DNA of 64,000 bases from Phreatobacter stygius. Its GTDB lineage: Bacteria; Pseudomonadota; Alphaproteobacteria; Rhizobiales; Phreatobacteraceae. The notes beneath the pieces were generated by a model. It saw nothing but the letters and a program-made list of their open reading frames with translations. It did no database searches and was not told the origin of the DNA. Position 1 is the first letter of the stretch, and each line of letters starts with the position of its first letter. The stretch lies in assembly GCF_005144885.1 (NCBI RefSeq), contig NZ_CP039690.1, positions 6,746,873 through 6,810,872 of the forward strand, given 5' to 3'. Positions 1-64,000 of this stretch are shown here, piece after piece. Position numbers and translations under genes: made by a program.

Positions 1-1685
1 ATCAGCGGCCGCTCGCGCAGCGGCGCCACGGTGAGCCCGAGGACCGCCACGGGCACGCCAATGAGCCTGAGCGGCGTCGACAGCATGGCAAGGCAGATCA
101 GCCCGATCGACAGAAGTCCCAGGGCGAGCGGTCCGAAGGTTGGAACCGCGACCTTGCCGCCGGGCCAGGACGCGACCCATTCGGCCACCCTGATGAACAG
201 GTCGATGCTCATCCCGGCCAGCGCCCAGACCGGCCGGTCGAGCCCGAGCGGCCAGAGCAGCAGCGCGATGATCTCCAGCGGCATGGTGAGGAATTCGACG
301 ATCGGCGCACCGAGCAGGTTTCCCGGCACGCCATAGAGCTGGATCTGGTTGAAGTGATAGGCCGCATAGGGCGTGGTCGCGAGCGAGGCGACGAACGAGC
401 TCATGGCGAGGCCGGCGACGCCGTTGCTGATCGCCAGCAGGGCGCGCCCGAAACCTCGCCTGTCGCCGGCATGGTGCTCGGCCCAGGGCCGCAGCATGGC
501 GTAACCGGAGACCAGCGCCAGCGTCGCGGCGAACGACATCTGGAAGCTCGGCCCGAGCAGGCTTTCCGGCGCCAGCGTGAGCACCAGCAGCGCGGCCAGC
601 GCCAAGGTCCTGAGCGTCAGCGCGCCGCGCCCCAGCATGACGCCGATCAGCACCACCGCGATCATGATCCAGGACCGCTGGGTGGCCACCTCGGCGCCGG
701 AAATGACGAGATAGCAGGTCGAGACGACAAGGGCTGCGAACGCCGCCCAGGCCTTGACCGGCCGGTTCAGCGCCAATGACGGAATGAGCGCCAGCGAGCC
801 GCGCACCGCGACGAACACCAGGGCCGCGACCAGAGCCATGTGAAAGCCGGAGATCGACAGGATGTGATAGGTGCCGGCCGCCCGCATCGCCTCGTTGAGC
901 CCCTCGGGAATGCCGTCGCGCTTGCCGGTGACCAGGGCATCGGCCACCGCCCCGGCATGGCCCGGAATGGCCGCGCGGATACGCTCGCTGATGGCCGAAC
1001 GAACCCGGTCGAGATGGGTCCTCAGTCGCACGCCGAGCGGCGCCTCGCCGAGCTCGATCCGCCTGACCTGGCCAATGACGAAGCCGCTGGCGCCGATGCC
1101 GTTGAAGAACGCGTCGCGGCCGAAATCATAAAGGCCGGGCCCGGGCGGATCCGCCGGCGGCCGAAGCCGGACCATCAGGCTGACCGCCGCGCCGGTCTGA
1201 ACACCGGTCGCCACCCGGCTGGTGACCCGCACCCGCTGCAGCGGCTGGGCGAGCGCCGGCTCGGCGCGGACGATGCGCAGGGTCAGCCGGTCACCGTTCT
1301 CGCGCCGTTCGAAGACTTCGACCCATCCCGAAATGGTCACCGAGCCGGTCTCGGCGCCCAGCACCGGATGGGCCGCGATCGCGGTGCGAGCGGTCGCGGC
1401 GGCAAAGCCGGCGGCGACCGAGGCAAGCGCCGTGGCGACCAGGAAGGCCAGGCGCCGGTCCCTGAAGCGATAGGCAAGCAGCGCCAAGAGGGCCGTCGCC
1501 ACGAAGGGCCCCCACAGGCTCGGCTCGTCGGCGGCCGAGAAATAGAGCAGGATTCCGGCGCCGTAGCCGACCGGCAGGAACAGGAAGGCCCGGCCGCGTT
1601 CCTGCTCCAGCGCCAGCCATCCGACGACCCGTTCTTTCAGGCCGTCGAACAGCGCGCCGAGACCGCCGGCAGCCGCCGGTCTCAC
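1..1685 (-). CDS. comEC: ComEC/Rec2 family DNA uptake channel protein, C-terminus cut by window edge
   Basis: Inner-membrane protein of the ComEC/Rec2 family, which moves single-stranded DNA across the cytoplasmic membrane in competent cells. At least 561 codons are present and the frame is still open at base 1. The N-terminal part has membrane segments and the ComEC N-terminal domain. The competence domain follows, with the family motif YHILSISGFHMAL and then several hydrophobic helices. The GTG at 1685 (VRPAAAGG...) is the first usable start after an in-frame TGA about 40 bases upstream. It is divergent from gltX; in many relatives lexA lies in this gap, but no lexA is seen. The usual C-terminal metallo-beta-lactamase-like domain, if present, would be outside the window. 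Confidence 0.85.
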   Translation of the reverse strand, partial: MRPAAAGGLGALFDGLKERVVGWLALEQERGRAFLFLPVGYGAGILLYFSAADEPSLWGPFVATALLALLAYRFRDRRLAFLVATALASVAAGFAAATARTAIAAHPVLGAETGSVTISGWVEVFERRENGDRLTLRIVRAEPALAQPLQRVRVTSRVATGVQTGAAVSLMVRLRPPADPPGPGLYDFGRDAFFNGIGASGFVIGQVRRIELGEAPLGVRLRTHLDRVRSAISERIRAAIPGHAGAVADALVTGKRDGIPEGLNEAMRAAGTYHILSISGFHMALVAALVFVAVRGSLALIPSLALNRPVKAWAAFAALVVSTCYLVISGAEVATQRSWIMIAVVLIGVMLGRGALTLRTLALAALLVLTLAPESLLGPSFQMSFAATLALVSGYAMLRPWAEHHAGDRRGFGRALLAISNGVAGLAMSSFVASLATTPYAAYHFNQIQLYGVPGNLLGAPIVEFLTMPLEIIALLLWPLGLDRPVWALAGMSIDLFIRVAEWVASWPGGKVAVPTFGPLALGLLSIGLICLAMLSTPLRLIGVPVAVLGLTVAPLRERPL

Positions 1686-1884
1686 GCCCTGCCCGATCGC
1701 CGCGGCGATTGCTTGCGCGCGCGCCCTCACGTCAGCCCCCTCGGCTGGTTGTTCGCCGCCTTCGCGCCGCCACAAAGGGCAGGCAATCGCGGTTCCCCAA
1801 ACCGTGCCGGGCGTGCTACAGCCACGCCCCTCGCGATATCAAGACTATCGCGAGCCCGCGCACTCTGTCGTCCTCGGATGAATC

Positions 1885-3303
1885 ATGACGGTCGTCTCCC
1901 GCTTCGCCCCCTCCCCGACCGGCTTCCTGCACATTGGCGGCGCCCGTACCGCGCTGTTCAATTGGCTTTATGCCAAGAAGACCGGCGGCAAGATGCTGCT
2001 GCGGATCGAGGATACCGACCGCCAGCGGTCGACCCAGGAGGCCATTGGCGCGATCCTGGACGGGCTGTCCTGGCTCGGCCTCGCCTGGGACGACCAGACG
2101 ATCTACCAGTTCTCGCGCGCCGAGCGGCACGCGGCGGTGGCCCGTGAACTCCTGGCCGCCGGCAGGGCCTATCATTGCTACGCGACGCCGGAGGAGCTCG
2201 ACGCCATGCGCGAGCTCGCCATGAAGGAAGGCCGGCCGCCGCGTTATGACGGCCGCTGGCGCGACCGTGATCCGTCCGAAGCGCCGGCCGGCGTCAAGCC
2301 GGTGATCCGCCTCAGGGCGCGCCAGGACGGCGAGACTGTCGTCAACGACCTCGTCCAGGGCCGCGTGGTGATCCCCAACAAGGATCTCGACGACCTGGTG
2401 CTGCTGCGTTCCGACGGCACGCCGACCTATATGCATGCCGTCGTCGTCGACGACCATGACATGGGCATCACCCATGTCATTCGCGGCGTCGACCACCTGA
2501 CGAATGCCGCCCGCCAGACCCAGATCTACGAGGCGCTGGGCTGGCACGTCCCGGCCATGGCCCATATCCCGCTGATCCACGGGCCTGATGGGGCGAAACT
2601 GTCGAAGCGGCACGGCGCGCTCGGCGTCGACGCCTATCGGGCCATGGGCTATTTGCCGGAGGCGCTGCGCAATTACCTGGTGCGGCTCGGCTGGAGCCAT
2701 GGCGACCAGGAGATCTTCTCGACCGAAGAGATGATCGAGGCCTTCGACCTGTCGTCGGTTGGCCGGTCGGCGGCGCGCTTCGACTTCGCCAAGCTCGAAG
2801 CGACCAACGGCCACTATATCCGCAACGCCGACGATGCCAGGCTGATGCAGGCGATCGACGACGTCCTGCCCCATATCCCGCAGGGCGCCGAGATCGCCGC
2901 GAGCCTGACGCCGGCGGCCCGCGCGCAGCTCCTGAAAGCCATGCCCGGCCTGAAGGAGCGCGCCAAGACCGTGCTCGAGCTGATCGACGGCGCGGCCTTC
3001 ATCACCGCCAGGCGGCCGCTGCCGATGGAAGACAAGGCGGCGGCGATCCTCACCGGCGACGCGCGCGCCCATCTCGCGGCGATCCACCAGCGGCTCGCCG
3101 CCCTGCCGGAATGGTCGGCCCAGGCGGCGGATGCGGCGGTGCGCGCAGAGGTCGATGCCAAAGGTGTGAAGCTCGGCGCACTGGCCCAGCCGTTGCGCGT
3201 GGCGCTCACCGGACGTACCACGTCACCTGGGATTTTCGACGTGCTCGATGTGCTCGGCCGCGACGAAAGCCTGGCCCGGATCGCGGATCAAGCGATCGGC
3301 TGA
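1885..3303 (+). CDS. gltX: Glutamyl-tRNA synthetase
   Basis: Class I aminoacyl-tRNA synthetase that charges tRNA-Glu in the cytoplasm. The protein is 472 aa, normal for the family. The HIGH-type motif is HIGG at residues 16-19 after FAPSPTG, and the KMSKS-type motif is KLSKR at 238-242. The C-terminal half is the helical anticodon-binding region. Alphaproteobacteria often carry two GluRS paralogues, one of which may also charge tRNA-Gln; the sequence alone does not say which this is. It is transcribed alone, divergent from comEC, with about 190 bases before gltA. Confidence 0.96.
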
Positions 3304-3438
3304 TCCGGACCTCCTGGCACGCGCCAAAACGCCGGTCTTATACCTGCGTCGTAGGTAGTTCTCACGCGGGGGACCGGCGCTTGCCGGCCTTTCAAAAAGG
3401 GGCTATCGGATCGGGCATAGCCCGTCGGCTGGCCGGAC

Positions 3439-3467
3439 TTGGTCATTTCGCGCGTGCACACCATAAT
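3439..3467 (+). promoter_or_regulatory. Sigma-70-type promoter of gltA
   Basis: A TTGGTC -35 hexamer at 3439-3444 and a CATAAT -10 hexamer at 3462-3467 are separated by 17 bases. They lie 26 bases upstream of the gltA ATG, so the leader would be only about 20 bases. A ribosome site (AAGAGG, about 3482-3487) follows. This is pattern reading; no transcript data were available. Confidence 0.6.
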
Positions 3468-3493
3468 CGTTGTGGAAATTCAAGAGGTTGCCC

Positions 3494-4792
3494 ATGTCCG
3501 CCAGCGCTAAGTCGGCCACATTGACCTTCGGCGACAAGACGGTGCAGTTCCCGGTTTCCGACGGAACGATCGGCCCTTCGACGGTCGATATCGCCAAGCT
3601 TTATGCCCAGACCGGCATGTTCACCTACGATCCCGGCTTCACCTCGACCGCAAGCTGCGAGAGCCAGATCACCTATATCGACGGCGACGAGGGCGTCCTG
3701 CTCTATCGCGGCTACCCGATCGAGCAGCTCGCCGAGCACGGCGACTTCCTCGAATCCTGCTATCTGCTGCTCTACGGGGAGTTGCCGACGGCTGCCCAGA
3801 AGGCCGATTTCGACTATCGCGTCACGCGCCACACCATGGTGCACGACCAGATGTCGCGCTTCTTCCAGGGCTTCCGGCGCGACGCCCATCCGATGGCCGT
3901 GATGGTCGCCGCCGTCGGCGCGCTGTCGGCCTTCTATCATGACTCGCTCGACATCGCCGATCCGCACCAGCGCATGGTGTCGTCGATCCGCCTGATCGCC
4001 AAGCTGCCGACCCTGTCGGCCATGGCCTATAAATACACGATCGGCCAGCCCTTCGTGTATCCGCAGAACAATCTCGACTACTCGTCGAACTTCCTGAACA
4101 TGTGCTTCGCCGTGCCGGCCGAGGACTACAAGCCGAACCCGGTGCTCGCCCGCGCCATGGATCGCATCTTCATCCTGCATGCCGATCATGAGCAGAACGC
4201 ATCGACCTCGACCGTGCGCCTTGCCGGCTCGTCGGGCGCCAATCCCTTCGCCTGTATCGCGGCCGGCATTGCCTGCCTCTGGGGCCCCGCCCATGGCGGC
4301 GCCAACGAAGCCGCGCTGAAGATGCTCGGCGAGATCGGCCATGTCGACAACATCCCGAAATTCATCGCCAAGGCCAAGGACAAGAACGATCCGTTCCGCC
4401 TGATGGGCTTCGGCCACCGGGTCTACAAGAACTATGACCCGCGCGCCAAGATCATGCAGAAGACCTGCCATGAGGTGCTCAGCGAACTCGGCATCAAGGA
4501 CGACCCGCTGTTGGACGTCGCGATCGAGCTCGAGCGCATCGCCCTGCATGACGACTATTTCATCGAGAAGAAGCTCTATCCGAATATCGACTTCTATTCG
4601 GGCATCACGCTGAAGGCGATGGGCTTCCCGACCACCATGTTCACCGTGCTGTTCGCGCTCGCCCGCACCGCCGGCTGGATCGCCCAGTGGAAAGAAATGA
4701 TCGAGGATCCCGAGCAGAAGATCGGCCGGCCGCGCCAGCTCTATACCGGCGCCTCGCGCCGCGACTTCGTGCCGATCTCCCGGCGGAAGTGA
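3494..4792 (+). CDS. gltA: Citrate synthase (type II)
   Basis: Condenses acetyl-CoA and oxaloacetate to citrate at the entry of the TCA cycle. The protein is 432 aa when started at ATG 3494, which follows an AAGAGG ribosome site; a TTG eight codons upstream is less likely. The N-terminal beta-rich extension of the hexameric bacterial type is present. Active-site blocks are [10 protein letters not shown] (His229, His232) and [14 protein letters not shown] (catalytic His308), with NIDFYSG further on carrying the catalytic Asp. It has its own promoter and a strong terminator. Confidence 0.97.
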
Positions 4793-4820
4793 CCTTGAGC
4801 CGACTAAGCATGGCATTGAA

Positions 4821-4846
4821 CGGGGCGCTTCGGGCGCCCCGTTTTC
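4821..4846 (+). terminator. Rho-independent terminator of gltA
   Basis: A perfect 8-bp stem CGGGGCGC / GCGCCCCG with a TTCGG loop is followed by GTTTT. It sits 28 bases after the gltA stop and between the convergent gltA and lpxB genes. The reverse strand lacks a good T-run, so it mainly serves gltA. Confidence 0.88.
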
Positions 4847-4876
4847 ATTTCGAGGCGATCAGGCTCCAAGAATGTC

Positions 4877-6076
4877 TCAGGCCGCGGCGCGTCCCGCGCC
4901 GGCCGGCCGCCTGGCCTCGATCGTCTCGAGCACGACCTTGGCTGCCCTCAGACTGGGGTCCTCGCCGTCAAAAGCCATGATGGCGTCGAGCCTTGCAAAG
5001 GCGTCGAGCTGGCTCCGGCGCTCCGGCGTGTCGGCGATGACTGCGGCCAGCGCCGGCGCGACGGTTTCGACCGAGCCGTATTCCTGCAGGAACTCCGGCA
5101 CGACGCTCTCGCCGAGCACCAGATTGGCCAGCACCGCGGTCTCCGCCGTGATCAGCCGGCGTGCGATCTGCGCCTCGAGCCACCCCGTGCGATAGGCCAC
5201 CACCTGGGGAATGCCGGCCACCGCCAGCTCCAGCGTGACGGTGCCCGAACAGGCGAGCGCCGCGCGCGCGGTGCGGAAGGCCTCGAACTTCTCGGCCTCG
5301 GTATCGACGACACGTGGCTTGACCGGCCAGTCGGCAATGGTCTGGTCGATCAATCCGCGCAGATGCGGCACCGCCGGCAGCACCAGGTCCATCGGCCCGA
5401 GCATGTCCTGGACCTTCGCCAGGGTGCCGGCGAAGAGCGGCGACAGGCGCTGGATTTCCAGCCGCCGGCTGCCGGGCAGCACCAGCACGCGCGGCGGGGC
5501 TGCCGTGCGGCGCGCCTGTTCGGCGGCGTTTGGCCTGATATCGGCAATACGCTCGGAAATCGGGTGGCCGACATAGGTGGTCGGCGGACCGCCGAGCCTG
5601 GCGTGGATCGCCGGCTCGAACGGCAGCAGCGCCAGGAGATGATCGACATAGGCGCGCATCTCCTTGGCGCGCCGCGGCCGCCAGGCCCAGACCGTCGGGG
5701 AGACATAGAAGACGGTCGGAATATCCGGCCGGATCTTGCGGATGGCCCGGCCGACCCGCCGGTTGAACCCCGGACAATCGATCAGCACCAGGACGTCGGG
5801 CGGGTTGGCATTCAAGGCTTCGACGGTCTCGCGCACCCGGCGCAGGATGGTCGGGATATGCGCGATGATCGAGGTGATGCCGAACAGGGCGATCTCCGAC
5901 ATCGGAAAGCGCGAGGCAAGCCCGCGGGTGGCCATGCGCGGGCCGCCGACGCCGCGAAAGCGGGCGCCGCCCGGTGTCAGCTTCGACAGGGCATCCATCA
6001 GCTGGGCGCCAAGCTGGTCGCCGGATTCCTCGCCGGCGATCACGAAGACATCGAGCGGGCGGGACGTCTCAGCCAT
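4877..6076 (-). CDS. lpxB: Lipid-A-disaccharide synthase
   Basis: GT19 glycosyltransferase that joins UDP-2,3-diacylglucosamine and lipid X to form the lipid A disaccharide, at the inner face of the cytoplasmic membrane. The protein is 399 aa from ATG 6076 (MAETSRPLDVFVIAGEESGD). A GTG eight codons upstream is possible but would overlap lpxI more. The N-terminal GEESGD loop and the C-terminal nucleotide-sugar half (SGTVTLELA) are typical. The start overlaps the lpxI stop by eight bases, so the two are translationally coupled. It is the last gene of the envelope block. Confidence 0.95.
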   Translation of the reverse strand: MAETSRPLDVFVIAGEESGDQLGAQLMDALSKLTPGGARFRGVGGPRMATRGLASRFPMSEIALFGITSIIAHIPTILRRVRETVEALNANPPDVLVLIDCPGFNRRVGRAIRKIRPDIPTVFYVSPTVWAWRPRRAKEMRAYVDHLLALLPFEPAIHARLGGPPTTYVGHPISERIADIRPNAAEQARRTAAPPRVLVLPGSRRLEIQRLSPLFAGTLAKVQDMLGPMDLVLPAVPHLRGLIDQTIADWPVKPRVVDTEAEKFEAFRTARAALACSGTVTLELAVAGIPQVVAYRTGWLEAQIARRLITAETAVLANLVLGESVVPEFLQEYGSVETVAPALAAVIADTPERRSQLDAFARLDAIMAFDGEDPSLRAAKVVLETIEARRPAGAGRAAA

Positions 6077-6974
6077 GGGCGCGCTCTTCGGCGTCGACAC
6101 CGACCACGAACAGGTCGTGCTTGTCGGCGAGCCGGACGATCTCCTGGGGTTCGACCATCAGCGTCGAACCGGCGACCACGGCAATGCCGCGCAGGCCCGC
6201 CGCCGCGGCCTTCTCGACGGTTGCCGGACCAATGGCCGGCATGTCGATGCGGTGATCCTGATTGGGTTTCGGCGCCTTGACCAGGATGCCGCTATTGCCG
6301 GTCCATTTCAGCCGGCCCGAGGCGCGCATCGCGGCGCAGCGCTCGAGCATGCCGTCGGTGCCCTCCGCGCCCTCCACCGCCACGACGCGTTTCGCGCCGA
6401 TGATCATGCCCTGGCCGACATCGTAGGGACCGAGCGCGCGGATCGCCGCCAGGGCCTGGCTGATATCGACGAGGTCCTGGTGGTTCGGCACCCGCCGCGC
6501 CAGCGGCCCGACCGGCATCAGCAGCTCGGGCGCAACCTCTTGTGCCGCCAGCAGCCGAAAGCCCTGGCGTTCGAACAGGCCGGCGACGCCGCGCAGCAGA
6601 TGGTCGTCGCCGCCACGATAGAGCTTCAGCATCTCCGGCAGGATGCGCAGCGCGCCGATATCCGGTACGGTGGTCCAGAGGTTGGGACGCACCAGCGAGC
6701 CGATGAAGACGAGGTCGCGGCAGCCGGCGCGCCGCGCGGCCCGGAGCATGGCGCCGAACCGGCCGATGCCGACCCAGGCATGCGGGTAGGCCTCCATCTC
6801 CGGCCCGGCTATGTCTTTGAGCAGAATACCGAAAACCGGCCGGCCCTGGCTGGTTGCGGCCTTGGCCAAGGCCAGCGGAAACCGGCCGGCGCCGGCAATG
6901 ATGCCGAGCGGCGCAGCCGTTCCGGCCGGCCCGGTGGCGCCGGCAGGCAGATCGTTGGTTTCGGTTTGCGGCAT
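6069..6974 (-). CDS. lpxI: UDP-2,3-diacylglucosamine pyrophosphatase LpxI
   Basis: LpxI-type hydrolase (formerly DUF1009) that cleaves UDP-2,3-diacylglucosamine to lipid X and UMP. It replaces LpxH in alphaproteobacteria. The protein is 301 aa from ATG 6974 (MPQTETND). A TTG at 7010 in the same frame would add twelve residues, but ATG is preferred because the conserved region only begins at LGIIAGAGRFPLALA. The C-terminal catalytic part (DMPAIGPATVEKAAAAGL) is intact. It lies between lpxA and lpxB, the order usual in this group. Confidence 0.94.
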   Translation of the reverse strand: MPQTETNDLPAGATGPAGTAAPLGIIAGAGRFPLALAKAATSQGRPVFGILLKDIAGPEMEAYPHAWVGIGRFGAMLRAARRAGCRDLVFIGSLVRPNLWTTVPDIGALRILPEMLKLYRGGDDHLLRGVAGLFERQGFRLLAAQEVAPELLMPVGPLARRVPNHQDLVDISQALAAIRALGPYDVGQGMIIGAKRVVAVEGAEGTDGMLERCAAMRASGRLKWTGNSGILVKAPKPNQDHRIDMPAIGPATVEKAAAAGLRGIAVVAGSTLMVEPQEIVRLADKHDLFVVGVDAEERAHG

Positions 6975-7021
6975 CGTCGTCACGCCAACCGGTTCACGTC
7001 TTGTCGCCAAAGGCCGGGCCG

Positions 7022-7858
7022 TCAGTCATCGGCCCCGACCACCCGCGTCTTCTTCGGCGCCGCCATCATGACCGAGCGCCGGCCGCCAGCCTCGATGAAG
7101 CCGATCAGGCGACCGGCGGCGGGGTGATCGCGATAGGTCGCGGTGGCCTCGGCCAGCCGGTCGGCAAAGGTGCCGGGCCCATAGAACAGGGTCTCGTAGC
7201 AGGCGCGCACCATCTTCACGTCGTCGCGCGAATAGCCGCGACGCTTCATGCCGACCACGTTGAGCCCGATCAGCTCGCCGGATACGCCATTGGCGCCGAA
7301 GGCCATGCCGAAGGGAATGACGTCGTCCTTGGCGCCGGTCAGGCCACCGACCATGGCGAAATCACCGATCCGGGTGAACTGGTGCACCGCGCAAAGGCCG
7401 CCGAGAAAGACGAAATCGCCGACGCTGACATGGCCGCCGAGCGTCGCCGCATTGGCGAAGACGACATTGTTGCCAACCCGGCAATCATGCGCGACATGGG
7501 CATAGGCCATCAGGAAGCAATGGTCGCCGATGCTGGTCAGGCCGGTCTTGGGCGTGCCGCGATTGATCGTCACGCTTTCGCGGATGATGCAATTTTCGCC
7601 GATCGTCAGGCGGGTCGGCTCGCCCTTGTAGGACAGGTCCTGCGGCGGCCCGCCGATCGCCGCGAAAGGATGGATCTGGCAGCCCGCGCCAATGCTGGTG
7701 TGGCCGGAGACATTGACATGGGCATGCAGCGTCACGCCGTCGCCGAGCTCGACATCCGGTCCGACGACACAGAACGGGCCGATCGTCACCCCCGTCCCGA
7801 TCCGGGCCGTCGGCGCGACATGCGCCAGCGGGTCGACGATGACAGGCTTATCGGTCAT
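7022..7858 (-). CDS. lpxA: UDP-N-acetylglucosamine O-acyltransferase
   Basis: First enzyme of lipid A synthesis; it moves a 3-hydroxyacyl chain from ACP to the 3-OH of UDP-GlcNAc. The protein is 278 aa from ATG 7858; a TTG at 7870 that overlaps the fabZ stop is the alternative. The N-terminal half is a left-handed beta-helix of hexapeptide repeats (starting VDPLAHVAPTARIG). The catalytic His lies in AHVAHDCRVG, and the C-terminal helical domain is complete. It sits eight bases behind fabZ. Confidence 0.96.
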   Translation of the reverse strand: MTDKPVIVDPLAHVAPTARIGTGVTIGPFCVVGPDVELGDGVTLHAHVNVSGHTSIGAGCQIHPFAAIGGPPQDLSYKGEPTRLTIGENCIIRESVTINRGTPKTGLTSIGDHCFLMAYAHVAHDCRVGNNVVFANAATLGGHVSVGDFVFLGGLCAVHQFTRIGDFAMVGGLTGAKDDVIPFGMAFGANGVSGELIGLNVVGMKRRGYSRDDVKMVRACYETLFYGPGTFADRLAEATATYRDHPAAGRLIGFIEAGGRRSVMMAAPKKTRVVGADD

Positions 7859-7866
7859 GGGGGTGC

Positions 7867-8322
7867 TCAAGCGTCGGCCAGCATGGCGGACAATTCGGCT
7901 TCCGCGACCAGCTTGCCCTCGACGAAGGCCTCGCCGCGATAGAACCAGATGTTCCGCTTCTTGGCGAATTTGGTCATGTGATATTCGACGACGTCGCCGG
8001 GGATCACCGGTTTGCGGAACTTGACCTTGTCGATGGTCATGAAGAAGACGAGCTTGCCGGCGCCGCCGCCCTGGGTCAGCAAGGCCAGGACCCCGCCGGT
8101 CTGCGCCATGCCTTCGATCATCAGCACGCCGGGCATGATCGGGTTGCCCGGAAAATGGCCCATGAACTGCGGCTCGTTGGCGCTGACATTCTTGATGCCG
8201 ATGCCGAATTCGTCGCCGCGGATCTTGATGACCTTGTCGATCAAGAGAAACGGATAGCGGTGCGGCAGCACGCTCATCAGCTTCTGGATACCGGCAGAAT
8301 CAATGCTGGTCGTGTCGTTCAT
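7867..8322 (-). CDS. fabZ: 3-hydroxyacyl-ACP dehydratase FabZ
   Basis: Hot-dog-fold dehydratase of the fatty acid elongation cycle, acting on 3-hydroxyacyl-ACP. The protein is 151 aa from ATG 8322 (MNDTTSID). The catalytic His is in [11 protein letters not shown] and the catalytic Glu in [15 protein letters not shown]. It competes with LpxA and LpxD for 3-hydroxyacyl-ACP, which explains its place between lpxD and lpxA. Confidence 0.96.
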
Positions 8323-8350
8323 CGCCTGAAACCTCGGCTTTCCAAGCCCG

Positions 8351-9391
8351 TCAATCTGTCTGCTTGGCGCGCGAGAGCCGCTCCAGGGTGGCGATCTCAC
8401 GGAACCAGTCCTTGACCGGTTTTGCCGGCCTGCCGCCCCAGCGCGCGCCCGCGGGCACGTCGTCCTTGACCACCGATGTCGCGGCGATCTGCGCGCCCGA
8501 GCCGATCACCGCGTGGTTGTTGACCCCGACCTGCCCGCCCAGCATGACGAAATCTCCGAGCGTCGCCGATCCGGAAATCCCGACCTGGCTGACGATGATG
8601 CAATGCCGTCCGATGGCGACGTTGTGCGCGATCTGCACGAGATTGTCGATCTTGGTGCCTTCGCCGATCACCGTGTCGCGGATATGGCCGCGATCAATGG
8701 TCGAATTGGCGCCGATCTCGACATCATCCTGCACGATGACCCGGCCGATCTGCGGGATCTTGGTGTGGCCGCTCGCGCCCGGCTGAAAACCGAAGCCGTC
8801 CTGGCCGATCCGCACCCCGGCATGCAGGATCACCCGATTGCCGATCAGCGCGTGGACCACCGAAGCGCCCGGCCCGACCGCGCCGTCGCGGCCGATGCGC
8901 ACGCCGGGGCCGATGATCGCGCTGGCCGCGATGATCGTTCCCGTCCCGACTTCCGCGCCGGGGCCGATGACCGCGCCGGGATCGACAATGACGCCGGCTT
9001 CGAGCTTGGCGGTCGGATGAATGATGGCGCCCGGCGAAATGCCTTGGGCACCGAACATCGATTGCGGCCGGAGCGCCGCCGGGAACATCTTGCGGGTCAC
9101 CGAAACGAAGGCGGCATGCGGATAACCGACGACGATCGCGACCGTGCTCGCCGGCACCTTGTCGCGATGCCGTTCGGTGACCAGGCAGGCAGCCGCCCGG
9201 GTCGCCGCCAGTTGATCGGCATATTTCGGATTGTCGAGAAAGGTCAGGTCGGCCGGGCCGGCATCGGCCAGCGCGGCAACGCCGTCGAGCCGTCGGTCGG
9301 CGCCGGCCGGCCCGAGCTGGGCTTTCAGAAAAGCCGCGACCGAGGCGACGGTCATCGCCTCGGTCGGAGTGAAGAAAATCGGGTCCGTCAT
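8351..9391 (-). CDS. lpxD: UDP-3-O-(3-hydroxyacyl)glucosamine N-acyltransferase
   Basis: Adds the second, amide-linked 3-hydroxyacyl chain in lipid A synthesis. The protein is 346 aa from ATG 9391 ([16 protein letters not shown]). It has an N-terminal uridine-binding domain, a long hexapeptide-repeat beta-helix from about residue 100, and the catalytic His region [17 protein letters not shown]-terminal helix ([12 protein letters not shown]) closes the protein. The frame stays open well upstream of 9391, but that stretch belongs to the antisense side of bamA and has no family similarity. Confidence 0.95.
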
Positions 9392-9441
9392 GATCAGCCT
9401 GCTTGCGATCTCCCCGCCCCGTCTGCACGGGACGCGGTGGA

Positions 9442-12039
9442 TCAGAAGCGCGTGCCGCCCGAGAAGCGGAAGAATTGGGTGCGGTCCCACTGGGCCTTCG
9501 ACAGCACGAAGGAATAGTCGAAGCGGATCGGGCCGAAGGGCGAGTTCCACAACAGGCCGACACCGACCGAGGAACGGACGACGTGATCGGCCGAGCTGCG
9601 ACCGGACGGGTCGTTCAGATTGACCGGCAGGACGCCGCCGCCCGTCTGCAGCCCGGTGACGCTGTTGTAACCCCAGACCGCGCCGGCATCGGCATAAAGC
9701 GCGCCGCGCATGCCGAAGTCTTTCGGCAGGAAGGTGATCGGGAAGGTGACCTCGGCCGAAGCGCCCCAATAGGAGGTGCCGCCAACCGCGTCGGGCAGGC
9801 GTCCCGCCATGCCGGCAGTCGCGAAGTCGCGCGGACCGATGCCCGCGGTCTGGAAGCCGCGCACCAGTTCCGGTCCCATGAAGAACTGGTCGATCGAGTC
9901 GAGCTTGCCGCCATTCGGCTTGGTCGAGCCCCAGCCGAAGATGTTGCCGGCCTGGCCGCGCAGCATCAGGATCCAGTCATTGGTCAGGTCGTGATAGTAG
10001 CGCAGCTCGCCGGTGGTCCGGACGAACTTGGCATCGCCGCCGATGCCGGCGACATCCTGCCTGAGTTCGGCGAAGACGCCCTGGCTCGGGTTGATGGCGC
10101 GATCGAGGTTCGAATAGATCAGCGAATAACCGAGCATCGAGATGAAGCGGCTCCGGCCGTCAATCGCGCGCAAGGCAGCCGAGGCTTCGCCATCGTCCAA
10201 GCAGCCGAACAGCGCGGCGCCGCCGGGATTGGTCAGTGATGGAACACCACCGACATTGTAGAGTGGCCCGTTGTCAACCGCGCCGGCAGGAATCGACGGG
10301 TCGCCCTGCTGGAAATTCTGGACCGTCCCGTTCGCCAGCGTGTACTGACGCAGATTACCGTTATAACCCGTGTAGCAGTTGGTCAGGTCCTGCCGCAGCG
10401 TGATCCGCTGCGACATGGCGGTATAGCGCGCCTGGATGGCGAAGTTCTCGGTGATCGGAACGCCGAGCCTGAGCGTGCCGCCATAAGAGGTCGAGGCATA
10501 GGACTGGTAGTTCGACACCGAGGTGTGCCGCCAGAACAGGTCGAAACCGCCCGACAGCCGGTAGTCCAGCAGATAGGGTTCGGTGAACGAGAAGTTCAGG
10601 CCCTGGGTGCGCTGGCCGAAGGTGCCGCCGAGACGGACGAACTGGCCGCGGCCGAGGAAGTTGCGCTCTTCGACCGAGGCTTCGGCGATGAAGCCGTCCG
10701 AGGTCGAGTAGCCGCCCGAGATCGAGAACTGGCCGGTCGGCTGATCCTCGACATCGACATTGACGATGACGCGGTCGGCGGCCGAACCCGGCTCGGTGGT
10801 GATCTTGACGTTCTTGAAGAAGCCGAGGTTCTTCAGGCGCCGCTCGGCGCGGTCGACCAGAACGCGATTATAGGCATCGCCTTCGGCCATATCGAATTCG
10901 CGCCGCACGACCCGGTCCTGGGTGCGCGTATTGCCGCGGATATTGATCCGCTCGACATAGACGCGCGGGCCTTCCTCGACGACATAGACGAGATTGACGG
11001 TCAGCGTCGACGGATCGCGCTCGCCGCGCGGCCGCACCTGGGCGAAGGCATAACCACGCCGGGCGACTTCGAGGGTCACGTCCTCGAGCGACTTGTCGAC
11101 CAGCTCGACATTGTAGACGCCGCCGGGCGACGTGCGGACGATGCGACGCAGCACGGCGCCGTCGACGTCGCGGATGTTGGACTGCACGTCGACCGTGCCG
11201 ATCCGGTACTGCGGACCTTCCTCGATCTCGATGGTCACGGTGAAGGCATTGGCGGCGCGATCGAAATCGGCACGCGCCGACACCACGCGCATGTCGACAT
11301 AACCGCTGCGCAGATAGAGCCGGCGCAGCGCTTCCTGGTCGGCATTGAGCCGGTCGGCGTCATAGACGTCGTTCGACCGGAGCCAGGAGAACAGGCCGGT
11401 CTCGCCGGTCGACATGACGTCGAGCAGCCGCTGGCGGCCGAAATTGTTGTTGCCGACGAAATTGATCGCGCGGACCGAGGCCTTCTTGCCTTCGTTGATC
11501 TCGAAGACCAGGTCCATGCGGCCGTTCGGCTGCTGAATGGTCTTCGGCACGATCTCCACGTCGTAGCGGCCGGTGCGGCGATAGACGTCGTAGAGGCGCT
11601 GCACGTCCGACTGCACGGTGGCGCGCGAAAACGTGCCGCGCGGCCTGGACTCGATCTCGTTGGTCAGCTGCTCGGTCTTCAGGCGCCGGTTGCCTTCGAA
11701 CACCACCCGGTTGATGACGTCGTTCTCGACCACGGTGACCACGAGACGGCCGCCCTGACGGCTGACGCGCACGTCGCGGAACAGCCCGGTGGCGTACATG
11801 GCCTTGATGGCCTCGTCGACACGGGCCGCCGAGAGCGGCTCACCCGGGCCGGTGGAGAAGTAGGACCGGACCGTATCGGCCTCGATCCGCCGGTTACCCT
11901 GAACGACGATGGAACTCGCCGACTGCGCATTGACCCCTGTCGAGAGAGCGGTGCTTGCCAATGTGGCTGCTGCCACACCCGACGTCACTACCGTCCCTGC
12001 GATCACGACCGTTCGGACCGTCCGAGCGAAAAAAGTCAT
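9442..12039 (-). CDS. bamA: Outer membrane protein assembly factor BamA
   Basis: Core Omp85 protein of the BAM complex, which folds beta-barrel proteins into the outer membrane. The protein is 865 aa. An N-terminal signal peptide spans about 39 residues (ending near VNAQSA). Five POTRA domains follow to about residue 430, then a 16-strand barrel ending in a C-terminal Phe (FSGGTRF), the outer membrane insertion signal. ATG 12039 is the only sensible start. It stands 166 bases behind rseP and 50 bases before lpxD. Confidence 0.97.
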
Positions 12040-12205
12040 GAACCACGCGCCTGTCTGTTCAATTTGTCGTTTCCGCGCGAACGCGAACCACCCACGGAAT
12101 CCCCCGGAGCGGGTTGCTTGTAGCCGGTTTCACGGACAGTGCAAACCGCACCAGAAACCGCCCGACTGTTTTTTACTGCCCGTTGCCGCAACGCCACGCA
12201 CCCCA

Positions 12206-13372
12206 TCATCCGACCAGCTTTCCGAAGATCATTCCAATGGGTCCCCGCAGGTCGTTCCAAGTCGCAAAAATCATTAAAGTCATGACCATGATGAAGCCGA
12301 TCCGGAAGGCGGTTTCCTGCGCCCTTTCGCTCATCGGCCGGCCACGGATGGCCTCGACGGCGTAGAACACCAGATGACCGCCGTCGAGCAGCGGAATCGG
12401 GAACAGATTGAGCAATCCGATCGAGACCGAAATCAGCGCCGCGAAGCCCATCAGCGTGCTGAAGCCGATCTGCGCCGCTTCGCCGGCGACCTGGGCGATG
12501 CGAATGGGCCCGCCGAGCTGATCGGCGCTCTGGGTGCCCATGAAGATGCCGCCGATATAGCTGAGCGTGGTCGAGATGACGAACCAGGTCTCCTGCATGC
12601 CCATCCAGGCCGCGGTGAACGGGTCGTAGCGGCGCATCTCGACGTCGCCCGGCTGGGTCGACTTGGAAATGCCCAGGCGGCCGATTCGATGGGTGCCGCC
12701 GAACCGGTCCTTGAACTCGAACACCGCCGGCGTCGCGGTCAGTTCGGTGCGCCGCCCGTCGCGGTCGACCACGATGGCCAGGGCCCGGCCGGCGCTGGAT
12801 GCGACAATGCGCTGCATGTCCGAGAAATTGTCGATGGAACGGCCGTCGATCGACAGAACCAGGTCGCCCGATTTGAAACCGGCGGCCTCGGCCGCGCTTT
12901 CGGCCACGATCGTATCGACGCGCGGCGCGGTGGTCGGCTTGCCGAACAGCGAGAAGACGGCGGTGAAGATGACGATGGCCAGGATGAAATTGGCGATCGG
13001 GCCGGCCGCGACGATGGCGGCGCGCTGGCCGAGCGTCTTATGGAAGAAGCTCTGCGAACGCTCGGTCTCGCTCATTGCGCCGGCGGTCTCGAAATCCGGC
13101 CGGCTCGCCGCGTCGGCGTCACCGAAGAATTTGACATAGCCGCCGAGCGGAATGGCGCAGAGCTTCCAGCGCGTGCCATGACGATCGCTGAAGCCGAGCA
13201 ATTCCCGTCCGAAACCAATGGAAAAGACCTCGACGCGGACGCCACAGCGGCGCGCGACCCAGAAATGGCCCAGTTCGTGGAAAAACACCACGATGGTCAA
13301 GACGAACAGGAACGCGATGATGGTCGGGACCACGCCCAACCCCCATCCACCCCACGCGGAGATGAAATTCAT
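12206..13372 (-). CDS. rseP: Site-2 zinc metalloprotease RseP
   Basis: Intramembrane protease that cleaves anti-sigma factors such as RseA-type proteins and leftover signal peptides. The protein is 388 aa from ATG 13372 (MNFISAWGG). The zinc motif HELGH is at residues 32-36 inside the first membrane helix. A PDZ domain lies around residues 110-200, the second catalytic block LFPIPLLDGGH near the C-terminus, and a final membrane helix follows. The frame is open 41 codons upstream but that part is not conserved. Confidence 0.95.
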   Translation of the reverse strand: MNFISAWGGWGLGVVPTIIAFLFVLTIVVFFHELGHFWVARRCGVRVEVFSIGFGRELLGFSDRHGTRWKLCAIPLGGYVKFFGDADAASRPDFETAGAMSETERSQSFFHKTLGQRAAIVAAGPIANFILAIVIFTAVFSLFGKPTTAPRVDTIVAESAAEAAGFKSGDLVLSIDGRSIDNFSDMQRIVASSAGRALAIVVDRDGRRTELTATPAVFEFKDRFGGTHRIGRLGISKSTQPGDVEMRRYDPFTAAWMGMQETWFVISTTLSYIGGIFMGTQSADQLGGPIRIAQVAGEAAQIGFSTLMGFAALISVSIGLLNLFPIPLLDGGHLVFYAVEAIRGRPMSERAQETAFRIGFIMVMTLMIFATWNDLRGPIGMIFGKLVG

Positions 13373-13451
13373 ACAACTGTCCCATGGGTATGCGCCGGCT
13401 CTTCTGATCCGGACCCACACCCTCCCAGGGATCAGGATGCCGGAGCCGGCG

Positions 13452-14600
13452 TCAGATGCAAGAGGACCGCGCGCGATCTCTCGCGGCATGGTCAATGAAA
13501 GTTAAGTCATCCAATGTGGCCGCAGCGGGGCCGCCGCCCAGTTCCGCCAGCACATCCGCGACGATGCCGGCGATGTCGCCGAACCGGATCCGCCCGGCCA
13601 GAAAGGCCTCGACCGCGATTTCGTTGGCCGCATTGAGCACGCAGGGCGCCCGGCCGCCGCTCGCCATGGCTTCGATCGCCAGCCGCAGCGCGGGAAAGCG
13701 GACGAGATCCGGGTCCTCGAAGGTCAGGCTGCCGAGGCTTGCCAGATCCAGCCGCTTGGCCGGCCCGTCGATCCTGTCGGGAAAGCCGAGGCAGAACGCG
13801 ATCGGCACCCGCATGTCGGCGGCACCGAGCTGGGCAACCACCGACCCGTCGCGATAGCCGACCATGCCGTGGACGATCTGCTGGGGATGGACCAGGACCT
13901 TCAAACGATCCGGCGCGATATCAAAAAGATGATGCGCTTCAATCAGTTCCAGGCCTTTGTTCATAAGGCTGGCAGAATCGATCGTGATTTTCGCGCCCAT
14001 CGCATAGTTCGGATGTTTCAGGGCGTCCGCGGGGGTCGCCCGCGCGATCGCCGCGGCCTCCCAGGTGCGAAACGGCCCGCCCGAAGCGGTCAGCCAGACG
14101 GTCTCGACATCGGCCATGCGCGACCCGGCCAGCGCCTGGAACACCGCATTATGCTCCGAATCCATCGGCAGCAGTGTGACGCCGCGCTTGCGCGCCTCAC
14201 CCATGACCAGGTCGCCGGCGGCAACCAGGCTCTCCTTGTTGGCGAGCGCAACCGTAATGCCCTGCCCGATCGCGGCCAGCACGGGCGCGACACCGGCGGC
14301 GCCCGACACCGCGGCAACCACCATGTCGGACGGCCGGGCCGCCGCGGCGACGATCGCCTCGGGTCCGGCCGCCGTTTCGATGCCGGAGCCGGCAAGCGCC
14401 GCCTTGAGCGCGGCATAGGCGGTCACGTCGGCGACCGCGGCGAAGCGCGCGCCATGGGCCCGCGCGATGGCCGCCAGCTCCTCGGCATGGCCATTCGCGG
14501 TTACCGCCTCGACCCGGAATCGGTCGCGGTGCCGCGCGACCAGGTCGAGCGTATTGGTGCCAACGGAGCCGGTGGCTCCGAGAATGGTCAGCGCGCGCAT
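13452..14600 (-). CDS. dxr: 1-deoxy-D-xylulose-5-phosphate reductoisomerase
   Basis: Second step of the MEP isoprenoid pathway, an NADPH-dependent rearrangement of DXP to MEP. The protein is 382 aa from ATG 14600 (MRALTILGATGSVG). The N-terminal NADPH motif GATGSVG is at residues 8-14, the metal-binding acidic block MDSEHNAVFQ lies mid-protein, and the C-terminal helical domain is complete. It starts eight bases after cdsA. Isoprenoid supply is thereby linked in the operon to uppS, which uses the products. Confidence 0.96.
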   Translation of the reverse strand: MRALTILGATGSVGTNTLDLVARHRDRFRVEAVTANGHAEELAAIARAHGARFAAVADVTAYAALKAALAGSGIETAAGPEAIVAAAARPSDMVVAAVSGAAGVAPVLAAIGQGITVALANKESLVAAGDLVMGEARKRGVTLLPMDSEHNAVFQALAGSRMADVETVWLTASGGPFRTWEAAAIARATPADALKHPNYAMGAKITIDSASLMNKGLELIEAHHLFDIAPDRLKVLVHPQQIVHGMVGYRDGSVVAQLGAADMRVPIAFCLGFPDRIDGPAKRLDLASLGSLTFEDPDLVRFPALRLAIEAMASGGRAPCVLNAANEIAVEAFLAGRIRFGDIAGIVADVLAELGGGPAAATLDDLTFIDHAARDRARSSCI

Positions 14601-14608
14601 GCCCTCTC

Positions 14609-15457
14609 CTACCAGATCAGGATGCCGGCCGCAGGATTGGCAAATCCGCCGCGCGCAAGACCGATGAGCGCCGCGACGATCGCCGCGACCAGAAAACCGT
14701 CGAGCCGGTCCATGACGCCGCCATGGCCGGGGATCAGGCCGCCGGCGTCCTTGGCCTCGAAACGTCGCTTGACCGCGGATTCGAAAAGGTCGCCGGCCTG
14801 GCTGAGGGCGGCAACCGCCAGGGTGACCAGGATCAGCCCGAGGCCAACAGGCAGTCCCGCCGCCTTGACGATGGCGCAGCCGAGCGCGCTGCCGATCAGC
14901 GTGCCGCCGATGAAGCCGGCCCAGGTCTTTTTCGGCGACAGGCGCGGCCACAGTTTCGGCCCGCCAATGGCGCGGCCGGCAAAATAGGCGCCGACATCGG
15001 TGCCCCAGACCACCGCGAAGAGCCAGAGAATGGCGACGAAACCATAGGTCGCATCGTCGCGCAGGATCACCGGGCCGGCGACCACGGCCGCGGCATAGAC
15101 GAGGCCGGTTATGGCCCAGCGCGACACCCCGGCCGGGCTGAAGGCGAGCGCGAAACCGGTGCCGATGCCGAGCGCGACCAGGCCGAAACCGGGATTGAGG
15201 AAATAGCGGATCAGCACGACGGCCGCGATCAGGGCCGCGATCTCGCCGGCCAGCAGGGTCGGCGGCGCGTCGGTCTGCACCAGCCGGTTCCATTCCCACA
15301 AGACGGCGATCGCGGCCGCGAGCCAGAACGCCGCGAAAGGCCAGCCGCCGAACCAGGCCACCGCGATGGCCACCGGCACCAGGACCAGGGCCGAGGCGAT
15401 CCGCCGCAGCAGGTCGGGATCGGAAAAGGCGCCAGCGGGACGCTGGTCGGGGGTCAT
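14609..15457 (-). CDS. cdsA: Phosphatidate cytidylyltransferase
   Basis: Integral membrane enzyme that makes CDP-diacylglycerol from phosphatidic acid and CTP, the precursor of all phospholipids. The protein is 282 aa from ATG 15457 (MTPDQRPAG), four bases behind uppS. About seven or eight hydrophobic helices are visible. The C-terminal CTP-transferase signature is the block around KRRFEAKDAGGLIPGHGG followed by MDRLDGFL, whose Asp residues bind metal. Confidence 0.95.
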   Translation of the reverse strand: MTPDQRPAGAFSDPDLLRRIASALVLVPVAIAVAWFGGWPFAAFWLAAAIAVLWEWNRLVQTDAPPTLLAGEIAALIAAVVLIRYFLNPGFGLVALGIGTGFALAFSPAGVSRWAITGLVYAAAVVAGPVILRDDATYGFVAILWLFAVVWGTDVGAYFAGRAIGGPKLWPRLSPKKTWAGFIGGTLIGSALGCAIVKAAGLPVGLGLILVTLAVAALSQAGDLFESAVKRRFEAKDAGGLIPGHGGVMDRLDGFLVAAIVAALIGLARGGFANPAAGILIW

Positions 15458-15461
15458 TGGC

Positions 15462-16244
<783 letters not shown>

Positions 16245-16261
16245 CGCCGCAGCAATCCCCG

Positions 16262-16828
16262 TCAAACGGTCATGATCTCTTTTTCTTTGTGAACCAGGAG
16301 CTGATCGATCTCGGCAATATGCTTGTCGGTCTCTTTCTGGACCTGGTCGGCATTGCGAGCGTGATCGTCCTCGCTCATCGTATGGTCTTTTTCTTTGGTC
16401 TTGAGGATATCAAGGCCGTCGCGACGCACGTGGCGCACGGCGACGCGCGCGCCTTCGGCATATTTATGCGCGACCTTCACCATGTCCTTGCGGCGATCCT
16501 GTGTCAGTTCGGGGATGCGCAGGCGGATGACCTGGCCCTCGGTCTGCGGATTGAGCCCGAGGCTCGAATCGCGGATCGCCTTTTCCACCGCCTGGACCAT
16601 GCCGCGGTCCCAGACCTGCACCGACAGGAGCCGCGGCTCCGGCACGCTGACGGTGGCGACCTGGTTCACATGCATGGTCTGGCCATAGGCCTCGACAATG
16701 ATCGGGTCCAGCAGGTTCGGCGAGGCGCGGCCGGTGCGCAACGTGCCAAGCTCGTGCTTGAAGCTGCCGATCGCGCCCTGCATGCGGCGGGTGATCTCTT
16801 GGATGTCGAATGTCGGGGACGCGGCCAT
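16262..16828 (-). CDS. frr: Ribosome recycling factor
   Basis: With EF-G, splits the post-termination ribosome. The protein is 188 aa, normal length, and tRNA-shaped in the family: a three-helix bundle plus a small beta domain. Recognisable blocks are [14 protein letters not shown], the domain II region [16 protein letters not shown], and the C-terminal helix with KKTKEKDH-like charge followed by [18 protein letters not shown] 16828 is the start. It lies 54 bases behind pyrH, as in most bacteria. Confidence 0.97.
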
Positions 16829-16882
16829 GGGATACGCCTCTTGGTCGTTGCGCGAACGGCAGGTCCGCGGGAAAGCAGCTGA

Positions 16883-17599
16883 TCAACTCGTGACCACCGT
16901 ACAGCGCCCCGTGCCGGTGAGCACGGAGGTGACGGCGTTTGGAGCATCGAGCGAGAACACGATTATCGGAAGACGGTTCTCCCGGGCAAGTGCGAAGGCA
17001 GCCGTATCCATCACCTTGAGATCCCTGGCGATGGCTTCGTCGGCGGTCAGCGCGTCGAAGCGCACCGCCTTCGGGTCCTTCTTGGGGTCGGCGGAATAGA
17101 TGCCATCGACATTGGTGCCCTTCAGCACCACGCCGCAATTCAGTTCGACCGCCCGCATGATCGCCGTCGTATCGGTGGTCAGGAGCGGCACGCCGATGCC
17201 GCCGCCGAGCACGACGATGCGGCCCTGGGCGAGATGGTCGAGCGCGTGGCGCGCGGTATAGGTGTCGAGCGCCTCGGGCACCGGCTCTGCCGACAGGGCG
17301 ACCGCGGGGTGGCCGAGCGCCTGGATCTGGCCGGCCAGCGTGATGGCGTTCATCACGGTAGCCAGCCGGCCGATGGCATCGGCGTCGACCCGCGACAGGC
17401 CGATGCCGGCGATCTGCTTGCCGCGGAAGATATTGCCGCCGCCGACCACCACGGCAATGTCGATGCCGGCCTTGGCGGAAGCGATCAGATCCTCGGCAAT
17501 GGCCCGAACGACCTTCGGGTCGAAGCCGAAATCGGCTGTGCCGGCCAGGGCTTCGCCGGAGATCTTCACCAGCGCGCGCGTGTAGCGTGGTCCGGCCAT
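16883..17599 (-). CDS. pyrH: UMP kinase
   Basis: Hexameric amino-acid-kinase-fold enzyme that phosphorylates UMP to UDP for pyrimidine nucleotide synthesis. The protein is 238 aa from ATG 17599 (MAGPRYTRALVKISGEAL), preceded by a GGGAGGGGAC ribosome site. GGGNIFRG and TTDTTAIMRAVEL are the conserved nucleotide and UMP blocks. The frame is open for 71 codons upstream but that part is noncoding intergenic DNA with a repeat element. Confidence 0.96.
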   Translation of the reverse strand: MAGPRYTRALVKISGEALAGTADFGFDPKVVRAIAEDLIASAKAGIDIAVVVGGGNIFRGKQIAGIGLSRVDADAIGRLATVMNAITLAGQIQALGHPAVALSAEPVPEALDTYTARHALDHLAQGRIVVLGGGIGVPLLTTDTTAIMRAVELNCGVVLKGTNVDGIYSADPKKDPKAVRFDALTADEAIARDLKVMDTAAFALARENRLPIIVFSLDAPNAVTSVLTGTGRCTVVTS

Positions 17600-17740
17600 C
17601 GTCCCCTCCCGATTCGAAAATGATACACCAGTACGACTGGCGACGGGTTTAGCGAAACGAGGCGCCAGCGCAACCGCGAGGTCCCGATAGAACCGGGACA
17701 CCCCCAAGAAATACGGCCCCACGCACGCCCGAACCACCGT

Positions 17741-17790
17741 TGCGCGCGTCAACCCTCGCCCACGCCGTCGTGGGAGAGGGGTCGCGCAGT
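17741..17790. repeat. Palindromic intergenic repeat, short form (copy 1)
   Basis: Contains AACCCTCGCCCACG, a short loop, then CGTGGGAGAGGGG, flanked by GCGCGCG-type sequence. It matches the core of the dispersed repeat family also seen near 24240, 30561, 30669, 42611, 52583 and 59783. It lies between tsf and pyrH, downstream of the tsf terminator. Confidence 0.7.
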
Positions 17791-17832
17791 GCCCCGCACC
17801 AGGGTCAGCCACTTCCCGTGAGCCCGCATATG

Positions 17833-17858
17833 AAAAAGGGGCGGTCGCCCGCCCCTTT
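17833..17858 (-). terminator. Rho-independent terminator of tsf
   Basis: Read on the minus strand, an AAAGGGGCGG stem pairs with CCGCCCCTTT across a GCGA loop and runs into further Ts. It begins 26 bases after the tsf stop and should separate rpsB-tsf from the pyrH block. Confidence 0.88.
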
Positions 17859-17884
17859 CCCGTTTCGGCATGATGACCGGTGCG

Positions 17885-18808
17885 TCAGGCCTTGAGGCCG
17901 GCCTGGGCGGCCACTTCCGCCGCGAAATCGCTCTCGGCCTTCTCGATGCCCTCGCCCAGTGCATAACGCACGAAGCCGGTCACCTTGATCGGCGCGCCGA
18001 CCTTGCCCTCGGCATCCTTGACCGCCTGGGCGACCGACTTGCCGGTATCGTGGATATAGACCTGATCGAGGAAGCAGACTTCCTTGTAATAGGTCTTCAG
18101 GCCGGACTCGACGATCTTGGCCAGCACGTTTTCCGGCTTGCCGGCATTCTTCTCGGCCAGGATCGCCTTCTCGCGGGTGACCACCGCCGGATCGAGGCCG
18201 GCCGATTCCAGCGCCAGCGGGTTGGCAGCGGCGACATGCATGGCGAGCATGCGGCCGAGCGCCGAAAGCTCTTCCTTCGAACCGGTCGATTCGAGCGCCA
18301 CCAGCACACCGATCTTGCCGAGGCCCGGCTCGACCTGGTTGTGCAGATAGCTGGCGACCACGCCGGCCGAAACCGACAGCACCGCCGCGCGGCGCAGCGA
18401 CATGTGCTCGCCGATCGTCGAGACCGCGGTGGTCAGCGCGTCGGCGACCGTGGTGCCGGCGGAAGCCGGCGCCGCCAGGATCGCCGCGACGTCGCCGCCG
18501 GTCTTGTAGGCGACATGGGCGACCATCTTCACCAGGCCCTGGAACTGGTCGTTGCGCGCGACGAAGTCGGTTTCCGAGTTGACCTCGACGACCGCTGCCT
18601 TGGTGCCCTCGGCCCAGACGCCGACAAGACCCTCGGCGGCAACCCGCCCGGCCTTCTTGGCGGCCTTCGACAGGCCCTTCTTGCGCAAGAGATCGACGGC
18701 CGCTTCGATGTCGCCATTGGTCTCGGTCAGCGCGGCCTTGCAGTCCATCATGCCTGCGCCGGTCATCTCGCGCAGTTCCTTGACCATCTGGGCGGTGATG
18801 TTCGCCAT
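17885..18808 (-). CDS. tsf: Translation elongation factor Ts
   Basis: Nucleotide exchange factor for EF-Tu. The protein is 307 aa from ATG 18808 ([20 protein letters not shown]). It has an N-terminal UBA-like domain with the MMDCKAAL block, the core [10 protein letters not shown] motif that contacts EF-Tu, and two EF-Ts dimerisation subdomains. The frame upstream of 18808 is open but unconserved. It is co-transcribed behind rpsB, with a stem-loop in the spacer. Confidence 0.97.
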
Positions 18809-18851
18809 GGGGGTCGTTCCTTGAAATCGATTGGAAGATCTGGATGGGAAA

Positions 18852-18879
18852 CGGCCGGCCCGAGGGTTCGGACCGGCCG
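18852..18879 (-). terminator. Stem-loop in the rpsB-tsf spacer (possible attenuator)
   Basis: Arms CGGCCGGCCCGA and TCGGACCGGCCG pair in 11 of 12 positions around a four-base loop, followed on the minus strand by TTTCC. The T-run is short, so partial termination or RNA processing between rpsB and tsf is more likely than full stop. This would adjust the S2 to EF-Ts ratio. Confidence 0.45.
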
Positions 18880-18947
18880 GAATCACGTCAGCCGGGTCTT
18901 CCGCTCACCATGCTGGCATGTCGAGCGGATGACGTCGGGCGAAGGCC

Positions 18948-19946
18948 TTAGGCCGCTTCGGCCTCGACCAGCGCCTTGGACTGGGACACCCAGCCGTCGA
19001 CACGACCGGGAAGACCGACGCTGTCGCCGATCTCGGCGGCATCAGCCGGGGTGAACGAAGCGATCTGCCAATAATGGAAGATGCCGAGGTCGTTGAGCTG
19101 CTTCTCGATCTCCGCCGACACGCCGGTGAGCTTGGTCAGCTCGTCGGCCGGGCCACGGGGACCGGCAAGCCGTTCGAAACCGGCCGGAGCGGCGGCCTCG
19201 GGGATCTCCTCGACCAGCGGCTTCTCGGACGCGCCGAGATCGACGCCCGACGAACCCTGCGAACGGGCGAGGCCGTCGATGGCGGCCCGTGCGATCAGAT
19301 CGCAATAGAGCGTCAGCGCGCGGCCGGCGTCGTCATTGCCCGGGATCGGGAAGGTGATGCCGTCAGGATCGCAATTGGTGTCGACGATGGCCGCCACCGG
19401 GATGCCGAGGCGACGCGCCTCGAGAATGGCGATCGCTTCCTTGTTGGTGTCGATCACGAACATCAGGTCCGGCGTGCCGCCCATGTCCTTGATGCCGCCG
19501 AGCGCCCGCTCGAGCTTGTCGCGCTCGCGCTGCAGCGTCAGGGCCTCCTTCTTGGTGTAGCCGGCGCCGCCATGGCTGAGCGACTCGTCGAGCTTGCGCA
19601 GGCGCGAGATCGACTGCGACACGGTCTTCCAGTTGGTCATCGTGCCGCCGAGCCAACGCGAGTTGACGTAGTACTGCGCCGACTTCTTGGCGCCTTCGGC
19701 GATCGATTCCTGGGCCTGGCGCTTGGTGCCGACGAACAGCACGCGGCCGCCCTTGGCCACCGTGTCCGACACCGCCACCAGCGCGCGATGCAGCATCGGC
19801 ACGGTCTGGGCGAGATCGAGGATGTGAATATTGTTGCGGACACCGAAGATGTACTGATTCATCTTCGGGTTCCAGCGATGGGCCTGATGGCCAAAGTGGC
19901 AGCCAGCTTCCAAAAGCTGACGCATGCTGAAATCGGGCAGCGCCAT
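18948..19946 (-). CDS. rpsB: 30S ribosomal protein S2 with long C-terminal extension
   Basis: Structural protein of the small ribosomal subunit. The S2 domain ([20 protein letters not shown] onward) fills about residues 1-240. The protein continues to 332 aa, roughly 80 residues longer than the E. coli protein. The extension holds a helix-hairpin-helix-like stretch ([20 protein letters not shown], then [20 protein letters not shown]). Similar extensions are known in S2 of Rhizobiales; their job is not established to my knowledge. ATG 19946 is the start. Confidence 0.96.
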
Positions 19947-20066
19947 GGTCTTCTCCGGTTAAGCCTCCGCGGACATGGGCCGGTTCCGGGATGGAACCTC
20001 GACACCACCGGAGCGGCAAAAGACGAGCGTCTTCCGCCGCGGGTCCGCGTGTGGAATGGGCCGGGC

Positions 20067-20094
20067 GATATACCAAAGACCCGCAAGATGCAAG
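20067..20094 (-). promoter_or_regulatory. Probable promoter of rpsB-tsf
   Basis: On the minus strand a CTTGCA -35 element (20094-20089) and a TATATC -10 element (20072-20067) are 16 bases apart. CTTG-type -35 boxes are common in alphaproteobacterial housekeeping promoters. The predicted leader to the rpsB ATG is about 115 bases, long enough for S2 autoregulation, though no structure is claimed here. Confidence 0.5.
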
Positions 20095-20150
20095 GCCGAA
20101 CGAGCGCGCGAGGCGCCACCTCGCGGTCGCCGGACGACCGGACCGGCGCC

Positions 20151-20810
20151 TCAGCGCCAGTCCGCGGCGATCCGCTTGACCAGCCCGGCGAGCTCCTCCG
20201 GCCGTTCGCAGAGATGGGTCGCGCCGGTGTCGCTGAGTTCCTGGGCACCGCCATAGCCCCAGGTGACGCCGATCGATGCGATGCCGTGGCGCCGGGCGGC
20301 CAGGATATCGTGCTTGCGGTCGCCGACCATGATCGCCCTGGCCGGATCGAAACCCTGTTCGGCGATGATCTTGGCCATCAGGTCGCCCTTGTCGTCGAGG
20401 CTGCCGTCGAGCGTCGTGCCATAGACCTGGTCGAACAGCGGCGCATAACCGAAACGGTCGATGATCGGCCTGGCGAAGGTCTCAGGCTTGGCGGTGCAGA
20501 CGAACAGCCGCCGCGCCTCGGACCGGATCAGCGCCACCGCCTCCGGCATGCCGGGATAGACGGTCAGGTCGTAGAGGCCGCCGCCGCCATAATGCAGGCG
20601 GTAGCGGGCGAGCGCCGTCTCGACATCGGCGCCGTCAGGCATGAATTTCGGAAACGACGACCGGAGCGACGGGCCAATGATCCATTTCAGCTCGTCGAAG
20701 GGCGGCGTCTCATGGCCGAGATCGGTCAGGGCCTGCTGGAAACAGCCGATAATGCCGGGCGCCGGATCGGTGAGCGTGCCGTCGAGATCGAAGAGAACGG
20801 TGTAGGACAT
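20151..20810 (-). CDS. HAD-superfamily hydrolase, phosphoglycolate-phosphatase-like
   Basis: Phosphatase of the HAD superfamily (Gph/PpaX-like subgroup). All four motifs are present: FDLDGTL (nucleophile and acid Asp), FVCTAKP (motif II Thr), the KGDL lysine, and GDRKHD (motif IV). A helical cap lies between motifs I and II. The protein is 219 aa from ATG 20810; an ATG three codons earlier (20819) is equally possible. The substrate is not predictable. It stands upstream of rpsB on the same strand but is probably a separate unit because rpsB has its own promoter. Confidence 0.85.
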   Translation of the reverse strand: MSYTVLFDLDGTLTDPAPGIIGCFQQALTDLGHETPPFDELKWIIGPSLRSSFPKFMPDGADVETALARYRLHYGGGGLYDLTVYPGMPEAVALIRSEARRLFVCTAKPETFARPIIDRFGYAPLFDQVYGTTLDGSLDDKGDLMAKIIAEQGFDPARAIMVGDRKHDILAARRHGIASIGVTWGYGGAQELSDTGATHLCERPEELAGLVKRIAADWR

Positions 20811-20887
20811 AGCCGGCATCTAGCGCGGATGCCCGGCAAAGGTCCATGCCGCCACGGCATCGGTCATCCGCGCCGGTGGGCGATGAC

Positions 20888-20900
20888 TTTGTCGGACAAA
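20888..20900. promoter_or_regulatory. Short inverted repeat between the HAD and MOSC genes
   Basis: TTTGTC-G-GACAAA is a perfect 6-bp inverted repeat in the 137-base divergent gap, 48 bases before the MOSC ATG. It could be an operator; no regulator is assigned. Confidence 0.25.
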
Positions 20901-20947
20901 TCGCGCAAACAGTCCTCTTTCGCCGGACCGTTCCAAAGGTATCGCCA

Positions 20948-21487
20948 ATGAGCGCCCATGTTCTGGCGGTCAGCCGCAATGGCAGCCATGGTTTCAGCAA
21001 GACCCCCTGCCCGGCCATCACGCTGCTTGCCGGCCTCGGCGTCGAGGGCGACGCCCATGCCGGCGAAACGGTCAAGCATCGCTCGCGCGTCGCGGTCGAT
21101 CCAACCCAGCCCAACCTGCGCCAGGTTCACCTGGTTCACGCCGAGCTGTTCGACGAACTGAGAGCCAAGGGTTACGCCATCGCGCCCGGCGATATCGGCG
21201 AAAACATCACGACCCTCGGACTGGACCTGCTCGGCCTGCCGACCGGCGCCCTGGTCACCATTGGCACGGCCGTCATCGAAGTGACCGGCCTGCGCAATCC
21301 CTGCATCCAGCTCGACCGGTTCCGGCCTGGCCTGACCGCCGCGGTGCTCGACCGCGACAGCCAAGGCCGGCTCGTCCGCAAGGCCGGCATCATGGGCATC
21401 GTGCGGGCCGGCGGCCAGGTCAGGCCCCGCGACCCGATCGGCGTGACCTTGCCGGCCGAGCCGCACCGCCCGCTCGAACGGGTCTAG
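20948..21487 (+). CDS. MOSC domain protein
   Basis: Single-domain MOSC protein of 179 aa, related to the C-terminal domain of molybdenum cofactor sulfurase and to YiiM. Such proteins are thought to handle sulfur or Moco in reductive or sulfurating reactions. ATG 20948 starts MSAHVLAVSRNG. The conserved VEGDAHAG, GDIGENI and the cysteine in RNPCIQLDRF are present. A second, decayed copy of its 3' third lies at 24156-24238. Confidence 0.85.
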   Translation: MSAHVLAVSRNGSHGFSKTPCPAITLLAGLGVEGDAHAGETVKHRSRVAVDPTQPNLRQVHLVHAELFDELRAKGYAIAPGDIGENITTLGLDLLGLPTGALVTIGTAVIEVTGLRNPCIQLDRFRPGLTAAVLDRDSQGRLVRKAGIMGIVRAGGQVRPRDPIGVTLPAEPHRPLERV

Positions 21488-21536
21488 GAATTCCCGCCGT
21501 CGATTCCTGGCGAGAACCGGACCGGCGCGGCTTCCA

Positions 21537-22316
21537 TCAGCGCCCCACCGCGGCGCCATGCCTGCCCGCGCCCCCGGCGAAGCTGGAGGCACCGGCCACC
21601 GTCTCGCCGGATCCCAGCGTCGCCAGACCGAGTTCGATTTCATTGGCGATCGCGTCGGCTTCGCTGAGATCCCAGCTGTCGATCAGGGCCTTGCGGTCGT
21701 TGCGCATGGCGACCTGGGGCACGCTGCCGATGTCCTCCGCCAGCGCGAGGGCGGCTGAGAGCGCCGCGCCGTCATCGACCACCCGGCTGACCAGGCCGAT
21801 GGCCAGGGCCTCGTCCATCCCGACCGTCCTGCCGGTCAGCATCAGATCGAGCGCGCGCCCCTGGCCGATCAGGCGCGGAAAGCGAATGGCCCCGAGATCG
21901 CAGGTCGGAACCCCGAAGCGGCGGTTGTACATGCCGAAAAGCGCCGAGCGTCCGGCCACCCGCAGGTCGCACCAGGCCGCGAGTTCCATGCCCCCGGCCA
22001 CAGCAGGGCCTTCGATCGCCGCGATCACCGGCTTGGACAGTTTCAAGCGTGTCGGGCCAATGGGGGCGAACGTGCCGGCGCGATTGAGCGGTTTGCGCTC
22101 CCCGGCGGCGATGGCGACGAGGTCCGCGCCGGCGCAAAAGGCTCCGCCCGCGCCGGTCAGGACGGCCACGTGGCTCGCCTCGTCGGCGTCGAACGCCTCG
22201 AATGCGGCGATCAGCGCCTGGGCCGTCGGCAGGTCGATGGCGTTGCGGCGCTCGGGACGATCGATCGTGACGATCGTCGTCCTGCCGTGGCGCCCGGTGA
22301 AAATCGTCTTGGCCAA
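21537..22316 (-). CDS. Enoyl-CoA hydratase/isomerase family protein (TTG start)
   Basis: Crotonase-fold protein of 259 aa acting on an acyl-CoA thioester. The CoA/oxyanion-hole blocks AFCAGADLVAIAAG and GPAVAGGMELAAWCDLRVAG are present, with the first catalytic Glu in the latter. The second glutamate position of classical hydratases reads GVPTCDLGAIRFPRLIG, so true hydratase activity is uncertain. The start is TTG 22316 with an AGGAG ribosome site seven bases upstream; upstream codons are unconserved. It lies 52 bases behind the alcohol dehydrogenase on the same strand, so the two probably form an operon under the divergent TetR. Confidence 0.85.
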   Translation of the reverse strand: MAKTIFTGRHGRTTIVTIDRPERRNAIDLPTAQALIAAFEAFDADEASHVAVLTGAGGAFCAGADLVAIAAGERKPLNRAGTFAPIGPTRLKLSKPVIAAIEGPAVAGGMELAAWCDLRVAGRSALFGMYNRRFGVPTCDLGAIRFPRLIGQGRALDLMLTGRTVGMDEALAIGLVSRVVDDGAALSAALALAEDIGSVPQVAMRNDRKALIDSWDLSEADAIANEIELGLATLGSGETVAGASSFAGGAGRHGAAVGR

Positions 22317-22323
22317 GCTGTTT

Positions 22324-22328
22324 CTCCT
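22324..22328 (-). promoter_or_regulatory. Ribosome binding site deciding the TTG start of the crotonase gene
   Basis: AGGAG on the minus strand, spaced seven bases from TTG 22316. No ATG or GTG in frame lies near the beginning of the conserved domain, so this site fixes the unusual start. Confidence 0.75.
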
Positions 22329-22368
22329 GCTGATGGGGTGGTGATTTTCGGCTCTTGCGCCGGCGCGA

Positions 22369-23382
22369 TCAGGTTTCCGATCGCACGGCCACCAACTGCC
22401 GGCGATGAGCCACCATGGCCGCCGGCAAGTCCTGGTCCCACGCGACCCGCTCCGACCAAAGCTTGGACGGGACGACGGCACCGCTTCCGACCGCCTTGAA
22501 CGTCTCGTGGACATGCGGGCCGGTGCAGCTGCAGAGACCGCAGTGGAGCGTCGCGCCGGTGCCGTACCATTGCCAGCCAGGCAGGGTGACGTCGCCCAGG
22601 TGTGCGACGCACTCGACCATGCTTTCCGGTTCGATCAGTCGCATGACGCCGCGCAGCCATTTCGGATCGGCGCTCGCGTCGACCACCAGATCGAAAGGCC
22701 CCATGCCGCGGTCTGGCGGCCCTGGAAAGGCCGTGGCGCCGAGTTCGGTCGCGGTCTCGCGATTGGCGGTGTCGTCGTCGACATAGGTCAGGGAGCGGGC
22801 GCCGAGCGCCCGCGCGAACGCCACGACATAGAGGCCGTTAATGCCCCAGCCGAGCACCAAGATCCGGTCCCGGCCCGCCTTGATGTGCGGCGCGACCGTT
22901 GCATAGCCCAGAGTGAGATTGTCGCTGGTGGCGACGAAGGCCACCGGATCGACGCCCCCGGGCAGGCGGTGCAGCATGGCGTCGGCGAACGGCACACGAA
23001 CCACGTCGTCGAACAGGCCGCCCCAGGATTCGCGGCCGGGAAGACCGTAGCAGGTCCCGGGCGCGGTCTGCCGGCAATGCGCCAGCAAACCGCGCCGGCA
23101 GCGGTCGCATTGGCCGCAGCTGATGTGCCAGCTGATCGCGACGAGGTCGCCAGGCGTGACGGTCCTGACCCCCTCGCCAACCTCGAGAACCCGGCCGACA
23201 CCGTTGTGGCCGATCGCGAACGGGTCCTTGAACGGCGAGGGTTGCGAGATGATGAGGCGATCGATGTCGCAGGTGCTCGCGGCGATCGGCTGGACCAGAG
23301 CCTCCAGATCCCCGCCCAGCCGCGGTGCCGCGACGTCCCGCCATTCGAGATGGCCCTGCCGCACGAACCATAGGGATTGCAT
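22369..23382 (-). CDS. Zinc-dependent medium-chain alcohol dehydrogenase family protein
   Basis: MDR-superfamily oxidoreductase of about 337 aa. The N-terminal catalytic domain holds GHNGVGRVLEVGEGV and the four-cysteine structural zinc site CGQCDRCRRGLLAHC. A Rossmann NAD(P)-binding fold (ILVLGWGINGLYVVAFA) follows. Start ATG 23382 has a GAGG site eight bases upstream; an ATG two codons earlier is too close to it. The substrate is unknown, and pairing with a crotonase suggests an acyl or aldehyde breakdown step. It is divergent from tetR and its promoter region contains the operators. Confidence 0.85.
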   Translation of the reverse strand: MQSLWFVRQGHLEWRDVAAPRLGGDLEALVQPIAASTCDIDRLIISQPSPFKDPFAIGHNGVGRVLEVGEGVRTVTPGDLVAISWHISCGQCDRCRRGLLAHCRQTAPGTCYGLPGRESWGGLFDDVVRVPFADAMLHRLPGGVDPVAFVATSDNLTLGYATVAPHIKAGRDRILVLGWGINGLYVVAFARALGARSLTYVDDDTANRETATELGATAFPGPPDRGMGPFDLVVDASADPKWLRGVMRLIEPESMVECVAHLGDVTLPGWQWYGTGATLHCGLCSCTGPHVHETFKAVGSGAVVPSKLWSERVAWDQDLPAAMVAHRRQLVAVRSET

Positions 23383-23513
23383 GGTCATATCCTCGATTGG
23401 AGATGGCTTGGGATCGTTTCGCTGGTCGCCGGAAGGTCATGAATTTCCCGGCGATTGAATCGGTCGGGATTGCCGGACCGTCCCTTGCCGGATCCGCGAT
23501 CGAACGGCTTGAG

Positions 23514-23529
23514 TACACAAGTCAGTGTA
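23514..23529. promoter_or_regulatory. TetR operator 1 (TACAC-N6-GTGTA)
   Basis: Inverted repeat with five-base arms and a six-base centre, followed by ATTAA. It lies in the gap between adh and tetR, 55 bases centre-to-centre from an almost identical second site. Confidence 0.7.
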
Positions 23530-23568
23530 ATTAAGCTGCCATCGCGCCGCCCTCGAGGCAAGCGAAAA

Positions 23569-23584
23569 TACACAGATCGGTGTA
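23569..23584. promoter_or_regulatory. TetR operator 2 (TACAC-N6-GTGTA)
   Basis: Same arms and spacing as operator 1 and followed by ATTTAA. It ends five bases before the tetR ATG, so bound repressor would block tetR expression directly (autoregulation). Confidence 0.7.
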
Positions 23585-23589
23585 ATTTA

Positions 23590-24147
23590 ATGACCCGTCG
23601 CGACACCACGCCCATGGCGGAGAGAATTCTCGATACCGCCGATCGCCTGTTCTACGGCCAAGGCATCCGCGCCATCGGGGTCGATACGATCGCGGCGGAA
23701 GCGGGCATCAGCAAGCGAACGCTCTACAATCACTTTCCGTCAAAGGACGATCTGATCGTCGCCTATCTCCAGCGTCGCCTGCGGCCCCCGCTGCGGCGCT
23801 CCGACGCCCCGCCGCGGGACCAGATCCTCGGCCTGTTCACGCTTTTGGAGCGCGCTTTCGCCCACCGGGATTTCCGCGGCTGCCCCTATGTCAATGCGGT
23901 CGCCGAAATCGGCGAACCCGATCATCCCGCGCGACCTGTCGCGGTCGAGTTCAAGGAGCGGCAAAGGGTCTGGTTCCGCGATCTGTTGACACAAGCGAAC
24001 GCCGCGGACCCCGAGGGGCTGGCGACCCAGCTGATGCTGCTGGTCGACGGTGCCATCGCCACCGCGCTGGTTCGCAAGGACGCCCAGGCCGCCAGGGCTG
24101 CCGCCCAAGCGGCCGGCACTCTGCTCACCGCGGCCGATGTGCGCTGA
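23590..24147 (+). CDS. TetR/AcrR family transcriptional regulator
   Basis: Dimeric repressor of 185 aa. The N-terminal helix-turn-helix (residues about 8-55; GVDTIAAEAGISKRTLYNHF) is followed by a helical ligand-binding domain with FRGCPYVNAVAEIGEPDHPA, typical of a TetR subgroup. Start ATG 23590 directly follows operator 2; the frame is open upstream but runs through both operators. It is divergent from adh-crotonase and most likely controls them and itself. Confidence 0.9.
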   Translation: MTRRDTTPMAERILDTADRLFYGQGIRAIGVDTIAAEAGISKRTLYNHFPSKDDLIVAYLQRRLRPPLRRSDAPPRDQILGLFTLLERAFAHRDFRGCPYVNAVAEIGEPDHPARPVAVEFKERQRVWFRDLLTQANAADPEGLATQLMLLVDGAIATALVRKDAQAARAAAQAAGTLLTAADVR

Positions 24148-24155
24148 GCGGAGCG

Positions 24156-24238
24156 GGCCTGGCCTGACCGCCGCGGTGCTCGACCGCGACGCCGAAGGCC
24201 GGCCCGTCCGCGAGGCCGGCATCATGGGCATCGCATGA
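24156..24238 (+). pseudogene. Remnant of a second MOSC gene (3' fragment)
   Basis: Bases 24156-24233 match 21324-21401 inside the MOSC gene at 73 of 78 positions. The reading frame is kept (GLTAAVLDRD...AGIMGI) up to a TGA at 24236. There is no start or N-terminal part. The fragment abuts tetR (stop at 24147). The five changes include several amino acid substitutions (S to A, Q to E, L to P, K to E), so it may derive from a diverged paralogue rather than a recent copy. Confidence 0.85.
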
Positions 24239-24272
24239 CCCTCGCCCAGGTCTTCGTGGGAGAGGATTTGCG
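24238..24272. repeat. Palindromic intergenic repeat, degenerate form (copy 2)
   Basis: ACCCTCGCCCAGG, a short loop and TCGTGGGAGAGGATTTGCGC resemble the core of the dispersed repeat family. It lies between the convergent tetR/MOSC remnant and soxG, directly after the remnant's stop. Confidence 0.6.
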
Positions 24273-24278
24273 CCCACT

Positions 24279-24821
24279 TCACGCGAATTCGCGCGTCGAG
24301 GCGGTCAGCCACTCCTCGACATGGTCGGCATAGGAGCTCGCGACATAGACCTCGAAACGCTCGCCCTCGTCGACCAGGATGGTCACCGCGAGCTTGGTCA
24401 AGGCAGCGACGATGGCAGCCCCCGCGGCAAGCTTCGCCGGGCGCAGATCCACGGTGCAGCCCTTGGCCAGCACCACGCGGGCGCCCTGCCCTTCGAGCGC
24501 GAAGACGACGCGGCCATGGCTGAAATCGACCACCGCGGCGGTGGCGCCGAGGGCTGCTTCCAGGCGCGCGGCAAGGCTCGAGGCCGCCGGCGCCTTGGCT
24601 GAAACCATCCACCGCCCTGCCCCGGTGCTCGCCAGGACATGATCTTCGGTCTCGGTCCAGCGGTTCGGCGCCGGCGCGGCGCAAGCGAGCGTGGCCGCGA
24701 GCCTCGGACCGGCATCGGCGCCATCCAAGGCGCCGACCAGCACCAGGTCCTGCGGTTCGATCCGTTCGATCGTCAGGCTTTCGCCCGACAGGATGCGGTG
24801 GGCGCGTCCCGGTTCAGCCAT
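24279..24821 (-). CDS. soxG: Sarcosine oxidase gamma subunit
   Basis: Small subunit of heterotetrameric sarcosine oxidase, of GcvT-like fold. The protein is 180 aa from ATG 24821 (MAEPGRAHRI), which overlaps the soxA stop by eight bases; an ATG at 24842 is the alternative. Similarity is moderate, as is normal for this subunit. Recognisable parts are the GRWMVSA block and the C-terminal YVASSYADHVEEWL. It is the last gene of soxBDAG. Confidence 0.88.
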   Translation of the reverse strand: MAEPGRAHRILSGESLTIERIEPQDLVLVGALDGADAGPRLAATLACAAPAPNRWTETEDHVLASTGAGRWMVSAKAPAASSLAARLEAALGATAAVVDFSHGRVVFALEGQGARVVLAKGCTVDLRPAKLAAGAAIVAALTKLAVTILVDEGERFEVYVASSYADHVEEWLTASTREFA

Positions 24822-27800
24822 GCATCCGTCCTCCACCGGCATCGACAAAGACCGGATCGCAAACCTTCACCGCAATCGACAGGTCGAGCAGCGGCGCGGC
24901 GGCGAACAGCTCTTTGCCCTCGGCCACCGCGCTCGGCTTGATCAGCGCCAGCGCGATCGGCCGGCCGAGCGTCGGGCTATGGGTTGCCGAGGTGACATGG
25001 CCGAGGATCGGCATGGGGGTTGGCGCCGCCGGATCGCGCACCAGATTGGCGCCGGCCGGGATCGAGGTGGCGCCGTCGATCGGCTCCAACCCGACCAGTT
25101 TCAGCCGGTCGGGATCACGCAAGCCTTCGCGGCCGAGCAGCACCTTGCCGACAAAGGCCTTTTTGGTCGAGACCATGCGCCCGAGGCCGAGATCGGCCGG
25201 CGTGGTGCGGCCGTCGAGCTCGGCGCCGGCGACATGGCCCTTCTCGATGCGCATGGCGCCCATGGCCTCCAGCCCATAGGGCACGATGCCGTCGGCGGAG
25301 CCGGCCGTCATCAGGCGGTTCCAGACCTCCGCCGTGGCCCGCCACGGCACCGACACCTCATAAGCCCGTTCGCCGGAATAGCTGACGCGGAACAGCCGGC
25401 ACCGGTGACCGGCGAGCTCCAGCGCGAGCGTGCCGAGATGCGGCAGGACATCGTCGCCGAGGCTGATGCCGGCCGCCGTCTCGAGAACCGCCCGCGACCG
25501 CGGACCGGCGACCGCGATCTGGCCAAAGTGATCCGAGATCGAGGCCACCTGGACCTTCAGGTCGGTCCATGCGGTCGCCAGCAGGAATTCCATATGGCTC
25601 AACACCTTGCCGGCATTGGCGGTGGTGGTGGTCAGGTAAAACCTGGTGTCGCCGACCCGCGTCACCGTGCCGTCGTCGAACACCATGCCGTCGTCGCGCA
25701 GCATCAGCCCGTAGCGCGCCTTGCCGATGGCAAGCGAAGCCATCGGGTTGCAATAGAGCCGGTCGAGGAACACCTGCGCGTCCGGTCCCTGGACGTCGAT
25801 CTTGCCGAGTGTCGAGACGTCGCAGAGGCCGACGCCCGAGCGCACCGCCAGGGTCTCGCGGATCCAGGCCTCGCGATAGGTCTCGCCCGGCCGGATATAG
25901 GTTTTCGGCCGCTCCCACAGGCCGGCTGATGTCATCACGGCGCCATGGGTGCGGTGCCAGGCGTCGAGCGGGGTGCGGCGCACCGGCGCGTGATGTTTGC
26001 CGGTCTCGGCGCCGACCAGCGCGCCCAAGGTCACCGGCGTATAGGGCGGCCGGAAGGTCGTGGTGCCGGCCTCGGCGATCGTCGTGCCGCGCTTCTCGGC
26101 GACGATCGCCAGCCCGTTGAGGTTCGAGGTCTTGCCCTGGTCGGTGCCCATGCCGAGCGTGGTGTAGCGCTTGACATGCTCGACCGAGCGGTAGTTCTCG
26201 CGGACCGCCAGGCCGAGATCGTCGGCCGTCACGTCATTCTGGAAATCGACGAAACGCTTGGCCTTCAGGCCTTCGGGCAGCGCCACCACCCAGAGCGGCT
26301 GCGCCGGCGCCGCGTCGTCCTCCTTGACCGCCCATTCCGGCAGCGCGCGCCGCGCGAAACCGCAGGCCTCGGCGGCATCGGCGCCGGCCATCGCCGCTTC
26401 CTTGACGATCGCCGCGAGCCCGAACGTGCCATTGGCGGCCCCCGCCGACACGGCCGCCTGGCCGATCAGGCCCGGTACGAAACCGCCGATGTCGTCGCGC
26501 CAGATGAGCTTGCCGCCGGCCTGGGAATGCAGATGCACCGATGGCGTGAAACCGCCGGAAACCGCGATGGCGTCGCAGCCGACGATCCAGCCCTTGCCGC
26601 CGCCGGTCGGCGCGATGGCGCAGCCTTGGACCTCGCCCCGGCCGATCGCCTGCGTCGGCACATAACCGGTGACGACCCGGATGTCGGCCAGGCGCGCCAG
26701 ATCCGCGATCGGCCCCGGGGTTGGCCGGGCATCGGCGATCAGGGCAATGCGCACGTCCTTCGCCGCCAGGTCGAGCGCGGTGCGGTAGCCGTCGTCATTG
26801 GCGGTGGCGACCAAAACCTGCTTGCCGGCAGCCGCGGCGAATTGATTGGCGTAGCGCCTGACGGCGGAGGCCTGCATGACGCCCGGCAGGTCGTTGTCGG
26901 CGAACACCAGCGGCCGTTCGATCGCCCCTTGCGCCAGCACGATCCGGCGCGCCTTGACCTGCCAGCGGCGCTGGCGCGGCAGGCTGGCCGGCGCCACCGC
27001 GCCGAGATGGTCGGTCACCCGCTCGGCGAGCGCCACTGTCCCGTGGTCGTAGAAGCCGAAGGCGGTGGTGCGGGTCAGGATGGCGACGTTCGGGCGGCCG
27101 GCGAGATCGGCGGCGCTGCGCCGGGCGAAATCCGGCGCCGGCAGGCCGTCGATCTCATAGGTCTCGAAACACAACTGGCCGCCCAAGGCCGGACGTTCAT
27201 CGACGATGATCACGTCGGCGCCGGCATCGGCCGCGGCATGCGCCGCGGCAAGGCCGGCCGGCCCGCCGCCGACCACCAGCACGTCGCAATGGACGGTGCG
27301 GTGCTCGTAGACGTCGGGATCGGCATGGCGCACCGGCTTGCCCATGCCGGCGGCGGCCCGGATGAACCGCTCATAGATCATCCAGGCGCGGTTCTGGCCG
27401 GCGAATTGCGGCCCCATGAAGGTCTTGTAATAGAAGCCCGACGGCAGGAAACGCGCGATCAGCGAATTGGCCGCGCCAAGGTCGAAATCCAGCGAGGGGA
27501 ACCGGTTCTGGCTCTCTGCGACCAGCCCCTGGTGCAGCTCCACCACGGTGGCGCGGCTGTTCGGCTCGGCGCGGCTGCCGGCGCCGACGCGCAGGATCGC
27601 ATTGGGCTCCTCGGGGCCGGCCGACAGGATGCCGCGCGGGCGATGATATTTGAACGAGCGGCCGACCCGGCGCACGCCATTGGCCATCAGCGCCGAGGCG
27701 AGCGTGTCGCCGGCGAACCCTGAAAACGAGCGGCCGTCGAAGGTGAAAGACAGGCGCCTTTCACGGTCGAGCCCATGGCCGCCGGCCAGCCGGAACGGTT

Positions 27801-27876
27801 GGTCCCCCGGCCCAAGTTCCGGTCGCGTTTCCGGCGCGCTGTCGCTGGCCGTCTGATCGCTGCGGACATGGCTCAC
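24814..27876 (-). CDS. soxA: Sarcosine oxidase alpha subunit
   Basis: Large subunit of heterotetrameric sarcosine oxidase. The enzyme oxidises sarcosine to glycine, passing the methyl group to tetrahydrofolate as 5,10-methylene-THF and making H2O2. The protein is 1020 aa. An N-terminal ferredoxin-like domain lies at about residues 40-120. An NAD-binding oxidoreductase domain (GGGPAGLAAAHAAADAGAD) spans about 170-560. A GcvT-type folate-binding domain fills residues 610 to the end. It starts at GTG 27876, which shares a GTGA overlap with the soxD stop. Confidence 0.96.
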   Translation of the reverse strand: MSHVRSDQTASDSAPETRPELGPGDQPFRLAGGHGLDRERRLSFTFDGRSFSGFAGDTLASALMANGVRRVGRSFKYHRPRGILSAGPEEPNAILRVGAGSRAEPNSRATVVELHQGLVAESQNRFPSLDFDLGAANSLIARFLPSGFYYKTFMGPQFAGQNRAWMIYERFIRAAAGMGKPVRHADPDVYEHRTVHCDVLVVGGGPAGLAAAHAAADAGADVIIVDERPALGGQLCFETYEIDGLPAPDFARRSAADLAGRPNVAILTRTTAFGFYDHGTVALAERVTDHLGAVAPASLPRQRRWQVKARRIVLAQGAIERPLVFADNDLPGVMQASAVRRYANQFAAAAGKQVLVATANDDGYRTALDLAAKDVRIALIADARPTPGPIADLARLADIRVVTGYVPTQAIGRGEVQGCAIAPTGGGKGWIVGCDAIAVSGGFTPSVHLHSQAGGKLIWRDDIGGFVPGLIGQAAVSAGAANGTFGLAAIVKEAAMAGADAAEACGFARRALPEWAVKEDDAAPAQPLWVVALPEGLKAKRFVDFQNDVTADDLGLAVRENYRSVEHVKRYTTLGMGTDQGKTSNLNGLAIVAEKRGTTIAEAGTTTFRPPYTPVTLGALVGAETGKHHAPVRRTPLDAWHRTHGAVMTSAGLWERPKTYIRPGETYREAWIRETLAVRSGVGLCDVSTLGKIDVQGPDAQVFLDRLYCNPMASLAIGKARYGLMLRDDGMVFDDGTVTRVGDTRFYLTTTTANAGKVLSHMEFLLATAWTDLKVQVASISDHFGQIAVAGPRSRAVLETAAGISLGDDVLPHLGTLALELAGHRCRLFRVSYSGERAYEVSVPWRATAEVWNRLMTAGSADGIVPYGLEAMGAMRIEKGHVAGAELDGRTTPADLGLGRMVSTKKAFVGKVLLGREGLRDPDRLKLVGLEPIDGATSIPAGANLVRDPAAPTPMPILGHVTSATHSPTLGRPIALALIKPSAVAEGKELFAAAPLLDLSIAVKVCDPVFVDAGGGRMHG

Positions 27877-28136
27877 GATGCGGCCTCCGGCAGCGGACCG
27901 GCAGCCGCGATGGCGTGGGTCACCAGGTCACGCTCGATCACCACGAAACCCCGGCAGCCGAGATTGTGCTGCCAGATCTCGCGCAACGGCCCGCGCTTGT
28001 TGTCGCGCAGGAAGACGTGGTCGAACCAGGCGGCCTCGGGCGCATCATCGGCCGGCCGCGTCTTGGAGGCGTCGCCCATGAAGGTGAATTCGGTATGGGT
28101 GCGTTCGCCGCAATAGGGGCAACGGATCGTCAGCAT
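27873..28136 (-). CDS. soxD: Sarcosine oxidase delta subunit
   Basis: Small zinc-binding subunit of sarcosine oxidase, 87 aa. The zinc ligands of the family are in place: Cys6 and Cys9 in CPYC, with His57 and Cys61 (IWQHNLGC), at the same spacing as known SoxD. It lies between soxB and soxA; the nine-base gap behind soxB and the GTGA overlap with soxA fit coupled translation. Confidence 0.95.
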   Translation of the reverse strand: MLTIRCPYCGERTHTEFTFMGDASKTRPADDAPEAAWFDHVFLRDNKRGPLREIWQHNLGCRGFVVIERDLVTHAIAAAGPLPEAAS

Positions 28137-28145
28137 GGCCTGGCC

Positions 28146-29399
28146 TTAGTGCGCATTCGGGGTTGGCCCCGCGCCTTTTTCGTCGATCGCATAACCGCGC
28201 TCGAACCGGTCGAGGGTGAAGGCCGCGTTCAACGGGTGCGGTTCGTCGCGGGCGATCATATGGGCGAAGACGAAGCCGGAGCCGGGCGTCGCCTTGAACC
28301 CGCCATAACACCAGCCGCCGTTCAGGTAGAGCCCGCCGACCGGCGTCTTGGAGATGATCGGCGAGCCGTCCATCGACATGTCCATGATGCCGCCCCAGTG
28401 GCGCAGCATGCGCAGCCGCGACAGCGAGGGGAACATCTGCAGCCCGCAGGACATCGCTTCCTCGATGATCGGCAGGTTGCCGCGCTGGGCGTAGGACGGA
28501 TAAAAATCGAGGTCGCCGCCCATCACCAGCTCGCCCTTGTCCGACTGGCTGACATAGAAGTGGCCGGCGCCGAAGGTGATCACCGTATCGATGAAGGGTT
28601 TCAGCGGTTCGCTGACGAAGGCCTGCAGCAGGTGGCTCTCGATCGGCATCCTCAGGCCCGCCATGGCGGCGACATGGCCGGTATGGCCGGCCACCGCGAT
28701 GCCGATCTTGGCCGCCCGGATGGTGCCGCGCGTGGTCTCGACGCCCTGGATCCGGCCGTTTTCGATCAGGAAGCCGGTCGCCTCGCAATTCTGGATGATA
28801 TCGACGCCGCGCTGCGAGGCGGCGCGGGCATAACCCCAGGCCACCGCGTCATGGCGTGCCGTGCCGCCGCGCCGCTGCATCAGGCCGCCGACAACGGGAA
28901 AGCGCGCTTCGTCCGAACAATCGAGCAGCGGCACCATGGCGGCGACCTGCTCGCGCGTCAGCCATTCCGAATCGATGCCGTTCAGGCGCATCGCATTGCC
29001 GCGGCGCATATGGGCGTCGCGCTGGCTGTCGGAATGGGCGAGATTGATGACGCCGCGCTGCGAGAACATGACATTGTAGTTGAGGTCGGCCGACAGCCCC
29101 TCCCACAGCTTCAGCGACAGTTCATAGAACTGCGCATTGGCTTCCAGCAGATAGTTCGACCGGATGATGGTGGTGTTCCGGCCGGTATTGCCGCCGCCGA
29201 TATAGCCCTTCTCGATCACCGCGACGCGGCCGATGCCATGTTCCTTGGCGAGATAATAGGCGGTCGCCAGCCCGTGGCCGCCGCCGCCGATGATGACGAC
29301 ATCGTAAGCACCCTGCGGCTCGGCATCGCGCCAGGCCTCTTCCCACCCGGAATGATTGCGCAGACCTTCGCGGAAGAGCCTGAGCGCGGAATAATTCAT
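28146..29399 (-). CDS. soxB: Sarcosine oxidase beta subunit
   Basis: Flavin subunit of sarcosine oxidase, where the N-methyl group is oxidised. The protein is 417 aa from ATG 29399 (MNYSALRLFREGLRNHSGWE). The FAD-binding GGGGHGLATAYYLAKEHG is near residue 40. GGNTGRNTTIIRSNYLL and the C-terminal GWCYGGFKATPGSG are typical of this subunit. It is first gene of soxBDAG and divergent from purU. Confidence 0.96.
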   Translation of the reverse strand: MNYSALRLFREGLRNHSGWEEAWRDAEPQGAYDVVIIGGGGHGLATAYYLAKEHGIGRVAVIEKGYIGGGNTGRNTTIIRSNYLLEANAQFYELSLKLWEGLSADLNYNVMFSQRGVINLAHSDSQRDAHMRRGNAMRLNGIDSEWLTREQVAAMVPLLDCSDEARFPVVGGLMQRRGGTARHDAVAWGYARAASQRGVDIIQNCEATGFLIENGRIQGVETTRGTIRAAKIGIAVAGHTGHVAAMAGLRMPIESHLLQAFVSEPLKPFIDTVITFGAGHFYVSQSDKGELVMGGDLDFYPSYAQRGNLPIIEEAMSCGLQMFPSLSRLRMLRHWGGIMDMSMDGSPIISKTPVGGLYLNGGWCYGGFKATPGSGFVFAHMIARDEPHPLNAAFTLDRFERGYAIDEKGAGPTPNAH

Positions 29400-29474
29400 C
29401 GTGCTGCCGTCATTGACCGTTCGAAAAGACCCGCCCCGTGCTGCAGCGCGGGACAAGGCGAACTCATCAGGTTC

Positions 29475-29504
29475 TTGGCGCCGAGGGAAGAGCCAGTTTT
29501 TAAT
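29475..29504 (+). promoter_or_regulatory. Possible purU promoter
   Basis: TTGGCG at 29475-29480 and TTTAAT at 29499-29504, 18 bases apart, lie in the soxB-purU gap. The leader would be about 95 bases. The -35 is reasonable and the -10 weak. Confidence 0.3.
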
Positions 29505-29605
29505 TGTCCCTCTGCCGGAAGAGCGGATCGGACCAGTTTGGGGTCGCCCGCCGTGCCGGCCTGTGCAAAAACGCCGGGCAAACCCCTCGTCCCGGGACTG
29601 CCGCA

Positions 29606-30484
29606 ATGACCGCCTCGACCGACCGCCCGGCGCTTCAGCCCGCCTTCGTCCTCACCCTGGTGTGCCGCGACCGCGTCGGCATCGTCGCGGCCGTCTCCCG
29701 CGCCATCGCCGACAAGGATTGCAACATCACCGAGAGCGCCCAGTTCGGCGATCCGGCGACCGGCATGCATTTCATGCGCCTGGTCTTCACCGCGCCGGCC
29801 GGGGTCAGCGCCGAAAGCTTCACGAAGGCCTTCGCGCCGGTCGCCGACCATTTCGCCATGACCTGGCGCCTGTGGGACGCCCATCAGCGGCCGCGCGTGG
29901 TGATCCTCGTCTCCAGGCACGATCACTGCCTGGTCGACCTCATCTATCGCTGGCGCCTCGGCAGCTTGCCGATGGACATCGTGTCGATCGTCTCGAACCA
30001 TGACGATGCCCGGGCGCTGGCCGATCAGCACGGCATCGCTTTCCACCACTTGCCGGTGACCCGCCAGACCAAAGCCAGCCAGGAGGCCGAGATCATCGAC
30101 CTGATCGGCCGGGACAAGGCCGACCTGGTCATTCTCGCCCGTTACATGCAGATCCTGTCGGACACGCTGACGGCCCGGCTCGCCGGCCAATGCATCAACA
30201 TCCACCATTCCTTCCTGCCGAGCTTCAAGGGCGCCGCGCCCTACAGCCAGGCCCATGCCCGCGGCGTGAAACTGATCGGCGCCACCGCCCATTACGTCAC
30301 CAGCGACCTGGACGAAGGGCCGATCATCGAGCAGGAAACCGAACGGGTGACCCACGCCATGAGCGTCGACGAATTCGTCGCCATCGGCCGCGAGATCGAA
30401 GCCCGCGTGCTCGCCCGCGCCGTCAAGATGCACGTCGAGCACCGGGTGTTCCAGAACGGCGGCAAGACGGTGGTGTTTCGCTGA
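29606..30484 (+). CDS. purU: Formyltetrahydrofolate deformylase
   Basis: Hydrolyses 10-formyl-THF to formate and THF, balancing the folate pool. The protein is 292 aa from ATG 29606. An N-terminal ACT regulatory domain (about residues 13-85, starting FVLTLVCRDRVGIVAAVSRA) is followed by a formyltransferase domain. The catalytic INIHHSFLPSFKGA block is at 198-210 and the Asp in SDLDEGPIIEQ near 236. Divergent placement from soxBDAG matches its role: it regenerates THF from one-carbon units that sarcosine oxidation supplies. Confidence 0.95.
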   Translation: MTASTDRPALQPAFVLTLVCRDRVGIVAAVSRAIADKDCNITESAQFGDPATGMHFMRLVFTAPAGVSAESFTKAFAPVADHFAMTWRLWDAHQRPRVVILVSRHDHCLVDLIYRWRLGSLPMDIVSIVSNHDDARALADQHGIAFHHLPVTRQTKASQEAEIIDLIGRDKADLVILARYMQILSDTLTARLAGQCINIHHSFLPSFKGAAPYSQAHARGVKLIGATAHYVTSDLDEGPIIEQETERVTHAMSVDEFVAIGREIEARVLARAVKMHVEHRVFQNGGKTVVFR

Positions 30485-30533
30485 GGCGAATGGCGAATGG
30501 CGAATGGCGAATGGCGAATGGCGAATGGCGAAT
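30485..30533. repeat. Tandem heptamer array, seven copies of GGCGAAT
   Basis: Seven perfect head-to-tail GGCGAAT units begin one base after the purU stop and are followed by a degenerate eighth. Shorter arrays of the same unit occur at 52535-52556 and 59757-59782. A reverse-oriented array lies at 30755-30796. Confidence 0.9.
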
Positions 30534-30560
30534 GGGGATGAACCGAAACCCGTCGCGCGC

Positions 30561-30615
30561 AAACCCTCGCCCGCTTGCGGGAGAGGGTGGCGGCGGAGCC
30601 GCCGGGTGAGGGTTT
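30561..30615. repeat. Palindromic intergenic repeat, full form (copy 3)
   Basis: Two hairpins in series: CCCTCGCCCGC / GCGGGAGAGGG, then GGCGGC / GCCGCC within GGGTGGCGGCGGAGCCGCCG followed by GGTGAGGG. The reverse complement closely matches copy 4 at 30669. It lies between the convergent purU and response regulator genes, where it could end transcription from both sides. Confidence 0.8.
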
Positions 30616-30668
30616 GAAGAGGGCCGGCCCATCAATTCGACCCGGAATGCACGGCGCGCATCGACGCA

Positions 30669-30733
30669 ACCACCCTCACCCGGCGGCTTTGCCGCCACCC
30701 TCTCCCACGCAGACGTGGGCGAGGGTTGATGCG
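30669..30733. repeat. Palindromic intergenic repeat, full form, inverted (copy 4)
   Basis: ACCCTCACCCGGCGGC, TTT, GCCGCCACCCTCTCCC, then ACG-CAGA-CGT and GGGCGAGGG. It is the inverted counterpart of copy 3, so the two copies and the flanking heptamer arrays make a composite inverted element of about 310 bases. Confidence 0.8.
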
Positions 30734-30754
30734 CGGCGCGCGACATCATCCCCC

Positions 30755-30796
30755 ATTCGCTATTCGCTATTCGCTATTCGCCATTCGCTATCAGCC
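30755..30796. repeat. Inverted heptamer array (ATTCGCY units)
   Basis: Three ATTCGCT units, ATTCGCC, ATTCGCT and a degenerate unit form the reverse complement of the GGCGAAT array at 30485. The array ends a few bases before the stop of the response regulator. Confidence 0.8.
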
Positions 30797-30804
30797 ATTC
30801 ACGC

Positions 30805-31608
30805 CTATTCCGAATAGGGCAGCCGCAGCTCGAACAGCTGGTGCACGGCGCGATCGAGGTCGCTGGCGAAGAACGGCTTCCTCAGACAGGCCGCCGCGCC
30901 GAGCTCCTGGGCCCGTTCGGCGATGTCCGAACTCGCCGACATCAGCACGACGCGCACATGCCGGTTGACCGCGCGCAACAGCCTCAGCGTGCTGGCGCCG
31001 TCGATCCAGGGCATGTTCATGTCGAGGAAGACGATGTCGGCGCCTTCCCTGGCGTAGTTCTCCAGCGCGGTCACGCCGTCGCCGGCCTGATCCACCGTCA
31101 GATTGAAGATCGAATGGGACAGGATGCGCGTGACGATGGCGCGCGCGGTGCCGGAATCGTCGACGATCAGGATCCGGGTCGGCTGACTGACCCGCTCGAA
31201 GGTCTGCAGCACCGGCGTGATCGCCTCGGAGCCGAAGGGTTTCACCAGATAGTCATAGGCGGCGAGCTTGCGCATCCGCGCGATCGCCTGGGCATCCGAG
31301 GTCACCGAGACGACCACGAAGAACGGCATCTTGCCATGGTGCCTGACACGCTCGACCACCTCGGTGCCGTCAATCTCCGGCATGGCGAGATCGACGAAGG
31401 CAATATCGACGGGATGTTCCGACAGGGCGTCGAGCGCCTCCTGGCCGTTCTTGGCTTCGATAACCGTCGCGGCGCGATCGAAGGCTTCGATTCCAGCCCG
31501 GATGAGCCCCCGCCAGAACGCCGAATCATCGGCGATCAGGATGGTCCAGGGCGGCACCGTGACGACCTCGATATCGGGATGCTCATCCCGGCCTGCGGCG
31601 AGCTTCAT
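30805..31608 (-). CDS. Response regulator with two receiver domains and no output domain
   Basis: Protein of 267 aa with two CheY-like receivers in tandem. The first (about residues 20-135) has acidic pair Asp27-Asp28, phosphoacceptor Asp73 in FVDLAMPE, and Lys123. The second (about 144-262) has Asp150-Asp151, Asp196 in FLDMNMP, and Lys244. Both appear competent for phosphorylation. No DNA-binding, GGDEF or enzyme domain follows, and no histidine kinase is adjacent. A phosphorelay or protein-protein output role is likely. Its upstream region has a perfect 20-bp palindrome at 31656. Confidence 0.88.
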   Translation of the reverse strand: MKLAAGRDEHPDIEVVTVPPWTILIADDSAFWRGLIRAGIEAFDRAATVIEAKNGQEALDALSEHPVDIAFVDLAMPEIDGTEVVERVRHHGKMPFFVVVSVTSDAQAIARMRKLAAYDYLVKPFGSEAITPVLQTFERVSQPTRILIVDDSGTARAIVTRILSHSIFNLTVDQAGDGVTALENYAREGADIVFLDMNMPWIDGASTLRLLRAVNRHVRVVLMSASSDIAERAQELGAAACLRKPFFASDLDRAVHQLFELRLPYSE

Positions 31609-31655
31609 TCACTTCTCTTCCAACAGTCGAATCTGCCCCCTCCTTAACATCCGCT

Positions 31656-31675
31656 GCACAATGGTACCATTGTGC
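31656..31675. promoter_or_regulatory. Perfect 20-bp palindrome upstream of the double-receiver gene
   Basis: GCACAATGGTACCATTGTGC, 48 bases before the ATG at 31608, in the 139-base gap behind the beta-propeller gene. The TGGTACCA core resembles operators of the FadR subgroup of GntR regulators. The regulator is unknown. Confidence 0.55.
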
Positions 31676-31747
31676 CGTAAGCGACATCGCCGCCATGTTG
31701 CCCTACGGCACCACCGCCAGGATCCGGAAACGTCGGGACGACCCGAC

Positions 31748-32599
31748 TTAGCGCAGGAGCCGGAGCCGGGTGATCCGGCTCGGATTGCTCTCGGCCAGCA
31801 ACAGATCGCCATCAGGCGTGCCGAACAGGCCATGGGCGCCGTTCAGCACCGGGCGGGCGCGACCGAGCCTGACGCCGTCGGCACCGATCAGATGCAGGCT
31901 CGGCACCTGGTCGGTGATGTATGCGCGGCCTTGCGGATCGCCCCAGATCGCCACCGGGCGATAAAACCCCTCCCAGACGTCAAGCACATTGCCGTCGCGA
32001 TCGAACACCTGCACCCGGTCGCGGGTCCGGTCGATCACCACGACGCGGCCGTCGGCAAAGGTCCAGATGCCGTGCGGCTCGCCGAATTCGCCGGCCTCGA
32101 AGCCGAGCTGGCCCCAGGTGGCGAGCAATTGGCCATCGGCCGAGAAGCGGTGGACATGGTTGGCGGCATAGCCGTCGGCGACATAGATGTCGCCCCAGGG
32201 CGACACCGAGATATCGGTCGGATGGTTGAACGGCGACTGCGGAATGCCGCGCCCGCCGAGCTGGCCGAGCCGCTCGCCGCCGGCTGAGAACCAGATCACC
32301 TCGTGCATGTCGCGGTCGACCACGATGACCCGGCCATCGGCATCGGTGGTCAGCATGTGCCCGTCGGCGATCGTGTCGCCGCCCCAGCCGCCGAGATGGG
32401 CGCCATCGGGCGAAAGCTCGATGACCCGCGAATCATCCGGCTGCGTCAGGCTGTCATGGCGCAGCAGGACGAAGACATGGCCGCGCCCGTCGACCGCGAC
32501 ATCGGAAACGAAGCCGGAATTGGCCGGCCAGGTCCCGAACGGCCGTTCGACGCGGTAGCGGGCCTCGCCCAGGGCGACGATCAGGTCATGTGTGCTCAC
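31748..32599 (-). CDS. NHL beta-propeller protein related to peptidylamidoglycolate lyase (PAL)
   Basis: Protein of 283 aa with no signal peptide, so cytoplasmic, built of NHL-type propeller blades. It resembles the PAL domain of peptidylglycine amidating enzyme. HPTDISVSPWGDIYVADGY followed by an HVHRFS-type strand corresponds to the PAL QPTDVAV...YVSDGY region. His81 (DGHMLT), His176 (EPHGIW) and His256 (GAHGLF) match the order of the three PAL zinc ligands, and Tyr144 the active-site Tyr. Start GTG 32599 has an AGGA site eight bases upstream and lies five bases behind the puuE-like gene, so they are coupled. A role as an amidoglycolate or ureidoglycolate lyase is my inference. A structural or regulatory propeller is the alternative. 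Confidence 0.75.
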   Translation of the reverse strand: MSTHDLIVALGEARYRVERPFGTWPANSGFVSDVAVDGRGHVFVLLRHDSLTQPDDSRVIELSPDGAHLGGWGGDTIADGHMLTTDADGRVIVVDRDMHEVIWFSAGGERLGQLGGRGIPQSPFNHPTDISVSPWGDIYVADGYAANHVHRFSADGQLLATWGQLGFEAGEFGEPHGIWTFADGRVVVIDRTRDRVQVFDRDGNVLDVWEGFYRPVAIWGDPQGRAYITDQVPSLHLIGADGVRLGRARPVLNGAHGLFGTPDGDLLLAESNPSRITRLRLLR

Positions 32600-32604
32600 G
32601 GCGA

Positions 32605-33516
32605 TTATCCTGCAAAGGGATGGGTCTTCACCCAATGCTGCGCGATATCGAGGCGCCGTGTCACCCACACTCCGTCATGGCTCATCACATAGTCGAGGAA
32701 GCGGGCGAGGCCGGCGGCCCGGGCGGGATGGCCGATCAGCCGCATATGCAGGCCGACCGACATCATTTTGGGCTGGGTCCGGCCCTCGGCATAGAGCATG
32801 TCGAAGGCGTCCTTGTGCCATTCGAAATAGTCGGCCGCGGTGGCGAACTGGCCATTGCCGAACTTGCCGTCATTGTTGACCAGCGAATAGGGCACGACCA
32901 GCTGCGGCCTGCCGCCGACCCGCTTCCAATAGGGCAGCTCGTCGTCATAGGCGTCGGAATCGTAGAGGAAACCGCCCTCCTCCATCACCAGCCGGCGGGT
33001 GTTGACGCTCGGCCCGTAGCGGCAATACCAGCCGAGCGGCCGTTCGCCGACGGTCCGCTCGAGCGAGGCGACCGCCTTGGCGATGTGCTCGCGCTCCTCC
33101 GCCTCGCTGAGCAGATAGTGCTTCACCCAGCGCCAGCCGTGGCAGCAGACGTCGAAACCGGAGGCCTTGATGGCCGCCGCGGCCTCCGGATTGCGCTCGA
33201 TCGCCAGCGCGCAGCCGAACACGGTCAGCGGCAGACCACGCTCCTGGAACAGCCGCATCAGGCGCCAGAAGCCGACCCGGCTGCCATAAGCGAACATGCC
33301 TTCGCCCGCGAGGTCGCGGCCTTTCACGCCGGTATCGATGCCGTTGACCTCGGTCAGCCCGGTCTCGGTGAAGCCTTCGCCGTCCTGCACCGAGGGTTCC
33401 GAGCCCTCCTCGTAATTCATCACGAAATTGATCGCGATGCGCGCGCCGCCGGGCCATTTGGGATCCGGCGGATGGGCGCCGTAGCCGATCAGGTCGCGGT
33501 CATCAGCTGGTGTCAT
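32605..33516 (-). CDS. puuE: PuuE-type allantoinase / polysaccharide-deacetylase-fold ring hydrolase
   Basis: NodB-fold enzyme of 303 aa closely resembling PuuE, the metal-independent allantoinase that opens the hydantoin ring of allantoin. Family landmarks are RDLIGYGAHPPDPKWPGGAR, YEEGSE, AYGSRVGFWRL, GERPLGWY, NTRRLVMEEGGFLYDSDAYD and SVGLHMRLIGHPAR. The exact substrate could be another ureide or cyclic amide. Start ATG 33516 has a GGAG site eight bases upstream. It is first gene of a two-gene unit with the PAL-like protein and divergent from the amidase. Confidence 0.85.
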   Translation of the reverse strand: MTPADDRDLIGYGAHPPDPKWPGGARIAINFVMNYEEGSEPSVQDGEGFTETGLTEVNGIDTGVKGRDLAGEGMFAYGSRVGFWRLMRLFQERGLPLTVFGCALAIERNPEAAAAIKASGFDVCCHGWRWVKHYLLSEAEEREHIAKAVASLERTVGERPLGWYCRYGPSVNTRRLVMEEGGFLYDSDAYDDELPYWKRVGGRPQLVVPYSLVNNDGKFGNGQFATAADYFEWHKDAFDMLYAEGRTQPKMMSVGLHMRLIGHPARAAGLARFLDYVMSHDGVWVTRRLDIAQHWVKTHPFAG

Positions 33517-33857
33517 CAGGTCATCTCCGGGTCGGCTTTCGGTTGCGCCGCCGATCGGCCTGGTCAGGCCGGCCGGCCGATCCTCACATCGGAGCGTGAT
33601 TCCATCATCCCCCACGGGCGGAGGGGCAGCATGTCGGCGCGCGCATCGAGTGCGGCCGGGGGCACCGGGAGGTTGTCGACGAGATCAAGGCGAGCGACGA
33701 GCCAAGGGCCATGCCGGTTGCGCTCCGCCGTCCGCCGGCCATCATCCCGGCGCCATCATCCCGGCGCAGGAACAGGCCTGCCCGCGCGTCATGGCCCTTG
33801 CTTGACCGGGCGGCCCGCTGGCACGCTGCGATGCCGCCTGAGATCGATGGAGCTTGC
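33517..33857. other. Divergent intergenic region between puuE-like and amidase genes
   Basis: 341 bases without a credible gene. It must hold both promoters. One visible oddity is a 14-base direct repeat, CATCATCCCGGCGC, present twice at about 33739-33767. No clear -10/-35 pair or palindrome was found. Confidence 0.6.
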
Positions 33858-35255
33858 ATGCCCGCATCCGAACAGCCGTCTCCCGATCAACCCTGGCCGT
33901 CGATCATTGCGCTGGCCGATGCGGTCCGCTCAGGCCGTTCCACCGCGCGCGCCGAGACGGAACGGGCGATCGAGCGCATCGTCAGGCTCAATCCGGGGCT
34001 CAATGCCATCATTTCTTTCGATCCGGCCGATGCGCTCGCCCGCGCCGACGCGGTCGACCGCCGGGTTCAGGCCGGCGAAGAGCTGCCGCTCGCCGGCGTG
34101 CCGGTGACGATCAAGGACAATATCTGGGTGAAGGGCCGTCGGATCACCCAAGGCTCCAGGTTGTTCAAGGACTTCGTCGCGCCGCAAGACGCGGTGGCGG
34201 TGGAACGGCTGGAAGCCGCCGGCGCGGTCATTCTCGGCATATCCAACACGCCGGAATTCGCCGCCAAGGGCCAGACCACCAACCTGCTTTATGGCGCGAC
34301 CAGGCATCCGATGAACTCAGGCCTGACGCCCGGCGGCTCGTCCGGCGGGGCCGTCGCTTCCGTCGCCGGCGGGCTGGTGCCGCTGGCGCTCGGCACCGAT
34401 GCCGGCGGCTCCAGCCGGCGCCCGCCGGCCCATACCGGACTGGTCGGTTTCAAGCCGTCCTTCGGCGCCATTCCCTACGGGCCGGGCTTCGAGGAGCCGT
34501 TTTTCGGCGTGTCCTGCCATTGCCCGATCACCCGCACCGTGGCCGAAGCGGCGCTGGCCTTCGAGGTCATGGCCGGCCCCGATCCCCGCGACCCGCATTC
34601 GGCTTTCGTCGAACCGGGCGAGCCCGTCGACATCACCGCCCTGACGATTGCATACACGCCCAAATGGGGCCTCGACGTACCCGTCGAGCCCGAGGTCGCC
34701 GATGTCGTCGCGCGGGTCGCGGACATGCTGCGCGGCGCCGGATTGAACGTCGTGGCGCAGGATCCCGTCTGGCCGGCCGGCCTTGCCGAAGCCGGGCTCA
34801 ACCCGATCCAGCATGCCGGGCTCGCCGCCCTCCATGGCGCCGCCTGGCGACAGGCGCCTGACCTGATCGATCCGGATCTCGGTGCCCAGATCGCCGCGGG
34901 CTTCGACCTGTCCGGACCCGATGTCGGCCGCGCCATGCTGCTGTCCGAACAGGTTGCGCTGTCGGCCGCCCGCTTCTTCTCCGACCATCGCTTCGATGCC
35001 GCGATCGGCCCGACAACCCCTTGCACCGCCTGGCCCATCGACCAGCTCGGCCCCGATACCATTGCCGGCGTGAAGGTTGGCCCGCGCGGCCATGCGGTGT
35101 TCACGCCGCTGTTCAACCACGCCCGCCAGCCGGCGATTTCGGTGCCATGCGGCACCGACGCGAGCGGCCTGCCCATCGGCCTGCAGATCATCGCGCCGCG
35201 CCTCAAGGACCGGACGCTGCTCGCCATCGCCGCGGCCGTGGAGGCGCTGCTCTGA
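33858..35255 (+). CDS. Amidase signature family enzyme
   Basis: Amide hydrolase of 465 aa with the Ser-cisSer-Lys triad: Lys86 (TIKDN), Ser161 (GGSSGG) and the nucleophile Ser185 (DAGGSSR), at the spacing usual for the family. The substrate is not predictable from sequence. Allophanate hydrolases and other ureide-processing enzymes belong to this family, which fits the neighbours. ATG 33858 follows a GGAG site. It is followed 46 bases on by a racemase and divergent from the puuE-like gene. Confidence 0.9.
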   Translation: MPASEQPSPDQPWPSIIALADAVRSGRSTARAETERAIERIVRLNPGLNAIISFDPADALARADAVDRRVQAGEELPLAGVPVTIKDNIWVKGRRITQGSRLFKDFVAPQDAVAVERLEAAGAVILGISNTPEFAAKGQTTNLLYGATRHPMNSGLTPGGSSGGAVASVAGGLVPLALGTDAGGSSRRPPAHTGLVGFKPSFGAIPYGPGFEEPFFGVSCHCPITRTVAEAALAFEVMAGPDPRDPHSAFVEPGEPVDITALTIAYTPKWGLDVPVEPEVADVVARVADMLRGAGLNVVAQDPVWPAGLAEAGLNPIQHAGLAALHGAAWRQAPDLIDPDLGAQIAAGFDLSGPDVGRAMLLSEQVALSAARFFSDHRFDAAIGPTTPCTAWPIDQLGPDTIAGVKVGPRGHAVFTPLFNHARQPAISVPCGTDASGLPIGLQIIAPRLKDRTLLAIAAAVEALL

Positions 35256-35301
35256 GCCACGATCTGTTGCGTGCCTCCATACCCGCGCCGGCAGGCCGAC
35301 C

Positions 35302-35949
35302 ATGCATCTGCTCCTGATCAACCCGAACACCAGCCGGGCGACCACCGAGAGCATGGCCGGCATTGCCCGTAATGCCATGCCCGGCATCACCGTCGAATGC
35401 CTCACCGCGCCCTTCGGCGTGCCGCTGATCACCAATGCCACAGAACTCGCCTTGGCCGCGGAAGCGGTGGCCGCCGCGCTGGCGGCACCACGCACCGGCA
35501 TCGATGGCATCGTCATCGCGGCCTTCGGCGACCCGGCGCTGCAAAGCCTCAGGCAACGGCTGGCGGTCCCGGTCACCGGCATTGCCGAAGCCGGCATGGC
35601 CGAGGCGGGCCAGGACGGCCGCCGCTTCGCTGTCGTCACCACCACCCCGGACCTCGTCACCTCGATCGCGGGCCTCGCCGAGGGCTATGGCCATGGCGGA
35701 GCGTTTCTCGGCACCGTGCTCACCAAGGGCGACATTCGAACCGTGATGGCCGATCCGGACCGGCTCGCCGAAGCGCTCCTGGAGGCCAGTCGACGAGCCG
35801 TCCGCGAATTCGGCGCGGACGCCGTGGTCATTGGCGGCGGTCCGCTCGCCCTGGCAGCCCGACGGATCGGGCCCGACGTGCCGGTGCCGCTGATCGAGCC
35901 GGTGCCGGCGGCGGTCCGGCTCGCCGTGGCGCGCGCCGCGAAGACGTGA
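35302..35949 (+). CDS. Asp/Glu/hydantoin racemase family protein
   Basis: Protein of 215 aa of the family containing hydantoin racemase HyuE and allantoin racemase HpxA. The start INPNTSRATTESM is diagnostic, and the family's two cysteine positions deserve attention: the first region reads AAFGDPAL and the second VIGGGPLALAARR, so neither catalytic Cys is in its usual place. Activity is therefore uncertain, and a decarboxylase or a Cys-less variant is possible. It lies directly behind the amidase, probably in the same operon. Confidence 0.8.
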   Translation: MHLLLINPNTSRATTESMAGIARNAMPGITVECLTAPFGVPLITNATELALAAEAVAAALAAPRTGIDGIVIAAFGDPALQSLRQRLAVPVTGIAEAGMAEAGQDGRRFAVVTTTPDLVTSIAGLAEGYGHGGAFLGTVLTKGDIRTVMADPDRLAEALLEASRRAVREFGADAVVIGGGPLALAARRIGPDVPVPLIEPVPAAVRLAVARAAKT

Positions 35950-36285
35950 AGGTGCATTGCATTTGGGGGGCGTCCTTCCAGTTCTCGCACGAGAACCACC
36001 CTCACCTCGCCCCAGCGGGGCTACCGGATTGACACATCTGACGAGCGGCGGCGAAAACTGACGGGCCTTGCATCCTTCGAGACTCGTGCCGGAACCGCCC
36101 ACCTGACCTCGCCCCGGCGCCAGCCTCGATCTCACGGCGCTCATCGTCCTGGCCGGGCTTGTCCCGGCCATCCACGACTTGCTTAGGCCCAAAACATGCG
36201 TGGATGGCCGGGACAAGCCCGGCCAGGACGAAGTGCGAGGCTTGCGAGGTCAGGCCTGGGTCGGATCCGCGCGGCAAGCCCGTAT
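35950..36285. other. Intergenic region with long inverted repeat
   Basis: 336 bases between the convergent racemase and LysR genes, with no gene. It contains the 33-bp perfect inverted repeat described separately, and near 35995-36030 a partial CCACCCTCACCTCGCCCCAGCGGGG segment resembling half of the dispersed palindromic repeat. Confidence 0.6.
36144..36231. repeat. 33-bp perfect inverted repeat (hairpin)
   Basis: Arms 36144-36176 and 36199-36231 are exact reverse complements over 33 bases, with a 22-base loop. Each arm contains CCTGGCCGGGCTTGTCCCGG and a CCATCCACG end. The arm is itself partly self-complementary. It lies between convergent genes and could act as a bidirectional terminator; similar sequences are scattered in genomes of this order, as far as I know. 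Confidence 0.85.
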
Positions 36286-37206
36286 TCAATCGCGCCTGCT
36301 CAATCGCTCCCGGTAATCCCGCTCCATCCGCGCCGCGCCGGCGCGCACTTCCGCGAGGAAAGCCTGGGCCAACCGCGACAGCGGCCGGCTCTTCGACCAG
36401 GTCACCGAGGCGACCGCCCGGGTCACCGGTTCATAAGGCAGGACCACCAGCTCGTCGCCGGCGCCGTAGCGCGGTGAAAACGGATCGACGATGGCGACAC
36501 CGACGCCGCTTTCGGCCAGCACGCAGGCGGTGTTGCAATAGCGCACCTCGACCGCGTGCTTGAACGGCTGGCCGGCCTTGCGAAAGCTCTCGCGCACCGC
36601 TTCGCCGAGCCGGGTGCCGCGCTCCAGCGCAATGAACGGATAGCCGTCGAGGTCGGCCGGCGTGATCAGCGGCTTGTCGGCCAGGGGATGGCCGGGCTTG
36701 ACCACGCAGACCATGTCGCCGGTGAACACCGCCTCGCAATGCAGGCCGGGGCGGTCCTCCAGGCCAATGGCGAAACCGAGTTCGACCAGATTGCTCTCGA
36801 CACTGTCGATCACGCCCTCGTAGCGGCGGACGTCGAAGAACACCTGCACCTGCGGCCGCTGGGCCAGGAACTGGCGCAACGCCGAGGGGATCACGCCATA
36901 ACCGATCGGCGGGGTTGCGACGATGCGCAGATGGCCGGCCTTGCTCTCCTTCAGGTCGCGCAGCTTGTTCTCCAGGATCGTGTGCATGGTGAAGATCGAT
37001 TCCGCCTCGTCATGCAGCATCTGGGCTTCGCGGGTCGGGAACAGCCGGTTGTTGATCCGCTCGAACAGGGGAAAGCCGGTCTGTGCCTCCATCGCCTTGA
37101 TCGCATTGCTGATCGCCGGCTGCGACAGGCCGAGCTGGCTCGCCGCCGCGACCGTGGTCCGATAGCGGATGATCGCCCGCAAGATCTCCAGCTGGCGCAG
37201 CGTCAT
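36286..37206 (-). CDS. LysR family transcriptional regulator
   Basis: Protein of 306 aa: N-terminal winged HTH (MTLRQLEILRAIIRYRTTVAAASQLGLSQPAISNAIKAME) and a two-lobed effector-binding domain. Start ATG 37206 follows a GAGGAGG ribosome site; an ATG twelve codons upstream is less likely. It is divergent from the carbamoylase-transporter operon and most likely its activator. ATAG/CTAT half-sites lie between the genes. Confidence 0.92.
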   Translation of the reverse strand: MTLRQLEILRAIIRYRTTVAAASQLGLSQPAISNAIKAMEAQTGFPLFERINNRLFPTREAQMLHDEAESIFTMHTILENKLRDLKESKAGHLRIVATPPIGYGVIPSALRQFLAQRPQVQVFFDVRRYEGVIDSVESNLVELGFAIGLEDRPGLHCEAVFTGDMVCVVKPGHPLADKPLITPADLDGYPFIALERGTRLGEAVRESFRKAGQPFKHAVEVRYCNTACVLAESGVGVAIVDPFSPRYGAGDELVVLPYEPVTRAVASVTWSKSRPLSRLAQAFLAEVRAGAARMERDYRERLSRRD

Positions 37207-37219
37207 GGCGGCCTCCTCG

Positions 37220-37268
37220 CTATCATTCCACTGAATAGACATGGCCAAAATATCATAGTCCGGCCTAT
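37220..37268. promoter_or_regulatory. Candidate LysR binding region with ATAG/CTAT half-sites
   Basis: CTAT-N11-ATAG at 37220-37238 fits the T-N11-A LysR-box rule. A second near-palindrome, ATAG-N6-CTAT, lies at 37255-37268. Both fall in the lysR/carbamoylase divergent gap close to lysR, the usual place for an autoregulatory and activating LysR site. Confidence 0.4.
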
Positions 37269-37389
37269 TGTTGCACTGCCGTCGCGATGTCACAGTTTCG
37301 TCGTCCGGCGGGACTGCCCCGGGAGCCCCAGGCTTGGCCTGAAGCTCCTGAAACGCCCTGCCCTCATCGCTCAAGAGAAGGCCAAGACG

Positions 37390-38346
37390 ATGTCGCGCAG
37401 TCTTCGCGTCGCCGGTGCGCAAATGGGCCCGACCCAGCGCGATGACAGCCGGGCAAAGACCCTGGCGCGCCTGATCGCGCTGCTCGACGAGGCGGCAGCC
37501 AAGGGCGCCGGCCTGGTGGTGTTCCCGGAACTCGCCTTCACCACCTTCTTTCCGCGCTGGCTCCTGGAAGCCAATGAGCTCGCGAGCTATTTCGAGCCCG
37601 CCATGCCGAACCCGGCGGTGCAGCCGCTGTTCGACCGGGCCCGCGAGCTGAATATCGGCTTCTATGTCGGTTATGCCGAAAAGACCCCCGACGGCCACCA
37701 CTTCAACAGTTCGATCCTGGTCGGGCCGGACGGCGAAATCGTCTCCAAATACCGCAAGATCCACCTGCCCGGCTCGGTCGAGCCGCGCGCCGGTGAAAAG
37801 TACCAGCAGCTGGAAAAGCGCTATTTCGAATATGGCGATCTCGGCTTCCCGGCCGTGCGGGCGCCGGACGCCTGGGCCGGCGCCATTACCGGCATGTTGA
37901 TCTGCAACGACCGCCGCTGGCCGGAAGCTTGGCGCGTGCTCGGCCTGCAAGGCGCCGAACTGGTCTGTATCGGCTACAATTCCGCCGCCTATGATCCGAA
38001 CGGCGGCGACCGCGAGGACGCGGCGCTGCGCACCTTCCACGCCAAGCTCGCGGTCCAGTCCAACGCCTATATGAACGCCACCTGGGCGGTCGCCGTCGCC
38101 AAGGCCGGCGACGAGGACGGCGCCGGCCTGATCGGCGGCTCCTGCATTGTCGATCCGAACGGCGTCATCGTCGCCGAGGCGGCAACGCTGGCCGACGAGA
38201 TCATCATCGCCGATTGCGATTTCGATCTGTGCCGCCAGGGCAAGACCAAGATGTTCAATTTCGAGGCCCATCGGCGGCCGCAATGGTACGGCCCGATCAC
38301 CGGCCAGGTCGGCGTGGTCGAACCGGGCCGGGAGACTGCCGGTTAG
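37390..38346 (+). CDS. N-carbamoyl-D-amino acid hydrolase-like nitrilase-superfamily enzyme
   Basis: Carbon-nitrogen hydrolase of 318 aa closely resembling D-carbamoylase, which releases CO2 and NH3 from N-carbamoyl-D-amino acids, the last step of hydantoin use. The catalytic triad is Glu47 (VVFPELAFT), Lys123 (KYRKIHLPG) and Cys172 (LICNDRRWPE). LEKRYFEYGDLGFP and SCIVDPNGVIVAE are further D-carbamoylase landmarks. N-carbamoylputrescine or beta-ureidopropionate remain possible substrates. It is the first gene of the transporter operon and divergent from lysR. Confidence 0.88.
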   Translation: MSRSLRVAGAQMGPTQRDDSRAKTLARLIALLDEAAAKGAGLVVFPELAFTTFFPRWLLEANELASYFEPAMPNPAVQPLFDRARELNIGFYVGYAEKTPDGHHFNSSILVGPDGEIVSKYRKIHLPGSVEPRAGEKYQQLEKRYFEYGDLGFPAVRAPDAWAGAITGMLICNDRRWPEAWRVLGLQGAELVCIGYNSAAYDPNGGDREDAALRTFHAKLAVQSNAYMNATWAVAVAKAGDEDGAGLIGGSCIVDPNGVIVAEAATLADEIIIADCDFDLCRQGKTKMFNFEAHRRPQWYGPITGQVGVVEPGRETAG

Positions 38347-38401
38347 CCTCGACGCGTCACAGGGGCCGGTCGCCGGCCGCCGCATCTGGAGGGGAGTACA
38401 G

Positions 38402-39232
38402 ATGATCAGGCATGTTGTTGCAGGCGTCGCCGCGGCGGGCCTCTTGATCGCCGCGAGCGGCGGCCGGGCCGGCGAATTGCCGGCCCAGGTGAAACAGTCC
38501 GGCGTGATCCGCATTTCGGTCAACGCCATCTATCCGCCAATGGAATATCGCGACCCCGCCACCAACCGGCTGGTCGGGCTCGACATCGATCTCGGTGAAG
38601 CGCTCGCCGCCAAGCTCGGCGTCCGCATCGAATGGTCGGAGAGCGCCTTCGAGCAGCTCATTCCCGGACTGCAGACCGGCCGCGCCGATCTCATCCTGTC
38701 CGGCCTGAGCGATCTGCCGGCGCGCCGCGAGACCATGGATTTCATCGACTATCTGAAATCCGGCGCCCAGTTCTACACGCTCGCCGCCTCGCCGCTGGCG
38801 ACGCCTGAGGACGTCTGCGGCAAACGGGTCGGCACCAGCCGTTCGACCTCGTTCCCCGACCAGATCCGCCGCTGGAGCGCGGAAAACTGCGAGGCCAAGG
38901 GAAGGCCTGCCATCACGGTCGTGCCGGCCGAAAGCACCGCGGACGCCCGCGCCCAGCTGAAGCAGGGCCGCATCGACGCCGCCGTCCAGGGCAGCGAGAC
39001 CGTGCCCTATGCGATGTCGCTCGACCCTGGCGTGTTCAAGCCGATCGGCACGTCGTTCACGGTCAACTATCAGGGCATTGCCTTCCGGAAGGCCGATACG
39101 GCCTTTCGCGACGCCATCGCCGAGGCGCTTGTCGCCCTCATCAAGGATGGCACCTATCAGCAGATCCTGGCCAAATGGAACCTGCCTGGTAACGCGGTTG
39201 CCGGCCTGATCATGAATGGGGAAGCCCGATGA
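38402..39232 (+). CDS. ABC transporter substrate-binding protein, polar amino acid type (first)
   Basis: Periplasmic family 3 solute-binding protein of 276 aa. Residues 1 to about 27 form a signal peptide ending GGRAGELP. NAIYPPMEYRDPATNRLVGLD is the typical first lobe, and ADLILSGLSDLPARRETMDF the hinge region. ATG 38402 follows GGAGGGGAG. It overlaps the permease start by four bases (ATGA). It probably captures an amino-acid-like compound, here likely a ureide or carbamoyl amino acid. Confidence 0.93.
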   Translation: MIRHVVAGVAAAGLLIAASGGRAGELPAQVKQSGVIRISVNAIYPPMEYRDPATNRLVGLDIDLGEALAAKLGVRIEWSESAFEQLIPGLQTGRADLILSGLSDLPARRETMDFIDYLKSGAQFYTLAASPLATPEDVCGKRVGTSRSTSFPDQIRRWSAENCEAKGRPAITVVPAESTADARAQLKQGRIDAAVQGSETVPYAMSLDPGVFKPIGTSFTVNYQGIAFRKADTAFRDAIAEALVALIKDGTYQQILAKWNLPGNAVAGLIMNGEAR

Positions 39233-40104
39233 CGCTCGCATCACCGCAAAGCCTCGGCGTGTCCGCGACCAGCGACCCGTTTCCCGATATTGCCGGCTTG
39301 AAGATCATCCGGCGCACCCATTGGGGCCGCTGGCTGGCGGCGACCAGCATCATCGCGCTGCTCGGCTGGATCGGACTGGCCTTCGCCCGCGGCCAGATCG
39401 AATGGGTCTATGTCGGCCGCTTCCTGACCGTGCCGTCGATCCTGTCGGGCGTGGTCAACACCATCACCATGTCGGTGCTCGCCATGGCGCTCGGCATCCT
39501 GCTCGGCGTGGTCGTGGCGATCATGCGCATGTCGCCCAATCCGGTGCTGCGCTCGGTGGCGCTCGGTTATGCCTGGTTCTTTCGCGGCACGCCGGTCATC
39601 CTGCAATTGCTGCTCTGGTTCAATCTCGCCCTGATCTTCCCGACCATGGGCATTCCCGGCCTGTTCAGCGCCCGCACCGTCGACATCATGACGCCCTTCG
39701 TCGCGGCCCTGCTCGGGCTCGGCATCAACCAGGGCGCCTATACTTCGGAAGTCGTCCGCGCCGGCCTGATCTCGGTCGACCACGGCCAGTATGAGGCGGC
39801 CCAGTCGATCGGCATGACCCGGCTCCTGTCGCTGAAGCGGATCATCATTCCGCAGGCCATGCGGGTGGTCATCCCGCCGCTCGGCAACGAGTTCATCGGC
39901 ATGATCAAGCTGACCTCGCTCGCCAGCGTCATCCAGTTCTCCGAGGTGCTGCACAACGCCCAGAACATCTATTACGCCAATTCGCGCGTCATCGAGCTCT
40001 TGATCGTCGCCGCCATCTGGTACCTGGCCATCGTCTCGGTGCTGACGCCGCTGCAAATGCTGCTCGAGCGTTATTTCGCGCGCGGCGCGGCGAAGGGGCG
40101 CTGA
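39229..40104 (+). CDS. ABC transporter permease, polar amino acid (HisMQ) type
   Basis: Inner-membrane subunit of 291 aa with a longer cytoplasmic N-terminus and about five to six membrane helices. The EAA loop with [21 protein letters not shown], which docks to the ATPase, is intact. Only one permease gene is present, so it should act as a homodimer. Start ATGA overlaps the first binding protein; the ATPase follows two bases after its stop. Confidence 0.94.
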
Positions 40105-40106
40105 CC

Positions 40107-40874
40107 ATGACCGCTCCGCTCGTCTCCATTCGCTCGGTCGCCAAACATTTCGGCTCGTTCCGGGCGCTCAACGGGGTGTCGCTCGATGTCGACCAGGGCG
40201 AGGTGCTGTGCATCATCGGCGCCTCCGGCTCGGGCAAGACCACGCTCTTGCGCTGCATCAACCAGCTGGTCGAGATCGATGCCGGCGCCATCTGGGTCGA
40301 CGGCGACCTGGTCGGCTACCGCCGCGTCGACGACAAGCTCTATCCGCTGACGGAGGCTGAAATCGCCCGCCAGCGGCTGAAGACCGGCATGGTGTTCCAG
40401 CGCTTCAACCTGTTTCCGCATATGACCGCGCTGGAAAACATCATCGAGGGCCCGGTCCAGGTGCTGAAGCGCGACAAGGCCGAGGCGATCCGCGAGGCGC
40501 GCGCCCTGCTCGACCGGGTCGGCCTGGCAGCGAAAGCCGATGCCTTTCCGGCCAACCTGTCGGGCGGCCAGCAGCAGCGCGTCGCGATCGCCCGGGCGCT
40601 CGCCATGAAGCCGAAGCTGATGCTGTTCGACGAACCGACCTCGGCGCTCGATCCGGAACTGGTCGGCGAGGTACTGGCGGTCATGCAAGGGCTCGCCAAG
40701 ACCGGCATGACCATGATCGTGGTCACCCATGAGCTCGGTTTCGCCCGCGAAGTCGCCGACCGGGTGGTGTTCATGGACCATGGCGCCATTGTCGAACAGG
40801 GAACCGCAGCGGCAGTCCTGAACGCTCCGAAAGAAGAGCGCACGCGGGCCTTCCTGTCGGCGGTTCTGGCGTGA
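40107..40874 (+). CDS. ABC transporter ATP-binding protein, polar amino acid type
   Basis: GlnQ/HisP-like ATPase of 255 aa energising the uptake system. Walker A is GASGSGKTT, the ABC signature LSGGQQQR, Walker [13 protein letters not shown], and the switch His is in [13 protein letters not shown] slight insert ([20 protein letters not shown]) after the first beta region is typical of the HisP group. It sits between permease and second binding protein. Confidence 0.95.
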
Positions 40875-40903
40875 ATGTTGGATAAACGAAGAGGGGTTCC
40901 GAC

Positions 40904-41725
40904 ATGAAGAAACTGGCTTTTCTGACCTGCTTGCTCGGCCTGATCGGCCCGGCCCAGGCCGCCGAACTGCCCGCCGCCATCAAGGCGCGCGGCACGATCA
41001 TCGCGGCCATCGTGCCGAACTATCCGCCGCTCGACCTGAAGGATCCGGCGACCAGCGAATTGACCGGCTTCGATGTCGAGCTGGGCACCGCGATCGCCGC
41101 CAAGCTCGGCGTGCGGATCCAATGGCAGGAAACCAGCTTCGAGCAGATGGTCTCGGCGGTCGGCACCGGCCGGGTCGACGTGGTGATCTCGGGCATGAGC
41201 GACCTGCCGAGCCGGCGCGGCACGGCGAGCTTCGTCAATTATCTGCGCTCCGGCCCGCAATTTTTCGTCCGCGCCGCGCGGGCCGCCGAATTCCCCGACA
41301 TGCTGTCGCTGTGCGGCAAGACCGTCGGCGCCAGCCGCCGGACCTCCTATCCGCGCGAGATCGCGCGCTGGAGCGAGGAAACCTGCGCCGCGGCCGGCAA
41401 GCCGGCGATCAATTTCGTCGGCACCGAAGGGTCCGCCGATGCCCGCACGCAGCTGCGCCAGGGCCGCATCGACGCCGCCATGCAGGGCAACGAGACCCTG
41501 CCCTACATCATGGGCCTGGAACCCAATACCTATCACCCCGTCGGCACGCCGATCGCCACCCAGCTGATGGGTATCGCCACGGGCAAGGACGCGACCGAGC
41601 TGCAGCAGGCGATCGCCGGCGCGCTGACCGAACTTATCGCAGACGGGACCTATCGGCGGCTGCTCGACAAGTGGCAGCTGACCGCCAATGCCATCGAAAG
41701 GGTGACGATCAATGCCGGGCAATGA
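40904..41725 (+). CDS. ABC transporter substrate-binding protein, polar amino acid type (second)
   Basis: Family 3 binding protein of 273 aa with signal peptide MKKLAFLTCLLGLIGPAQA. It is clearly paralogous to the first binding protein: PNYPPLDLKDPATSELTGFD, SGMSDLPSRRGTASF and QGNETLPYIMGLEP line up with it. Two binding proteins on one permease/ATPase pair suggest two related ligands, or two enantiomers. It overlaps the next gene by 14 bases. Confidence 0.93.
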   Translation: MKKLAFLTCLLGLIGPAQAAELPAAIKARGTIIAAIVPNYPPLDLKDPATSELTGFDVELGTAIAAKLGVRIQWQETSFEQMVSAVGTGRVDVVISGMSDLPSRRGTASFVNYLRSGPQFFVRAARAAEFPDMLSLCGKTVGASRRTSYPREIARWSEETCAAAGKPAINFVGTEGSADARTQLRQGRIDAAMQGNETLPYIMGLEPNTYHPVGTPIATQLMGIATGKDATELQQAIAGALTELIADGTYRRLLDKWQLTANAIERVTINAGQ

Positions 41726-42605
41726 AAAATGGGACGTGATCCCGACCAGGCCAGCCAATATGGCACCGCCGGCGCCTGAATTCCCCTGGCCGGCCGGCCA
41801 TCGCGCGGCGATGTTCCTGTCCTTCGACGTCGACGCCGAAAGCGCCTGGACCTCGAAGGACCCGGCCCATGCCGAGCGTCTGGTCACCATGTCGTTCGGC
41901 GGCTTCGAGGCGCGTGTCGGTACGCCCAAGCTCCTCGAATTGCTCGACCAGCTCGGCTTGAAGGCAACCTTCTTCATCACCGGCTGGGCGGTCGACGCCC
42001 ATCCGGCCATGGCCGAAAATATCCTGAAGGCCGGCCACGAGATCGGCCATCACGGCTATCACCACCTGCTGCCGGATCCGGGCGATCCCTATATCCAGGA
42101 TGAGCTCGACCGCGGTTTCGAGACCCTGAAGCGCCGGCTCGGCGTGGTGCCGGTCGGCTATCGCGCGCCCTTCGGCGAAAGCTGCGACGAGCTGCGGATC
42201 AGCCTGAAGCAGCGCGGCATCCTCTATTCGTCGTCCTGGCGCGACGATGTCCGGCCCTACCGGCAGGTTCTGCCCGACGGCTCGCCCGGCGTGATCGAGC
42301 TGCCGCCGACCTCGAGTTATGACGACTGGATGCACGGCTTAAGCGCCCGCTTCTCGCCGCGCTCGGTGTTCCCCAAGGAACATGTCCTGTCGATGTGGAA
42401 GGACGAGCTCGACGAAGTCAGGGACTGGGGCGCCATGGTCACCACCGTGCTGCATCCCCAGGTCAGCGGCCGGCCGATGCGGCTGCGTCTGTTGCGCGAC
42501 TTCCTGACCTATGCCCAGGCGCACAAGGACGTCTGGATCACCACCGGCGCCGAGATCGCGGCGCATTACGCGGCCTGCGAAGCGGCGGCCGCCAAGGCGG
42601 CGTGA
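41712..42605 (+). CDS. Metal-type polysaccharide deacetylase (NodB) fold hydrolase, possible cyclic imide/hydantoin hydrolase
   Basis: NodB-homology protein of 297 aa without signal peptide, hence cytoplasmic, unlike cell-wall deacetylases. Metal-site motifs are DVD at residues 39-41 (with Asp41 followed by AES) and HHGYHH at 113-118; YRAPFGE at 150-156 is the third motif. It resembles the HpPgdA/imidase side of the family. Its place at the end of the carbamoylase-transporter operon suggests that it opens a cyclic amide or hydantoin taken up by the ABC system; that is inference. Start ATG 41712 overlaps the binding protein gene; ATG 41760 is the alternative. Confidence 0.8.
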   Translation: MPGNEKWDVIPTRPANMAPPAPEFPWPAGHRAAMFLSFDVDAESAWTSKDPAHAERLVTMSFGGFEARVGTPKLLELLDQLGLKATFFITGWAVDAHPAMAENILKAGHEIGHHGYHHLLPDPGDPYIQDELDRGFETLKRRLGVVPVGYRAPFGESCDELRISLKQRGILYSSSWRDDVRPYRQVLPDGSPGVIELPPTSSYDDWMHGLSARFSPRSVFPKEHVLSMWKDELDEVRDWGAMVTTVLHPQVSGRPMRLRLLRDFLTYAQAHKDVWITTGAEIAAHYAACEAAAAKAA

Positions 42606-42610
42606 GGCAC

Positions 42611-42656
42611 AGGAACCCTCTCCCGCGAAGACGCGGGCGAGGGTTCATGCGCGGCC
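42611..42656. repeat. Palindromic intergenic repeat, short form (copy 5), likely bidirectional terminator
   Basis: CCCTCTCCCGCG, AAGA, CGCGGGCGAGGG form a stem with one G-T mismatch column, followed by TTCATGCGCGG. It lies exactly between the convergent NodB-fold gene and sodB, only six and ten bases from their stops, so a role in ending both transcripts is likely. Confidence 0.75.
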
Positions 42657-42665
42657 GGCCGAGCG

Positions 42666-43274
42666 TCAAGCCGCCTTCAGCTGCGCTTCGGCGAATTCGT
42701 AATTGGCCAGCTTGTCGAGGAAATTCGTCACATAGTCCGGCCGCCGATTGCGGAAGTCGATGTAATAGCTGTGTTCCCAGACATCGAGGCCAAGCAGCAC
42801 CTTGCCCTCGTCGGTGGCCAGCGGATTGGAGCCATTGGCGGTCTTGGTGACCTTGAGGCGGCCGTCCTTGGCGAGCACCAGCCAGGCCCAGCCGGAGCCG
42901 AACTGGCCGGTCGCCTGGGCCTTGAAGGCCTCCTTGAAAGCCTCGACGCTGCCGAAATCGGCAATCAGCTTGGTTTCGAGCGCCGAAGGCAGCCGGCCGC
43001 CCTTGGGCGACAGCGCCTGCCAGAACAGGATATGGTTCCAGTGCTGGCCGGCATTGTTGAAGACCGGCGCGAGATCGGCCTTGCCGTTGGACAGCCGAAC
43101 GATCTCGTCGAGCGACTTGCCCTTCAGCGCATCGTTCTTGTCGACGAAACCGTTGAGCGCGGTGACATAGGCCTGGTGGTGCTTGCCGTGATGAAACTCG
43201 AGCGTTTCCGCGCTCATGCCGGCACCGGCAAGCGCATCGGTCGCATAGGGCAGCGAGGGCAGTTCAAAAGCCAT
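42666..43274 (-). CDS. sodB: Superoxide dismutase, Fe-type of the Fe/Mn family
   Basis: Cytoplasmic enzyme of 202 aa that dismutates superoxide. Metal ligands are in HHGKHH (N-terminus), GQHWNHILFW, and DVWEHSYYIDFRNRR (Asp and His). The Gln in NNAGQHWNH occupies the position typical of Fe enzymes, so Fe is the more likely metal, although cambialistic forms cannot be excluded. ATG 43274 is the start. It is divergent from a cysteine-containing regulator. Confidence 0.95.
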   Translation of the reverse strand: MAFELPSLPYATDALAGAGMSAETLEFHHGKHHQAYVTALNGFVDKNDALKGKSLDEIVRLSNGKADLAPVFNNAGQHWNHILFWQALSPKGGRLPSALETKLIADFGSVEAFKEAFKAQATGQFGSGWAWLVLAKDGRLKVTKTANGSNPLATDEGKVLLGLDVWEHSYYIDFRNRRPDYVTNFLDKLANYEFAEAQLKAA

Positions 43275-43411
43275 GATGGGCTCCTTATCAATGTCGCCCG
43301 CACCGCCAAACGTGATGCCGGGCCGTCTCGGCTTGCGCTCCGGATGGGCGCGGCCTATTTTCCAAGCTAATCCTTTTTAAATTGGCCGCAAGGGATAAGT
43401 CGGGACACCAT

Positions 43412-44107
43412 ATGTCGGAACACGATATCGCCGGGCCTGCCCCGCTGAACACCACCGACCGGTCCGCCCGCTCGCCCGCGCAGCGGATCCTGATGGCGTT
43501 GAAGATGCACGGCGCCCAGACCGCACCGGCCCTTGGCACACGTCTGGCGATCACCGGCGAGGCGGTGCGGCAGCAATTGGTGCGGCTCGCCGAGGATGGC
43601 CTGGTTTCGGCGCGATCGGAGGCCCGCGGCGTCGGCCGCCCGGCCCAGTTCTGGGACTTGACCCCGGCCGGGAACGCGCAATTTCCCGACACCCATGCCG
43701 AATTGACCGTCCAACTCCTGCGCACGATGCGCAAGGCGCTGGGCGAGCAGGCGATCGACACCATCATCGCCGCGCGCGAACTGGAAACCCGCGAGGCCTA
43801 TCGCAGCGCCATGAAGGACGTCACCGGGCTCAGCCAGCGGGTCGCCCATCTCGCCCGCATGCGCACCGCCGAAGGTTATATGGCCGCCTGGGAGGAGCAA
43901 CCCGACGGCACGCTGCTGCTGGTCGAGAACCACTGCCCGATCTGCGCCGCCGCGGCGACCTGCCAGGGCTTCTGCCGCGCCGAGATCGACCTGTTCAGGA
44001 CGGTTCTCGGGCCCGACGTGCGGGTCGAGCGGCTGGAACATATCATCGCCGGCGCGCGCCGATGCGCCTATGCCATTGCCCCGGCCGCGAAGCCGCCGGC
44101 CGTCTGA
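43412..44107 (+). CDS. HTH transcriptional regulator with C-terminal cysteine cluster (COG2345/SufR-like)
   Basis: Protein of 231 aa. The N-terminal winged HTH (LGTRLAITGEAVRQQLVRLAEDGLV, about residues 40-80) is followed by a helical domain and a cysteine cluster, HCPICAAAATCQGFCRAE, with one more Cys in ARRCAYAI. The arrangement recalls SufR-type regulators that hold an iron-sulfur cluster. Start ATG 43412; a TTG ten codons earlier is unlikely. It is divergent from sodB with a 137-base gap, so redox control of sodB is the natural guess. Confidence 0.85.
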   Translation: MSEHDIAGPAPLNTTDRSARSPAQRILMALKMHGAQTAPALGTRLAITGEAVRQQLVRLAEDGLVSARSEARGVGRPAQFWDLTPAGNAQFPDTHAELTVQLLRTMRKALGEQAIDTIIAARELETREAYRSAMKDVTGLSQRVAHLARMRTAEGYMAAWEEQPDGTLLLVENHCPICAAAATCQGFCRAEIDLFRTVLGPDVRVERLEHIIAGARRCAYAIAPAAKPPAV

Positions 44108-44129
44108 TCTCAGCCGGAAGCCGGCGGGT

Positions 44130-44591
44130 CTAGAGCTGCATCAGCACGGTGGCCGCGAGCGAGGCGATGAGCAGGCCGATATGGCTCAGTTGCAGCGCGT
44201 CCTGGCGAATCCAATAGGCAAACCACATGCCGCCGAGCAGGAAGCCGAAACACAGGCCGGTGAGCGCGGCGAGCGCCAGCGTGGCCGATCCCTTGGCCAT
44301 GGCGGCCTCGCCCAGCAGGAACTGGACCCCGCTCAGCCAGAACAGGATGGCGGTCGCCAATTGCCAGAGCGCGATCAACCCGAGCGCCGCCTTGGCCAGC
44401 GCCGGATTTGTGATGGCGCGTCGCCGCAAGGGGGTCGGTATTGCCGGCTGCTGGTCCAGCAGCGCCATGCTCATGGTCACCCCGACCGCATGAGCAAACC
44501 CCTTGAAGTCGCTGATATTGTTGATGAAGGCGAGTGTCGACCAGAGCGCGAAGCCGAACACGGCGATCACCTGAGCGAGAATGAGGGTCAT
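44130..44591 (-). CDS. DUF2165 small integral membrane protein
   Basis: Protein of 153 aa with about four hydrophobic helices. It begins with a helix and the block LAFINNISDFKGFAHAVGVTMSM, typical of DUF2165. FWLSGVQFLLG and GMWFAYWIRQDALQLSHIG are further conserved parts. Function is unknown. It converges on the SodB-linked regulator with a 22-base gap. A perfect 17-bp inverted repeat sits ten bases upstream of its ATG. Confidence 0.85.
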   Translation of the reverse strand: MTLILAQVIAVFGFALWSTLAFINNISDFKGFAHAVGVTMSMALLDQQPAIPTPLRRRAITNPALAKAALGLIALWQLATAILFWLSGVQFLLGEAAMAKGSATLALAALTGLCFGFLLGGMWFAYWIRQDALQLSHIGLLIASLAATVLMQL

Positions 44592-44600
44592 GTCTGATGC

Positions 44601-44640
44601 CTGGCCTATTTAGCAAGAATAAACTTGCTAAATAGGCCAG
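44601..44640. promoter_or_regulatory. Perfect inverted repeat with 17-bp arms upstream of the DUF2165 gene
   Basis: Arms CTGGCCTATTTAGCAAG (44601-44617) and CTTGCTAAATAGGCCAG (44624-44640) are exact reverse complements around AATAAA. It is AT-rich compared with its surroundings. It lies between the DUF305 gene stop and the DUF2165 ATG. It may be an operator or a hairpin ending the efflux operon transcript; no U-run follows. Confidence 0.6.
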
Positions 44641-44673
44641 TTCGTATTGGCCCGCAATCGCCTTCCGGGCAGT

Positions 44674-45069
44674 CTAGTTGCCCAGTCGCTGCAGGATGGC
44701 GCGCATCTGGGCGATCTCGGCCTCCTGCGCCTTGATCACCTCTTCGGCGATCTTCCGCACCTCGGGGTCGCGGCCATATTGCAAGGCCACCTTGGCCATG
44801 TCGATGGCGCCCTGGTGATGCGGGATCATGCCGGCGACGAAGTCGCGGTCGGCATTGCCGCTGTAGCGGATCGCCATGCCGCGATGCATGCGGTCATTGG
44901 CCTCTTCGAAGGCCTTGGTCGCGGGCGAAGCCGGGCTGGCCGGGGCCGCGGCCGGCTGGCCATGGCCCGGGTGACCCTGGTGGCCGCCGCCCTGCTGGGC
45001 GAAACCGGCGCCGGCGGCGCCGATCGCCAAAGCCAGCGCCAGGGCGCCGACAGTCGTGATCCTGGTCAT
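44674..45069 (-). CDS. Periplasmic DUF305 protein
   Basis: Exported protein of 131 aa. Signal peptide [26 protein letters not shown] is followed by a His-rich linker (HQGHPGHGQ) and the DUF305 ferritin-like domain with MHRGM and [16 protein letters not shown]305 proteins often accompany copper or silver resistance genes and may bind metal through these Met and His residues. Start ATG 45069 has an AGGA site; ATG 45090 would overlap the neighbour. It is the last gene of the efflux operon. Confidence 0.88.
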
Positions 45070-45089
45070 GATGGTCCGTCCTTCAGGCA

Positions 45090-45470
45090 TCAGCGAACCT
45101 GGGCCTGGATCATCCGGCGGCCCGGCGGGGTCAGTTGCACGGCGCCGCGCGGACGCTGCGGAAGTGCAACGGTCGAGGTTCCGGTCAGCCGGTTGGCGCC
45201 GGCCGGCGCCAGGGTCACGCGCACCGATTTGCCGTCGACCACCAGGATGGCGACGCCTTGGAACCCGGCCGCAGAGACCGCCTTATCGTCATGGTCGCTC
45301 AGATAGATGTCCAGCGCCGTGCCCTTGGCAACCACCTCGACATGATAGGTATCGGCCATCTCGTAGATGGTGCCGCCATTCGGCCCCGTCTGCGACCCAT
45401 GATGATGTTGCGCGAAGGCCGGGGTGGCGCTCAAGGCCGCGGCGAGCGCGAGGAACAGAAGTCGTTTCAT
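45090..45470 (-). CDS. Small periplasmic protein of the metal efflux operon
   Basis: Exported protein of 126 aa, start ATG 45470 after an AGGAG site. Signal peptide [20 protein letters not shown] is followed by [13 protein letters not shown], a likely metal-binding tail, and a small beta domain ([22 protein letters not shown]). Similar small proteins occur beside heavy-metal RND systems; the function is not known to me. It probably passes metal to, or senses it for, the pump. Confidence 0.7.
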
Positions 45471-45525
45471 CGGATGGTCTCCTTCGAGGGTCGGGTGGAT
45501 CCGGGGCAGTCGAAAACGCGTGGGG

Positions 45526-48500
45526 TCAGAAGGTTTCGGCCTTGGCACCGGTTGGCTCCGCGGTTTCATCGGATGAGGAGGCAAGGGCTGCCAGCCGTTC
45601 CAGCGGCTTGCGGCCGAACAGCAGGAACAGGACCGGCGTGACGATGGTGTCGAGCAGGGTTGCCGTCACCAGCCCGCCGAAAATCGTCACCGCGACCGGG
45701 TGCAGGATCTCCTTGCCCGGCGCCAGCGGGTCGATCATCAGCGGCACCAGCGCGACGCCGGCCGACAAGGCCGTCATCAGCACCGGCGTCAGCCGTTCCA
45801 GGCTGCCGCGTATCACCAGGTCGCGGCCGAAGCTCATGCCCTCATGCAGCGCCAGATTGACCGTGTGGCTGATCTTCAGGATGCCGTTGCGGGTGGCAAT
45901 CCCGGTCAGCGTGATGAAGCCGACCATGGAGGCGACCGACAGCGGCTGGCCGGCGATCCACAGCGCCGCGACCGAGCCGATCAGCGCCAGCGGGATCGAG
46001 CCCATGATGATCAGGGCGAGCACGGTCGAGCGATAACGCGAATAGAGGATGGCGAAGATCAGCCCGAGCGACAGGAGCGACAGCAGGCCAATGGTCCGGC
46101 TGGCCTCCTCCTGGGCCTGGAAAGCGCCTTCGAGACTGACGAAAAAGCCCGGCGGCAACCTGGTCGCATCGACCACCTTGCGGATATCGGCGATGATCCG
46201 CGCCATGTCGGCGACGCCGTCGGAATTGGCCAGCACGACCACCCGGCGCTTGCCGTTCTCGCGCAGGATCTGGTTCGGCCCGTCGGTTTCGGTGACGGTG
46301 GCGAGCTGGCGCACCGGCACCCAGCCAACCGGCGTCTCGATCAGGAGGTCGCCGAGCCCCTGGGTGGTGCGCACCTGGTCGGAGAGCCTCACCACCACGT
46401 CGAAGCGGCGGATGCCGTCGATGATGCGTGACACCACCCGGCCGTTGGACAGGCGCTCCAGCTGCTCGGTGATCGCCGCCGGCTGCACGCCGTAGAGCGC
46501 GGCGCGCTGATGATCGACGACGATCTCGAGCTGCGGAATCCGCACCTGCTTTTCGACCTGCAGGTCGACAAGCCCCAGGATGCCGGCGAGCTTGGCGCGG
46601 AACTCCTCGCCGACGGCACGCAGCGTGTCGAGATCCTCGCCGAAGATCTTCAGCGCGATCTGGGCGCGCACGCCCGACAGCATGTGGTCCAGCCGGTGCG
46701 AGATCGGCTGGCCGACATTGGTGGTTACCGGCAGCACGGCCAGGCGCTGCCGGATATCGGCGACGACCTCCGGCTTCGGCCGGCCGCCGGGATGCAGCGC
46801 CACCTCGAGGTCGGAGACATGGACGCCCTCGGCATGTTCGTCGAGCTCGGCCCGGCCGGTCCGGCGGCCGACCGTCTTCACTTCGGGAATGTCGATCAGC
46901 AGGCGCTCGGCGACCAGCCCGACCCGGTTGCTCTCGGCCAGCGAGATGCCCGGATTGAACTGCATGGTGATGGTGAAAGTGCCCTCGTTGAACGGCGGCA
47001 GGAACGAGCGCGGCAATTGCGTCGCGGCGAAACCGGCAACCGCCACCGCCAGCACCACCATCGCCAGCAGCCGGCGCGGCCGGCCGAAACACCAGACGAG
47101 CGCCCGGCGATTGACGCTCTTCAGCGCGCGGATGAGCCCGCTTTCCTTGTGGTCGAGCCGCTTCAGGCCGGGCAGCAGCCAATAGGCCATGACCGGCGTC
47201 AGGGTGATCGACACGACCAGGCTCGCCAGGATCGAGACGATATAGGCAACCCCGAGCGGCGCGAACAGCCGGCCCTCGATGCCGGACAAGGCGAACAGCG
47301 GCACGAAGACCAGCACGATGATGGCGGTGGCGTAGACGATGCCGGAACGCACCTCGTTGGAAGCCGTCACCACCACCTGGAACACCGAGCGCGGATTGCC
47401 CTGCTCGCGGTTCTCGCGCAGCCGCCGGAAGATGTTTTCGACATCGACAACCGCGTCGTCGACCAGTTCGCCAATGGCGATGGCGAGCCCGCCCAAGGTC
47501 ATCGTGTTGATCGACAGGCCGGCGAAATGGAAGACGATCGCGGTCGCCAGCAGCGAGACCGGAATGGCGGTCAGCGAGATCAGCGTGGTGCGAACGTTCA
47601 ACAGGAAGGCGAACAGGATGATCGCCACCACGATGATCGCCTCGCCCAGCACCTTCTTCAGATTGGCGATCGAGGTCTCGATGAAATCGGCCTGGCGGAA
47701 CAGGATGTGGTCGGCCTTGACGTCGCGCGGCAGGTTGGCGCCCATCTCCTTCAGCGCCAGCTCGATCTCGCGGGTCAGCCTGATGGTGTCGACACCCGGC
47801 TGCTTCTCGATCGACAGGGTCACCGCCGGCCGGCCCATGAAACCGACATCGCCGCGCTTCTGCCGGGCGCCGAACGACACTTCGGCGACCTGGTGGACAT
47901 AGACCGGCCGGCCGGCGACGGTTGCGATCACCACCTGGCGCAGGTCGTCGAGGCTGGCGGTCCGGCCAATGTTCCGGATCAGGAATTCGCGGGCATATTG
48001 GTCGGTGAAACCGCCGCCGCTATTGACGCCGAACTGCGCCAGCGCGGTCTCGAGCTGCGCCTGCGTGACCCCGCTGGCGCGCATGGCCGCCGGGTTCGGC
48101 GCGACGCGGAACTGGCGGACCTCGCCGCCCATGGGAATGACCTGGGCGACGCCTGGAATGGTCAGGAGGCGCGGCCGCATCACCCAGTCGGCGATCTCGC
48201 GCAGCTCCATCGGCGAGGTCGTCTCGGCGGTCAGCCCGACCAGCAGAACCTGGCCCATGATCGAGTTGATCGGCCCCATTTGCGGACGCGCGGTCGGCGG
48301 CAATTGATCGCGCACCAGCGTCAGGCGCTCGTTGACCAGTTGCCGGTTGCGGAAGATCTCGGTGTTCCAGTCGAATTCGACATAGATGATCGACAGGCCG
48401 ACACCCGAGACCGAACGCACCCGGCTGACGCCCGGCAAGCCGTTCATCTGGGTCTCGATCGGGAAGGAGACGAGCTGCTCGACCTCCGGCGGGGCAAGCC

Positions 48501-48663
48501 CCTCGGCCTCGGTCATGATGGTGACGGTCGGCCGGTTGAGATCGGGGAACACGTCGACCGGCAGGCGCGCGACGTTGAGCGCGCCGAACAGGATCACCAC
48601 CGCGGCAAAGGCCAGGACGAAGAGCCGGTTCTTCAGCGAGTGGGTAACGAGGAATGTGAACAT
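45526..48663 (-). CDS. Heavy-metal efflux RND transporter, inner-membrane pump (CusA/CzcA family)
   Basis: Proton-driven pump of 1045 aa with twelve membrane helices and two large periplasmic loops. The N-terminus NRLFVLAFAAVVILFGALNVARLPVDVFPDLNRPTV is typical of the heavy-metal branch. The helix 4 block AIGELVDDAVVDVEN carries proton-relay acids in the manner of CzcA. The C-terminal half repeats the fold (GFITLTGIATRNGILKI). Sequence alone does not separate Cu/Ag from Co/Zn/Cd; the DUF305 neighbour favours copper or silver. It follows the adaptor by seven bases. Confidence 0.92.
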   Translation of the reverse strand: MFTFLVTHSLKNRLFVLAFAAVVILFGALNVARLPVDVFPDLNRPTVTIMTEAEGLAPPEVEQLVSFPIETQMNGLPGVSRVRSVSGVGLSIIYVEFDWNTEIFRNRQLVNERLTLVRDQLPPTARPQMGPINSIMGQVLLVGLTAETTSPMELREIADWVMRPRLLTIPGVAQVIPMGGEVRQFRVAPNPAAMRASGVTQAQLETALAQFGVNSGGGFTDQYAREFLIRNIGRTASLDDLRQVVIATVAGRPVYVHQVAEVSFGARQKRGDVGFMGRPAVTLSIEKQPGVDTIRLTREIELALKEMGANLPRDVKADHILFRQADFIETSIANLKKVLGEAIIVVAIILFAFLLNVRTTLISLTAIPVSLLATAIVFHFAGLSINTMTLGGLAIAIGELVDDAVVDVENIFRRLRENREQGNPRSVFQVVVTASNEVRSGIVYATAIIVLVFVPLFALSGIEGRLFAPLGVAYIVSILASLVVSITLTPVMAYWLLPGLKRLDHKESGLIRALKSVNRRALVWCFGRPRRLLAMVVLAVAVAGFAATQLPRSFLPPFNEGTFTITMQFNPGISLAESNRVGLVAERLLIDIPEVKTVGRRTGRAELDEHAEGVHVSDLEVALHPGGRPKPEVVADIRQRLAVLPVTTNVGQPISHRLDHMLSGVRAQIALKIFGEDLDTLRAVGEEFRAKLAGILGLVDLQVEKQVRIPQLEIVVDHQRAALYGVQPAAITEQLERLSNGRVVSRIIDGIRRFDVVVRLSDQVRTTQGLGDLLIETPVGWVPVRQLATVTETDGPNQILRENGKRRVVVLANSDGVADMARIIADIRKVVDATRLPPGFFVSLEGAFQAQEEASRTIGLLSLLSLGLIFAILYSRYRSTVLALIIMGSIPLALIGSVAALWIAGQPLSVASMVGFITLTGIATRNGILKISHTVNLALHEGMSFGRDLVIRGSLERLTPVLMTALSAGVALVPLMIDPLAPGKEILHPVAVTIFGGLVTATLLDTIVTPVLFLLFGRKPLERLAALASSSDETAEPTGAKAETF

Positions 48664-48670
48664 GGCCCGC

Positions 48671-50365
48671 TTACCGGACCTGGTTCAGGAGTTCGGCGCC
48701 GCGGGTGACCACCCGCATGTCCGGCGCCAGGCCGGCGACGACGATGACCCGCTCGCCGTCGAGCGGCTCGACCCGGATCTCGCGCGGTTCGAAACGCTCG
48801 CCGGTGGTCTTCACATAAACGATGGTCTGGCCGTTCTGGCCGCGCAGCACGGCGGCCCGTGGCACGGCGAGGCCGCTGCGCCGGTCGCCGCTTTCGGCCG
48901 CGACCGTGACCAGCTGCCCGAGCCTCAGGCCCTGGGGTTCGCCTTCAATGGCGAAATGCACCGGTATCGCCTGGTTGCGGTCGGCAAAACCCGATCCGCG
49001 ATAGCTGAGCGTCTGGCTGCGTCCTTCCGCCGTGCGCATGGTTGCGCCGCGTTCGCCGACCGACATGTCGAAGGACAGCGCCTCGACCCAGAGTTTGGCG
49101 GGATCGACGATCAGGAAGATCAGGGTCGCCGGATCGGCGATCTGGCCGGCCACCGCATTGGCCGAGGCGATGACGCCGCCGACCGGCGCCACCAGCGTCT
49201 CCGGCTCGCGCTTGAACCGGTCGAGCCGCGCCCGGCGCTCCCTGAGGCCCTGGATCTCGATGCGCAGTTCATCGGCCTGCACCCGCGGCGCGGCCGGGCC
49301 CATCTGGATCGAGCGGGCGAGCCGCGTCTCGGCGAGCGTGATCTGCTGATCGAGCTCGGCGGCGCGCTGGCGCTGGTCAGAAGCCTCGGCCGAGGTCAAG
49401 GGCGGGGTAACGAAACCGAGCACGTCGCCGGCCTGGACCCGGGTGCCGAGGCGCGGAAACCCACCCGGCGGCGCCGACAGCCGGCCGGCGACCGCTGCCT
49501 GGACATTGCCCGATGAATTCGGATCCGGGATCACCCTGGCCGGCAGTTCGACCGACCGGCCATGGTCGGCCTGTTCGACCAGCAAGGTCCTGACGCCGAG
49601 AATGCGCTGGGTCGTCTTCGGCACGAACACCGCGCCGTCGGGCAGCCGGATCGCCACGTCGCGCTCGATCGCCGGGGCGGCAGCATGCGCATGCGCATGC
49701 GCATCGCCATCGGCCCGCGCCGGATCCCCCGCCGATGCCAGCGCGAGGCCGATGCCGAGGACCACGACGGCAGCGGTGGATCGGCGCCGGCGGACCAGCA
49801 GGGCCGCCGCCAGGAAGCCGGCGGCGAAACTTCCGCCGATGATCGCGTAGAGCGAGCCGTCGCGGCTGCCGATTCGCTCCCGGAGGCCGTTGGCGAAGGC
49901 CGCCGGCACCAGCCAGGAGCCGCGTGCCGCCGGCGTTTCGCCCGGGCTCGCGTCCGGGATCACCAGGGTGGCGGTCATGATCTCGGTCTCGCCGCGCGCG
50001 GTGACGGTGAACAGCAGCTCGTGCGAGCCGGGCTGCCTGGCCCAGGGGGCCGGCACCAGCCAGGCTTCGGCCTGCGCGCCCCTGCCCTTCACCGCGTTGA
50101 CCGCGCCGCCCGGACCTTCGAGCGCGATCTCGGCATCGGTGATCGGCTCATTGGTGCGAAAATCGTCGAGCGTCAGCTCGAGCGTCTCGCCGCGCCGGAC
50201 GATGACCAGCTCGAAGGCCGCCGAAACCGCATCCGCGCGCGGCGCCAGCGCGCCGGGCGGCGGCGGCGCGGCCTCGTCATGGCCCGGATGGGCCGCGACG
50301 GGCGCGACCATCAGGCCAAGCAACAGAAGCAGGCTCATTATCGGCAGGCGCATGGGGAGCATCAT
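48671..50365 (-). CDS. RND efflux periplasmic adaptor with an extra N-terminal periplasmic domain and two membrane helices
   Basis: Protein of 564 aa, longer than usual CusB/CzcB adaptors. It has a signal-like N-terminus (to about residue 25) with HPGHDEA, then a beta-rich domain at about 45-137. A membrane helix spans 171-191, RRRR follows, and a second hydrophobic stretch spans 197-213. The His-rich DAHAHAHA (221-228) precedes the canonical adaptor: RILGVRT beta-barrel, lipoyl and helical hairpin (AAELDQQITLAETRLAR). The C-terminal part ends in GAELLNQVR. It appears to be a fusion of a small exported protein with an adaptor. Three ATGs (50365, 50362, 50353) are possible starts. Confidence 0.88.
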   Translation of the reverse strand: MMLPMRLPIMSLLLLLGLMVAPVAAHPGHDEAAPPPPGALAPRADAVSAAFELVIVRRGETLELTLDDFRTNEPITDAEIALEGPGGAVNAVKGRGAQAEAWLVPAPWARQPGSHELLFTVTARGETEIMTATLVIPDASPGETPAARGSWLVPAAFANGLRERIGSRDGSLYAIIGGSFAAGFLAAALLVRRRRSTAAVVVLGIGLALASAGDPARADGDAHAHAHAAAPAIERDVAIRLPDGAVFVPKTTQRILGVRTLLVEQADHGRSVELPARVIPDPNSSGNVQAAVAGRLSAPPGGFPRLGTRVQAGDVLGFVTPPLTSAEASDQRQRAAELDQQITLAETRLARSIQMGPAAPRVQADELRIEIQGLRERRARLDRFKREPETLVAPVGGVIASANAVAGQIADPATLIFLIVDPAKLWVEALSFDMSVGERGATMRTAEGRSQTLSYRGSGFADRNQAIPVHFAIEGEPQGLRLGQLVTVAAESGDRRSGLAVPRAAVLRGQNGQTIVYVKTTGERFEPREIRVEPLDGERVIVVAGLAPDMRVVTRGAELLNQVR

Positions 50366-50411
50366 CGAACCGGTTCGCGGATCATCATCCGCTCCGTTTG
50401 CGTGGCTCCTG

Positions 50412-51770
50412 TTACGTGCCGATTGCGGCTTTGTTACCGATTGTTGCAGCCGGCTTCGGCAAGGTCACGGTCACCCTGAGCCCGCCGCCGTCGCGATTGG
50501 CCATGGTCACGTCGCCGCCATGGCCGCGCAGAATGGTCCGGGCAACGGTTAATCCAAGCCCGACGCCGCCGGTCTCGACATTGCGCGACGGCTCCAGCCG
50601 GACGAAGGGGCGGAACACGTCCTCGACCGCCGCGGCCGGAATGCCCGGCCCGTCGTCGTCGATGGTCACCACCGCGGCCTGATCCGTGACGGCAAGTCCG
50701 ACCCGCGCCGTGCCGCCATATTTCACCGCATTGTCGATCAGGTTGGACAGGGCGCGCTTCAAGGCGAGCCGCCGCCCCCTGACCACCACCGAGCGCGAGC
50801 CGTCGGAACTGACCTTGGCGCCCTGGTCGGCCAGGTCGTCGACAACCGTCTCGATCAGGCTGGTCAGGTCGATCGACCGGACCTCTTCGTCGGCCCGGTC
50901 GCCCTTGAGGAAAGCCAGCGTGCCGTCGAGCATGCGCTCCATTTCGGAGAGATCGGCCGAGATCAGCGCCCGCCGCTTTTCCGGCAGGTCTTCGATCCGG
51001 AAGCGCAGCCGGGTGATCGGCGTCTTCAGGTCATGCGACACGGCGGCCAGCGTCTGGGTGCGGTCGTCGATCAGCTTGTGGATACGATCCTGCATCTCGT
51101 TGAAGGCATGGGCGAGATCGCGCACCTCGCGCGGGCCGGTTTCCGCGACCCGCTTCGGTTCGGCGGTTGCGTAGAGATCGCGCGCGGCGGCGGCGAACAG
51201 CACCAGCGGCCGGGCGAACCAGCGCACCAGGAGAATGCCGACGATGACGATGCCGATGGCCATCAGCGTCGTCGACAGCACGGTGCCATGGGTCAGGCTG
51301 AAGTGGTCATGCGGCCGGACCTGGACCAGATTGACGTTGACCCAGCTCTGGTCCGGCAGCCGGATCGAGACGAGGGCCAGATGCGGGTCGTCATGGCCGA
51401 CGGTATGGGCGCCGGTGACCAGCCCGTCGGGTCCGATATCGGGCGCGGCCTCCAGGATGCGGGTGCGCAGGCCGGCCAGGAACGGCGAGCTCTCGATGAC
51501 CGGAATGGCCTGGCGGTCGGCGTTCCAATGGGCATTCAAGGGCCCGCCCGACAGGGCGTGGGCGGTCGCGTCGCGTTCGGCCGGCGCGGTGCGCGCCACG
51601 GCCCGCGCGACCGCCACCAGCCGGTCGGCGACCAGGGTCTCGTTGGTCAGCGACACTTCCTGTTCGAGCGACGACTGATAGGCCCAGAGACTGGCCAGAT
51701 GCAGCACGCCCATGGCCACCAGCAGCACCACGATGGTGCGCCCGGCAATGGTATCGACCAGCCATTTCAT
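50412..51770 (-). CDS. Two-component sensor histidine kinase
   Basis: Inner-membrane kinase of 452 aa. A membrane helix lies at about residues 11-30 and a periplasmic sensor domain at about 31-162, rich in His (HTVGHDDPH, RPHDHFSLTH), which may bind metal. A second helix spans 165-183, then HAMP and a HisKA domain with His246 (AAVSHDLKTP). The HATPase_c domain has NLIDNAVKYG, DDDGPGIP and GVGLGLTV. It overlaps the response regulator stop by four bases (ATGA) and precedes the adaptor by 46 bases. Confidence 0.93.
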   Translation of the reverse strand: MKWLVDTIAGRTIVVLLVAMGVLHLASLWAYQSSLEQEVSLTNETLVADRLVAVARAVARTAPAERDATAHALSGGPLNAHWNADRQAIPVIESSPFLAGLRTRILEAAPDIGPDGLVTGAHTVGHDDPHLALVSIRLPDQSWVNVNLVQVRPHDHFSLTHGTVLSTTLMAIGIVIVGILLVRWFARPLVLFAAAARDLYATAEPKRVAETGPREVRDLAHAFNEMQDRIHKLIDDRTQTLAAVSHDLKTPITRLRFRIEDLPEKRRALISADLSEMERMLDGTLAFLKGDRADEEVRSIDLTSLIETVVDDLADQGAKVSSDGSRSVVVRGRRLALKRALSNLIDNAVKYGGTARVGLAVTDQAAVVTIDDDGPGIPAAAVEDVFRPFVRLEPSRNVETGGVGLGLTVARTILRGHGGDVTMANRDGGGLRVTVTLPKPAATIGNKAAIGT

Positions 51771-52522
51771 GCCCGTTCGACCTTCGGCACGAACATGTAG
51801 CCGGCGCCCCGGACGGTCTTGATCATCGGCGGCGCGTCGGCGGTGGGCTCGATCTTGCGGCGCAGCCGGCTGATCTGCACGTCGATCGAGCGGTCGAAGC
51901 CCGAGGCGACGCGGTTACGCGCCAGGTCGAGCAACTGGTCGCGCGACAAGACCCGCTGCGGCCCCTCGATGAACGACAGCAGCAGGTCATATTCGCCGGT
52001 CGACAGGTCGACCACCACGCCGGCCGGATCGGTCAGCTCGCGCCGCGCCGGATCGAGCGTCCAGCCCTCGAAGCGGAACAGCCGGCCGGGCGCACCGTTG
52101 GTGACCGGCGCAATATTGACCCGCCTGAGCACCGCCTTGATCCGGGCCAGCAGCTCGCGCGGGCTGAACGGCTTGGCGATGTAGTCGTCGGCGCCGATCT
52201 CCAGTCCGACGATCCGGTCGGTCTCGTCGCCCTTGGCGGTCAGCATGACGATCGGCAGCGACGAGGTCCGCCTGATGTCGCGGGCGAGATCCAGCCCGTT
52301 GGCGCCGGGCAGCATGATGTCGAGCACCACCAGATTGATCGTGGCGGTCGCCAGGATGTCGCGCATCTCGCGGCCGTCGCGCGCCGCCGAGACGCGAAAA
52401 CCGTGGTCGCGCAGGAACTTGGTGACCAGCGAACGGATCTCGCCGTCATCGTCGACGACAAGGACGTGCGGTTCGGCCTCGGCTGCCGCGGCGGCCGGAA
52501 AGGGCATGTGCTCGTCTTGCAT
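51767..52522 (-). CDS. OmpR-family response regulator
   Basis: DNA-binding regulator of 251 aa. The receiver domain (about 19-130) has phosphoacceptor Asp68 (VLDIMLPG) and Lys117 (AKPF). The OmpR winged HTH (about 150-245) ends in VRGAGYMF. It pairs with the overlapping kinase and heads the efflux genes, so it probably responds to metal and activates its own operon. Start ATG 52522; ATG 52507 is an alternative. The upstream gap contains a repeat element. Confidence 0.94.
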   Translation of the reverse strand: MQDEHMPFPAAAAAEAEPHVLVVDDDGEIRSLVTKFLRDHGFRVSAARDGREMRDILATATINLVVLDIMLPGANGLDLARDIRRTSSLPIVMLTAKGDETDRIVGLEIGADDYIAKPFSPRELLARIKAVLRRVNIAPVTNGAPGRLFRFEGWTLDPARRELTDPAGVVVDLSTGEYDLLLSFIEGPQRVLSRDQLLDLARNRVASGFDRSIDVQISRLRRKIEPTADAPPMIKTVRGAGYMFVPKVERA

Positions 52523-52534
52523 GGTACGGCGGTT

Positions 52535-52622
52535 CCGAATGGCGAATGGCGAATGGAAGATGAGTCGCGGACGCGGCGCGCGCAACCCTCCCCCACGAAG
52601 GCGTGGGCGAGGGTTTGCACGC
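52535..52622. repeat. Heptamer array plus palindromic intergenic repeat (copy 6)
   Basis: Two and a half GGCGAAT units at 52535-52556 are followed at 52581-52616 by CAACCCTCCCCCACG, AAGG, CGTGGGCGAGGGTTTG. This is the same two-part arrangement as at 30485 and 59757. Unlike the other copies, it lies between divergent genes, the response regulator and mgtC. Confidence 0.75.
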
Positions 52623-52721
52623 CCCCCGACACGCAGCTGTCACAACACTTGAGCATTGAGCCGGGCCTGTCATGCTCCTGCCAGTCCGCCCGACCGATCC
52701 GATCGCACCCGAAATGCCGCC

Positions 52722-53438
52722 ATGAACGCCCTGGTCTCCTTCAATCTTCCTGAATTCATCAACACGGTGATCAGCCTGGTCACGGCCTTCGCACTGGGCA
52801 CCGCGATCGGCGCCGAGCGGCAATATCGCCAGCGCACCGCCGGCCTCAGGACCGCGGTGCTGGTGGCGGTCGGGGCCGCCGCCTTCGTCGATCTCGGCAT
52901 GCGGCTCGAACACACCCGCGGCGCCATTCAGGTGACCGCCTACGTGGTCTCCGGCATCGGCTTTCTCGGCGCCGGCGTGATCATGAAGGAGGGCATGAAC
53001 GTCCGCGGGCTTAACACCGCCGCGACGCTCTGGTGTTCGGCGGCGGTCGGCGCCTTCGCCGGCGCCGACCTGATCGCCGAAGCAGTCCTGCTGGCCGCCA
53101 TGGTGCTGGCCGGCAATACGCTGCTGCGTCCCCTGGTCAATGCCATCAACCGCTCGCCGATCGACGCAACCCAGACGGAGGCGACCTATGAGGTGCGCGT
53201 CACCGTGCCGGCCGAGCGGCAGGACCAGGCGCGCGAACTGATCGCCGAGCTCCTCGACAAGGCGCATTACCCGGCCCGCGAGGTGGAAACGGTCGAGCGC
53301 GCCGACGACCTCGTCGAGGTGGTCGCCACCTTGATGTCGACGGCGGTCGAATCGGCTGAGCTCGATGCCGTCGCCCGGACGCTCGAAGCGCAGCCCTTCG
53401 TCCAGCATGCCACCTGGACGATCCGCACCTCGGACTGA
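52722..53438 (+). CDS. MgtC/SapB family membrane protein
   Basis: Protein of 238 aa. The N-terminal MgtC domain has about four helices with the family signature GLRTAVLVAVGAAAFVDLG and SGIGFLGAGVIMKEGMNVRGLNTAATLW. The C-terminal cytoplasmic ACT-like domain starts near residue 150 (ATYEVRVTVPAERQDQARELI). MgtC proteins act in growth at low magnesium and modulate membrane ATPases in pathogens; in environmental bacteria the role is less clear. ATG 52722 is the start. It converges with the methyltransferase, seven bases apart. Confidence 0.9.
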   Translation: MNALVSFNLPEFINTVISLVTAFALGTAIGAERQYRQRTAGLRTAVLVAVGAAAFVDLGMRLEHTRGAIQVTAYVVSGIGFLGAGVIMKEGMNVRGLNTAATLWCSAAVGAFAGADLIAEAVLLAAMVLAGNTLLRPLVNAINRSPIDATQTEATYEVRVTVPAERQDQARELIAELLDKAHYPAREVETVERADDLVEVVATLMSTAVESAELDAVARTLEAQPFVQHATWTIRTSD

Positions 53439-53445
53439 TCGCCGC

Positions 53446-54318
53446 TCAGCCCCGCGCCGTTCGGTCCGGCACGGCCGGCGCCCGGGCGCGAACCAGCCAG
53501 CAGGCCGCAGTATAGCGGACCTCGGCGCCATGGACATAGGGATCGAAGGCGGCGCGGACCGTGTCGACGACCCCCGCTCGGGTCTCGGCGGCCAACTCGG
53601 GAAGGATCTGGCCAAGCGGGCCGAAGCGGGTCAGGTAGCCGGCCAGTTCCGTCTCCGGCAAGGTGCAGGCCATGTCGATCGGCCGGATCTCGATCCCGGC
53701 CCAGCCGCTGTCTTCCAGGATCTGGCGGACCCGGCCCTGGTCGGCGAAAGCGAATTGTCCGGGTGCACCCGGCCGGCGGGCGGGCATGTCGGGCAGCAGC
53801 GGCGCCGCCGCACGCTCGGCCGTGGTCATGAACGGATTGTCCTCGGCACCTCGCCAGGCGACGAAGCTGAGCTCGGCGTCGGCCCTTGCGGCGCGCCGGA
53901 GATTTGCGAAGGCCCGGACCGGGTCGTCGAAGAACATCACGCCGAAGCGCGAGATGATCATGTCGAAGCTTGCGGGTTCGAAGGCGTGGGTCTGCGCGTC
54001 GGCGATGATGAAGCGCGCCGGCGTGCCGTCCCGTTCGGCGCTGGCGCGGGCGGCAGCGATCATCGGCTCGGAAATGTCGATGCCGACGCAGCCGCCTTTC
54101 GCGCCGGCGAGCCTGGCGACGGCCAGCGTGATGCTGCCCGTGCCGCAGCCGACATCCAGCACCCGGCCGCCCGGCCCGGCTGAGACCGCTTCGACCAGCA
54201 GCTCTTCGATCGGCCTGAACATCCGGTTGATCACCTCCTGGGCCTCGACCCAGGCCTGTCCGGCACGGCCGTTCCAAAGCCTGGTCTGCTCGTTGTCGGT
54301 CGGGGGCGCGACAGCCAT
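53446..54318 (-). CDS. Class I SAM-dependent methyltransferase
   Basis: Protein of 290 aa with motif I VLDVGCGTGSITLAVA, GIDISEPMIAAARA (motif post I) and the DAQTHAF region of the UbiE/methyltransferase 11 family. The substrate is unknown. Start ATG 54318 is the last of three close ATGs and the only one with a suitable AGGG spacing (nine bases). It is divergent from a MerR regulator, and its promoter has the 19-bp spacer typical of MerR activation. Confidence 0.85.
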   Translation of the reverse strand: MAVAPPTDNEQTRLWNGRAGQAWVEAQEVINRMFRPIEELLVEAVSAGPGGRVLDVGCGTGSITLAVARLAGAKGGCVGIDISEPMIAAARASAERDGTPARFIIADAQTHAFEPASFDMIISRFGVMFFDDPVRAFANLRRAARADAELSFVAWRGAEDNPFMTTAERAAAPLLPDMPARRPGAPGQFAFADQGRVRQILEDSGWAGIEIRPIDMACTLPETELAGYLTRFGPLGQILPELAAETRAGVVDTVRAAFDPYVHGAEVRYTAACWLVRARAPAVPDRTARG

Positions 54319-54365
54319 GATCATCATCCCTAAGCTTGCCTTCCAGAGGCTGAAGCCGCACCATG

Positions 54366-54391
54366 CCAGTTCAAGTCGACTTGAGGTCAAG
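54366..54391 (-). promoter_or_regulatory. MerR-type promoter of the methyltransferase gene with operator palindrome
   Basis: On the minus strand TTGACC (-35, from 54391) is followed by a 19-base spacer and then CATGGT (-10). The spacer contains the perfect palindrome TCAAGTCGACTTGA (54371-54384). A 19-bp spacer with a central dyad is the hallmark of MerR-activated promoters. The dyad is also 10 bases upstream of the merR ATG. Confidence 0.6.
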
Positions 54392-54394
54392 AGC

Positions 54395-54829
54395 ATGAGG
54401 GATCTTGATATAGCCGAGGTGGCGCAGCGCTCCGGCATGCCGGCCTCGACGCTGCGCTTTTATGAGCAGAAGGGGCTGATCGCCTCGATCGGCCGGCGCG
54501 GCCTGCGCCGCCTGTTCGATGCCGAGGTGCTGGAACGGCTGGCGCTGATCGCGCTCGGGCGCTCCGCCGGCTTTTCGCTCGACGTGATCGCGCTGATGTT
54601 CGGCCCCGACGGGCGGCCGCGCATCGACCGGCAGATGCTGGCGGCCAAGGCCGAGGAGCTCGACGGGACGATCCGCAGGCTGAGCGCCATGCGCGACGGC
54701 CTGCGGCACGCGGCCGCCTGCCCGGCGCCAAGCCACATGGAATGCCCGACCTTCCGCCGCATCCTGCGGACCGCCGCTGCCGGAGCGGTCGCAGCGCGAG
54801 GCAAGCAGGCACCTGGGTGGCAATCCTAG
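54395..54829 (+). CDS. MerR family transcriptional regulator
   Basis: Protein of 144 aa with an N-terminal MerR HTH (IAEVAQRSGMPASTLRFYEQKGLI) and RRLFDAEVLERLALIALGRSAGF, then a dimerisation helix. A C-terminal CPAPSHMECPTFRR block supplies two cysteines that could bind metal or react with oxidants. ATG 54395 is the start. It probably controls the divergent methyltransferase and itself from the palindrome in the gap. Confidence 0.9.
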   Translation: MRDLDIAEVAQRSGMPASTLRFYEQKGLIASIGRRGLRRLFDAEVLERLALIALGRSAGFSLDVIALMFGPDGRPRIDRQMLAAKAEELDGTIRRLSAMRDGLRHAAACPAPSHMECPTFRRILRTAAAGAVAARGKQAPGWQS

Positions 54830-54943
54830 ATGCCCGCGCCTTGGCGCCGATGGCGCGGCCGGCCACGAGGGGCCGCCGCGCCTTTCAGATGACCCGCGCG
54901 TCACCATCGACCGGCGGGCCGGGCTGCGCACCAGCACACCGCA

Positions 54944-55324
54944 TCAAGCGAACTGGGCGATGCCGTGACCGAGCGACCAGTTCTCTTTGGCGGCCTCGAT
55001 GACGTTGACGAACACGTCCTCCGGACGGATGCCGGGGCTGTCGCCGAGCAGTTCCGCGATCCGCCGGAACAGCGCCTTCTTCTGGTCCACGGTGCGGGTG
55101 TCGAACACCGTGATCTGAATGAAGACGAGATCGTCGCTGCGGGCGACGCCAAGATAAGACGCGCCGTAGCGGAAGTTCGCGGCGTCATGCTCCGTGATGG
55201 TCATGAACTGGTCGTCTTCGGGCACGTTCAAGGCCTCGCGCATCGCGCGGTAAAGGCTGTCGAAGATCGCCTGGCGATAGGCTTCCGGCTTTCCGGCGCG
55301 CAGTGAGATGTGAAGCAGTGGCAT
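54944..55324 (-). CDS. Tautomerase family protein
   Basis: Protein of 126 aa of the tautomerase superfamily. The N-terminal catalytic proline is Pro2 (MPLLHISL), exposed after Met removal. FDSLYRAMREALNVPEDDQFMTITEHD and VDQKKALFRRIAELL match the Tautomerase_2 group. Members act on keto-enol or dehalogenation-type substrates; the one here is unknown. It is divergent from a LysR gene, its likely regulator. Confidence 0.88.
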   Translation of the reverse strand: MPLLHISLRAGKPEAYRQAIFDSLYRAMREALNVPEDDQFMTITEHDAANFRYGASYLGVARSDDLVFIQITVFDTRTVDQKKALFRRIAELLGDSPGIRPEDVFVNVIEAAKENWSLGHGIAQFA

Positions 55325-55394
55325 CAGGGATCCTTTCCAGTCTTGTCCCGGATCGACACTAGGCGCCGCCTGTCTATTTCCGTACGCTATGGAT

Positions 55395-55406
55395 ACTGAT
55401 ATCAGT
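55395..55406. promoter_or_regulatory. Palindrome in the tautomerase-LysR gap
   Basis: ACTGATATCAGT, a perfect 12-bp palindrome in AT-rich DNA, 14 bases before the lysR ATG. TATAAT follows at 55407-55412. It is a candidate LysR site controlling the divergent tautomerase and lysR itself. Confidence 0.45.
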
Positions 55407-55420
55407 TATAATGGTCGGAA

Positions 55421-56278
55421 ATGATCGAACGTCCCCTCGACCTGGATGCGGTCCAAGCTTTCATCCGCATCGCCGAGCTCGGCAGTTTCACCCGCGCGGC
55501 CGAGGCCATGCGGACGACGCAGGCCGCGGTCAGCTTGAAGCTGAAACGGCTCGAAGACCGGCTCGGCTTCCGGCTGGTCGAGCGGACGCCCCGGCACGTG
55601 CAGCTTTCGGCCCGGGGCGCAACCTTTCTCGACCACGCCCGCGAACTCCTGGAGGTCCACGATCGCGCGCTCGCCCTCTTTGCCGGAACCCGGCAGCGCC
55701 TCACCATCGGCATCAGCGACCATGTCGCGGGACCGGAGCTGCCCGCGCTGATCGCGCGGATGAACGCGCAGGACCCGCAGCTGTTGATCGAAATCCGGAT
55801 CGGATCGTCGGGCGACCTGCTGCAAAGCTTCGACCGGCGGGAACTCGACACGGTAATCGTCCGCCTGCATGTCGGGCGGAGCGACGGGGAAATTCTGACC
55901 GAGGAAAAATTTGGCTGGTTCGCAGCGCGCGGCTGGCAGCATCGCGCGGGCGAGCCCCTGCCGCTTGCTACCCTTGCCGAGCCCTGTGGCGTGCGGGCGA
56001 TGGCCGGGCAGTTTCTCGATGCCGCAGGCGTGCCCTGGACGGAAATTTTCGTCGGCGGCGGCGTCGCGGCGGTCGCCGCGGCGGTCATGGCGGGGCTCGG
56101 CGTTGCGGCATTGGCGCCGCGCATGCTGCCCTTCGGCGCGGTTGATGTCGGCCCGAGCCTCGGGCTTCCCGAGTTGCCGCGCTTGCCGGTTCTGCTTCAC
56201 ACGAGGGTCAAGGACGGCCCGCCGCGCGACGCGCTTGCCGCGCTTTCGGCTGCCTTCCGAACCGCGGTGCGCGGCTAG
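55421..56278 (+). CDS. LysR family transcriptional regulator
   Basis: Protein of 285 aa with N-terminal winged HTH (LDAVQAFIRIAELGSFTRAAEAMRTTQAAVSLKLKRLE) and a compact effector-binding domain starting at RQRLTIGISDHVAGPELPAL. ATG 55421 is close to a TATAAT box. It is divergent from the tautomerase gene, which it most likely controls. Confidence 0.92.
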   Translation: MIERPLDLDAVQAFIRIAELGSFTRAAEAMRTTQAAVSLKLKRLEDRLGFRLVERTPRHVQLSARGATFLDHARELLEVHDRALALFAGTRQRLTIGISDHVAGPELPALIARMNAQDPQLLIEIRIGSSGDLLQSFDRRELDTVIVRLHVGRSDGEILTEEKFGWFAARGWQHRAGEPLPLATLAEPCGVRAMAGQFLDAAGVPWTEIFVGGGVAAVAAAVMAGLGVAALAPRMLPFGAVDVGPSLGLPELPRLPVLLHTRVKDGPPRDALAALSAAFRTAVRG

Positions 56279-56337
56279 CCGGCGCTCCCCGAGCCGCAGG
56301 TCGTCCGGACCGGCGATCCGGCAGTCCCTGTGTGGCT

Positions 56338-57042
56338 TCAGCTGAAATAGCTCGGATAACGGCTGCGCATCGCCGAGCTGAACGCCAGCGACTTCGACAG
56401 GTGGTCGCGCACAATCGCCTGCGCCTCGCCGGGCTTGCCGGCCTCGATGGCGCGGATGATCGCGAAATGGTCGTCGATCACCTGCTGCGCCTTGCCTTCC
56501 ACCGGCAAATGAAGCCGGCGCAGCCGGTCGATCTGGCCGCTCTGCCGGCGCACCAGGAGCCACAGGCTGCCGACGCTGGCGGCCTCGTACATCACCTTGT
56601 GGAATTCCAGGTCGAGCACCGAAAACTGGTTCAGGTCGCCCCTGCCCGCCACCCATTCCTGGTGTTCGGTGATCGCCCTGAGGCGGGCCGCCAGCGCCGG
56701 ATCGGGCGTCTCGGCGAGCACCCCGGCGATCTCGATCTCGATCGAACGGCGCAGGAACTGCGCCTGACGGGCGCCGTCTATGTCGATCAGGCTGACCATG
56801 GTCGCGTGTTGCGGGAAGATCTCGACCAGCCCTTCCTCCTGCAGGCGCAGCAGCGCGTCGCGCACCGGCGTCGAACTGACCCGGAAGCGTTCCTGCAGCT
56901 CCAGCCGGACCAGCGGCGCGCCAGGCGGCAAGGTCAGCGCGATGATCTCGTCGCGCAAGGCGTCGAACACCCGCGAGGCCGCGTGGCGTGAGCGGTCCTG
57001 CGGGAGCGGCGACGGGCCGGCGCGATCGTCCATGGGCGGCAT
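56338..57042 (-). CDS. GntR family transcriptional regulator (FadR/FCD subgroup)
   Basis: Protein of 234 aa. The N-terminal winged HTH (ALRDEIIALTLPPGAPLVRLELQERFRVSSTPVRDALLRLQEEGLV) is followed by an all-helical FCD effector domain with DLEFHKVMYEAA. Start ATG 57042 has an AAGGA site eight bases upstream; ATG 57066 and GTG 57093 are alternatives. It is divergent from the dehydratase-aldolase pair and presumably represses it. A perfect palindrome lies between them. Confidence 0.92.
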   Translation of the reverse strand: MPPMDDRAGPSPLPQDRSRHAASRVFDALRDEIIALTLPPGAPLVRLELQERFRVSSTPVRDALLRLQEEGLVEIFPQHATMVSLIDIDGARQAQFLRRSIEIEIAGVLAETPDPALAARLRAITEHQEWVAGRGDLNQFSVLDLEFHKVMYEAASVGSLWLLVRRQSGQIDRLRRLHLPVEGKAQQVIDDHFAIIRAIEAGKPGEAQAIVRDHLSKSLAFSSAMRSRYPSYFS

Positions 57043-57090
57043 GTTTCGATCCTTCGGGCCAGCCATAGCACAGGTGCCGGTGCGTTGACA

Positions 57091-57106
57091 CACTAATGCA
57101 TTAGTG
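57091..57106. promoter_or_regulatory. GntR operator candidate, 16-bp palindrome
   Basis: CACTAATGCATTAGTG is a perfect palindrome in the gntR-dehydratase gap, 49 bases upstream of the gntR ATG and followed by an AT-rich stretch. FadR-type GntR proteins bind sites of this length. Confidence 0.65.
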
Positions 57107-57287
57107 CTTTTCTAAAATTCCAAGCGTGGCGCTCCGCCCGCGCAAACCGCTCCTGCCATCCGGCCAATTTCCTCGCGTCGCGAACCCATGCCGCGCCGGT
57201 GCGGACCCTGGGCTTGTCTTCGGCCGGCACAAGCCTTTGGATGGATCCAAACACCGCCAAGACCGAGAATCCCAAGAGAAACGCCCC

Positions 57288-59021
57288 ATGACCCGCAAAT
57301 CGCCTTCCGACCTGCGCAGCGCCCGCTGGTTCGCCGCCGACGACCTGCGCAGCTTCGGCCATCGCTCGCGCTGGATGCAGATGGGTTATGACGCGGCCGA
57401 CTGGGCCGGCAAGCCGATGATCGCCATCCTCAACACCTGGTCGGATGCGCAGCCCTGCCACGCCCATTTCAAGACCCGCGTCGAGGACGTGAAGCGCGGC
57501 ATCTTCCAGGCCGGCGGCTTCCCCATCGAACTGCCGGCGATCTCGCTCTCCGAGAGCAATGTCAAACCGACCACCATGCTCTATCGCAACCTCCTGGCGA
57601 TGGATGCGGAAGAGCTGATCCGCTCCCATTCGGTCGATGGCGTGGTGCTGATGGGCGGTTGCGACAAGACCACCCCGGCCCTGCTGATGGGCGCCACCAG
57701 CGCCGGCCTGCCGATGATCTATGTGCCGGCCGGGCCGATGCTGCGCGGCAACTGGAAGGGCAATGTGCTCGGCTCCGGCTCGGATGCCTGGAAATATTGG
57801 GACGAGCGGCGCGCCGGCAAGATCAGCGACGCCGACTGGACCGAGGTCGAGGCCGGCATCGCGCGCTCCTACGGCGTCTGCATGACCATGGGCACCGCCT
57901 CGACCATGACCGCCATTGCCGAGGCCATCGGCATGACCTTGCCCGGCGCCTCGGCCATCCCTGCCCCCGATGCCAACCATATCCGCATGTGCACCCAGTC
58001 CGGCCGGCGCATCGTCGACATGGTCTGGGAAGACCTGACGCCGGCCCGGATCCAGACCCGTGCCGCTTACGAGAACGGCATCACGGTGGCCATGGCCATG
58101 GGCTGCTCGACCAATGCGATCATCCACGTCATCGCCATGGCCAGGCGCGCCGGCGTCGACATCACGCTGGATGATTTCGACAACGCGAGCCGCAAGGTGC
58201 CGGTCATCGCCAATGTCCGGCCGAGCGGCGACACCTATCTGATGGAGGACTTCTTTTATGCCGGCGGGCTTCCCGGCCTGATGAGCCGGCTCACCGATCA
58301 CCTCCATCTCGGCGCCATCACCGTCACCGGCCGGCCGCTGTCGGAAGCGCTCGAAGGTGCGGCGGTCTATAATGACGACGTCATCCGCCCGGTCGACAAC
58401 CCGATCTACGCCGAGGGCGCGCTTGCCGTGCTGCGCGGCAATCTCGCGCCCGACGGCTGCGTGATCAAGCCGAGCGCCTGCGCGCCCCGCTTCCTCAAGC
58501 ACACCGGCCCGGCGCTGGTCTTCGACGACTATCCGACGCTGAAGGCCAATATCGACCGCGACGACCTCGAGGTCACCGAGGACCATGTGCTGGTGCTGCG
58601 CAACGCCGGTCCCCATGGCGGCCCGGGCATGCCGGAATGGGGCATGCTGCCGATCCCGAAAAAGCTGGTGAAACAGGGTGTGCGCGACATGGTGCGCCTG
58701 TCGGACGCGCGCATGTCCGGCACCAGCTACGGCGCCTGCATCCTGCATGTCTCGCCGGAGGCCTATATTGGCGGCCCCCTGGCTCTGGTGCGCACCGGCG
58801 ACATGATCGCGCTCGATGTTGCCAACCGGCGCATCGACATCGAGGTCAGCGAGGCCGAGCTCGCCCGCCGCCGCGCCGAATGGACGGCGCCGCCCAAGCG
58901 CTATGAGCGCGGCTACGGCTGGATGTTCACCCAGCATATCCGCCAGGCCAATGACGGCTGCGATTTCGACTTCCTGGAAACCCAATTCGGCGCGCCGGTC
59001 GACGAACCGGCCATCTACTGA
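57288..59021 (+). CDS. IlvD/Edd family dehydratase, L-arabonate/D-xylonate dehydratase type
   Basis: Iron-sulfur dehydratase of 577 aa that removes water from a sugar acid to give a 2-keto-3-deoxy acid. The cluster cysteines are Cys57 (DAQPC), Cys125 (GGCDKT) and Cys198 (GVCMTMGTAS); the spacing equals that of Rhizobium L-arabonate dehydratase (59/127/200). GTASTM instead of GTCTANTM separates it from true IlvD. Start ATG 57288 (MTRKSPSDLRSARW). The exact sugar acid is not predictable. It is followed 17 bases on by an RraA-type aldolase. Confidence 0.92.
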   Translation: MTRKSPSDLRSARWFAADDLRSFGHRSRWMQMGYDAADWAGKPMIAILNTWSDAQPCHAHFKTRVEDVKRGIFQAGGFPIELPAISLSESNVKPTTMLYRNLLAMDAEELIRSHSVDGVVLMGGCDKTTPALLMGATSAGLPMIYVPAGPMLRGNWKGNVLGSGSDAWKYWDERRAGKISDADWTEVEAGIARSYGVCMTMGTASTMTAIAEAIGMTLPGASAIPAPDANHIRMCTQSGRRIVDMVWEDLTPARIQTRAAYENGITVAMAMGCSTNAIIHVIAMARRAGVDITLDDFDNASRKVPVIANVRPSGDTYLMEDFFYAGGLPGLMSRLTDHLHLGAITVTGRPLSEALEGAAVYNDDVIRPVDNPIYAEGALAVLRGNLAPDGCVIKPSACAPRFLKHTGPALVFDDYPTLKANIDRDDLEVTEDHVLVLRNAGPHGGPGMPEWGMLPIPKKLVKQGVRDMVRLSDARMSGTSYGACILHVSPEAYIGGPLALVRTGDMIALDVANRRIDIEVSEAELARRRAEWTAPPKRYERGYGWMFTQHIRQANDGCDFDFLETQFGAPVDEPAIY

Positions 59022-59038
59022 AGATCGGACCTAAATCC

Positions 59039-59755
59039 ATGGCGATGACCGCTTCGACCCGCGACAAGCTCAAGGGCGTCTCGACCGCGACGCTCTGCAC
59101 GGCCTTGTTCAAGCGCGGCCTGCGCAACCAGTTCATCCAGGACGTGCATCCGCTCAACCCGGCACTCGGCAACATGGTCGGCGAGGCCTTCACGCTGCGC
59201 TATATCCCGGCGCGCGAAGACCTCAATCCGCTGAGCGTCTTCCTCGACCGCAGCCATCCCCAGCGCAAGGCGGTGGAGGAATGCCCGCCCGGCGCGGTGA
59301 TGGTGATCGACAGCCGCAAGGACGCCCGCGCGGCTTCCGCCGGCGGCATCCTGGTGTCGCGGCTGATGAAGCGTGGCGTCGCCGGCGTGGTCACCGATGG
59401 CGGCTTCCGCGACAGCCCGGAAATCGCGACCCTGTCGATCCCGGCCTACCATCACCGGCCGGCGGCGCCGACCAATCTGACGCTGCATCAGGCGCTCGAC
59501 ATCAATGTGCCCATTGGTTGCGGCGATGTCGCGGTCTGGCCGGGCGATGTGGTGGTTGGCGACGGCGAAGGCGTGGTGGTGATCCCGGCAGACATCGCCG
59601 ACGCAATCGCCGACGAGGCGGTGGAAATGACCGCCTTCGAGGATTTCGTCACCGAAAAGGTGCTGGAGGGCCGCTCGATCCTCGGCCTCTACCCGCCGAC
59701 CGACGAGCAGTCCAAGATCGACTTCGCCGCCTGGCGCAAGATCAAGGGGCGGTGA
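59039..59755 (+). CDS. RraA-family aldolase
   Basis: Protein of 238 aa of the RraA fold. It has the metal-binding motif of class II pyruvate aldolases, G103-X20-R124-D125-X2-E128 (VTDGGFRDSPE), so it is likely an active aldolase and not only an RNase E regulator homologue. Known members cleave 4-hydroxy-4-methyl-2-oxoglutarate or related keto acids, or decarboxylate oxaloacetate. Behind a sugar-acid dehydratase it would be suited to split the 2-keto-3-deoxy product into pyruvate and an aldehyde; this is inference. Confidence 0.85.
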   Translation: MAMTASTRDKLKGVSTATLCTALFKRGLRNQFIQDVHPLNPALGNMVGEAFTLRYIPAREDLNPLSVFLDRSHPQRKAVEECPPGAVMVIDSRKDARAASAGGILVSRLMKRGVAGVVTDGGFRDSPEIATLSIPAYHHRPAAPTNLTLHQALDINVPIGCGDVAVWPGDVVVGDGEGVVVIPADIADAIADEAVEMTAFEDFVTEKVLEGRSILGLYPPTDEQSKIDFAAWRKIKGR

Positions 59756-59756
59756 A

Positions 59757-59839
59757 GGCGAATAGCCAGTGGCGAATGGCGAACCTCACCCGGCGGCTGA
59801 CGCCGCCACCCTCTCCCACAAAGATGTGGGCGAGGGTTT
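59757..59839. repeat. Heptamer units plus palindromic intergenic repeat, full form (copy 7)
   Basis: Degenerate GGCGAAT units (59757-59782) precede ACCTCACCCGGCGGC, TGAC, GCCGCCACCCTCTCCC, then ACA-AAGA-TGT and GGGCGAGGGTTT. Organisation equals copy 4 plus a heptamer array. It separates the convergent aldolase and YcaQ-like genes. Confidence 0.8.
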
Positions 59840-59854
59840 CCCCGCCTCCGCCCT

Positions 59855-61075
59855 TTACCCCTGCCCCAGCGCTCCCGCGAGATCCCCTCGCCGCTTGATC
59901 TCGACCTGTTCCAGCCCGAGCCACAGCGCCATCAGGTCAAGCTCGGCCTTCAGCGGCTCGACGATATCGGCCGGCGCGATGCCGGCTTCGGCATGGGCTG
60001 CCTGGACGATCAAGGTCGAGCGGGCCCGGTCGGCCTTCAGGTCGGTGCGGGCGACGATGCGGTCGCCGAGCAGGAACGGCAGCACGTAATAGCCGTGGGT
60101 GCGCTTGTGCTCGGGCACATAGATCTCCAGCCGGATGCGCGCGCCGAACAGGGCCTCGGTGCGTTCGCGCTGCCAGACCAGCGGGTCGAACGGCGCCAGC
60201 AGGGCGCGCGCTTCGATCCGCCGGGGAATGCGCGCCTGCGCCGCGAGATAACCCGGCTTCGACCAGCCCTCGACGGTGACCGGCACCAGCTCGCCAGCCT
60301 CCACCAGGCTTGCGACCGCTGCCCTGGCATCCGCGACTTCGAGCCGGAAATAATCCCTCAGGCAACGCTCGGTCGCGATGCCCATGGCGCCCGCAGCGAT
60401 CCGCACCAATGTGCGATGCGCCTCGGCATCGTCGGGCGTCGGCGCCTCGACAATGTGTTTCGGCAGCACCCGTTCGGTCAGGTCATAGACCCGCTCGAAG
60501 GCACCGCGGCGCGTCTTGGTGGTGACGATGCCGGCCCAGAACAGCCATTCGATGGCGCGCTTGCCGTCGGACCAGCCCCACCAGCCGCCCTCGCCGCGAT
60601 GATCATGCGACAGTTCGGCCGCCGCCATCGGGCCCCGGTCGGCGATCTCGCGCCGGACCTCGGCGATCAGGTCCTGGCGCTCGCGGCCGAATCGCGCGAG
60701 ACCGCCATAGGTGCCCTCGCCGCGCGCCGCCCGCGCCATGCGCCAGCGCATCGCCGGCTGCAGGTCGACCGGCAGGTAGGAGGCCTCGTGGCCCCAATAT
60801 TCGAACAGGCTGCGCTTGCGGCCGTTATAGGCCAGCGTCTCGAGATCGGCGGTGTCGTAGCGGCCGAGCCGCGAAAAGCCCGGCAGCGTATGGGCCCGGG
60901 CAATGACGTTGACCGAATCGATCTGGACCACGCCGAGCCGCTCGATCATCGCCTTCAGGTCGCGCCGGCGTGCCGGGGTCTCGGCGCGCGGCTGGCCGAA
61001 CCCTTGCGCGGCCAGCACGATCCGGCGGGCTTGCTTCAAGGACAGGCTGTCGGAACGGCGCGGTGTCGGGGTCAT
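59855..61075 (-). CDS. YcaQ-like winged-helix DNA glycosylase family protein (HTH_42)
   Basis: Protein of 406 aa of the AlkX/YcaQ/AlkZ family. In E. coli YcaQ unhooks DNA interstrand crosslinks through a QxD motif. Here the motif is Gln51-Ile-Asp53 (VVQIDSVNVIARAH). Further family blocks are RSLFEYWGHEASYLP, GGWWGWSDGKRAIEWLFWAG, APFDPLVWQRERTEALFG and HGYYVLPFLLGDRIVARTDLK. ATG 61075 is the start. It is transcribed away from the Bug protein gene. Confidence 0.9.
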   Translation of the reverse strand: MTPTPRRSDSLSLKQARRIVLAAQGFGQPRAETPARRRDLKAMIERLGVVQIDSVNVIARAHTLPGFSRLGRYDTADLETLAYNGRKRSLFEYWGHEASYLPVDLQPAMRWRMARAARGEGTYGGLARFGRERQDLIAEVRREIADRGPMAAAELSHDHRGEGGWWGWSDGKRAIEWLFWAGIVTTKTRRGAFERVYDLTERVLPKHIVEAPTPDDAEAHRTLVRIAAGAMGIATERCLRDYFRLEVADARAAVASLVEAGELVPVTVEGWSKPGYLAAQARIPRRIEARALLAPFDPLVWQRERTEALFGARIRLEIYVPEHKRTHGYYVLPFLLGDRIVARTDLKADRARSTLIVQAAHAEAGIAPADIVEPLKAELDLMALWLGLEQVEIKRRGDLAGALGQG

Positions 61076-61148
61076 GGTGGGAATGTTATCCCATCGGCGC
61101 GGCGCGAAGACAAGACTGTCCGCGCGCCGCCCCGACCGATCGGCGGGC

Positions 61149-62126
61149 TCACTGCGGTTCGATGCCCGCCGCCTTGACGATGTCGCGATAGCGCGCCCGC
61201 TCGGACGCCCCGAAGGCCGCGAAGACGTCGGGCGTATTGGGCGCCGCGACCGCGCCGATCTCCTTCAGCTTGGCGATCACCTCGGCTTGCGAATAGATCC
61301 GCTTCACCTCGGCCGAGATCACGTCGACGATCGCCCGCGGCGTGCCGGCCGGCGCATAGAGCCCATGCCAGGTTGCGACATCGAAGCCGGGCAGCGTCTC
61401 GGCGATCGCCGGCAGGTCGGGCGCGGTCGGGCTGCGCTCCTTGCTGGTCACCGCAATGGCGCGCACCGTGCCGCCCTGGGCCTGCGGCCAGGCCAGCGTC
61501 ATGTTGTCGAAGGCGAGATCGAGATGGCCGCCGGCCAGCGCGTTCATGATCTCGTTCGACGAGCGGAACGGGATATGGGTCATCTTGGCGCCGGTCATGT
61601 TCTGGAAGATCTCGGCCGGGATGTGGTTGGAGGCGCCGATGCCCGACGAGCCGTAATTGAGCCTGCCGGAATTGGCCTGCACATAGCTGATCAGCTCGGG
61701 CAGCGTCCGCGCGGGTATCCTGGGGTTGATGACCAACAGGTTCGGCAGTGTCGCGAACAGGCTGACCGGCTGGAAATCCTTGTCCGGATCGTAAGGCAGG
61801 GTCTTGTAGACATAGGGCGCGATGGCGTGGGTGCTGGCCGTGCCGACGAACAGCGTATAGCCGTCATTGGCCTGGCGCGCGGCATAACCGGCGCCGACCG
61901 TGCCACCGGCGCCAGCCCGGTTCTCGACGATGAACGGCACGCCGAATTTCTGCTGCATGGCCTGGGCGAAGATACGCGCGAACAGGTCGGTGGTGCCGCC
62001 GGCGGTAAAGGGAACCACGACATTCACCTGCCGCTGCGGCCAGGCGGGCGCCGGCGCGGTCTGCGCCGCGGCGCCTGCGACCCATCCCGCCATCGCGCAC
62101 AGGACAGCAATCATCAATCTTTTCAT
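61149..62126 (-). CDS. Bug family tripartite tricarboxylate transporter substrate-binding protein (TctC)
   Basis: Periplasmic binding protein of 325 aa. Signal peptide MKRLMIAVLCAMAGWVAGAAA is followed by WPQRQVNVVVPFTAGGTTDLFAR, ENRAGAGGTVGA and YGSSGIGASNHI, all Bug landmarks. Bug proteins bind carboxylates and small amides. No TctA or TctB membrane genes are near, so it is either an orphan using a distant transporter or a sensor. It lies 153 bases behind an amidohydrolase on the same strand and could serve the same pathway. Confidence 0.93.
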   Translation of the reverse strand: MKRLMIAVLCAMAGWVAGAAAQTAPAPAWPQRQVNVVVPFTAGGTTDLFARIFAQAMQQKFGVPFIVENRAGAGGTVGAGYAARQANDGYTLFVGTASTHAIAPYVYKTLPYDPDKDFQPVSLFATLPNLLVINPRIPARTLPELISYVQANSGRLNYGSSGIGASNHIPAEIFQNMTGAKMTHIPFRSSNEIMNALAGGHLDLAFDNMTLAWPQAQGGTVRAIAVTSKERSPTAPDLPAIAETLPGFDVATWHGLYAPAGTPRAIVDVISAEVKRIYSQAEVIAKLKEIGAVAAPNTPDVFAAFGASERARYRDIVKAAGIEPQ

Positions 62127-62279
62127 TGGCTTCCTCCAGATTCTTGAACCATGGGCCTCCTTGCATGGAAGCTCCTATGCTCAGAGCCTAGGGCGGGCCA
62201 CGGCGCGGCGCAACCGCGCGATGTGACGCAAGAGCCCTGCGTCGATCGATCGGGTGTGGAGACGTGTCGAAGCGCCGGC

Positions 62280-63674
62280 TCAGGCGCCGAGCCACAACAA
62301 TTCGCCGGGCGGCCGGGCAATGTCGGGATGATCGGCCACCATGCGCTCCCAGACCCGCCGGGTGACGCTATCGGCCTCGTTCAGGAGCGCCTCTTCGTCG
62401 ATGGTCAGCACCTTGCGGTCGCGCATGACGAAAGCGCCGTCGACCATGACCGAATGGACGATGCCGGGATGGCCGTAATGGACGATGTTGGAGACGAGCC
62501 GGATCAACGGCCGCAATGCCGGCGTGTTGAGATCGATGAAGGTCAGGTCGGCCTTCTTGCCAACCTCGATCGAGCCGATCTCGGCTTCCGCGCCGACCGA
62601 ACGGGCGCCGGCCCGGGTCACCGCGTCGAGCACCTCCTGGGGTGACGGCGAGACGCCGCCCTCCTCCGTCCGGCCGCGGCCGGTGCGGTGGATGATCGAA
62701 CCGAAGGCCATGGCGTGGAACATGTCCTCGCTCATGTTGTCGGTGCCGAAAGCGATGCTGACGCCGGCATCGCGGATCTTGCCGATCAGCGCCTTGTGCG
62801 CGCCGCGCCTGGAGATGCTGGCCGGCGTATGGGCCATCTGGACGCCCCTGTCCGCCAGGATCGCGATATCGGCCTCGGTGCAGAAGGTCCAATGGGCGGC
62901 GATCAGGTCGGGGCCGAGAAAGCCTTCGCGCGCGAGATAGGCAGCCGAAGTCAGCCCATGCGCCCGTTTCACCGCGGCGACCTCGCCCGGGCTCTGCGAC
63001 AGGTGGATGGTCCGGGTCACGCCATGGCGCGCCGCCATCTCGCGCACGTGGGCGAGCATGGCCGGCGAGCAATTGTCGGGCGCATGGGCCGCCACCTGGC
63101 AGCGCACCCGGTCGCCATGGCGGCCGTGCATGGTCTCGATCAGCGCCGTGGCGCGATCGAGAAAGGCCTGGCCGAAGGCCTCGTCGACCGAATAGTCGCC
63201 ATGGCGGATGCGCCGGGTATCGATATCGGCGCAGGCCTCCGACAGCCAGAGGCGCATGCCGGTCGAGGCCATGGCTTCGGCATAGGTGGTGACATGGCGG
63301 AACGGGTCGACCAGCGTCGTCGTGCCGCTGCGGATCGCCTCCAGGCAGCCGAGCATGGCGATGACCGAGCGCTCCTCCGGCGTCATGACATAGGAGATCG
63401 GCGTCATGTAACGGTAGATCGCGTCGCCCGACCAATCCTCCACCGTGCCGCGCAGCGCCATCAGCACGGTGTGGGTATGGGCATTGATGAAGCCCGGCAG
63501 CACGGCGAGGCGCCGGCCGTCGAAGCGCTCGAGCGTCGGGTAGTTCGCCTCCAGTTCGGCGGTCGGACCAAGCGCGGCGATCCGGCCGTCGACAATGGCG
63601 ATGGCATGATGGTCGAGAACGCGGCGCTGGTCGTCGCAGGTGACCGCGACGGTGTCGGTGATCAGGAGGTTCAC
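62280..63674 (-). CDS. Amidohydrolase of the TrzA/AtzA/cytosine deaminase type
   Basis: Metal-dependent hydrolase of 464 aa. Metal ligands are in NAHTHTVLM, the His of RTIHLSQSPGE, the His of AAHWTFCTE, and the Asp of GTDNMSEDMF. The C-terminal beta-sandwich part (GSIEVGKKADLTFIDL) is complete. Members deaminate or dechlorinate N-heterocycles and guanine-like compounds; the substrate is not predictable. Start GTG 63674 has a GGAG site eight bases upstream. It lies 41 bases behind an aminotransferase, so both are probably co-transcribed. Confidence 0.88.
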   Translation of the reverse strand: MNLLITDTVAVTCDDQRRVLDHHAIAIVDGRIAALGPTAELEANYPTLERFDGRRLAVLPGFINAHTHTVLMALRGTVEDWSGDAIYRYMTPISYVMTPEERSVIAMLGCLEAIRSGTTTLVDPFRHVTTYAEAMASTGMRLWLSEACADIDTRRIRHGDYSVDEAFGQAFLDRATALIETMHGRHGDRVRCQVAAHAPDNCSPAMLAHVREMAARHGVTRTIHLSQSPGEVAAVKRAHGLTSAAYLAREGFLGPDLIAAHWTFCTEADIAILADRGVQMAHTPASISRRGAHKALIGKIRDAGVSIAFGTDNMSEDMFHAMAFGSIIHRTGRGRTEEGGVSPSPQEVLDAVTRAGARSVGAEAEIGSIEVGKKADLTFIDLNTPALRPLIRLVSNIVHYGHPGIVHSVMVDGAFVMRDRKVLTIDEEALLNEADSVTRRVWERMVADHPDIARPPGELLWLGA

Positions 63675-63715
63675 GCCGGATACTCCGTAGGAAGCTTCGC
63701 TGCCGTCGGCGGTGG

Positions 63716-64000
63716 TCAGCGCGTTTTGGCGATATCGGTCAGGACGTCGTCGACCGCGGTCAGGAACAGGTCGGCGTTATCGAGCGAGAAGACCAAAGGC
63801 GGCCGGATCTTCAGCACATTGGCGGCAGGTCCCGCCGCGCTGATCAGCACCCGCTTGTCGCGCAGGCCATTGACCAGCTTCGCCGTTTCGAGCGTCGCCG
63901 GCTGGCGCGTCTCCCGGTCGGCGACCAGTTCCGCGCCGACGAACAGGCCGGCGCCGCGCACGTCGCCGATCAGCTCATGGCGCCTGGCGATCTGTCTCAG
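63716..64000 (-). CDS. Class III aminotransferase, C-terminal part (gene continues past window edge)
   Basis: The last 94 residues of a PLP-dependent class III (fold type I) aminotransferase. RRHELIGDVRGAGLFVGAELVADRETRQPAT is the conserved domain near the C-terminus, and RPPLVFSLDNADLFLTAVDDVL the end. The frame is open at base 64000. The substrate cannot be judged without the N-terminus. It is the upstream partner of the amidohydrolase gene. Confidence 0.85.
   Translation of the reverse strand: MRQIARRHELIGDVRGAGLFVGAELVADRETRQPATLETAKLVNGLRDKRVLISAAGPAANVLKIRPPLVFSLDNADLFLTAVDDVLTDIAKTR

Follow-up and report, generated by a model that had tools for sequence, protein, structure and literature searches.

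Two adjacent gene modules with NodB-fold hydrolases in Phreatobacter stygius that may serve the breakdown of small cyclic ureides

We observed that an island of genes in Phreatobacter stygius consists of two adjacent modules, a split that is evident from comparison with relatives. Module A is an operon conserved across several alphaproteobacterial families, and module B is a module separate from it. Both look built for the uptake and breakdown of small ring-shaped urea-like compounds. The core idea of the initial annotation, that a NodB-fold ring opener replaces the usual hydantoinase, gains circumstantial support from two patterns: ErtD-like hydantoinase and NodB genes exclude each other at carbamoylase loci, and operons with one and the same lyase contain either a PuuE-type or a D-hydantoinase gene.

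Gene content of the window

The window is the whole 64,000-nucleotide stretch of DNA analysed. All the genes named in the initial annotation were found in their places by Pfam matches and a check of the reading frames. The features are as follows.

31748-35949: module B as a whole, with PAL-like, PuuE-like, amidase and racemase-homologue genes
31748..32599, minus strand: NHL propeller, peptidyl-alpha-hydroxyglycine lyase (PAL)-like (Pfam NHL)
32605..33516, minus strand: PuuE-like NodB-fold hydrolase, PuuE1, without the metal-binding Asp pair
33858..35255, plus strand: amidase-signature hydrolase (Pfam Amidase, E 3.3e-89)
35302..35949, plus strand: Asp/Glu/hydantoin-racemase homologue (Pfam Asp_Glu_race)
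36286-42605: module A as a whole, with LysR divergent from carbamoylase-like, SBP, permease, ATPase, SBP and metal-type NodB genes
36286..37206, minus strand: LysR-type regulator (Pfam HTH_1 and LysR_substrate)
37390..38346, plus strand: N-carbamoyl-D-amino-acid hydrolase-like protein of a distinct subfamily (Pfam CN_hydrolase)
38402..39232, plus strand: binding protein 1, polar-amino-acid type (Pfam SBP_bac_3)
39229..40104, plus strand: ABC permease (Pfam BPD_transp_1)
40107..40874, plus strand: ABC ATPase (Pfam ABC_tran)
40904..41725, plus strand: binding protein 2, polar-amino-acid type (Pfam SBP_bac_3)
41712..42605, plus strand: metal-type NodB-fold hydrolase (Pfam Polysacc_deac_1)
62280..63674, minus strand: TRZ/ATZ-type amidohydrolase (Pfam Amidohydro_1)

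The last of these was absent from the initial annotation. Searches of the window with three reference proteins gave 0 matches at E<=1e-3, that is, no hydantoinase of the dihydropyrimidinase, dihydroorotase or ErtD type, and the earlier statement that the window holds no cyclic-amidohydrolase hydantoinase was borne out.

The start codons of the LysR and carbamoylase-like genes are 183 bp apart. The permease gene overlaps that of binding protein 1 by 4 bp, and the NodB-fold gene overlaps that of binding protein 2 by 14 bp. The two binding proteins are 50.6% identical. Binding protein 1 keeps the Arg and has Gly at the Asp161 equivalent; this change is weak evidence, since only 11 of the 21 other SBP_bac_3 frames in the genome have Asp at the aligned column. 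The TRZ/ATZ amidohydrolase, 20 kb away from module A, is 79% identical to a gene downstream of NodB-SBP in a congener (G002), and equivalents occupy this place in further congeners (G001, G004, G005 and G008); it is likely a displaced partner of module A.

Module A is a conserved operon

We read the flanks of the 80 closest carbamoylase loci within about 10 kb, and scored a locus as NodB+ where a same-strand NodB gene lies downstream of the carbamoylase at no more than 6 kb (60 of 80). Among these 60 loci, a divergent LysR gene lies within 400 bp of the carbamoylase at 58, importer genes are present at 57-58, a TRZ/ATZ amidohydrolase at 57, a hydantoin-racemase homologue at 40 and a D-amino-acid transaminase at 6. 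Operons of this type occur in rhizobia, methylobacteria and acetic acid bacteria. The initial annotation had placed uptake and hydrolysis together under LysR; the LysR-linked operon proved to be conserved, and we infer that LysR regulates it.

An order sample of 249 genomes was also used, with the carbamoylase places of the window subfamily defined at >=71% (at least). A NodB place lay within 5 kb at 8/11 of these and within 10 kb at 1/90 other carbamoylase places. Among the three subfamily places without NodB, one (G111, L218) has the LysR, importer, racemase and TRZ/ATZ genes, another (G181) has LysR and one SBP, and at the third (G175) LysR, importer, racemase and TRZ/ATZ are all missing as well. 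One locus (G003, L035) has the importer and NodB and no carbamoylase. The carbamoylase and NodB stay together at a locus with a polyamine-type importer (L120) and at one with no importer between them (L062). On a Terrarubrum plasmid the operon runs on into racemase, dihydroorotase-like and amidohydrolase genes.

A cyclic amidohydrolase was found at 10 of the 60 NodB+ loci, namely a family denoted f21 at nine (its representative scores over the PRK09060 cut-off) and a D-hydantoinase at one. At the other 50, the flanks held no f21, f23 or dihydropyrimidinase-type gene. The ErtD-like hydantoinase f23, whose representative scores 500.7 bits against the ErtD family (below the cut-off of 600), was confined to carbamoylase loci lacking NodB: 9/20 such loci versus 0/60 NodB+ loci, and 9/19 versus 0/14 outside Bradyrhizobium (raw counts in both cases, kinship ignored). 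The proposal that NodB-fold enzymes stand in for the hydantoinase agrees with the 50 loci; at the other 10 the cyclic amidohydrolase could be the true ring opener.

These 10 loci would suit an alternative in which the ring is opened by a cyclic amidohydrolase or by the TRZ/ATZ enzyme, leaving NodB a different role, e.g. N-acyl or N-formyl removal, and D-hydantoinases are indeed present in the window genome outside the window. We consider this unlikely in view of the 50 loci without such a gene; TRZ/ATZ enzymes, moreover, are typically deaminases or dechlorinases, which counts against ring opening by this partner. Ring opening by NodB itself is the reading that we prefer for module A.

Active sites of the module A enzymes

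The closest PDB entry to the carbamoylase-like protein is 8i99 (E 3.5e-103). The Glu47-Lys127-Cys172 triad and Arg175/Arg176 are invariant in 86/86 sequences of its cluster and in 12/12 canonical-like sequences. The His144 position, however, is Gln in all 86 cluster sequences and His in 8i99 and the 12 canonical-like ones. In DCase, His144 sits beside the catalytic Cys (excerpts of PMC11151596). Owing to this replacement, N-carbamoyl-D-amino acid may not be the substrate, and the subfamily perhaps acts on another compound. The label of D-carbamoylase homologue is therefore upheld by the triad and the Arg pair but not at His144.

The metal-type NodB-fold hydrolase matched 3rxz (E 2.7e-51), 3qbu (HpPgdA; 1.3e-21) and 3cl6 (PuuE; 2.4e-19), so that HpPgdA and PuuE are its solved relatives next after 3rxz. 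D39, D41, H114 and H118 are invariant in alignments A1 (33 rows) and A2 (25 rows); the Asp and two His metal-ligand pattern is present, and metal binding is predicted. No secretion signal was seen by eye at the N-terminus, and the enzyme is apparently cytoplasmic. HpPgdA has been reported to be a peptidoglycan deacetylase on crude peptidoglycan extract and to be inactive on allantoin, and access to the active site is described as reduced or obstructed in both PuuE and HpPgdA (excerpts of PMC3084791).

The HpPgdA report, the Pfam name and the D-amino-acid transaminase neighbours at 6/60 loci would suit an ordinary carbohydrate or peptidoglycan-fragment deacetylase, placed in the operon for D-amino-acid salvage from cell walls. 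We find this very improbable given the lack of a visible secretion signal, the hindered active sites of the relatives and the misfit with the carbamoylase and racemase partners. In another alternative, module A degrades cyclic imides, NodB being a cyclic imidase that yields a half-amide and the CN-hydrolase a half-amidase. The partial text of PMC9304392 ties HpPgdA to cyclic imidases and describes HxnM, at 64% to the YZ-26 imidase of P. putida, as acting before the amide hydrolase HxnN; the altered carbamoylase active site would also fit. The retained triad and Arg175/Arg176, however, together with the hydantoin-racemase, dihydroorotase-like and TRZ/ATZ partners that indicate ureide rings, make imides improbable substrates, and a ureide ring remains our preferred substrate for NodB.

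Module B pairs a PuuE-type enzyme with a PAL-like propeller

The PAL-like protein aligns to the PAL structure 3fvz with E 1e-12, and TRIM-type NHL propellers score higher. Nevertheless, the equivalents of His585, His690 and His786, which we take to be the zinc ligands in PAL numbering, and of the presumably catalytic Tyr654 and Arg706 are all kept in 13/13 aligned bacterial PAL-like sequences. Close to where Arg533 would be expected, an Arg is invariant and forms part of an LLRHD motif in the window protein; we take Arg533 to be a further PAL residue, and it falls outside the rat segment aligned.

PuuE1 is 52% identical to PfPuuE (3cl6), and its motif 1 reads FVMNYEEG where NodB has FDVDAE, the Asp pair being lost as in PuuE. 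The earlier label of PuuE-type allantoinase is to be corrected: PuuE1 scores 403.8 bits against TIGR03212, below the cut-off of 424.6, and the canonical PuuE of the genome is a PuuE-UraD fusion (G000:C1:3947291, 542 bits), the window protein being a second paralogue. The amidase has the Lys, Gly-Gly-Ser-Ser and second Ser motifs, which presumably play the roles familiar from the amidase-signature family. Hydantoin/allantoin racemases have two catalytic Cys. A racemase homologue is indeed in the window, but it has Ala and Gly at these columns, and Cys is at neither in 8/8 homologues from module-B loci. Both Cys are kept in 34/35 racemase rows of relatives and in a homologue at 3.42 Mb of the same genome. 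The initial annotation had counted a hydantoinase elsewhere in the regulon as evidence against itself; a D-hydantoinase over the family cut-off adjoins this two-Cys racemase elsewhere in the genome.

PuuE1 adjoins the PAL-like gene in 8/8 same-genus genomes, the window's included, in which both were sought and PuuE1 found, and also in a member of another family (G071). Four congeners have a parallel D-hydantoinase - importer - PAL-like operon, which lends the stand-in proposal circumstantial support. Altogether, a PuuE-type or D-hydantoinase gene accompanies 15/20 PAL-like places, and the other five have no recognised ring opener.

The co-occurrence of genes predicted by the initial annotation was confirmed for carbamoylase, importer and NodB, while the PuuE, lyase, amidase and racemase homologues form their own module; the single linear pathway drawn over the whole island was not supported. 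Such a route, with the racemase homologue, PuuE-like protein, NodB and carbamoylase acting on hydantoin or allantoin behind one importer, would explain why all the genes are adjacent in the window and in a congener (G006), where two additional importers and a further two PuuE paralogues accompany them. However, among the 60 NodB+ loci the flanks of about 10 kb contain a PuuE gene at 2, a PAL-like gene at 0, an amidase at 1 and a Cys-less racemase homologue at 1 (the PAL-like gene of G006 is beyond the flank read, hence not in the count), module B has its own two importers in congeners, which are missing in the window, and the racemase homologue lacks both Cys. The position of PuuE1 as a second paralogue, the Gln at His144 of the carbamoylase and the D-hydantoinase at 3.42 Mb also tell against it. 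We therefore regard one pathway as quite unlikely. Some functional link between the modules is possible, since G002 (amidase included) and G004 (contig ending before the amidase) have importer/PuuE2 clusters abutting module A, though arranged differently, and in L062 carbamoylase-NodB is followed by a cluster of the PuuE2 type. With module B separate, its racemase homologue Cys-less, a cyclic amidohydrolase at 10/60 loci and a D-hydantoinase in the genome, part of what the initial annotation had named as counting against it was found.

Discussion

We propose two adjacent catabolic modules, an account that, taken whole, seems to us about evenly balanced. The genes present, the conserved operon, its partner genes and the catalytic residues are observed; substrates, reactions, LysR control and the direction of flow are proposals. 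In module A, the amino-acid-type ABC importer would bring in a small hydantoin-type cyclic ureide or the N-carbamoyl product derived from it, the metal-type NodB-fold enzyme would open the ring, and the carbamoylase-like Cys hydrolase would take off the carbamoyl group, leaving an amino acid along with CO2 and ammonia. In relatives, the TRZ/ATZ amidohydrolase probably acts upstream on the ring, and the two-Cys racemase and D-amino-acid transaminase would adjust and use the product. In module B, the PuuE-type enzyme would open a different hydantoin- or imide-type ring, the PAL-like zinc propeller would split the resulting product, of the N-acyl-alpha-hydroxyglycine type, to yield glyoxylate and either an amide or urea, and the amidase may next hydrolyse the amide.

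A bolder joint reading is more speculative, though possible. An imported hydantoin or imide with an alpha-hydroxyl, e.g. 5-hydroxyhydantoin, would be opened by the metal-free PuuE-type enzyme or by the unrelated D-hydantoinase, and a bacterial relative of PAL, the lyase that amidates peptide hormones, would then split the ureidoglycolate-type acid into glyoxylate and either urea or an amide; the metal-type NodB enzyme of the second module would be the hydantoinase of the carbamoylase operon. No description of such a route with a PAL-like lyase was found in the literature searched.

PuuE and the cyclic imidase HxnM, after which the amide hydrolase HxnN acts, offer precedents for NodB-fold ring openers (excerpts of PMC9304392). 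Module A shares with HxnM, the YZ-26 imidase and HpPgdA the fold, the metal-ligand residues and the relation to 3qbu, HxnM and the imidase being likened by description only; it differs in its carbamoylase-homologue partner and in its closeness to 3rxz ('Polysaccharide deacetylase') rather than 3qbu. The hyu clusters (hydantoin racemase, D-hydantoinase, D-carbamoylase), such as the Bradyrhizobium hyuC-racemase-hyuH cluster (excerpts of PMC3546935), resemble module A in the carbamoylase homologue, the importer and, in relatives, the two-Cys racemase homologue. Unlike them, the window has no dihydropyrimidinase-type hydantoinase, the usual partner is a NodB-fold hydrolase, and Gln replaces His144. 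In the nitrogen-responsive region HVO_A0293-A0306 of Haloferax volcanii, NodB-like HVO_A0301 is co-induced with a potABD-type importer, carbamoylase-type amaB2 and the dihydropyrimidinase dpyS; this region, however, is archaeal and proposed for uracil-derived compounds (excerpts of PMC6801745). ErtD, the hydantoin-5-propionate amidohydrolase of ergothioneine utilisation, has the amidohydrolase fold, and its family is represented by f23 at NodB-less loci. In module B, PuuE1 resembles PuuE allantoinase (3cl6, 1z7a) but is tied to the PAL-like lyase, and the latter differs from PAL in being bacterial, single-domain and encoded with hydantoin-type ring openers and importers.

If NodB-fold enzymes open hydantoin-type rings, the 'polysaccharide deacetylase' family includes misnamed small-molecule ring hydrolases, and the operon of rhizobia, methylobacteria and acetic acid bacteria has a testable function. 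Because industry uses hydantoinases and carbamoylases as biocatalysts for D-amino acids, practical interest attaches to a carbamoylase subfamily whose active site is changed and whose partner enzyme is unrelated. Through the recurrent pairing of the PAL-like zinc propeller with a hydantoin-type ring opener, one group of NHL proteins in bacteria would acquire an assigned reaction, and ureide nitrogen recycling would acquire a new branch.

Gene content and setting of the island

All eleven genes named in the initial annotation are present as open frames with Pfam matches. Its reading of the island as a single pathway was not supported; the evidence supports two modules with related chemistry instead:

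31748-35949: module B, with a PAL-like NHL propeller, PuuE1 (PuuE-like), an amidase and an Asp/Glu/hydantoin-racemase homologue
36286-42605: module A, with a divergent LysR gene, a carbamoylase-like gene, binding protein SBP1, permease, ATPase, SBP2 and a metal-type NodB gene (41712-42605)

The genome is a single contig of 7.35 Mb, of which the window spans positions 6746873-6810872, and the genus sample comprised 12 genomes. GC content is even across the window (63-71%), so composition gives no sign of foreign origin for the island. Just upstream (24814-30484) lies a one-carbon amine catabolic set, which could take N-methyl amino acids:

24814-27876: sarcosine-oxidase alpha
27873-28136: SoxD
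28146-29606: DAO-type oxidoreductase
29504-30484: formyl-transferase/ACT protein

Module A is a conserved operon

Module A reads as one operon from its tight spacing: the gaps are 55 bp (carbamoylase-SBP1), 2 bp (permease-ATPase) and 29 bp (ATPase-SBP2), and SBP1/permease and SBP2/NodB overlap by 4 and 14 bp, respectively. LysR is read in the opposite direction from a start 183 bp away, and a promoter/terminator scan of the gap between LysR and the carbamoylase found none.

The carbamoylase query gave 322 relatives among genome contigs and none among viral contigs. We analysed the best 80 (matches covering at least 50% of the query, flanks up to 10 kb), and Bradyrhizobium is named in 47 of these 80 titles. 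The proposed co-occurrence of carbamoylase, ABC and NodB genes was borne out: a NodB gene (≥55% identity, same strand, ≤6 kb downstream) follows the carbamoylase in 60 of the best 80 of 322 loci, and some of the NodB-less loci are short contigs (e.g. L053, L071). Of these 60 NodB+ loci, 58 have an adjacent, divergent LysR gene, and an SBP, a permease and an ATPase are found in 58, 58 and 57; the genera include Bradyrhizobium, Methylobacterium, Lichenibacterium, Acetobacter, Gluconobacter and Acidisoma. We conclude that an uptake-plus-hydrolysis operon centred on the NodB enzyme is real and is present in several genera.

We also sampled 249 genomes of the order (completeness ≥90%, from a larger group), with no more than 9 or 10 candidates scored in each and a threshold of E≤1e-80 for NodB places. 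At least 101 carbamoylase places were found, 11 with an identity of ≥71% and 90 with 48-59%. Of the 11, 8 have a NodB place within 5 kb; among the 90, a distance of 10 kb takes in a NodB place in a single case (Fisher 7e-9 for NodB beside the window-type subfamily, kinship ignored). The remaining three of the 11 are partial versions: LysR, carbamoylase, importer, hydantoin-racemase homologue and TRZ/ATZ gene with NodB absent (G111, L218); LysR, carbamoylase and one SBP without NodB (G181, L217); and carbamoylase alone (G175, L216). Another partial version has importer plus NodB without carbamoylase (G003, L035). At L120 (4318-10102) carbamoylase and NodB bracket an importer of polyamine rather than amino-acid type, and at L062 they adjoin directly, so the pair can persist while the importer changes.

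NodB homologues (63% and 52%) also occur on a Chelatococcus plasmid (L125) and in Sinorhizobium meliloti (L124), next to an importer of amino-acid type and an MmgE/PrpD gene, and at L125 with an argininosuccinate-lyase-family gene as well. No carbamoylase was seen at these two loci, which represent another partner set for the NodB fold.

Partner genes and the hydantoinase question

Within 12 kb at the 60 NodB+ loci (best 80 of 322), we found a TRZ/ATZ-type amidohydrolase at 57, a family-5 binding protein at 42, a hydantoin-racemase homologue at 40, the dihydroorotase-like family f21 at 9, a D-amino-acid transaminase at 6 and a dihydropyrimidinase-type hydantoinase at 1. The hydantoinases counted are f21, f23 (ErtD-like) and dihydropyrimidinase-type references only, leaving out f28 (amidohydrolase/deacetylase-family, 7 loci). 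Family identities rest on one representative each. Those of f21 (677.1 against 482 for PRK09060) and of the transaminase f30 (355.8 against 320 for its subfamily) exceed the cut-offs; f23 (500.7 against 600 for ErtD) and the TRZ/ATZ-type families f7, f29 and f36 fall below theirs. For the racemase homologue f8, the closest PDB entries are hydantoin and allantoin racemases, and 34 of 35 rows have both Cys.

The ErtD-like family f23 occurs at 9 of the 20 NodB-less loci and at 0 of the 60 NodB+ loci (best 80 of 322; Fisher 7e-7, kinship ignored); outside Bradyrhizobium the counts are 9/19 and 0/14 (Fisher 0.004, kinship again ignored). This mutual exclusion suggests that f23 and NodB may fill the same role, though the two locus sets differ in lineage. 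The NodB-less set also has a second carbamoylase at 9 loci and f8 at 5. By eye, seven NodB-less loci (L049, L061, L084, L092, L109, L114 and L117) carry the ErtD-like hydantoinase and two carbamoylases, and all of them except L117 have citrate-synthase-like and MmgE/PrpD-like neighbours too. A cyclic amidohydrolase and NodB can coexist, as the gene order of a Terrarubrum plasmid operon shows (LysR, carbamoylase, SBP, permease, ATPase, SBP, SBP, NodB, racemase, dihydroorotase-like, amidohydrolase).

In the congeners G001, G002, G004, G005 and G008, the next gene after NodB and an SBP is a TRZ/ATZ gene. The window's copy, about 20 kb from NodB, is likely to be the displaced last gene of module A; it is 79% identical to the G002 gene and the sole match in the genome at E≤1e-50. 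It and its neighbour are:

62280-63674, minus strand: TRZ/ATZ-type amidohydrolase
61149-62126: TctC-type tricarboxylate receptor

An f21 orthologue serving the window was considered and rejected: the genome's f21-like genes (E≤1e-60) show identities of 49% and 39% and are located elsewhere.

The initial annotation had raised the matter of a hydantoinase elsewhere in the same regulon. D-hydantoinases over the cut-off do exist in the genome, at 3.42 Mb (559.1 bits, beside a two-Cys racemase) and 1.22 Mb (537.7 bits), under the same or another regulator. With three further carbamoylases at 1.21, 3.54 and 5.58 Mb, standard hydantoin chemistry is available in trans.

Binding proteins and enzymes of module A

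Both binding proteins of module A keep the carboxylate-binding Arg and have Gly at an aligned Asp position. The replaced Asp is the alpha-ammonium contact of E. coli ArgT, HisJ, GlnH, ArtJ and ArtI. Among aligned stretches with at least 75% coverage, Gly stands in this column in 112/112 at ≥50% identity and in 127/138 overall. We do not count the change as strong evidence of ligands without a free alpha-amino group, because the Asp is kept in only 11 of the genome's 21 other SBP_bac_3 frames (absent in 10); it is only a hint towards such ligands. A third SBP downstream of NodB keeps the Asp at eight loci (L064, L075, L055, L054, L056, L059, L044 and L123), and may for this reason bind a free amino acid.

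The carbamoylase-like enzyme matches D-carbamoylase structures (8i99, E 3.5e-103), and no variation is seen in the triad or the two Arg. The His144 position is Gln in 86/86 cluster sequences and His in 12/12 canonical-like ones; further fixed or near-fixed differences are at positions 50, 129, 198-200, 202, 225, 228, 287 and 288. One study gives His144 as one of six residues around Cys172 (PMC11151596). With these differences, the predicted enzyme belongs to a subfamily with a changed active site, whose substrate should not be assumed.

Among solved structures NodB is closest to 3rxz, whose only name is polysaccharide deacetylase; HpPgdA and PuuE come next. D39, D41, H114 and H118 are invariant in the alignments. 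HpPgdA is reported to bind metal, to have obstructed access and to be inactive on the compounds tried, including allantoin; an earlier crude-extract test as a peptidoglycan deacetylase is mentioned (PMC3084791). HxnM, related to NodB, is proposed as a cyclic imidase, with HxnN as the next-acting amide hydrolase (PMC9304392).

Module B and its PAL-like propeller

On the minus strand, 5 bp separate the PuuE-like gene from the NHL gene if the latter begins at a GTG codon; on the plus strand, 46 bp lie between the amidase and the racemase homologue. PuuE1 (≥87% identity) is present in 10/12 genus genomes, and the PAL-like gene directly follows it in all 8 of these 10 that were searched for both. 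Congeners have two operons. One reads ATPase - SBP - permease - permease - PuuE1 - PAL-like; the other starts with the amidase and reads amidase - SBP - ATPase - permease - permease - PuuE2 (- PuuE3 - racemase homologue). They are neighbours in G006 and G001, and are apart or reordered in G002, G003 and G010. In a DNA alignment with G006, the window is without 3.9 kb between PuuE1 and the amidase and 6.5 kb between the amidase and the racemase homologue, that is, both importers, PuuE2 and PuuE3. Loss in the window would be the simpler reading, because G001 has the full set.

Hydantoin racemisation by the window's racemase homologue was considered and rejected: both catalytic columns lack Cys in this protein, as they do in 8/8 homologues from module B loci. 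The PuuE-like gene was rejected as the genome's allantoinase: a canonical PuuE-UraD fusion lies elsewhere, beside a transthyretin/HIUase-family gene.

Rat PAL His585, Tyr654, His690, Arg706 and His786 are conserved in 13/13 bacterial PAL-like sequences. In a PDB search with the PAL-like protein, PAL is outscored by NHL propellers of TRIM type, which have no lyase activity. Among at least 20 PAL-like places, spread over 14 genomes of the 249-genome sample, a PuuE-type gene adjoins 9 and is one gene away in 1 (G212); 5/20 share an operon with, or immediately adjoin, a D-hydantoinase that exceeds the TIGR02033 cut-off (G001, G009, G010, G011, G025); and at 5/20 neither was recognised (G056, G074, G105, G006:C39, G000:5628579). 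A second operon in G001, G009, G010 and G011 runs D-hydantoinase - SBP - ATPase - permease - permease - PAL-like. Thus, one kind of lyase is paired with two unrelated ring-opening folds. This pairing is most naturally read as two steps: a ring would first be opened to an N-acyl or N-carbamoyl alpha-hydroxyglycine, which PAL-type cleavage would then convert, giving glyoxylate. Transthyretin/HIUase-family genes lie beside PAL-like operons in G001 and G071:

L165:9156-9539: transthyretin/HIUase-family gene
L211:11469-11831: transthyretin/HIUase-family gene

Relation between the modules and to known systems

The window and G006 both have the two modules side by side. In G002 and G004 the importer/PuuE2 cluster lies just past the TRZ/ATZ gene of module A (amidase included in G002; the G004 contig ends before it), and at L062 an SBP-ATPase-permease-permease-PuuE2 cluster follows carbamoylase-NodB. 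Also present at the PAL locus of G071 are a TRZ/ATZ gene (32%), an importer of polar-amino-acid type and a racemase homologue that lacks the Cys residues. Since the adjacency recurs in different orders, it speaks for related substrates, though the flanks of most of the 60 NodB+ loci (best 80 of 322) showed no module B.

Most subscription journals lay outside the literature search, in which no paper pairing 'N-carbamoyl-D-amino acid hydrolase' with 'polysaccharide deacetylase' was found and none of the matches listed describes module A or module B, which does not imply absence from print. In Haloferax expression data, a NodB-like gene is grouped with importer, carbamoylase-type and dihydropyrimidinase genes (PMC6801745). 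This comparable grouping supports the theme and makes the association itself less new.
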